A DNA stretch of 33,793 nucleotides from an uncultured Porphyromonadaceae bacterium (GTDB lineage Bacteria; Bacteroidota; Bacteroidia; Bacteroidales; Muribaculaceae): the NCBI GenBank assembly GCA_947176285.1, contig CAMWQF010000003.1, forward strand, positions 1 through 33,793, read 5' to 3'. Of the stretch, positions 1-33,793 are shown piece after piece; the stretch's first letter is position 1; the number at the start of each line of letters is the position of its first letter. A model generated the notes under the pieces. The model worked only from the letters and a program-made list of their open reading frames with translations, was not told where the DNA came from and searched no databases. Both the position numbers and the translations under genes were made by a program.

Positions 1-451
1 GTATTATAAGTCTTGTTATGTGGAATTGCTCAAGGGCGACTTCCCCTCCCTTCTCTATTTCGGTTTCGTATTCACCGTTTTCACTGTTTTCGAGTTCTAT
101 AGCGGAGCCAGTGCCTCCAGCTTCGAACTCGATTTCTGCTCCGAGAATCCATTTCGGATTGAATTTATAGTCGAAAGCCAATACAAATCTTGGAATTGCA
201 ATAGTATTGCGGTGAGTGCGGGTGTTTCCTGTGGATGTGCCTGCAAAGCGATTTATACCATAGTCTTTGAATGAAGCCACCATCTCCCCGTAGCCACCGA
301 AACGAAACTTGCTGTAGCCTGTCGTGTCCGACTGAGTGGCGGCAAGTGGCTGAGCCGGTTGCTTTTGTGCTTCAACGGCAGAAGCCGGTGTCGGCAAAAA
401 AGATGTAAGTATTAATGAGATTCCTAATATTGCAGATAAATAAACGTTCAT
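1..451 (-). CDS. Porin / outer-membrane beta-barrel protein, N-terminal part (C-terminus beyond window edge)
   Basis: Manual reverse-strand translation from ATG at 451-449 is open to the window edge: MNVYLSAILGISLILTSFLPTPASAVEAQKQPAQPLAATQSDTTGYSKFRFGGYGEMVASFKDYGINRFAGTSTGNTRTHRNTIAIPRFVLAFDYKFNPKWILGAEIEFEAGGTGSAIELENSENGEYETEIEKGGEVALEQFHITRLII. Signal peptide, then FRFGGYGE and EIEFEAGGTGSAIELE typical of Bacteroidales porins. Absent from the ORF track because it has no stop in the window. Confidence 0.85.
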   Translation of the reverse strand, partial: MNVYLSAILGISLILTSFLPTPASAVEAQKQPAQPLAATQSDTTGYSKFRFGGYGEMVASFKDYGINRFAGTSTGNTRTHRNTIAIPRFVLAFDYKFNPKWILGAEIEFEAGGTGSAIELENSENGEYETEIEKGGEVALEQFHITRLII

Positions 452-615
452 ATTCGGGTGATTTTTTCGGTTGCAAAATTACAATCGAATCTATACCCGG
501 ACAATACTCATTATTTAGACAAATTCTAAATAAAAATTTAAAAAATTCGTTATAATTTGTAGTGAAAATCTCAAAATACTCAAAAATGAGTATGGTATTG
601 TTAAAAAATAATTCG

Positions 616-623
616 TACTTTTG
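616..623 (+). promoter_or_regulatory. Bacteroidota -7 element (TACTTTTG, TAnnTTTG consensus) for the hemerythrin-LuxR gene
   Basis: Exact match to TAnnTTTG 5 nt before ATG 628; implies a very short or absent 5' UTR, or a start slightly downstream (M at 637). Confidence 0.55.
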
Positions 624-627
624 CACC

Positions 628-1590
628 ATGAAAGTTATGGAAAAACAAAAGTCATATACCGGTAGTGACAGATTACGAGACCTCATTGACGCCAACAGCG
701 ACCTGATGATGGTGGCAGCCAGATTCGGAATAGCACTTGGCTTCGGCGATAAGACGGTGAAAGAGGTATGTGCAGAAGATGGAGTGGATGAACGCACGTT
801 TCTTGCTGTGTGCAACCTTATAGACAGGCGTCCTTATTCTATTGAGGTGTCACTGACTTCTCTGATGAGTTATCTGAGAAGTGCTCACTCTTATTTCCTT
901 GAATTCCTGTTGCCTTCCATACGCCGTAAACTGCTTCTTGCCGTAAGTGCTCTTCCGATCGACGATGTGCTGATGCAGTTGCTTAAGTTTTTTGATGATT
1001 ACTGTGCAGAGGTGCGCCGTCACATGGAGCATGAGAACGACAGTATATTCAGTTATGTAGACCGTCTTCTGGGAGGAGAGGATGCCGGGGAGTTCCGTAT
1101 AGCCGACTATTCCGTTGGGCACACGAGCATGACCGAGAAACTCGATGAACTGAAGGATATTTTCATACGCCATTATCATGTCATGAACAATATCTTGCTC
1201 GTATCAGCGCTTAATGATATCATTGATTGCAATGCAGACCTTTGCTCGCATTGCGAGATAGAGGATCGTATGTTCATGCCTGCTGTAGAACGTCTTGAAC
1301 GTTCGATGAAACTAAAGGAACGGGATATAATGCCCGATAAGAGAGAAGATGAGGATTCCGATTCCCTTCTTGACAGCATGACTGAGCGCGAGAAGGAGAT
1401 AGTGCGCTGTGTGGCTCGAGGAATGCAAAACAAAGAGATTGCTGATAAACTCTTCATCTCTATCAATACAGTCACCACCTACCGTCGCAACATCTCAGCC
1501 AAACTCAACATTCACTCAGCAGCTGGCCTAACAGTTTTCGCCATCCTCCACCGCCTTGTAGACATAAACGACATCGACCCGCATCTCTGA
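628..1590 (+). CDS. Hemerythrin/RIC (YtfE/ScdA)-like di-iron domain fused to C-terminal LuxR/NarL-type HTH; one-component transcriptional regulator
   Basis: Track ORF 562-1590; start probably at 628. The N-terminal two thirds has spaced His/Glu motifs aligning by eye with YtfE: AHSYFLEFLLP, RRHMEHENDSIFSYV, VGHTSMTEKLDEL, LCSHCEIEDRMFMPAVE. C-terminus LDSMTEREKEIVRCVARGMQNKEIADKLFISINTVTTYRRNISAKLNIHSAAGLTVFAI is a canonical LuxR HTH. Confidence 0.85.
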   Translation: MKVMEKQKSYTGSDRLRDLIDANSDLMMVAARFGIALGFGDKTVKEVCAEDGVDERTFLAVCNLIDRRPYSIEVSLTSLMSYLRSAHSYFLEFLLPSIRRKLLLAVSALPIDDVLMQLLKFFDDYCAEVRRHMEHENDSIFSYVDRLLGGEDAGEFRIADYSVGHTSMTEKLDELKDIFIRHYHVMNNILLVSALNDIIDCNADLCSHCEIEDRMFMPAVERLERSMKLKERDIMPDKREDEDSDSLLDSMTEREKEIVRCVARGMQNKEIADKLFISINTVTTYRRNISAKLNIHSAAGLTVFAILHRLVDINDIDPHL

Positions 1591-1624
1591 CGATGCGGGC
1601 CGATCAGCAAACTAAAGTAATGGA

Positions 1625-1936
1625 TTAAACGATGTAGACAGCAGCATCCAACAGGTAGATGCTGGCAAGCATGCTGAGTTTTATCAGCACCATGCCGATG
1701 GCTCGTCTACTCAAAAAAAGGATTGTAGACACTATGGTAGTTATTACGAAGATAGTTTGCAAAATAATGTTGCTGACTGCCGGCAGTTGGTCGGCTATGC
1801 CAAGAATTACCATTGCAAACAAAATAAGCGACAGTGAGTCTATGACAAAGAGTCGTTTTAAATCAAAGATTGCCGGCAATGCCGAAAATGCATTGCGCAT
1901 GGGCTTGGGTATAGGATTGTGTGTAGATAGTTGCAT
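1625..1936 (-). CDS. Small hypothetical membrane protein
   Basis: 103-aa ORF with about three hydrophobic segments (LSLILFAMVILGIA, NIILQTIFVITTIVSTILFL, IKLSMLASIYLLDAAVYIV). The opposite-strand ORF 1659-1958 is less protein-like. Confidence 0.5.
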   Translation of the reverse strand: MQLSTHNPIPKPMRNAFSALPAIFDLKRLFVIDSLSLILFAMVILGIADQLPAVSNIILQTIFVITTIVSTILFLSRRAIGMVLIKLSMLASIYLLDAAVYIV

Positions 1937-2109
1937 AAAATATGATGAGGGCAGTTAGCCTAAAAGTTATGGATTTGTAATGCACCTTGTGCTTATGATA
2001 TAGAAACGTTCGTTTTGCATGCATATTGTCGCTATTTTTATTCTAATTGCTTTTTTTAATATTATTTAATAGTTTAATCGATTAATTTGGAGGATAGGAT
2101 AAAATTCAT

Positions 2110-2117
2110 TAAATTTG
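2110..2117 (+). promoter_or_regulatory. Bacteroidota -7 element (TAAATTTG) for the SGNH hydrolase gene
   Basis: Matches TAnnTTTG 24 nt upstream of ATG 2141; supports 2141 rather than the track start 2087. Confidence 0.5.
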
Positions 2118-2140
2118 CAAACAAAACAACGTCAAAAACC

Positions 2141-2842
2141 ATGAATAAGACCTACATCAAACGTATTGGAGCAATAGCAGCAGCAATTTTAATTTCTGCC
2201 GGTTCGCTTGCTTCAGCCCAAGTCAAGAAAAGTGTATCCATCTTGGGTGATTCATATTCCACATTTGAGAACTACATTGAGCCTAAGAGCAACGAAATGT
2301 GGTATTTTGTCAAGGCTGATCCTAAACGTACAGATGTCACCGACGTAAAGCAAACTTGGTGGCATCAGCTGATTAAAGACGGAGGCTATAAACTCGAGCA
2401 GAATAATTCCTACTCCGGCTCAACAGTCTGCACTACCGGCTATCGTGGTGAAGACTATACAGAAAGGGCTTTCATCAACCGCATGGATAATCTCGGTTGT
2501 CCCGATGTCTTGCTTATCTTCGGCGCTACCAACGATTCATGGGCAAATGCCCCGATAGGAGAGTTTGTGTGGAGCGATTGGACCACCGAACAACTAAAAT
2601 CATTCCGTCCTGCACTCACCTATATGCTGTCTCACATCGTAGACCGCTATCCTAACACAGAACTCCTATACATCATTAATGATGGACTTAAACCTGAAAT
2701 TACTACATCTATAGTTGACGCCTGCGAGCATTATGGAGTGCCCTACATCCAACTCCAAGATATCGACAAGACAGCAGGACATCCCAATATCCATGGCATG
2801 AAGCAGATTGCCGATCAAGTAGGCTCTGCCTTAAAAAGGTAA
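2141..2842 (+). CDS. SGNH/GDSL-family hydrolase, secreted
   Basis: MNKTYIKRIGAIAAAILISAGSLASAQ signal peptide; block I ILGDSYSTF, block III-like IFGATNDSW, C-terminal GHPNIHGMKQIADQV catalytic His region. Confidence 0.8.
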   Translation: MNKTYIKRIGAIAAAILISAGSLASAQVKKSVSILGDSYSTFENYIEPKSNEMWYFVKADPKRTDVTDVKQTWWHQLIKDGGYKLEQNNSYSGSTVCTTGYRGEDYTERAFINRMDNLGCPDVLLIFGATNDSWANAPIGEFVWSDWTTEQLKSFRPALTYMLSHIVDRYPNTELLYIINDGLKPEITTSIVDACEHYGVPYIQLQDIDKTAGHPNIHGMKQIADQVGSALKR

Positions 2843-2876
2843 TTATAAGGTCTTTAGAGGCTTTAAGGGCATTAAT

Positions 2877-2915
2877 GACAAAAAAAAGGAGGATCGAAAA
2901 TCCTCCTTTTTTGTC
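2877..2915. terminator. Bidirectional intrinsic terminator between convergent SGNH hydrolase and GH3 genes
   Basis: gacaaaaaaaaGGAGGATcgaaaATCCTCCttttttgtc: inverted repeat flanked by A- and T-tracts. Confidence 0.85.
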
Positions 2916-2927
2916 GTTTTTTGAATA

Positions 2928-5180
2928 TCATTTATATTCGAAATCGAGCGTATGCTTGATATCGGCAGAAGATGCTCCAATGAGGGCTTTGAATTTGCCC
3001 GGTTCGGCTACCCATGCGTGAGCCTTGTCATCGAAGAATTTCAATTCTTCAGGAGTTATCTTGAATTTGACGGTTTTTGTCTCACCCGGTGCAAGTTTCA
3101 CCTTGTCGAACCCCTTAAGTTCCTTTACAGGTCGAGGAAGTGATGATTTAAGGTCGGATATATATAGTTGCACAATCTCGCTTCCTTCACGCATGCCCTT
3201 ATTGGTGACAGGCACTTCGATTTCGATTTCCCCGTTTTCATCGATGATTTTACCGGTAGCGATAGGTTTTCCGTATTCAAAATCGGTGTAACTAAGTCCA
3301 TATCCAAATGGAAAGAGAGCCGGAATCTTCTTCGTGTCGTGCCAACGATATCCTACAAGGATATCCTCTTTGTAGGTCTGATGAGGCTTTTTTCCTCCTT
3401 CGATCACAGAACCCGGGATAGCCACAAAATCTGCATCTCCTTCCTCTATGCCGGGATATGATATTTCTCCATAAAAGTTTGCTCCGCAGTCCTGAAGTTT
3501 CTTGGGAATAGAGTAGGGGAGTTTACCTGACGGATTTACGTTTCCGGCTATTACATCAGCAAGAGAGGCTCCTCCCATAGTGCCAAGATATGATGTATGC
3601 AATATCGCCGGCACTTTATTCACCCAAGGCATCTCATATGCATTGCCGGAAATATTGGCAATCACTATATTGGGATTGGCCTCAATCAGTTCTTCGATAA
3701 GCTGATTCTGCCCGAAAGGGAGTTCATATTCCCGGCGGTCAGTGCTCTCGCAGTCTTGCCATGCGTTCTTGTTCAGACCTCCGATATAGATCACCACATC
3801 AGCATCCTTCGCCATCGCCACTGCTTCCTCCCGTAGCCTATCCTGCTCTTCCTGTGGGATGATATCTTCCGCTTCATAATGAGTCCTGCCGCAAGCATAT
3901 CCTTGAGCATACTTCACTTTGTCGCCATAAAGAGCCTGAAGGGCAGAGAGGGGTGATAGATAATCTTTCGGCTTTAGTTCTGATGATCCTCCTCCATCTG
4001 TCAGGCGGCGCGTTGCATTGTCGCCTACCACGAGGATTGAATTGTATTTTGTTCCGTCAAGTGGCAGAATACCTGCATTCTTCAGAAGCACCACAGACTC
4101 ATCTCCAATCAGTTTTGCCGCTGCATAATGCTCAGGCGTACATTTTGATCCGAAAGGTTTGTCTGTGTTCATTGCAGTGCGGAAGATAAGTCGCAAGATA
4201 TTGCGTGCCTTTTCATTGACAGTGCTTTCCGGAACTTCTCCGCTTTTAATCATTTCAAGATAAGGATTGGCAAGATAATAGTCGTCATATCCGAATTCAC
4301 TTTCACTTGTCAGTCCGTTGGTATAAGATCCCATCTCAATGTCGAGACCATTAAGTGCCGCCTCTTTAGTGTCGTGAGCACCACCCCAGTCGGTGATTAC
4401 AACGCCATCAAAGCCCCATTCATCGCGTAGGATATCCTTCAGCAGGCGATGATTGTGGCAGCAGTGCTGGTCCCAGATCTTGTTGTAGGCGCCCATTATT
4501 GCCCAAGCGCCTCCATCCTGCACAGCCTTTTTAAAAGCTGGGAGGTAAATCTCATAAAGAGCCCTGTCGCTTAGGTCGACATTGACAGTGCCTCGCCATT
4601 TCTCCTGATTGTTCAGCGCGAAATGCTTCACGCAAGCGGCAACCCCGTTTTTTTGAAGTTCCTGCACGTATGGCACCACCATCTCTCCTGCAAGATATGG
4701 ATCTTCACCCATATATTCGAAATTTCTGCCGTTGAGCGGTGTTCTATAGATATTTACACCGGGACCAAGCAGTACATCTTTCTCACGATAGCGCGCCTCT
4801 TCTCCTATGCTTTTGCCGTAGAGGGCGGCAAGTTCGGGATTCCATGTGGCAGCAAGTGCAGTAAGAGCCGGAAATGCGGTTATGGAGTCGTTGTTCCATC
4901 CGGAATATCCCCAGTCGTTCCAGTTTATTTCTGCACGCACGCCATGGGGACCGTCGCTCATCCACACCTCGGGAATCCCGAGACGCTCCACGCCCGGGGA
5001 TGAGAATTTACTCTGTGCATGGCAGAGAGCCACTTTTTCTTCGAGAGTCATCCTCGAAAGTGCGTCCTCTACACGTTTCTCGATCGGGGCGTTCCTGTCG
5101 AGATAAATAGGCTCAGAAGCGGAAACATTAGCTACAGCCGAAACCATGGTTGCCGACATAATTATTGTATTTATTTTCAT
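2928..5180 (-). CDS. Glycoside hydrolase family 3 beta-glucosidase, secreted
   Basis: 750 aa, signal peptide; GH3 features: KHFALNNQE, GVVITDWGGAHD (nucleophile Asp), C-terminal FnIII-like domain (VPVTNKGMREGSEIVQLYI...RPVKELKGFDKVKLAPGET). Confidence 0.95.
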   Translation of the reverse strand: MKINTIIMSATMVSAVANVSASEPIYLDRNAPIEKRVEDALSRMTLEEKVALCHAQSKFSSPGVERLGIPEVWMSDGPHGVRAEINWNDWGYSGWNNDSITAFPALTALAATWNPELAALYGKSIGEEARYREKDVLLGPGVNIYRTPLNGRNFEYMGEDPYLAGEMVVPYVQELQKNGVAACVKHFALNNQEKWRGTVNVDLSDRALYEIYLPAFKKAVQDGGAWAIMGAYNKIWDQHCCHNHRLLKDILRDEWGFDGVVITDWGGAHDTKEAALNGLDIEMGSYTNGLTSESEFGYDDYYLANPYLEMIKSGEVPESTVNEKARNILRLIFRTAMNTDKPFGSKCTPEHYAAAKLIGDESVVLLKNAGILPLDGTKYNSILVVGDNATRRLTDGGGSSELKPKDYLSPLSALQALYGDKVKYAQGYACGRTHYEAEDIIPQEEQDRLREEAVAMAKDADVVIYIGGLNKNAWQDCESTDRREYELPFGQNQLIEELIEANPNIVIANISGNAYEMPWVNKVPAILHTSYLGTMGGASLADVIAGNVNPSGKLPYSIPKKLQDCGANFYGEISYPGIEEGDADFVAIPGSVIEGGKKPHQTYKEDILVGYRWHDTKKIPALFPFGYGLSYTDFEYGKPIATGKIIDENGEIEIEVPVTNKGMREGSEIVQLYISDLKSSLPRPVKELKGFDKVKLAPGETKTVKFKITPEELKFFDDKAHAWVAEPGKFKALIGASSADIKHTLDFEYK

Positions 5181-5182
5181 TG

Positions 5183-7696
5183 TTAATAGTTGATTGTTGA
5201 ATTGATGATGACATTAGATTCTTGGAGACCAGGGGATGTCGCCCTGACCTTGATTTCACCGGTGTCTCCGTCGTTTTGCACGATTACAAGAGCGCGTCCG
5301 TAGAACGCTTTCTTGCGGTCTGACTTGAACTTTTCAAGGGAGATAGGTGAGCCGTTGTCTGTGCCGGCGTTGAAGCCGCTTCCTTCTACAGAGAAGAAAA
5401 TCTCGTTTTCAGCCAGAGGACATAAGTTGCCATCTTTGTCTACCACTTCCACCGAGACATAGCAGAGATCGGACCCGTCAGCATTGATTTCTGTACGGTC
5501 AGGGGTCAGGCGCAAAGCATATGGCTCTGACGCGGTATTGATCGACGTGCGTTTCACTTCCTTTCCATTCTTACGGCTTACGGCTTCGAGAGTTCCGGGA
5601 GTGAATGGCAATCGCCACCACACATGATATGCCTCACCTTCAGGAGTTTTTTTGCCGAGAGATTCCCCATTTAGGAAAAGTTCCACTTCATCCGCATTAT
5701 TGAAATATGCCCATACGTCCACTTCCTCACCCTCTTTCCAATTCCAGTGAGGGAAGAGATGCAGCACATCAATGTCCGGACGCCAGCGGCTCTGATACAT
5801 ATAGTAGGAATCTTTCGGATTTCCTGCGAGATCGACGAGCCCGAAATATGAACTTCTTGCAGGCCAGCCATAAGGAGTGGGTTCGCCGATATAGTCAAAT
5901 CCTGTCCATACGAATTGTCCCATTATGAAGTCATTGTCTTCCACATGGCGCATAGTCCCTTCGTGGGTGTTTCCCCATGGCGCGTGGCAGTTGTCGTAGG
6001 CAGAGCAAGAGAAGGATTCGTTGAAGAAAGGCTTGTCCCATCGTTCAGGCCATAGATTGATGCTGTCGGAAGGCATTTGATAATATCCGCGTGTTTGCAG
6101 GGCTGATACGCTTTCAGTCACAATGAACGGTTTCCCGGGAAAGTTCTTGGGAACATCCTTAAACCAGTCATCGTGATAGTTGAATCCAATTATATCAAGT
6201 GCTCTGGATCGGAAGAGGTGATTGCCTGGATTCGGCTCGTTGCATCCGGCTGTCACAGGACGCGTAGGGTCAAGTTCCCTGGTCATGTCAGCCAATTTTT
6301 TAGTAAGCAGTGAGTTGACGCTCATTTCCTCCCCTTCCTTAGCGAGCAATTCGGGGCCATGTCCGAAATTCAGTATGAGATTGGCTTGCTCAAGGCTAAG
6401 GGTGTCGGCGTTTGCATCGCTCCATTGTTCAAGCACTTCGTTTCCGATGCTCCACATGATGATGCTTGGATGGTTGCGGTCGCGCACCACGAGGTCGGTC
6501 AGGTCGCGCTCGTGCCATTCCGGAAAATAACGGGAATAATCGTGTGAGGTCTTTTTCTTTCGCCACATATCGAAAGTCTCGTCCATCACCATAAGCCCCG
6601 TCGAGTCGCAAAGTTCGAGCAGTTCGGGAGCCGGCGGATTATGAGAAGTTCGTATGGCGTTTGCCCCCATCTCTTTCATTATTCTAAGTTGGCGTGCTAT
6701 AGCGGCTTTATTGACAACGGCTCCTAATGCGCCTGCATCATGATGCAGGCATACTCCGTTGATTTTCATGCGATCGCCATTGAGCGAGAACCCCTTTTCG
6801 GCATCAAACTCCATGAAGCGGAATCCTGTCTTAGTCTCAAATCTGTCGATAATCTTGTTTTTCACCTTCACTTCATTCACTACAGTGTAAAGTGCCGGTG
6901 ATTTTACAGACCACAGTTCTGGACTGCTTACTGTTAGATTCTGTATCACCTCGCTTTCCTTACCCGGTCCGAGCAAAAGAGGTGTGGAAGCAGAGGCTAC
7001 GATGCCGTTTTCAGGAGAGTATATAGTGGTCTCAAGAGTGGCTTTGGCATTTTTATTGCCATTGTTTTCCAAGTTAGTGATAACTGAGAGTTTGGCTGCC
7101 TCTTTCGTCACTTTGTCTTGGCGAACGAAAGTGCCCCATTTCTTCACATGCACCGGATCAAGAATCCTTAGCCAGACATGGCGGTAGATGCCGCATCCGC
7201 TATACCATCTTGAGTTTGGTTGCTCTGAGTTGTCAACTTTCACTGCGATGACATTCTTTCCGGGTTTTAGCCATGGAGTAAGGTCATAGCTGAATGATGC
7301 ATAACCATAGGGCCTGGTGCCGAGTTCATGACCGTTGATGTAGACGGTGGAATTCATGTAAGCGCCATCGAAGTCGATGTATACATCTTTCCCTTTCATG
7401 GATGGGGTGAAATTGAAGGATTTGCGATACCATCCAATTCCTCCCGGAAGTGCACCACCGCCCGTTCCGGAAGGATTGTCTTTGCTGAACTCTCCTTCAA
7501 TAGCCCAATCGTGAGGCAGGTCAAGGTTTCTCCAAGAAGTGTCGTCATGCTCCGGATCGAAAGCATGAGCCGGTTTGTCTAAAGAAAACTTCCATCCTTT
7601 GTCGAAAGATATAGCCCGGTTGTCGCGGGCAGCGGTCGCGCTGCCTGCCGTCAGGAGGGCAAGCAGCGCGATTATGGTCATTTTCAATGAATTCAT
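5183..7696 (-). CDS. Glycoside hydrolase family 2 beta-galactosidase, secreted
   Basis: 837 aa; sugar-binding domain (DWAIEGEFSKDNPSGTGGGALPGGIGWYRKSF), NAIRTSHNPPAPELLELCDSTGLMVMDE, acid/base MWSIGNEVLEQW, nucleophile PFIVTESVSA. Start overlaps the GH31 stop (ATGA). Confidence 0.93.
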   Translation of the reverse strand: MNSLKMTIIALLALLTAGSATAARDNRAISFDKGWKFSLDKPAHAFDPEHDDTSWRNLDLPHDWAIEGEFSKDNPSGTGGGALPGGIGWYRKSFNFTPSMKGKDVYIDFDGAYMNSTVYINGHELGTRPYGYASFSYDLTPWLKPGKNVIAVKVDNSEQPNSRWYSGCGIYRHVWLRILDPVHVKKWGTFVRQDKVTKEAAKLSVITNLENNGNKNAKATLETTIYSPENGIVASASTPLLLGPGKESEVIQNLTVSSPELWSVKSPALYTVVNEVKVKNKIIDRFETKTGFRFMEFDAEKGFSLNGDRMKINGVCLHHDAGALGAVVNKAAIARQLRIMKEMGANAIRTSHNPPAPELLELCDSTGLMVMDETFDMWRKKKTSHDYSRYFPEWHERDLTDLVVRDRNHPSIIMWSIGNEVLEQWSDANADTLSLEQANLILNFGHGPELLAKEGEEMSVNSLLTKKLADMTRELDPTRPVTAGCNEPNPGNHLFRSRALDIIGFNYHDDWFKDVPKNFPGKPFIVTESVSALQTRGYYQMPSDSINLWPERWDKPFFNESFSCSAYDNCHAPWGNTHEGTMRHVEDNDFIMGQFVWTGFDYIGEPTPYGWPARSSYFGLVDLAGNPKDSYYMYQSRWRPDIDVLHLFPHWNWKEGEEVDVWAYFNNADEVELFLNGESLGKKTPEGEAYHVWWRLPFTPGTLEAVSRKNGKEVKRTSINTASEPYALRLTPDRTEINADGSDLCYVSVEVVDKDGNLCPLAENEIFFSVEGSGFNAGTDNGSPISLEKFKSDRKKAFYGRALVIVQNDGDTGEIKVRATSPGLQESNVIINSTINY

Positions 7697-10575
7697 ATCT
7701 TAACTTTTACTTCAGAGCCGTTGTAGTTTACTTCAAGCCCTTTTGCCTCGCGTGAATAGCCGACCGGTGTTGAAGGCGACACTTTAATGACATTGAATTT
7801 ACGCTCCTTAAGCATACCGGGGAATTCACCTTTACGGTTGCCTATAGTCAGAGTGCCTGAGGCATTGTCATAATTCATCGGTATCATTGAGTATGCACCC
7901 TTTTCATAGTTGTAGTTGAGGTTTTCGTCTTCATAGAGTGTAAACTCACCGTTGTCGCCTGTATAGACATAGAGGTTGATCACATCAGCGGGTTTTTGAT
8001 CAGAATACTGCATCTCCGGACCAAAAGGCACTATTGCTCCGGAACGAACGTAGAGCGGCAGTTTCTCGTAAGGCGCTCCTGCAACGACAGTCTCTCCTCC
8101 TTTAGATGCGACCATACCGGTATAGAAGTCATACCAAGTGGCGCCTTTGGGGAAATATATCTCGCGCTGGCGTGCTCCATACTCATAAACAGGGGCAACC
8201 AGGAATGCATTGCCAAACATATATTGGTCGCCAATATTGCGTGTGGCTGCATCAGCAGTGAATTCCATCACCATAGGGCGCATCACCGTATAGTCGTCGA
8301 AATGAGTCTTGCCGGCAAGCGAATAGATGTAAGGCATCAGGTCGTAGCGGAGGTTGGTGTAGTAGACCACCGACTTGTATGCAGGATGATCTTCAGGAGC
8401 AATATTGAAAATCTCGCGGTAGGGCCATTGTCCATGTGCGCGGAAGAGGGGCGCGAATGCTCCGAACTGATACCAGCGGGTGTTGAGTTCTCTCCATTCT
8501 TTAAGGTCGGGGTTTTCCTTTCCGGTCTTGTAGAATTCATTTTGGGCTTTCACATAGCGGTCTTCAACGCAGAATCCGCCAATGTCCATTGTCCACCAAG
8601 GAATTCCGCTCATGGCGAAGTTAAGCCCGGCTGATATCTGGGCTTTCATGTCTTCCCAGCGAGTGGCAATGTCGCCGCTCCATGTCGCGGTAGAGTAACG
8701 CTGCAGCCCGGCAAATCCGGAGCGAGTCAATAAGAATACACGCTTGTCAGGGTTAGTCTCTCGCTGACCGTTGTAGATTGCATCAGCGTTCGCAAGGGCA
8801 TAAGCATTGAAGTATTTTGTTGAAGGTCCGAGAGCAGTGGGCGTAATCAAGTCTTTGCGATACTGAAGGTCGGTACAGTCACGGATATTTGGCTCGGATG
8901 CATCCATCCACCATGCGTCGATTCCGAGAGGCACATAATGGTCGTTGATCTGGCTCCAGAAGAGTTTGCGTGCCTCCGGGTCGTATGCATCGTAGAATGA
9001 ACTGAGATAGCCGGGGCCTACCCAGTCGCGAATGCTGTCTTGAACAGGAAGCTTATACATCCATCCTTTTTCGTCAAATTCCTTATAATGGTCAGTCGTT
9101 ACATAGAATTTAGGCCATACAGAAATCATGACGCGTGCATTCATATCGTGGATTGTATCAACCATTCCCTTGGGATCCGGAAAACGTGCTCGGTCAAACT
9201 CATGACTGCCCCACGAATCTTGCTCCCAGTGAAGCCAGTCGATCACTATGTTATCAATAGGAATTCCACGACGACGGAATTCTGCCAAGGTGGAAAGAAC
9301 TTCTTCCTGAGTATTGTATTTTTCACGACTTTGCCAGTATCCCATAGCCCATTTCGGCATTATCGGGGCTTTGCCGGTCAAAGTGCGGTAGCCCGATATC
9401 ACGTCATCCATATTGTCGCCATACACGAAGTAATAGTCGATGCCGTCTTGCATCTCGCCCCACCAACTCATCTGCATCTGTTCCTTTGGGTCGCGAGGAT
9501 TGTAGGCACGCAAGCTGCAATATGCCACACCGCCATTGGGTTCCCAGTCTATCTTGATTGGCACGCGCTTGCCTGCCTCAAGTTCGACAGAGAATTTGAA
9601 ACTGTTGGGATTCCATGCCGTACGCCAATGTTCCGGCACCACTTCCTTACCGTCGATCCAGACACTCTGATAGCCGGAATAGTAGAGAATAAACTTATAT
9701 TCTCCCGTTTCGGATGCTTCAATCTCTCCTTCATATGTCACGTGGCTGCCGGCAAATTTAAAGTCGCGTGGAAGGTTGACAACATGTCCGAGGTCGCCTC
9801 TGATAAGATGCTCGAAATAGATAGAGTCTTCACGCACCACCAATGTCTCCTCATTAGGATCGGCAGGAACATAAGTGCCGGTCAAAGCCCCTTCTTTCCC
9901 ATCCTTGTCATACAACTTGAACACTCCTCCAAGCTGTTTATAGCCATCCGGATTTCCCCAACGACATAGTGAATAACTATCCCAGAGAATGCCGTAATTG
10001 TCAGTAGACACTATAAATGGTACTGAAACCTTAGTATTATATTGGTAAAGTTCTTCATTCTTCCCTTTGTAGTTGAACTCATCGCTCTGGTGCTGTCCGA
10101 GTCCATAGATGCCTTCATCATCGGAAAGCGATTCAAAAGTCTGGCGTACGGTGTAGCCTTTTGTGCCTTCCACCTCTATTGGTGAAAATTCTCTTCCTCC
10201 GTCTGCTTCAGCAAGAATCAGTTTCCCTTCTTTGTCGAAGAATTTTACATCCCCATCGCTCAGCGAAACCGTGGCGCAAATGGCGGAAGTGACTACAGAG
10301 ACAGTGGAATCAGTCTCCTTGATATCATATTCCACGTCGGATGGACGCTCAAGCACCACAAGACTTTCATCAGGAGCAAATTTCTTATCGGGAGTTGCTG
10401 TCACGCGAATGATTTTGTCTCCATACACTTGAAGGCGTACCTTCTTTACTCCGGATTCCTGATGTGAGCCGACATTCACTGTCACTCCACCGGCATCTTT
10501 TTTGTAGGCTTGGTTGCCGCATGATCCTAATAGGAAGCCGCCGACCAATAACCAGGATATTGCAGATAGTTTCAT
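7693..10575 (-). CDS. Glycoside hydrolase family 31 alpha-xylosidase-type enzyme with PA14-like insert, lipoprotein
   Basis: 960 aa; lipobox LLGSCGNQ; catalytic GIDAWWMDASEPN and TATWSGDIATRWEDMK; PA14-like insert (VTYEGEIEASETGEYKFILYYSGYQSVWIDGKEV), as in xyloglucan-active GH31 alpha-xylosidases. Confidence 0.92.
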   Translation of the reverse strand: MKLSAISWLLVGGFLLGSCGNQAYKKDAGGVTVNVGSHQESGVKKVRLQVYGDKIIRVTATPDKKFAPDESLVVLERPSDVEYDIKETDSTVSVVTSAICATVSLSDGDVKFFDKEGKLILAEADGGREFSPIEVEGTKGYTVRQTFESLSDDEGIYGLGQHQSDEFNYKGKNEELYQYNTKVSVPFIVSTDNYGILWDSYSLCRWGNPDGYKQLGGVFKLYDKDGKEGALTGTYVPADPNEETLVVREDSIYFEHLIRGDLGHVVNLPRDFKFAGSHVTYEGEIEASETGEYKFILYYSGYQSVWIDGKEVVPEHWRTAWNPNSFKFSVELEAGKRVPIKIDWEPNGGVAYCSLRAYNPRDPKEQMQMSWWGEMQDGIDYYFVYGDNMDDVISGYRTLTGKAPIMPKWAMGYWQSREKYNTQEEVLSTLAEFRRRGIPIDNIVIDWLHWEQDSWGSHEFDRARFPDPKGMVDTIHDMNARVMISVWPKFYVTTDHYKEFDEKGWMYKLPVQDSIRDWVGPGYLSSFYDAYDPEARKLFWSQINDHYVPLGIDAWWMDASEPNIRDCTDLQYRKDLITPTALGPSTKYFNAYALANADAIYNGQRETNPDKRVFLLTRSGFAGLQRYSTATWSGDIATRWEDMKAQISAGLNFAMSGIPWWTMDIGGFCVEDRYVKAQNEFYKTGKENPDLKEWRELNTRWYQFGAFAPLFRAHGQWPYREIFNIAPEDHPAYKSVVYYTNLRYDLMPYIYSLAGKTHFDDYTVMRPMVMEFTADAATRNIGDQYMFGNAFLVAPVYEYGARQREIYFPKGATWYDFYTGMVASKGGETVVAGAPYEKLPLYVRSGAIVPFGPEMQYSDQKPADVINLYVYTGDNGEFTLYEDENLNYNYEKGAYSMIPMNYDNASGTLTIGNRKGEFPGMLKERKFNVIKVSPSTPVGYSREAKGLEVNYNGSEVKVKI

Positions 10576-10600
10576 AATTTGGTTGGGTTAAATTTTGTCG

Positions 10601-10608
10601 CAAAATTA
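10601..10608 (-). promoter_or_regulatory. Candidate -7 element (TAATTTTG on minus strand) upstream of GH31
   Basis: CAAAATTA on plus = TAATTTTG on minus, 26 nt from the GH31 ATG, in the 131-nt gap after the truncated HTCS gene. Confidence 0.45.
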
Positions 10609-10706
10609 ATAAAAAAATCCGCTGATATAGGTTATCGTGTGTATATCAATGGGAACAGTTGCTTTTTCGATAGGGTGGAATTGTTAATTCCGACGGTATG
10701 TTTTGT

Positions 10707-13700
10707 TCACTCGTCAGAAGATTGTGGTGAGTCAGAAGGTTGTTCCATACTATCTATGGGGAGTTCCACAATTAATACGACTCCGGTCTCGACATTGTCG
10801 GTCACTTTTACTGTGCCTCGGTGCATGCCGGCATATTTGCTGACTTGATTTAGTGCTATCCCGGTCTGAATCTCCAGATCCGACTTATTCTTGTCTTTGA
10901 GATGATAGAAACTATCGAATATAAATTCCTTGTCTTTGTCAGGGATTCCGTTTCCAGTATCCGACACCTTGATACGCAATGAAGAGAACACATCGCCTAT
11001 CTTCTCCACTGTAACGTTGATGCTGCCGTAGGCTGGTGTGAAGTTAAAGGCATTATTAATGAGATTATGGAGTATCTTTTCAATTATCCCCTTATCAAAT
11101 GCCATGATTATTTCCGGCATATTTGACTGGAATGTGTAGTTTACTCTTTTACGCTCAGCTGTGGAAGCAAAAGAATCATACACCCTCTTGCATACGCTCA
11201 CCACATCTCCTTCTGTCGGGTTGAAAGGCACTTCATCTTGTTTATCCCTGTCTATGTCAAGCAATAGGTTGACGTTTGAAAGCAGGTTGGTCATCTCTTC
11301 CTTAAGCAGTCTCAATCGTTTTCTTTGCTGAGGGTTGTCTGCACTCTGGATGATGCCATCAAGAGGTGGCATTATTTCTATTAGGGGAGTCCTGAAGTCA
11401 TTGCCCATCCTTTTGAAGAATTTATATTTGAGCTGATTGAGTTCATCCTCCTTTATCTTTTGGAGTCGATTTCTTTCAAATTTGGTGAATAATTTCACGG
11501 CTCCGAACACAGCCAGGGCAAACAGAAGGACATAGATGATATAAGCCCAAACAGTGCGCCAAATTGAGGGGAAAACCTTGATGGAAATCATAGCCGGTTC
11601 TAAACTTTCGTACCCATCGTTGTTGATTCCGATCACTTGCAGGGTGTAGTTGCCAGGCGAAAGGTTGGTGTAGGTCACGCTATGCTGTCCTGATGATAAT
11701 GTCCTCCATTCATCATCGTATCCTTCAAGTTTATACTTGTAGACCGTCTTATCCGGAAGAGCATAGTTATCGGTTGTAAAATATATGGTAAAGTCTTTGA
11801 CATTGTGGGGCAACTGAATTACACCTCCATCGCGAAGCGCTTCGCTGATGATCACCTTCCCTCCGATTTCTTTTGCTGGAAGTACAAGTTTATTGCTAAT
11901 ATAGAGGTCTGTAAAATTTATTCGTGGTGCTACGGAGTTGAATTGAATTTCTGTTGGGATAAAATGATTGACGCCGTAAAGTCCGCCTAACAGAATCTCT
12001 CCCGACGGGAGCTTTGCAAACGATCTTTGGTTGAAGTCACTGTCCATCAGCCCATCTTCCATGTCATAATGACGTTTCGAAATATCTATATTTCCGGTTT
12101 CGTCAGCATAACTTATGTTAAGGCTGGTGAGTACCCTCCCTTCACTCACCCAGATTGTGCCATTGTTGTCTTCGATGAGTCCTGTGATATAGTTCTTGGT
12201 CTTGCCATCATACGTGGCTACCTCCATCATTTTGTCATGTTCTCGGTCGATTAATTTGAGTCCCTGTGATGTAGCCGCCCAAAGCAGTCCTCTTGAGTCC
12301 TCAAACAATTGGGATATTTTCCAAGAAGAAGTGTCAAAATCCTTATTTAGGCTTTTAATGTCGTGGATGCGGTTGTCAGTGGGATTAAAGAAGTCAATTC
12401 CTCCGGAATGTCCAAAATAAACGTTGCCATCTTTTGATTTTAAAGCACTGGTCAGATAGTCTGATCTTAATTCGCTGTTGGAAGTGTTGAATTCTTTGAT
12501 CTCTCCTGTGGCAGGATTGTAATGAAACACGCCTCTGCCAAGGCTTGCAACCCATATTCCTCCTTCTCCGTCGTGAGCAACTGACCAAGCGTAGCAGATA
12601 TCCAGGTTTGAGCCGGTGTTGACATTTTCAAACTTACCATTGCGTACTCTCCTGAGTCCGCGCTGGAAAGCACCTACATATAGGGTGCCGTCATTGGTCG
12701 TAGCCAAACTGGTGATTGCTCCGGGTGTGTCGCCATCTGCAGGATCCGGTATGGAATATTTTTCTCCGGTGGAAGTGTTCCATTTCCATAAGCCGGAACT
12801 GTCAGTACCTACCCATACCCATGGGCCCTCAGCAGGAGTCATGCAGTTTACGTCAGGGAGTTTTTCGAGTGAAAATTTGTGTATGCAATTATTGTCTGTG
12901 AACAATCCCTTTTTATAAGAACCTAAAAATGTGGTGCCTGCGTTATCTTTGAGAATGTAGGTGAGAGTATTTTTGTAAGTGATATCGTCAGGGTGGTCGG
13001 CGGTGATGAATTGGATTTGGTCTCCGTTGAATGCTATTTGTTCCAAGCCATGGTTGTCTCTGACTATCCAAAGGATACCATTGTCATCTTGATATATATG
13101 TTTAACGTTGACGTGCCTATCACGTTGAGGAATCTTATTGGATATCCATTTCCCTTCTTTCCCGTCGTAGACCTCAATAAGCCTTGGGGAAAATACCCAA
13201 TAGCGATTATTGTTGTCAATAGTCAACATATAGTTCTCTTTGATTTTGGGTCCGTTTGTGTCATCGGGTGCCACATGAGATATCGTCGTCAGTGAGTGGG
13301 GGTCTATCCATGTCAATGCCCCGCTTTCATCTACGATTACAGGAGAACCGAATTTATTGAAATTGATGTTGCTTATGCTAAATCCTTCCGGAGGGATAAA
13401 ATCAGCCTTTTGAGCATGACCGATGCCGTTAGGAATTTTATAAAGTCCGTCATTTGCCATTGCTATCCAGATGGATCCATCCTTGTCTGATTGGATATCG
13501 TTGACCAGTCCGGTAGGAATACCCGCATCTGTCAGCAATTGATCGGTGTCAGCAAAAATTTTAAGAGTGGCAGGATCGTAAATTCCAAAACTTTGACCTT
13601 CGGTCTTTACCCATAGCCTTCCTTGGGAATCTTCACATATTTTTTGGACATATCCATTGAGAAATGTTGCTGAATCAGGAAATTCCGTTCTTGCAGGAAT

Positions 13701-13910
13701 TATTGAATAGCCGTCGAATCTGCATACCCCTGTTGCAGTACCTACCCATATCATTCCATTGTGGTCCCGGTGTAATGTGGTGATCAAATGGTTGTATGAA
13801 CCGGGTATGGCTTCAAAATGGTATCGCGTTGACGCTGCCTTCACCGTCACCGGAGAAAGAAAAGTCAGGGCAAAGAATGTAAATGAGATTATGTTTTTTC
13901 TTAGATTCAT
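10707..13910 (-). CDS. Truncated HTCS-like protein: periplasmic Reg_prop/Y_Y_Y sensor, TM, degenerate HisKA and HATPase-like region; no receiver or AraC domain
   Basis: 1067 aa. Y_Y_Y region (FTIYFTTDNYALPDKTVYKYKLEGYDDEWRTLSSGQHSVTYTNLSPGNYTLQV), TM (VWAYIIYVLLFALAVFGAVKLF), degenerate H box KFFKRMGNDFRTPL, N box NLINNAFNFTP, G1 DTGNGIP; ends MEQPSDSPQSSDE. Confidence 0.92.
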   Translation of the reverse strand: MNLRKNIISFTFFALTFLSPVTVKAASTRYHFEAIPGSYNHLITTLHRDHNGMIWVGTATGVCRFDGYSIIPARTEFPDSATFLNGYVQKICEDSQGRLWVKTEGQSFGIYDPATLKIFADTDQLLTDAGIPTGLVNDIQSDKDGSIWIAMANDGLYKIPNGIGHAQKADFIPPEGFSISNINFNKFGSPVIVDESGALTWIDPHSLTTISHVAPDDTNGPKIKENYMLTIDNNNRYWVFSPRLIEVYDGKEGKWISNKIPQRDRHVNVKHIYQDDNGILWIVRDNHGLEQIAFNGDQIQFITADHPDDITYKNTLTYILKDNAGTTFLGSYKKGLFTDNNCIHKFSLEKLPDVNCMTPAEGPWVWVGTDSSGLWKWNTSTGEKYSIPDPADGDTPGAITSLATTNDGTLYVGAFQRGLRRVRNGKFENVNTGSNLDICYAWSVAHDGEGGIWVASLGRGVFHYNPATGEIKEFNTSNSELRSDYLTSALKSKDGNVYFGHSGGIDFFNPTDNRIHDIKSLNKDFDTSSWKISQLFEDSRGLLWAATSQGLKLIDREHDKMMEVATYDGKTKNYITGLIEDNNGTIWVSEGRVLTSLNISYADETGNIDISKRHYDMEDGLMDSDFNQRSFAKLPSGEILLGGLYGVNHFIPTEIQFNSVAPRINFTDLYISNKLVLPAKEIGGKVIISEALRDGGVIQLPHNVKDFTIYFTTDNYALPDKTVYKYKLEGYDDEWRTLSSGQHSVTYTNLSPGNYTLQVIGINNDGYESLEPAMISIKVFPSIWRTVWAYIIYVLLFALAVFGAVKLFTKFERNRLQKIKEDELNQLKYKFFKRMGNDFRTPLIEIMPPLDGIIQSADNPQQRKRLRLLKEEMTNLLSNVNLLLDIDRDKQDEVPFNPTEGDVVSVCKRVYDSFASTAERKRVNYTFQSNMPEIIMAFDKGIIEKILHNLINNAFNFTPAYGSINVTVEKIGDVFSSLRIKVSDTGNGIPDKDKEFIFDSFYHLKDKNKSDLEIQTGIALNQVSKYAGMHRGTVKVTDNVETGVVLIVELPIDSMEQPSDSPQSSDE

Positions 13911-13946
13911 GTTTGCATTTTCTTAGACATGCCGGTGTTTCAGCGG

Positions 13947-15530
13947 CTATTCGTTGAGAAATTGGATTCGGTGTAAGGTACACAATGATTTGCCACTCGG
14001 AGTGTTGAATACCAGATATAGCGGATGCTTCCCTTTAAGGGTAGCCACGCCCGAAACATCTGCCTTGATTCTCAACGGTTTGATCGGATCGGAGTCCTTT
14101 ATCACGAAATTACCTACGGGAGAGGGATTCCCTTTCCATGGAGCCTCGGTGAATACTGTGATAGTCCCTTCCACACCTTCCGGAATCAAGTCGAGGGCAA
14201 GTTCCACCTTCTCGGATCCATTCAGTTTGTCAAAGTTAAAGTATTTGTAGCCAACGATGCTTCCGTCAGTGTTGTTCACTACCGGGTTGATATTGAGGTC
14301 GGGATGATAGGGTTGGCTGATGTTATGATCGTCATAATACACCGGCAAGAAGTGCGATCCGCTGTAGTGAAGGCGGGGGTAGGTCTGATATGCGCCGTCT
14401 TTGCCCGTGAAATGTGAGGCAATTGCAGCAGGATATAGTTTGAGCGGATCAAGACCGTCGGTCTCAAAACCTTCGGAAGTGTATTCAGCCTCGCTAATTG
14501 TCACCTTTCCACCTTTCCCTTTCTCAATCGTCACATCTATTGGCGCCACCATCGCTTGGCGTGAGTATTCATCAGTGCCGCACTGACGGTGATAGAACAC
14601 CCACCATTGGTCGCCGATTTTTAGTATTGATCCATGAGTGTTGCCGTTTGGAGTGGCAGTATAGATTGTGTTTCCGTCAGCATCAGTGTCGCGTCCGCGT
14701 CCATCGATGATTGTGCCTCCGAAAGTCCAAGGTCCGAGCGGGTTGTCGCTGTATGCGTAAGCAAGGGTGAAATTTGACTGTGGAAGTCCCCATTCCCCAT
14801 CTTTTGTCATACGTGAATAGATAAGGACATATTTATCGTCGATTTTGCGGATTGAAGATGCCTCGAAAAATCTGAATTTGTTGTCATCGCCATCCTCAAA
14901 ACCACCGATCATCCTTTCTATAGGCTGGGTGCTGGGCTTTACAGTTGCCATGGTATTCGGGTCAAGTTCAGCCCCATAGCTTGTTCCGAAACCCCAATAT
15001 CCATATACCCTTCCGTCGTCATCAACGAATACAGCGGGGTCAAATCTCAACACGCCATCGCAAACATCGAGGTTGCTGCTGTCCCAGTTGATCACTTCAA
15101 ACGGTCCGTCGGGACGCTTTGACACGGCGGCTTGGCCGTTTCTGCCCCCACGTTGGTTGTTGGGGTAGAGGTAGTATTCCTTAGATCCATCGGGAAGTGT
15201 CTTGACTGCAATGTCAGGTGCGAATAGCACGTCTGCCGGTTGAGGATTGCCGTTTCCATCTTTGTCACTCTTGAATATGATGCCGTCATACCTCCAGTTG
15301 TTGAGCGAGTCAGGGTCTGCCGACCATACTACGAGGTCTGTTCCGCAATACATTGTGCGGAGCATGTCATGGCTGCCATAGATATACACTCTTTGCTTGC
15401 CCGGATTGTCCGGGTCATCCAAAAGATAAGGCTCCCCATCCGGAATATGCTCCCAAAGAGGCAGGTAAGGATTCATCGACCAGGCTCCCAGAGACACCAT
15501 CACCATTACTCCCAAAACAATCTTTTTCAT
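13947..15530 (-). CDS. Glycoside hydrolase family 43 enzyme (probable alpha-L-arabinofuranosidase or beta-xylosidase) with C-terminal CBM6-like domain, secreted
   Basis: 527 aa with signal peptide; NPYLPLWEHIPDGEPYLLDDPDNPGKQRVYIYGSHD, VLFAPDIAVKTL, RFFEASSIRKIDDKYVLIYSR, GNTHGSILKIGDQWWVFYHR are five-bladed GH43 motifs; beta-rich C-terminus. Confidence 0.88.
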   Translation of the reverse strand: MKKIVLGVMVMVSLGAWSMNPYLPLWEHIPDGEPYLLDDPDNPGKQRVYIYGSHDMLRTMYCGTDLVVWSADPDSLNNWRYDGIIFKSDKDGNGNPQPADVLFAPDIAVKTLPDGSKEYYLYPNNQRGGRNGQAAVSKRPDGPFEVINWDSSNLDVCDGVLRFDPAVFVDDDGRVYGYWGFGTSYGAELDPNTMATVKPSTQPIERMIGGFEDGDDNKFRFFEASSIRKIDDKYVLIYSRMTKDGEWGLPQSNFTLAYAYSDNPLGPWTFGGTIIDGRGRDTDADGNTIYTATPNGNTHGSILKIGDQWWVFYHRQCGTDEYSRQAMVAPIDVTIEKGKGGKVTISEAEYTSEGFETDGLDPLKLYPAAIASHFTGKDGAYQTYPRLHYSGSHFLPVYYDDHNISQPYHPDLNINPVVNNTDGSIVGYKYFNFDKLNGSEKVELALDLIPEGVEGTITVFTEAPWKGNPSPVGNFVIKDSDPIKPLRIKADVSGVATLKGKHPLYLVFNTPSGKSLCTLHRIQFLNE

Positions 15531-15543
15531 ATATGTTAGATTT

Positions 15544-15565
15544 TATCATCCTCTCAACGATGATA
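15544..15565. repeat. Short inverted repeat (7-bp arms, 8-nt spacer) just upstream of the GH43 start codon
   Basis: TATCATC-ctctcaac-GATGATA, 14-35 nt upstream of the GH43 ATG on the minus strand. Confidence 0.6.
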
Positions 15566-15768
15566 GGATCCCCGATTATGGCTCCTGTTTTTTCGGCTGA
15601 GGTTGATTCAAGATGCAAAATAAACGAAATTTTTTCAAATATACAATTAAGCGTAAAGAAAAAATGCGCGTGTGCGGTTATGAGGATCTGTGGCTAGTCC
15701 TATGGATTAGTCTGCGAGCCAGATATCATTATTTTTCTAAAATGGGATAGGAAATCGAATATATTTAT

Positions 15769-15776
15769 TAATTTTG
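15769..15776 (+). promoter_or_regulatory. Bacteroidota -7 element (TAATTTTG) for the full-length HTCS
   Basis: Matches TAnnTTTG 27 nt upstream of ATG 15804. Confidence 0.5.
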
Positions 15777-15803
15777 CGAAATGAACCTACAGTATATTAA
15801 GGC

Positions 15804-18800
15804 ATGACTACTTACGAAAGGCACCTTATGATGAGGAGATTTTTATGGGTTGTAGTAGCAATTATGATGATTATTCCCTCCGTTTGTGCACAAACGGAAA
15901 AACTCGTTTTGCGCCATGTGAGCCAAGCCAAAGGATTGCCCAATAATCATATCACTGAACTTTTCAAAGACTCAAGAGGGTTTCTGTGGATTGGCTCTTC
16001 TGCAGGTCTGCTCCGGTATGATGGATATTCTACCCGGCGTGTCTCAGATATGGTGGGAAAGAACACCGGTGTGCTTAATGAGCAAATCATCAGGGTGCAA
16101 GAGGATAAGAAAGGAAGATTGTGGGTGGAAAGTGAATCCTCTATTGCTATATTTGATCCTATGACGAATACTCTCATTGATTGGGTGTCGGACTATGTGA
16201 AACAGTTTGGAATCCAAGGATATGTGACTGCTGTATTGGCAGATGAGCATGGGGATATCTGGATTGCTATAGACCGGGATGGACTGTATCGCATCGACAT
16301 AAAGAATGAAACAGCACAAAAAACTTCAGGCTTAGACCTGGATAAAGAGACGATCAACAGTCTGGCACTATCAAAAGGAAAAATGATTGGAATCACTAAG
16401 TCAGGATCTCTTATAGCGACAGACCCGGACTCAATGAAAACGACTATCATTTCGAAAATTCCTGAGAACGTCAATGTAGAATCTGCTCATTCCCTGCTTT
16501 ATACTGACCAAGATAACCGAGTATGGATTGCCTACAACGACCGTCTGATGCTTTACGATCTTGCAAAAAAAGAGTGGCAGAATGAACTTCTTCCGTTGCA
16601 TGGTGGAATTGGCGTTGTAAAAGATATCTATAATGACTCAAAAGGGAATTTATGGATAGCTCGGGATCATCATGGCATTGAAAAGATGGATTTTGTCGAC
16701 GGAGTATACAGGTTGTCGCCGATGCCGACCGTCGGGGATATATTCCCTCAATCTACCATAACATCAATCCTTGAAGATGAAAACGGGACTCTGTTGTTTG
16801 GCACTTACAAACTTGGTCTTTATTCCTACAACGAGAGTGTAAATAAATTCCGCATAGATACTTTCCCTAATCTTGACAAGATGCCGGATGTGAATTGCAT
16901 GATCACTTCTCCTGACGGCACTGTATGGATAGGCACAGACAATTCCGGACTGTGGAAATGGAATCCATCAAGCGGCGAATACAGTCACATTCCCGATCAA
17001 ACTGAAGATAGTCCTCATGCTATCACATGCCTTGCGCATTCATCGGATGGAAACGTCTTTATCGGCAAATTTTCAAGAGGGCTTTTCTGCCTTGACAATG
17101 GGAAAGTGGTATCACTCCACACGGGAAGCGACATAGACAAGGCATATGTTTGGAGCATCGCATTTGACAAAAACGGCAATTTGTGGATCGGAACTCTCGG
17201 GAATGGTGTGTTCAGATATAATCTTAATAATAAAAGCGTAGAGCAATATACTACTCTTAATTCCAAAATGAGAAGTGATTATGTCACTTCAATATTGCCT
17301 GGAAAAGATGGAAATATCTATATCGGCACTTCGGGGGGCGCTGAGTATATTAATCCTAATACCCGCAAATTGACATCTGTAAGTATTGACGATGATTCCT
17401 CACTCAACGGGAGCAAGATAGTGCAGATTTTTGAAGATTCCCGTGGTTTGCTTTGGATTGCGACTACTTCCGGACTTAAGGTGGTAGATGCCAAGACAGG
17501 GAAAGTCATGAGTGTGCATAACGCTCCATATGGAGCCGATATGGTGGGTATAGCCGAAGACAACGAAGGGGGTATCTGGGTCAGCAACAGTTCAAGACTT
17601 GCCAACCTGAAAGTTACGTATAATAGAGACACCGGAAAGATAGATTTGGCAAAAAGAGAATATGATAAATATGCCGGATTGCCGGAAAGTGATTTCAACC
17701 AGCGCTCATTCGTGAAAATGGCAGACGGCTCTCTTGCAGTAGGCTCTCCATTTGGCATTATTCATTTCAATCCCAAAGATATCCGGATGAATGCTAATCG
17801 TCCAAAGGTATTGTTTACGGATCTTTATATGGACAATAAGCCGGTGGAAGTTGGAGAAAAAATAGGAGGCAGGATTGCTCTCAATAAGGCAATTTTCTCA
17901 GGAGAAAGAATTGATCTAAACCATAATCCTAAGGAATTTACCATATTTTTTACATCTGATAACTATGCATTGCCGGAGAAAACCCGGTTTAAATACAAAC
18001 TTGATGGATATTCCGAACAATGGACAGAATGCCCGGAAGGAATCAACTATGTGACATATACCAACCTTTCCCCCGGGAATTATCAACTTCAAGTTGTGGC
18101 AATTAACGAGGATGGATATGAAAGTGAGGCACCTGCTACTCTCGACATAAAAATACATAATTCTTTCTGGGGCTCTCCATGGGGCTGGCTGATTTATGCG
18201 GTGATTACTGCTGTATTAATATGGATCATAATCCGGATTGCGCAAAGGCGCGAACGTCATCTATTGGAGCAAGAAAGCCAAAAGGAAGCCCAACGAAAGC
18301 AGGAAGAACTCAACCAACTCAAATTCAAATTTTTTACAAATGTAAGCCATGACCTAAGGACTCCGTTGACCCTTATTGTATCCCCACTTGAAGATATGAT
18401 TAAGGAGTCAAAAGATGAAAGGCAAACTAAACGACTTAGTCAGATGCGAAATAATGCGATGCGTCTGCTTTCGCTTGTCAACCAACTGCTTGACTTCCGA
18501 AAATCAGAGGAGGCAAGACTGAATCTAAATCCCTCGGAAGGTGACATAGTGGCTTTTGCTCGCAATGTATGCACTTCGTTTCTCGGATTGTCAGAAAGAA
18601 AGAATATCAATCTCACTTTTTATTCCGACTCCGACCGTATTCGTCTGCTATTTGACGAAGACAAGATGGAGAAGATTTTAATGAATCTACTAGGGAACGC
18701 ATTTAAGTTTACGCCTGCAGGCGGAAGAATAGATGTGGCTATCCAGCATGGCGGCGATGACCGGTCGGCTCTTCGCATTCAAATTTCTGACACAGGCATA

Positions 18801-19886
18801 GGAATAAAAGACAAAGATAAGAAGCATATCTTTGAACGCTTCTATCAAGTGGATGATGATGGGGTGTCACATCCCGGCACAGGGAGTGGCATCGGACTAA
18901 GTATGGTGAGCGAATATGTGAAACTTCACGATGGAACGATCAGGGTGACTGATAACATCGAAAAGGGGAGCGTATTCATTATTGAGTTGCCTATAAAGCA
19001 TTGTGATGCAATCAAGGCTGTAAATATCGCTCAAGATGCTATTGGCTGTGGAGATAGCGAGCATATGCAAAACAAAGATGCAGTTGAAAATCGCCCTGAT
19101 GTTCAGGGGAATCGTAAGACTGTGCTTGTAGTGGACGACAGCTCTGATATGACTGAAATGCTGAAAGATAGCCTTGACAATATCTACAGTGTTATCACTG
19201 CATCTGATGGCATGGATGCCTTAAAGAAAATCTCTGAGACAAAGCCGGATATTATCCTTACCGATCTTATGATGCCAAACCTTAACGGTATGGAACTCTG
19301 CCGCAAACTGAAAGAAAATCCTGAGACTGTCAATATCCCGATAATCATCCTCACGGCAAAACATGACCTTGGCGTGAAACTGGAAGGGCTGACCATTGGT
19401 GCTGACGATTATATCACGAAGCCTTTCAATCTAGATGTGCTTAGACTCAGAATGCGCCGCCTGATAGAACTTAATTCCAAAGGGGCGCGTCGCAGTCTGA
19501 TAGAGCCGGAGCCGGAGAATATTAAGATTACTCCGCTTGATGAACAGTTGATTGAGAAAGCGATGAAATACGTGTCAAAAAACATAAGTAAATCTGAACT
19601 TTCTGTAGAGGAATTGAGTGATGTGCTTGGTATGAGCAGGGTGAGCCTATACAAGAAAATCAAGCAGATCACCGGGAAAAGTCCGATAGAATTCATCCGT
19701 ATCATACGGCTGAAGCGTGCTGCACAGCTTTTGCGCGAGAGTCAGCTTAATGTCTCTGAAATTGCTTATCAGACCGGCTTCAACAATCCCAAAGTATTCA
19801 GCCGCTATTTCAAGGAAGAATTCGGGATTCTTCCTTCGGCTTACCAGAACCAAGAGTCTACTGAGACAAGTATTAAGTTACACTGA
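15804..19886 (+). CDS. Full-length hybrid two-component system regulator (HTCS)
   Basis: 1360 aa: Reg_prop repeats, Y_Y_Y domain, TM, HisKA NVSHDLRTPL, HATPase (NLLGNAFKFTP, DTGIGIKD, GTGSGIGLS), receiver (VLVVDDSS, ILTDLMMP, ITKPF), AraC HTH (LSVEELSDVLGMSRVSLYKKIKQITGKSPIEFIRIIRLKRAAQLL). Start may be M at 15828/15831, before the signal peptide. Confidence 0.97.
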   Translation: MTTYERHLMMRRFLWVVVAIMMIIPSVCAQTEKLVLRHVSQAKGLPNNHITELFKDSRGFLWIGSSAGLLRYDGYSTRRVSDMVGKNTGVLNEQIIRVQEDKKGRLWVESESSIAIFDPMTNTLIDWVSDYVKQFGIQGYVTAVLADEHGDIWIAIDRDGLYRIDIKNETAQKTSGLDLDKETINSLALSKGKMIGITKSGSLIATDPDSMKTTIISKIPENVNVESAHSLLYTDQDNRVWIAYNDRLMLYDLAKKEWQNELLPLHGGIGVVKDIYNDSKGNLWIARDHHGIEKMDFVDGVYRLSPMPTVGDIFPQSTITSILEDENGTLLFGTYKLGLYSYNESVNKFRIDTFPNLDKMPDVNCMITSPDGTVWIGTDNSGLWKWNPSSGEYSHIPDQTEDSPHAITCLAHSSDGNVFIGKFSRGLFCLDNGKVVSLHTGSDIDKAYVWSIAFDKNGNLWIGTLGNGVFRYNLNNKSVEQYTTLNSKMRSDYVTSILPGKDGNIYIGTSGGAEYINPNTRKLTSVSIDDDSSLNGSKIVQIFEDSRGLLWIATTSGLKVVDAKTGKVMSVHNAPYGADMVGIAEDNEGGIWVSNSSRLANLKVTYNRDTGKIDLAKREYDKYAGLPESDFNQRSFVKMADGSLAVGSPFGIIHFNPKDIRMNANRPKVLFTDLYMDNKPVEVGEKIGGRIALNKAIFSGERIDLNHNPKEFTIFFTSDNYALPEKTRFKYKLDGYSEQWTECPEGINYVTYTNLSPGNYQLQVVAINEDGYESEAPATLDIKIHNSFWGSPWGWLIYAVITAVLIWIIIRIAQRRERHLLEQESQKEAQRKQEELNQLKFKFFTNVSHDLRTPLTLIVSPLEDMIKESKDERQTKRLSQMRNNAMRLLSLVNQLLDFRKSEEARLNLNPSEGDIVAFARNVCTSFLGLSERKNINLTFYSDSDRIRLLFDEDKMEKILMNLLGNAFKFTPAGGRIDVAIQHGGDDRSALRIQISDTGIGIKDKDKKHIFERFYQVDDDGVSHPGTGSGIGLSMVSEYVKLHDGTIRVTDNIEKGSVFIIELPIKHCDAIKAVNIAQDAIGCGDSEHMQNKDAVENRPDVQGNRKTVLVVDDSSDMTEMLKDSLDNIYSVITASDGMDALKKISETKPDIILTDLMMPNLNGMELCRKLKENPETVNIPIIILTAKHDLGVKLEGLTIGADDYITKPFNLDVLRLRMRRLIELNSKGARRSLIEPEPENIKITPLDEQLIEKAMKYVSKNISKSELSVEELSDVLGMSRVSLYKKIKQITGKSPIEFIRIIRLKRAAQLLRESQLNVSEIAYQTGFNNPKVFSRYFKEEFGILPSAYQNQESTETSIKLH

Positions 19887-19930
19887 CAATTCCGATAAAT
19901 TACATCAAATTATAACATGAAAATCAGCGA

Positions 19931-20025
19931 ATTACGCATGATTTTATTAACAAATTCCAACTGAGCATTTAACATTTCTTACCCTCAAATTATTATCTAA
20001 GCAACAAAAGATTACGTAAAATTTA
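19931..20025 (+). promoter_or_regulatory. Candidate operator: two direct copies of ATTACGyAwrATTT upstream of susC
   Basis: ATTACGCATGATTTT from 19931 and ATTACGTAAAATTTA from 20011, 80 bp apart; the downstream copy lies about 33 bp upstream of the predicted susC -7 element. Confidence 0.25.
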
Positions 20026-20058
20026 GCGAAGTAACTTATCGGAGTGCGTTTTTTATCC

Positions 20059-20066
20059 TATCTTTG
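20059..20066 (+). promoter_or_regulatory. Bacteroidota -7 element (TATCTTTG) for susC
   Basis: Matches TAnnTTTG 71 nt upstream of ATG 20138. Confidence 0.6.
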
Positions 20067-20137
20067 CATTCGTTAAGATTTTATAACATTTAGTGAGGAA
20101 ATAATAGAATATACTAATTAACCTAAAATCAATGTAA

Positions 20138-23100
20138 ATGAAAATCAATGACTTGTGCAAGGCAAGGTTCTTGCGTATGGCGGTCGTGATTTGCTGTTTG
20201 CTTGGAGGCATCGGTTTTGCTAATGCGCAAGACATGGGGGTCAAGGGCACAGTGACATCAGCCGCTGATGGTGAGCCGCTTGTTGGCGTCACCGTCATGG
20301 TGAAAAACTCAAGTGTCGGTACTGCTACCGATTTAGATGGCAACTACAGCATCGAGGTGCAGAAAGGTGCAACCCTCGTTTTCTCGTATGTCGGCATGCA
20401 GCAGAGAGAAGTGAAAGTTGATGCTACTCGTATGGACGTGGCTCTACTTGACGATAGCAGCACACTCAACGACCTCGTGGTGATCGGTTATGGCGTGCAG
20501 AAGAAGAAACTTCTCACAGGTGCCACAGCCCAGATTTCCGGTGCGGACATAGCAAAGATGAACACCAACTCTCCCCTTCAGGCAATGCAGGGCCAGATGC
20601 CGGGTGTCAATATCAGTACAAACTCAGGTCAGCCGGGCGAAAGCATGAAAGTGCGCATACGTGGTCTCGGCACTATCGGCAATGCCAATCCTCTTTATCT
20701 AATCGATGGAGTAGGTGGCGATATCTCCACTTTGAATCCTGCTGATATCGAAAGCATCGATGTGCTTAAGGATGCTGCATCTGCAGCAATCTATGGTGCT
20801 CAGGCTGCTAATGGTGTTGTGCTTGTCACTACCAAAAAAGGTAAGGAAGGAAAGGCAAAGATTACATTCGACGGATATTACGGTATCCAAAACGTAGCCC
20901 ACAAGGTGCAGATGCTTAATGCACAACAGTATATGACCATCATGGATGAGCAGCAACTTGCAGAAAATTCAAATCCGTATGATTGGGACAATATTTCTTC
21001 AATCTGGCAGACAGACGCAGAAGGCAACCGCATAGGTGTATATGACACTGACTGGGTAGGACAGATGTTTAAGAAAAATGCAGCAACTCAAAGTTATACA
21101 ATAGGGATCACCGGAGGTAACGCCACAAGCACTTATGCAATGAGCCTTGGCTATCTCAATCAGGAAGGTATCGGCGGTGGCAGTAAGGTATCTGACTATT
21201 CTCGTTATAATTTCCGTATTAATTCGGACCATAAGTTCTTCGGCGGAATTGTCACTATCGGTGAGCAGGCAAATTTTGTATATAAGAAAAGCAACGGTAT
21301 AGGTGTAGGTAATATCTGGAACAATACGCTTACTGCCGCTTTCAGGACATCTCCTCTTTCTCCGGTCTATAATAAGGATGGAGATTTCAACGACACGACT
21401 CATAGCGACTGGTATGATGCTGACGGCAACCCTTATGGTAAGATGATGCTCACAAATATAAATTCCAATAAGGGGGCAACCTTCACCGGAAATGTATATG
21501 CACAGATTGAGCCGATAAAGAATCTTAAACTCCGTACTGTTTTCGGTGCAGTCGCCAACAGTTCTGAATATCGCTCGTTTACTCCGATTTATCAGCTCGA
21601 TATATATAGTATGTCAACTCATACTTCTGTTATGCAGAATATGAATAGAGGGCTTGGCATGACATGGACCAATACCATTTCATACGATTTCAATATAAAA
21701 GACCATTCCTTCAATGCACTTCTGGGTATGGAATCATATCGTTATGAAGGAACGTATCTCGAAGGTAAGCAGGGATATTTGAAGGAAGGATTTGATACAT
21801 GGCCCTATGCTTGGGTAACCAACGGCACTGCAGCAACTACCGCTGATGGTCTTAGTGCAGCAGGAAAACCGCACGATGTGAACCGATCTGTAAGTTATTT
21901 CGGACGTTTGGGTTGGAACTGGCAGGAAAAATATATGGTTGACTTCACCTTGCGTTGCGATGGTTCTTCAAGATTTGCAAGAGGTCACCGTTATGGTTGG
22001 TTTCCATCTATTTCTGCCGGCTGGAACATCACAAGTGAAAATTTCATGGAGGCTTCAAGAGGTTGGCTTGATTTCTTGAAAATACGTGCCAGCTGGGGTC
22101 AGGTAGGTAACCAGAATATCGATCCATATATGTATCTGGCTCCTATCAAAGTCACCAATACACATTACTTCTTTGGTGAATATCTTGGTCCAAACGGAAC
22201 CTACAATGACTACGCATCAAGCCTTGCCACCAATTGGGGTGCCTATCCCAACCGTCTTGGAAATGCCGACCTGACATGGGAAACTTCTGAACAGGTGAAT
22301 GTTGGTTTTGATGCTGCTATGCTGAGCAGCAGACTGCACGTTAACTTTGACTGGTATCGGAAGACTACAAAAGATTGGCTTGTGCAGCCACCGATTCTGG
22401 CTACTTCCGGAGCGGGTGCACCCTATATCAACGGTGGTGACGTAGTAAACAGCGGTGTCGAACTTAATCTGACATGGAATGATGTGATTGGTAAGGATTT
22501 CGCTTATAATGTAGGAGTGAACTTTACCTATAATCAAAATAAAGTGGGCGCAATTCCAACTGAAGACGGAATCATACACGGAGAATCAAATGTGATATTC
22601 CCCAATGCGCCGGAATTCTATCGTGCTGAGAATGGACATGCCATCGGCTACTGGTGGGGCTTCCAGACAGCGGGCATTTTCCAGAACCAGCAGGAAATCG
22701 ATGAGTGGATAGCAGCCGGAAACGGTGTTTACCAGTCGAATGTGCGCCCCGGAGATGTGAAATATGTGGATCAAGACCACGATGGTGTGATCAATGACAA
22801 TGATAAGGTAGACCTTGGCAATGGTGTGCCAAAGTTCACTTATGGCTTAAACATCAATCTTTATTGGAAGAACTTTGACCTTGGCATTGTAGGCATGGGT
22901 GTGGCAGGAAACAAGATTTTCCAAAGCTATCGCGACTGGACTAATCAGAGATCGAACTACACTACAGAAGTGCTCCAACGCTGGACAGGAGAAGGAACCT
23001 CAAATCGTATTCCTCGAGTGACAAATACCCAAGTGAATGCAGCAGTTTCAGATCTCTTTCTCCACAATGGCGATTTCTTCCGCATCAGCAACCTTACTTT

Positions 23101-23308
23101 AGGTTATGACTTTGCGCCTCTGATGAAGCAGAAGTGGTGTAGCCAAGCCCGCCTGTATGTACAGGTGCAGAACCTCGCTACATTTACAAAATATAACGGT
23201 ATGGATCCGGAGATCGGTTATGGTACTTCAGGCTGGGTGAGCGGTGTTGACCTTGGCTTCTATCCGACTCCACGCACAGTACTCTTTGGAGTAAATCTCG
23301 GTTTCTAA
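20138..23308 (+). CDS. susC: SusC-like TonB-dependent outer-membrane transporter
   Basis: 1056 aa; signal peptide, CarboxypepD_reg-like domain (GVKGTVTSAADGEPLVGVTVMVKNSSVGTATDLDGNYSIEV), TonB box/plug (LNDLVVIGYGVQKKKLLTGA, PLYLIDGVGGDISTLNPADIESIDVLKDAASAAIYGAQAANGVVLVTTKKG). Confidence 0.97.
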   Translation: MKINDLCKARFLRMAVVICCLLGGIGFANAQDMGVKGTVTSAADGEPLVGVTVMVKNSSVGTATDLDGNYSIEVQKGATLVFSYVGMQQREVKVDATRMDVALLDDSSTLNDLVVIGYGVQKKKLLTGATAQISGADIAKMNTNSPLQAMQGQMPGVNISTNSGQPGESMKVRIRGLGTIGNANPLYLIDGVGGDISTLNPADIESIDVLKDAASAAIYGAQAANGVVLVTTKKGKEGKAKITFDGYYGIQNVAHKVQMLNAQQYMTIMDEQQLAENSNPYDWDNISSIWQTDAEGNRIGVYDTDWVGQMFKKNAATQSYTIGITGGNATSTYAMSLGYLNQEGIGGGSKVSDYSRYNFRINSDHKFFGGIVTIGEQANFVYKKSNGIGVGNIWNNTLTAAFRTSPLSPVYNKDGDFNDTTHSDWYDADGNPYGKMMLTNINSNKGATFTGNVYAQIEPIKNLKLRTVFGAVANSSEYRSFTPIYQLDIYSMSTHTSVMQNMNRGLGMTWTNTISYDFNIKDHSFNALLGMESYRYEGTYLEGKQGYLKEGFDTWPYAWVTNGTAATTADGLSAAGKPHDVNRSVSYFGRLGWNWQEKYMVDFTLRCDGSSRFARGHRYGWFPSISAGWNITSENFMEASRGWLDFLKIRASWGQVGNQNIDPYMYLAPIKVTNTHYFFGEYLGPNGTYNDYASSLATNWGAYPNRLGNADLTWETSEQVNVGFDAAMLSSRLHVNFDWYRKTTKDWLVQPPILATSGAGAPYINGGDVVNSGVELNLTWNDVIGKDFAYNVGVNFTYNQNKVGAIPTEDGIIHGESNVIFPNAPEFYRAENGHAIGYWWGFQTAGIFQNQQEIDEWIAAGNGVYQSNVRPGDVKYVDQDHDGVINDNDKVDLGNGVPKFTYGLNINLYWKNFDLGIVGMGVAGNKIFQSYRDWTNQRSNYTTEVLQRWTGEGTSNRIPRVTNTQVNAAVSDLFLHNGDFFRISNLTLGYDFAPLMKQKWCSQARLYVQVQNLATFTKYNGMDPEIGYGTSGWVSGVDLGFYPTPRTVLFGVNLGF

Positions 23309-23395
23309 AAATGCATAATTCATAATGCACAATTATTATTTGCAAATGATGTTATGCTTAAATTTGATAAAGTTACTACGAAATAATCCAAAACA

Positions 23396-25057
23396 ATGAA
23401 AATATTTAAATCAAATATATTCTCTCTCGGATTCGCTGCTGCAGCCCTCGTCTCTATAGCCACTGGCTGCGCTGAAAGTTTCCTCGACGTTTCGTCGAAA
23501 GTGGAGTCAAATACCGAGAATTTCTATAAGACAGAAGGGGATGCTTGGCGTGCCCTAATCGGCTGCTATGACGGATGGCGTCAGATCAGTTCATGCCCCG
23601 GAGTAGGTTTTATGCTTGCTTCTGATGTGCTTAGCGATGAATGTTACGGCGGCACCGGATCGACTGACGGTTACGGTTATCAGGCAATGGACCAGTTTGA
23701 CCTTTCTCTCTCTCCTGCCGACCAGAATCTGTATGAGCAGGATTGGAAGGTGTATTACGGTGCTGTCTACCGTTGCAACGAACTTTGCGACCATGAAGAG
23801 CAGATCAACTGGATTGGAGAAAGCGGAAAACGCGGACTGTATATGGGCGAATGCCGCGCTATTCGTGCCATTCTTTATTTCGACATGGTAAGAATGTGGG
23901 GTAATATCCCATTGTTCCTGGAGGCTGTAGATGAAAACCGTGAGCAGGCAGATCCTGCAGAGGTATATAAAGCCATAGTCGATGATATGAAATATGCGAT
24001 TGCCAATATCCCTGCCGACGCGAATCTCGCTAATAGTGATAATGGCAGAATCACAAAATATGCGATGGAGGCAATGCTTGCCCGCGTGTATCTATACTAT
24101 ACAGGTTACTACGGCAAGGATCTCGAAAATCTGACAAAGCAGGAAGTGCTTGATGGTCTGGAGGATATCGTAAAGAACGGCAATTATGCTCTGGTGTCAG
24201 AATTCAAGAATCTTTGGCCTGCGGCTTCTCTTGTGCCTCTTGGCGAAGATTCATGGGATCCGGAACTTTCCACTTTTGCCGGACAGGCAAACTCGGAGTT
24301 CATGCTTCAGCAGAAGTTTACTCCAAGTCAGGACTATGACGGCAATAACGACTCCAACCGCTGGCAGGTGATGTTTGGTATGCGAAACCTTACTTTTGCA
24401 CCCTATCTTAATGGCTGGGGAGCGGCTACAGTTTGTCCGTCGTTTGTAAATAAGTATTCTCCTGATGATCCGCGACTTACGGCTTCGATTATCAATACAG
24501 CTTCGGAGGGTATTGCAGAGTCTTCGAGTTATTCAGATGCAGTGGCAGGTTGGCGCGAGTTTACCGGCTATTGTGTGAAGAAATATTCCCCTATCGCATA
24601 TGCCAATGGCTTGAATGCTTCAAAAGAAGAAGGAACTGCTAATTTTCAAGAGCAGAATACCCAAGACTATGTGCTTATGCGCTATGCCGACGTTCTGCTC
24701 ATGATAGCCGAACTTGGTGGTGTCCCTTCAAAGAGTGCACAAGATGCCCTTGATGAGGTTCGTAATCGTGCAGGCATGGCTTCAGTTCCTGCTACATTTG
24801 AGAATATCATGAATGAGCGTGCTATTGAACTTGCTTTCGAGGGTATACGTTATTGGGATCTTCTTCGTCAAGGAGTTGATGTGCTTGCTGACGCTGTATG
24901 TGCTTCTGCCGGTCCGGTGAAGAATGGCGGTGTAGATGCTACTGTAAACTACAAGCGCGAGAATATCATTGCGAAAAAGGGTCTCTTCCAGATTCCCAAC
25001 AACCAGATCACGCTTTCCAACTACAAGTTGAAGCAGAATCCCGGATGGGAAAACTGA
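23396..25057 (+). CDS. susD: SusD-like glycan-binding outer-membrane lipoprotein
   Basis: 553 aa; lipobox IATGCAESFLDV; RagB/SusD features (VYYGAVYRCNELCDHEEQI, GECRAIRAILYFDMVRMWGNIPLFLEAV, YVLMRYADVLLMIAELGG, NERAIELAFEGIRYWDLLRQG). Confidence 0.96.
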   Translation: MKIFKSNIFSLGFAAAALVSIATGCAESFLDVSSKVESNTENFYKTEGDAWRALIGCYDGWRQISSCPGVGFMLASDVLSDECYGGTGSTDGYGYQAMDQFDLSLSPADQNLYEQDWKVYYGAVYRCNELCDHEEQINWIGESGKRGLYMGECRAIRAILYFDMVRMWGNIPLFLEAVDENREQADPAEVYKAIVDDMKYAIANIPADANLANSDNGRITKYAMEAMLARVYLYYTGYYGKDLENLTKQEVLDGLEDIVKNGNYALVSEFKNLWPAASLVPLGEDSWDPELSTFAGQANSEFMLQQKFTPSQDYDGNNDSNRWQVMFGMRNLTFAPYLNGWGAATVCPSFVNKYSPDDPRLTASIINTASEGIAESSSYSDAVAGWREFTGYCVKKYSPIAYANGLNASKEEGTANFQEQNTQDYVLMRYADVLLMIAELGGVPSKSAQDALDEVRNRAGMASVPATFENIMNERAIELAFEGIRYWDLLRQGVDVLADAVCASAGPVKNGGVDATVNYKRENIIAKKGLFQIPNNQITLSNYKLKQNPGWEN

Positions 25058-25208
25058 TAAACAGTTAATTTTAGTGATAAAAAGTTAAAGTATTGATACT
25101 TTGAAGATTTAGATAATTTTGAATGCTTTTTTGCGTTAATGAATTACATCATTGGGATGCTCCTTGCTCCACATTATTATAAGATCTTCGAATAATGCCA
25201 ATCTAAAT

Positions 25209-27104
25209 ATGATAAAAACTTTTAAATATATTAGCCGGATAGCCCTCGTCGGTACGATGGCTTTCAGCGTTTCGTCTTGTGCGGATGAGTACTCGATGCC
25301 GGCTCCCGACATAGATCCGGCACAACTCGTGGAAGGCGTGGCTTTCACCGTGGAGCATGATGCTCAAAACCCCAACATCATACATCTCAAGAGCCTGATG
25401 CCTTCCAGTTATGCAGTGGCATGGGTCACTCCACAGGGGCGTCGTAACACCAATGAGGTGACCCTTCAGATTCCCTTTGATGGAGAATATGAGGTTCAGA
25501 TGGGTGTGAATACTCGTGGCGGATATGTATGGAGTAATCCTTATTCCTTTACAGTGGATGAGTTCTGTGCCGAATTTGTTGACCATTATCTGTGGAAACG
25601 TATCAGTGGTGGCGTTGGCAATAGCAAGACATGGCAACTTGACCTTGCTGTGCTTGAGGATGGATCTACAAAGACTACTTTCTGGAATGGTCCGCATTGG
25701 TATTGGAATCCTAACTACACATGGGATCATCTTCATGCAACCACAGAGACTGAAACTGCTGTTAACAATTACAAGGACAGTGGCAAGGATTGGGATCCGG
25801 CTACAGCAATTGATCCAAGTGAGGTCCCTGCGTCTGATGGTGAGAATAATGCCGGATGGTATTGGCCTGCTGAATATTCAGGAAACTCATGGATGTGTGA
25901 AGCCAAGAATTATGGCTATATTACATTTGATCTTATTGATGGTGCCAATGTCACGATCTCGGATGCAGATGGCAATGTGATCGAGAAGGGAAGCTATCTT
26001 CTTGACGTGGATAATCACACCATCTCATTCTCAGGTGTTTATCCATTGAATTCCAGCAATAATGGAGTGATGTCGCGTGAATGCAAGATTCTCTATCTTT
26101 CTGATTTCGGTATGCAGCTTATCCAGGACGGCCTCACTGCAGGTTCTGCAACATCGCTCAACTATGTGACTAAGGATTATTTTGATAATTATCAGGCAGC
26201 TGAGGTGTCTCAAGAACCGGAATTGCCGGATGGATGGAGAGAAGATGTGTCTCAGACTGTCATCACTTCCGTGAAGTGGGTACTCTCTGACAAGAATCCT
26301 CTCGACTGGGCTAACCTTGACGGGTCTCTTATGAACGGATGGCACAATCCGGAAGATTATCCTGATTGGCTTGGCACTCCTGATCCTGCGTCATATGCCG
26401 ACTTCTCAATGACTCTTGACAGCAACGGCAATTCAGCCAAGTTTGTTTACCCTGATGGATCAACCATAGATTGCACATATGAATTGAGTGACAATGGTAT
26501 TTATACTTTCTCAGAGCCTATTAAGTCATTCTCTCTTGTAGGATGGGCAAGTTTCGCAGTTGATGCTGAAAACAGCCTACGTATCCTCCAAATTGAAAAG
26601 AATGTCTACGGCAATGTGGCAGGAATCTGGCTTGGTGCCCTCTCAAGCGAAAAACCTGAATATATGGCATATCACTTCGTGCCTACAGCCGGCAGCGGCG
26701 GTGGCACAGGTTCTGATGAGCCGGCATATGCTGCAACATTAAACTATTTTAGCACTAATTGGGCATTAAGTGTGGCAAGTGATCCGGTGATATTTACCGG
26801 TGATGGAGTATATACTGCTACTGTCTATGGAACTGTGCCTGAAGAGGGTCCCGGCGGTATGTACCTCGATATTCCGAATATCTTGATTGATTATCCAAAT
26901 GTAGACGTAACCATTAAGGATGTAAAGGTCGACGGCAATTCGATTTCTTTCTCCGATGAAGTGATAGAGAGAGGTACGGGGGATGATCCGAACACCTATC
27001 GCCGCTATTTCTTCCATCAATGGGGCTTGAATCTGGATACTGCTCCCAACTATGTTTTCAATAGTTCGCTCGAAGTTACTTTTGAAGTGAAGATGGGCGA
27101 TTGA
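25209..27104 (+). CDS. Multidomain surface glycan-binding lipoprotein in the SusE/SGBP position
   Basis: Start M at 25209 (MIKTFKYISRIALVGTMAFSVSSCADEYS); Cys followed by Asp/Glu; PKD/Ig-like N-terminal domain, two beta-rich repeat modules, Gly-rich linker SGGGTGSDE, C-terminal CBM-like domain. Confidence 0.82.
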   Translation: MIKTFKYISRIALVGTMAFSVSSCADEYSMPAPDIDPAQLVEGVAFTVEHDAQNPNIIHLKSLMPSSYAVAWVTPQGRRNTNEVTLQIPFDGEYEVQMGVNTRGGYVWSNPYSFTVDEFCAEFVDHYLWKRISGGVGNSKTWQLDLAVLEDGSTKTTFWNGPHWYWNPNYTWDHLHATTETETAVNNYKDSGKDWDPATAIDPSEVPASDGENNAGWYWPAEYSGNSWMCEAKNYGYITFDLIDGANVTISDADGNVIEKGSYLLDVDNHTISFSGVYPLNSSNNGVMSRECKILYLSDFGMQLIQDGLTAGSATSLNYVTKDYFDNYQAAEVSQEPELPDGWREDVSQTVITSVKWVLSDKNPLDWANLDGSLMNGWHNPEDYPDWLGTPDPASYADFSMTLDSNGNSAKFVYPDGSTIDCTYELSDNGIYTFSEPIKSFSLVGWASFAVDAENSLRILQIEKNVYGNVAGIWLGALSSEKPEYMAYHFVPTAGSGGGTGSDEPAYAATLNYFSTNWALSVASDPVIFTGDGVYTATVYGTVPEEGPGGMYLDIPNILIDYPNVDVTIKDVKVDGNSISFSDEVIERGTGDDPNTYRRYFFHQWGLNLDTAPNYVFNSSLEVTFEVKMGD

Positions 27105-27135
27105 GAACTCCTTATAAAGGAATAATATTTTCACA

Positions 27136-27166
27136 GAAAGGGCCCGGCTGATTACCGGACTCTTTC
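27136..27166 (+). other. Intercistronic RNA hairpin between the SGBP and GH5 genes
   Basis: gaaagggcccgg-ctgatta-ccggactctttc: 12-bp imperfect stem (one G-U, one C-A), 7-nt loop, no strong T-tract after it. Confidence 0.5.
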
Positions 27167-27189
27167 CCCAATTTAAAACATAAATTTTC

Positions 27190-28935
27190 ATGAAACTTAA
27201 GAATTTATTTTTTACTTTTGCGTTGCTTTCTATAGGGCTTCTAAGCTCATGCGGAGAAGATCATCCTTCTCCATCTTGGGGCGACAGTGGAGGTATGACC
27301 GTGAAGGATGAGTTGCTTCTTTCCAATGAAGGAGCGCAGACCCTTAATATCAAGGCTTCCGTGAAGCCAACACTTACTACGGATGCTGATTGGCTGCACA
27401 TTGGCGAAGTCAAGAATCTCACTACCGGTATATATACCGTTGAAATTAAGGCTGAACCCAACGTTTCAGGAGAGACACGCAAAGCGGAAATCACTGTCGT
27501 AGCCGGCAACGAGAAAAGTATCGTGAAGGTATCTCAGGTGTCAGGAGATCTCGTCGAGGTGAGAAGCATTGACCCGAATGGCATTCTGGATGCAAAGGGT
27601 GGAAAACTCAGCATTAAATATGTAGCCACCGGTGAGCCGGCTTTGAATCTTCCTGATTGGATCAAGCAAGACGGCACACGCTCACTTGATGAAAATATTC
27701 TGTCGTTCACCTATGCTCCGAACAATTCAGGCAGGGAACGCGAAGGGTTGATAGTGCTGGCTGTCGGAAAAAGCATTGCAAATGTGACAGTGCGTCAGGG
27801 TGCAGCAAACGTTGCAGCCATTTCCGGCAAGACTGCAAAAGAGATTGCTGCTGACATGTATGCCGGCATCAATATCGGCAACACGATGGAGTGTCCCGGA
27901 GGTGAAGGGGACTGGAGTATGCCGGTCAACGAGACTTATGTGACGGCTCTTGCAAATATGGGCTTTAACGCAGTTCGAATTCCTTGCGCGTGGGATGCCC
28001 ATGCTAAGGACGGCGTAATCGACGCTGCCTGGCTTGACAGAGTTGATGAGGTTGTCGGCTGGGTAATAGGAAAGGGTATGTATGCTCTTGTGAATACACA
28101 CTGGGACAACGGCTGGATCGAAGGAGATGCATGCAAAAAGGGGTTTGATGAGGCAGTCAATGCCAAGTTTGCTTCTTATTGGACTCAGATTGCTACCAAG
28201 CTCAACCATTATGACCAGCGTCTCCTTTTCTCTGCGTTGAACGAACCTCCGGTGAATGAGGATGCAAATGACGGTAAAGGTCATACCTACACTGCTGCTG
28301 AGAAGAAAGCCAATAAGGAACGCAGTATAGATGCCATAATGAAATATGAACAGACTATGCTTGATGCTGTTCGCGCTACGGGAGGAAACAACCTTGACCG
28401 TATTCTCGTGATGTCGGTACCCAATACCAACATCGAGATAGCCGCAGAAGGCTATTTCCAAATGCCCAAGGATGTTGTGGCAGACCGCCTTATGGTGGAG
28501 GCCCATTTCTATGCTCCCTATAATTTCAATATGATGAAGACTGATGAAAGTTGGGGTAAGGCAGCATGGTATTGGGGTAAGGATAACCACGTGGCAGGTT
28601 CCGACCGCAACAGCACCTGGGGAGAGGAAGACTATGTGAGAGACCAGATGCAACTTATGAAGAAGAATTTCGTTGACAAAGGTTATCCTACAATACTTGG
28701 AGAATACTGTGTATGCGAGGACCGCTCCAACATCGCAGGTGTAGATAAAGAAAAGCATCAGGCAAGCCAATTGCTCTGGAATAGAGAGGTGACACGCGAG
28801 GCAAAGAATGCCGGTTGTGTTCCATTCTTCTGGGAGACGGGTGGCGATATCAGCAGACGTGACGGCTCTATAATCCGCTCATACCAGCTCGACGGCCTTT
28901 TCCTGGGAGCCTCTGAGGGCAAATATCCTTTCTGA
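27190..28935 (+). CDS. Surface GH5 endo-beta-1,4-glucanase (probable endo-xyloglucanase) with two N-terminal BACON-like domains
   Basis: 581 aa; lipobox LLSSCGEDH; two Ig-like repeats ending IVKVSQVSGD and NVTVRQGAAN; GH5 motifs YAGINIGNTMECP, GFNAVRIPCAWD, LVNTHWDNGW, LLFSALNEPP (acid/base), TILGEYCV (nucleophile). Confidence 0.93.
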   Translation: MKLKNLFFTFALLSIGLLSSCGEDHPSPSWGDSGGMTVKDELLLSNEGAQTLNIKASVKPTLTTDADWLHIGEVKNLTTGIYTVEIKAEPNVSGETRKAEITVVAGNEKSIVKVSQVSGDLVEVRSIDPNGILDAKGGKLSIKYVATGEPALNLPDWIKQDGTRSLDENILSFTYAPNNSGREREGLIVLAVGKSIANVTVRQGAANVAAISGKTAKEIAADMYAGINIGNTMECPGGEGDWSMPVNETYVTALANMGFNAVRIPCAWDAHAKDGVIDAAWLDRVDEVVGWVIGKGMYALVNTHWDNGWIEGDACKKGFDEAVNAKFASYWTQIATKLNHYDQRLLFSALNEPPVNEDANDGKGHTYTAAEKKANKERSIDAIMKYEQTMLDAVRATGGNNLDRILVMSVPNTNIEIAAEGYFQMPKDVVADRLMVEAHFYAPYNFNMMKTDESWGKAAWYWGKDNHVAGSDRNSTWGEEDYVRDQMQLMKKNFVDKGYPTILGEYCVCEDRSNIAGVDKEKHQASQLLWNREVTREAKNAGCVPFFWETGGDISRRDGSIIRSYQLDGLFLGASEGKYPF

Positions 28936-28967
28936 TAATATACGAATTGAATATATTTCAACGTTAT

Positions 28968-29003
28968 AAAGGAGTCTTTGCATTTCTTGCAGAGACTCCC
29001 TTT
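28968..29003 (+). terminator. Probable terminator after GH5 (end of the plus-strand PUL arm)
   Basis: aaaGGAGTCTttgcatttcttgcagAGACTCCcttt hairpin followed by a T/A-rich tail. Confidence 0.6.
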
Positions 29004-29038
29004 AATATGCTTTATTATTATAATTTTTATTCCGGAAT

Positions 29039-30529
29039 ATGATGCAATTCAGATATATATTTGTGATAGTGGCAGTGGTAGGGATTTTAACTGGATGTGG
29101 AAAAGCAAAAGTGCCTGTAAATAATGTAGAGGATGCTAATGCTAAGCCTGTGCTTGTGCCTGACTATGTGGATATTGTAGTGCCTCCCAATATCGCTCCG
29201 ATGAATTTTGAGGTCGATATGCCGGGTGATGAATATGTGGCACGTGTGTCGGGAAGTGACGGACGTGCGTTGGTGGCTTCAGGCAACCCCATTAAATGGG
29301 ATATGAAGAAATGGCATAAGCTTCTTCAGGAATCTAAGGGAAAAGACCTTAAATATGAAGTGTTTGTCCGTAATGGCGACAAGTGGAAACTTTATGCCTT
29401 TTCCAATCATGTGGCGGAAGAGGAGATCGACCCATATATCAGTTATCGTCTAATCGAACCTTCGTTTGTGCAGTATTCTGCAATTTCTCTCAATCAGCGA
29501 GACCTCACTTCATTTGAGGAAACGGTGATTCATAATAATGCTGCTCCCACTGATGAGCGGCGCGGACAGTGCATGAATTGCCATGTGCCTCGAAATCATT
29601 ATAAGGATAAGGCTTCGATGTTTCATGTCAGAGTGAGAAATGGGGGTACTGTAATAATGGCTGGGGATTCTGTGGTGAAGGTGAATCTTAAGACTGACAG
29701 CACCATGTCTGCCGGAGTGTATCCGGCATGGCACCCTACGCTTGACCTGATAGCATATTCTGTCAACGACACTCAACAGAAATTCTTTTATTCCGGCGAC
29801 AGGAAAATAGAAGTATATGACAGAAGTTCCGATTTGATACTTTACGATATGAAGACGCATGAAGTGTCGCATATAGCCGGCGATCCAAATCTTCTTGAGA
29901 CATTTCCCGCATGGAGTCCTGATGGAAAAAAACTCTATTATTCAGTGGCAAGATACCCTGACGGAGTCACTCCGGAAAACATTGAGAATCATTACTATGA
30001 TATACGTTATGACATTGTAAGCAGAGATTTTGACTTGGCTACCCGTAGTTTTTCCGAACCGGATACGATCGTATACGCAACTTCCGAAGAGGCAAGTGCG
30101 TTGCTTCCGAGAGTCTCTCCCGATGGAAAAATCCTTCTATATTGCAAGGCTCCTTTCGGCACTTTCCATATATGGCATAAAGAAAGCGACCTTTGGATAA
30201 AAGACCTTTCCACAGGAAAAGAACGTGCATTGGAGAATGCCAACAGCGACGATACGGACAGTTATCACACGTGGTCGTCTAATGGGCGCTGGATAGTGTT
30301 CAGTTCGCGTCGTGATGACGGAAGCTATACTCGCCCCTATCTGGCATATGTTGACGTCTCAGGACGTGACAGCAAGGCGTTTGTAGTGCCGCAAGAGACT
30401 CCTTCATACTACAAGGATCTGATGAAATCATACAATGTGCCTGAATTCCTTGTTCAGCCTGTCAAAGTAGCACGTCAGGATATTCTCAGGAAAGTCAATA
30501 ATCCCCCTGTCCAAGCCTGCTATAGATAA
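29039..30529 (+). CDS. TolB/PD40 beta-propeller lipoprotein with a CxxCH c-type-heme-like motif
   Basis: 496 aa; lipobox GILTGCGKAK; CMNCH motif at 29570-29584 (RRGQCMNCHVPRNHYKDKASMFHVR); propeller repeats YPAWHPTLDLIAYS, FPAWSPDGKKLYYS, LPRVSPDGKILLYC, YHTWSSNGRWIVFSSRRDDG. Confidence 0.85.
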   Translation: MMQFRYIFVIVAVVGILTGCGKAKVPVNNVEDANAKPVLVPDYVDIVVPPNIAPMNFEVDMPGDEYVARVSGSDGRALVASGNPIKWDMKKWHKLLQESKGKDLKYEVFVRNGDKWKLYAFSNHVAEEEIDPYISYRLIEPSFVQYSAISLNQRDLTSFEETVIHNNAAPTDERRGQCMNCHVPRNHYKDKASMFHVRVRNGGTVIMAGDSVVKVNLKTDSTMSAGVYPAWHPTLDLIAYSVNDTQQKFFYSGDRKIEVYDRSSDLILYDMKTHEVSHIAGDPNLLETFPAWSPDGKKLYYSVARYPDGVTPENIENHYYDIRYDIVSRDFDLATRSFSEPDTIVYATSEEASALLPRVSPDGKILLYCKAPFGTFHIWHKESDLWIKDLSTGKERALENANSDDTDSYHTWSSNGRWIVFSSRRDDGSYTRPYLAYVDVSGRDSKAFVVPQETPSYYKDLMKSYNVPEFLVQPVKVARQDILRKVNNPPVQACYR

Positions 30530-30548
30530 AAGTGGAGTTGCATGCAAA

Positions 30549-30584
30549 AAATAAGAGAGACGCCCGGAAGCATCTCTCTTATTT
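30549..30584. terminator. Bidirectional intrinsic terminator between convergent genes
   Basis: AAATAAGAGAGA-cgcccggaagca-TCTCTCTTATTT: perfect 12-bp inverted repeat followed by a T-rich tract. Confidence 0.8.
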
Positions 30585-30605
30585 ATTTTTTATTTAGTGC
30601 TGATT

Positions 30606-32741
30606 TTACTCACTTTTTTCAGTGGGAGTAAGCCCCATATTCTCAAAGATAAATGAGTAGATGTCGGTGTATTCATCGATGATTTTGGCAATCGGTTTGC
30701 CGGCTCCGTGTCCTGCATTGCTATCGATACGGATCAGTTTTGGAGCATCACCGGTGTCGGCGGCTTGCAATGTGGCTGCATACTTGAAAGAGTGAGCCGG
30801 AACTACGCGGTCGTCATGATCGGCAGTGGTGATTAATATTGCCGGATATTTAGTTCCGTCATTCTTGATGTTGTGTGTCGGGGAGTAGGAGAGAAGATAT
30901 TTAGCCATTTCCGGGGATTCGTCTGATGTGCCGTAATCCGTAGCCCAGTTCCATCCGATAGTGAAAAGATGGTAGCGCATCATATCCATTACACCCACAC
31001 GTGGTATGGCAACTTTGAAGAGATCCGGACGCATGTTGGTGACCGCACCCACAAGCAGACCGCCGTTGCTTCCACCTTCTATTGCGAGGAGGTCTTTGTT
31101 GGTCCATCCCTGATCAATCATGTATTCTGCGGCTGCAATGAAATCGTCAAATACATTCTTTTTGTTAAGTTTGGTTCCTGCAAGATGCCATTCCTCTCCG
31201 TATTCACCGCCACCTCGAAGGTTTGCCTGTGCATAAATGCCGCCATTTTCAAGCCAGAACAGACGGTTGGCAGAGAAACCCGGGTTGAGGGTTATGTTAA
31301 AGCCTCCGTATCCGTAGAGGTATACAGGGTTTTTGCCGTCTCTCTTCAGTCCTTTCTTATATGTGATAAACATCGGTATCTCTGTTCCATCAGCGGAAGG
31401 ATAGAACACTTGTTCTGTCACATAGTCGTCAGGATTGAATCCCGGAAGTTCTGTGGCGTGGAAAAGTTTGCTTTCGCCGGTAGACGCATCATAAGCCATG
31501 ATTTGAGATGGAGTGGTGAATGAAGAGAAAGCGTAGAAGGTCTCGGTATCTTCGGGATTTGTGGAGAAAGATAGTGTCCCATATCCGGGAAGAGAAATTT
31601 CACGTTCTTTTGAGCCATCTGTGTTGTAGACATATGCGTGGTGAGAAGCATCCTGGTCGTAGGTGAGAATAAGTTTATCGCCTGCAAAGCGTGCGTCTAC
31701 CAGTACGGCAGCGTTGTTTTCTGGCACGAGGTCTTGCCAATTCTTCCGTTGAGGAGCCTTGATGTCAGCAGTCACAAGACGATATTTCGGTGCATCTGCC
31801 GATGTGAAAATATAGAGTTTGCCGTTGCGGGCTTCAATGACACTGATGTCATTATCTTGCGATTCCTCTACCGCCACCCATTGTGAATTTGGGTTGGTGA
31901 GGTCTTTTATGTATAGTGAGTTTCCGTTTCCTGCGCCTCCACCCATCACAATTAGAGTCGACTCATCGTCGGTAATGTCGACGCTGTGGAAATGAAGCGG
32001 TGCGTTGCGGTTTTCAAAAATCACTTTGTCAGTGCTTTGGGGAGTTCCTATTTTGTGATAGTACACTTTGTGGTATGTGTTGGCATTCGAGAATTCTTTC
32101 CCTTCCTCGGGCTTTTCATAAGCACTGTAGTAGAACCCGTCGCCATGCCAAGCGGCGGCAGTGAATTTTGCCCATTCGATGTGGTCGTCGAGGAGTTTGC
32201 CGGTGGCTGTGTCCATCACATATATTTCGGTCCAGTCGCTTCCGCTTCGTGAGATGGTGTAAGCGGTATATTTGCCATCGTGCGACTGATATACTCCGGT
32301 GAGTGCTACCGTCCCGTCGTCGGAAAGTGCATTGGGATCGAGGAAAACCTCGCCCTCGCCGTCAGGAGTGTCTGAGCGGTAAAGCACGGCTTGGTTTTTA
32401 AGACCGTCGTTTTTGTAGAAGTAGTATTTCCCATCTGCTTTTTTAGATGGAAGTCCGATTTTGGGATAGTCGTTTAGTTGCTCTATTCGGTCGCGTATTT
32501 TACCTCTGAAAGGGATTTTCGATAAATATTCCTGAGTGACGGCATTCTCTGCCTCCACCCAAGCAAGGGTCTCTGCCGCTGTGTCGTTCTCAAGCGGACG
32601 GTAGGGGTCGTTGACCTCGATGCCGAAATAATTGTCGATGGTTCCATCGGTTGGGGCGTCAGGATAGTTGATGCTCGCTTGTTTTGAGCAAGAAGCCATG
32701 GTGAGTGCCATAAGCGTAAAGATCGTTGTTTTTAGTTGCAT
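30606..32741 (-). CDS. Prolyl oligopeptidase family (S9A) serine peptidase, lipoprotein
   Basis: 711 aa; MASCSKQ lipobox; N-terminal YPDAPTDGTIDNYFGIEVNDPYRPLENDTAAETLAWVEAEN; GGSNGGLL nucleophile elbow; ITTADHDDRVVPAHSFKYAATLQ and SNAGHGAGKP catalytic Asp/His regions. Confidence 0.95.
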   Translation of the reverse strand: MQLKTTIFTLMALTMASCSKQASINYPDAPTDGTIDNYFGIEVNDPYRPLENDTAAETLAWVEAENAVTQEYLSKIPFRGKIRDRIEQLNDYPKIGLPSKKADGKYYFYKNDGLKNQAVLYRSDTPDGEGEVFLDPNALSDDGTVALTGVYQSHDGKYTAYTISRSGSDWTEIYVMDTATGKLLDDHIEWAKFTAAAWHGDGFYYSAYEKPEEGKEFSNANTYHKVYYHKIGTPQSTDKVIFENRNAPLHFHSVDITDDESTLIVMGGGAGNGNSLYIKDLTNPNSQWVAVEESQDNDISVIEARNGKLYIFTSADAPKYRLVTADIKAPQRKNWQDLVPENNAAVLVDARFAGDKLILTYDQDASHHAYVYNTDGSKEREISLPGYGTLSFSTNPEDTETFYAFSSFTTPSQIMAYDASTGESKLFHATELPGFNPDDYVTEQVFYPSADGTEIPMFITYKKGLKRDGKNPVYLYGYGGFNITLNPGFSANRLFWLENGGIYAQANLRGGGEYGEEWHLAGTKLNKKNVFDDFIAAAEYMIDQGWTNKDLLAIEGGSNGGLLVGAVTNMRPDLFKVAIPRVGVMDMMRYHLFTIGWNWATDYGTSDESPEMAKYLLSYSPTHNIKNDGTKYPAILITTADHDDRVVPAHSFKYAATLQAADTGDAPKLIRIDSNAGHGAGKPIAKIIDEYTDIYSFIFENMGLTPTEKSE

Positions 32742-32744
32742 ATG

Positions 32745-33793
32745 TTATTGTGGTTTTTGCATCTGTGTTATTGCGAATATATGTTTGAATTCAGGAGCAG
32801 ATTCCATTAGTGAAGGGTTTTCTATGTATCGGTTCATATTTTCTGCCCATTTGCGGTGGAACATGGTTGAAAGCAGTATGTCGTTGTAGCGTTTGGCAAG
32901 ACGTACGTCTCCTTTCATCAGGGCATCTCTCACCATGTATTTCATGAAGAATGCACGTTTGCCATACTGCACAGTGTGTTCCATTGCCCAACGGTAAGAC
33001 TCATTGAAGCGTCCGATATTGTAATATACAGGCACCTGTACAAATGCCGTCATGGAAAATTTTTCCGAATGTCTGGCATCTGATTTTTGCGGAGAATATG
33101 CTGATAAGTCGATGGATTCATTTCCTAAATTGACCCATGCCATATTATATATAAGCAGCATAGTGTAGTTGGCAGATTCTTTGATGCGCGACATGACATA
33201 TACCATCCCTTCCCAGTCGCTATTGTCAAGATGCTGAAGCATGAGCACTGTGGCTCGCAGTTGTTCGCTTTTGCGCTCAGCCATAGTGCCCCAGATCATA
33301 CCTGATGCTACTGCCGCTGCACTTATCCATCTTACTATTGCTCTATCTTTTAGGAAAATTGTGCCATCCAATAAAGAAATAAAAATATAAACTGCAGTAG
33401 AAATAATAAATGGCATCCAAAGATATTTATCGTAACTTTCCATCATAAGTTCCGGTAATCCTTTCAGATACAGATAGTCGTTATCAACAGTGTTGCCGTG
33501 GAAATATGTGTAGTACAGATGGGGCAATACGATAATCAGAAGAACAGTGATTACAGCAGTGGCGTAATTGGCATACTTTTTTTCCATTACCGCAGCCTTG
33601 ATAGCAATGATGGAGCATAAAGCCCCTGCCAAGAGTGCAAAGAATCCGGCTATGAAATAGCATGCTACAATAATTGCGGAGATAATTATTGAAACTATAG
33701 GATTCGAAGAACACCGCCGAAAGAGCAGTACGGAGGCTGATGTGAAAAGGAATCCCAATGTGTTGGAATACATGTATCCTGTTGTCTTCATCG
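32745..33793 (-). CDS. DUF6057-like multi-pass membrane protein (probably N-terminally truncated by the window edge)
   Basis: 348-aa ORF with several TM segments, then a soluble helical repeat-like region (YYNIGRFNESYRWAMEHTVQYGKRAFFMKYMVRDALMKGDVRLAKRYNDILLSTMFHRKWAENM). The first Met is 2 nt from the edge, so the true start may be outside. Confidence 0.65.
   Translation of the reverse strand, partial: MKTTGYMYSNTLGFLFTSASVLLFRRCSSNPIVSIIISAIIVACYFIAGFFALLAGALCSIIAIKAAVMEKKYANYATAVITVLLIIVLPHLYYTYFHGNTVDNDYLYLKGLPELMMESYDKYLWMPFIISTAVYIFISLLDGTIFLKDRAIVRWISAAAVASGMIWGTMAERKSEQLRATVLMLQHLDNSDWEGMVYVMSRIKESANYTMLLIYNMAWVNLGNESIDLSAYSPQKSDARHSEKFSMTAFVQVPVYYNIGRFNESYRWAMEHTVQYGKRAFFMKYMVRDALMKGDVRLAKRYNDILLSTMFHRKWAENMNRYIENPSLMESAPEFKHIFAITQMQKPQ

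Follow-up and report, generated by a model that had tools for sequence, protein, structure and literature searches.

The locus studied here raises the question of whether an HTCS-like gene without any output, lying beside an intact paralogue, is a dead gene or encodes a protein that is retained for another job. In the usual description an HTCS is a complete circuit within a single protein. In the analysed window, the whole stretch of 33,793 nucleotides, the gene in question (10707..13910, minus strand; pseudo-HTCS, pHTCS) is accompanied by an intact paralogous HTCS (15804..19886, plus strand) of 1360 aa with His849, HisKA, REC and AraC, which is likely the acting regulator. Both belong to a PUL containing GH31, GH2, GH3, GH43, SusC, SusD, a 650-aa ORF and BACON-GH5. 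This gene set fits known xyloglucan loci (PMC4967831), and a substrate of this type is presumed here. The GH31 gene (7693..10575, minus strand, assigned by Pfam) is the first of a GH31-GH2-GH3 operon, and SusC and SusD are encoded at 20138..25057 (plus strand). The 650-aa ORF after SusD (25152-27104) has no Pfam or NCBIfam match and may by its position encode a surface glycan-binding protein. GH43 (13947..15530, minus strand) lies upstream of pHTCS and is probably cotranscribed with it, as only 36 bp separate the two genes.

The reading frame of pHTCS is open throughout its 1067 codons. The protein consists of a signal peptide, two beta-propellers, Y_Y_Y, a transmembrane helix and degenerate DHp and CA regions. 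Pfam matched Reg_prop, Y_Y_Y and HATPase_c, but HisKA, Response_reg and HTH gave no match in pHTCS and are all present in the neighbour. The two proteins are 42% identical over 1036 aa, which excludes chance as the source of the HTCS resemblance. The periplasmic sensor (11571..13820, minus strand; residues about 31-780) has a BT4663-like fold, BT4663 being its best match among solved structures, and it is followed by the transmembrane helix (11487..11552, minus strand; residues about 787-808), found in the sequence and as a helix in the structure model. The model is confident for the sensor (about 90) and the CA core (80-88) and poor for DHp (50-66).

The kinase part, also on the minus strand, is damaged at several places. 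In the alignment the signalling helix lacks seven residues, one heptad, between residues 817 and 818 (11459..11460), a detail that an earlier sequence-only reading of this DNA had missed. The degenerate DHp/HisKA region (11232..11471; residues 814-893) is the fastest-evolving part of the protein. At the phosphoacceptor position the codon AAT (11400..11402) encodes Asn837, where the neighbour has His849 (codon 18348-18350); in the alignment with 25 homologues this column holds His in all 25 of them and Asn in pHTCS only. Of the CA/HATPase region (10752..11231) the core is kept (HATPase_c, 4.7e-15), as are the G1 box DTGNGIP (10941..10961) and, except for a change of K to N, the N box NLINNAFNFTP (11034..11066). 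However, the G2 box/ATP lid (10851..10877) is ruined and reads LEIQTGIAL compared to GTGSGIGLS; the lid is disordered in the model, with no confident structure at 1005-1016, and the F-box Arg is missing. Neither the protein nor the 131-bp spacer between it and the GH31 ATG (10575) contains a receiver or an AraC-type HTH. The sequence-only reading had reported the open frame, both phosphoacceptor codons, the three boxes and the missing REC/AraC, and all of these were confirmed by codon reading, Pfam and coordinates.

Thus, pHTCS retains the double-propeller and Y_Y_Y sensor with its transmembrane helix, whereas three features that define an HTCS are lost: a HisKA with a phosphoacceptor His, a HATPase with intact N, G1 and G2 boxes, and a receiver with AraC-type HTH. 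It is therefore not an HTCS by function. By descent it is one, as it is nested in the HTCS clade and is the positional counterpart of the HTCS genes of its relatives. With a kinase fold and predicted loss of catalysis it qualifies as a pseudo-histidine kinase which, judged by its residues and domains, has no capacity for phosphorelay or DNA binding alone. This supports the earlier claim that the protein derives from an HTCS and lacks both activities.

To trace the origin of the gene, 111 genomes of the genus were searched, and relatives at E <= 1e-150 were found in 15 other genomes. Those examined are mostly encoded immediately upstream of GH31, with lengths of about 1350-1380 aa. The nearest relatives at the equivalent locus belong to other species, are 52-54% identical and are full-length, therefore pHTCS descends from a full-length HTCS by truncation, and its paralogue nearby is intact. 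A contig scan for close relatives yielded distant or partial matches only, and thus no close orthologue for a direct dN/dS comparison. In G071 the PUL has the order GH2-GH31-HTCS(-)-SusC(+)-SusD-SGBP-GH5-PD40, and that of G087 is nearly identical. Both carry one full-length HTCS, with no GH43 or second HTCS at the locus, indicating that the window carries an additional HTCS and a GH43 between the old HTCS and susC. The intact HTCS of the window is 73-76% identical to HTCSs in G064 and G078. In G065 and G085, GH43 (90% identical) abuts GH31 (91-92% identical) with no HTCS in between, so that some lineages can do without this gene. The locus is thus in flux. In the same two genomes (L070/L071; G085, G065) BACON-GH5 is reduced to its N-terminal part, a PUL under dismantling. 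The HTCS counterparts L040 (G022) and L044 (G059) are split by frame breaks that fall in the linker or the CA region; the ambiguous bases close to them point to assembly errors, although the genes may really be split.

An assembly error was also considered for pHTCS itself, since the source genome is fragmented (423 contigs, 81% complete). However, a sequencing or assembly artefact or a chimeric gene is extremely improbable. The frame stays open over all 1067 codons, the hundreds of kinase substitutions are scattered without any junction, which an error at this place leaves unexplained, and the downstream operator and promoter are intact. In addition, the CA region is closest to G067, which is also the nearest relative of the sensor. 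As the kinase part is closest to the clade to which the sensor is also closest, it decayed in place and is not a swapped module.

The sequence behind the pHTCS stop codon carries a direct-repeat operator with a 22-bp period, TGAACAAAACATACC...TTAACAATTCCACCC (10672..10709, minus strand), upstream of the GH31 operon, whose first half-site starts on the stop codon itself. It is followed by the Bacteroidetes-type -7 box of this operon, TAATTTTG (10601..10608, minus strand). A second operator of the same period stands upstream of susC (19947..19984, plus strand) and has the best score in the window. The scores are 27.1 for susC and 17.4 for GH31, compared to a maximum of 15.8 in shuffles, and only these two dimers in the window exceed this null. 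Direct-repeat operators have been described for HTCSs of B. thetaiotaomicron (PMC3878776). In the relatives the 22-bp-period repeat, with the consensus half-site TTAACATTTnnnnCCC, precedes both susC and GH31, and in most of them the copy at GH31 extends over the final codons of the HTCS gene. It stands free in G067 and G064, where a GH5 gene separates HTCS from GH31. Therefore the stretch behind the stop represents an operator that has been retained, more than a fossil; its interpretation as the fossil 3' end of the HTCS gene was dropped because of the repeat and the free-standing sites. Truncation, as proposed from the sequence before, holds, but a simple deletion has to be refined, as the endpoint coincides with the operator that the GH31 operon has kept. 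In its AraC domain the intact HTCS shares 80-91% identity with the relatives, and this protein plausibly reads both predicted operators. As the susC/GH31 operator is shared across the genus, it could define an HTCS regulon. In the window scan against the shuffled null no operator was found before GH43/pHTCS.

To compare the constraint on sensor and kinase, branch lengths were estimated per region on a protein tree of 13 HTCSs with fixed topology. As the exact gene is known from one genome, the constraint is inferred along one long branch. For the sensor the pHTCS branch is 0.384 (5.6% of tree length), compared to 0.406 for the sister stem, a ratio of 0.95. For the kinase it is 1.151 (35% of tree length) compared to 0.107, a ratio of 10.8, and on the same tree it makes up 61% of the tree length in DHp. 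Separate branch lengths for sensor and kinase improve the fit by 270.8 with pHTCS and by 109.1 once it is removed, and the statistic stays at 260-266 on removal of any of three other sequences. Of the residues invariant in the other HTCSs, pHTCS kept 102/107 in the sensor, 23/45 in DHp and 44/62 in CA, compared to 96-100% of the DHp residues in intact HTCSs. A codon model, in which branch lengths are saturated (t at bound for the sensor) and omegas are only qualitative, pointed in the same direction. The sensor has an omega as in the background and rejects omega=1 (LRT 22.8), DHp is relaxed (LRT 21.6) and indistinguishable from neutral (LRT against omega 1 = 2.1), and CA again rejects omega=1 (LRT 8.4), the synonymous sites being saturated.

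These values bear on the explanation that pHTCS is a decaying pseudogene, truncated after the second HTCS had taken over and with its remaining frame open by chance. The full-length state of all relatives, a DHp indistinguishable from neutral and the absence of the HTCS gene in G065/G085 would fit. However, a pseudogene should have lost constraint over the whole gene, and here the sensor evolved at the rate of the sister lineage and kept its invariant residues while the kinase ran about 11x faster, gaining about one extra replacement per site. Moreover, a neutral excess of this size, with 240 replacements, should have brought about 11 stops into the kinase region, and none is seen. Whole-gene decay is therefore unlikely, and the claim that pHTCS is more than a dead gene agrees with a sensor that kept its constraint and a kinase that lost it. 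The sequence-only reading had also allowed for a deletion in a single strain among full-length relatives. The full-length relatives exist, but the depth of the kinase divergence indicates an old loss and no one-strain deletion.

A second sensor-only His-to-Asn case occurs in G077 (L123:9127-16154, G077:C26). There, an intact HTCS (L123:9127-13326) comes first; 113 bp downstream lies a sensor-only HTCS of 904 aa (L123:13440-16154), and a GH43/BNR_4 enzyme is encoded next. The sensors of the two HTCSs align without gaps and share 57% identity. In the pseudo copy Asn replaces the phosphoacceptor His (IGNELHTPL); CA, REC and AraC are missing, and the signalling helix is wrecked. Its branch takes 7.6% of tree length in the sensor, 45% in DHp and 66% in the helix, and 91/96 invariant residues are kept in the sensor compared to 13/32 in DHp. 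It is absent from the matching PUL of G079 (SusC 95%, SusD 98%), which has the intact HTCS alone. The G077 case indicates that sensor-only His-to-Asn HTCSs arose independently in two PULs of different type within one genus, and it suggests that such copies are kept for a function, probably the tuning of the intact neighbour. The pseudo copy has a separate -7 box upstream; given this, and as no operator precedes GH43/pHTCS, a feedback of the intact HTCS onto pHTCS is unsupported.

We are confident about the evolutionary part of the explanation: pHTCS is a former HTCS that lost kinase and output while its sensor was maintained. For its present role, the best reading, held tentatively and at nearly even chances, is that of a membrane-anchored sensor-only pseudo-kinase with a periplasmic function that tunes PUL induction. 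The xyloglucan-type PUL would formerly have been under the control of a full-length HTCS. A second one (15804-19886), whose AraC domain is very similar, would now serve the same operators, and this takeover would have freed the resident copy to lose REC, AraC and phosphorelay chemistry, with the membrane-anchored sensor being retained. The retained job, we infer, would be periplasmic, either binding of PUL oligosaccharides or pairing with the intact HTCS via propellers and Y_Y_Y, or both. Competition for ligand or non-signalling mixed dimers could then raise the threshold at which the PUL is induced. The sequence-only reading had offered a decoy, a mixed dimer, a sink or a scaffold as candidate roles. 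A productive mixed DHp four-helix bundle is disfavoured by the heptad deletion and the rapid evolution of DHp, so that pairing, if any, should be periplasmic; the destroyed signalling helix of the G077 pseudo copy likewise speaks against a cytoplasmic mixed dimer. That pHTCS tunes the intact HTCS at all may be true, but we put this slightly below the reading as a whole.

Alternatively, the sensor could be a tethered periplasmic oligosaccharide binder, acting as a buffer or handing ligand over to GH31/GH43, that does not touch the intact HTCS. The confinement of constraint to the sensor, the probable transcription together with GH43 and the existence of PorZ, which has this fold and is known to lack a kinase (PMC5121618; Foldseek rank 16), are in line with such a role. 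However, the G077 copy, too, has an intact HTCS paralogue at its side, an arrangement that suggests a link to the regulator, and pHTCS kept its transmembrane helix and CA core; we regard mere ligand holding as rather improbable. The opposite possibility, that pHTCS remains active, its CA core binding nucleotide and working on the intact HTCS, for example by phosphorylating it in trans or by assisting a phosphatase, could draw on the remaining N and G1 boxes, the confidently modelled core and the rejection of neutrality in CA. With the G2 box/ATP lid ruined, the F-box Arg lost, DHp diverged and the G077 copy entirely without CA, such an activity is very unlikely. A periplasmic, non-signalling tuner is the preferred reading. 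Whether sensor-only pseudo-HTCSs are a recurrent, convergent device of Bacteroidota PULs, setting the ligand threshold of an intact neighbour via periplasmic pairing or competition, is more speculative, and we consider this a possibility on the doubtful side.

Other reduced HTCSs were found as well. A pattern search in 399 genomes of the family gave five matches with a non-His H box, two of them (G008, G378) in proteins with HTCS-type domains and three without an HTCS-domain match. The first, L146:6739-8478 (G008:C121), is a sensor-less HTCS of 579 aa with His changed to Asp (FFTSVSDDLRTPL), a degenerate G2 box and REC and AraC present; it lies downstream of a 734-aa ORF and is the mirror image of the pseudo-HTCS. 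The second, L147:2638-5559 (G378:C311), has all HTCS domains, His changed to Asn (FFINISNEFRTPL) and an apparently lost receiver Asp (VSGYDLP). It would be phosphorelay-dead with AraC retained; a frame break splits the gene, and the contig ends within it. HTCSs without CA that kept AraC occur in two species (L125:9485-13042, G075:C43; L126:10016-13576, G005:C81), with the receiver phosphoacceptor Asp seemingly replaced (VSGVMM), and L124:6690-10328 (G107:C18) has kinase and AraC without a receiver domain. The AGR-arginine variant was found in pHTCS alone in a search limited to the genus. In another genus, short Y_Y_Y proteins from 21 genomes were examined; these are mostly sensor-AraC forms, plus split or contig-cut HTCSs, and no sensor-only HTCS is among them.

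No description of sensor-only HTCSs was found in the literature searched, although such an absence is no proof. If the tuning role is true, induction thresholds of PULs could be set by a second, non-signalling protein, as by pseudokinases elsewhere. pHTCS would also be a clean natural separation of sensing from signalling, in which the constraint on both halves can be compared within one gene.

With Bacteroides HTCSs such as BT4663, pHTCS shares the sensor fold, the domain order up to HATPase and the location beside susC/susD and glycosidases, but it differs by the replaced phosphoacceptor His, the lost ATP lid and the missing REC and AraC. Dead histidine kinases that modulate partners are Caulobacter DivL and Pseudomonas RetS (PMC12189002) and an evolved ChrS variant of Corynebacterium (PMC9491836). 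Like pHTCS these are kinase-derived, have no phosphorelay of their own and share the cell with an active paralogous kinase. However, their partners are demonstrated, whereas that of pHTCS is a candidate and its retained constraint is on the periplasmic sensor and not on DHp. The type IX secretion protein PorZ (PMC5121618) also has an HTCS-sensor-like double propeller and no kinase or DNA-binding part, but it is a monomer that carries a CTD and reaches the surface by secretion, whereas pHTCS has a transmembrane helix, a kinase remnant and a gene in a PUL. Finally, many propeller/Y_Y_Y-TM-AraC proteins of the family (L085, L086, L092, L121, L149-L152 and others) form a common class without kinase, that is, membrane one-component regulators; PDB titles call BT4673 a 'putative one component system'. 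They resemble pHTCS in having an HTCS-type sensor without phosphorelay, but they kept the AraC output and pHTCS has none.
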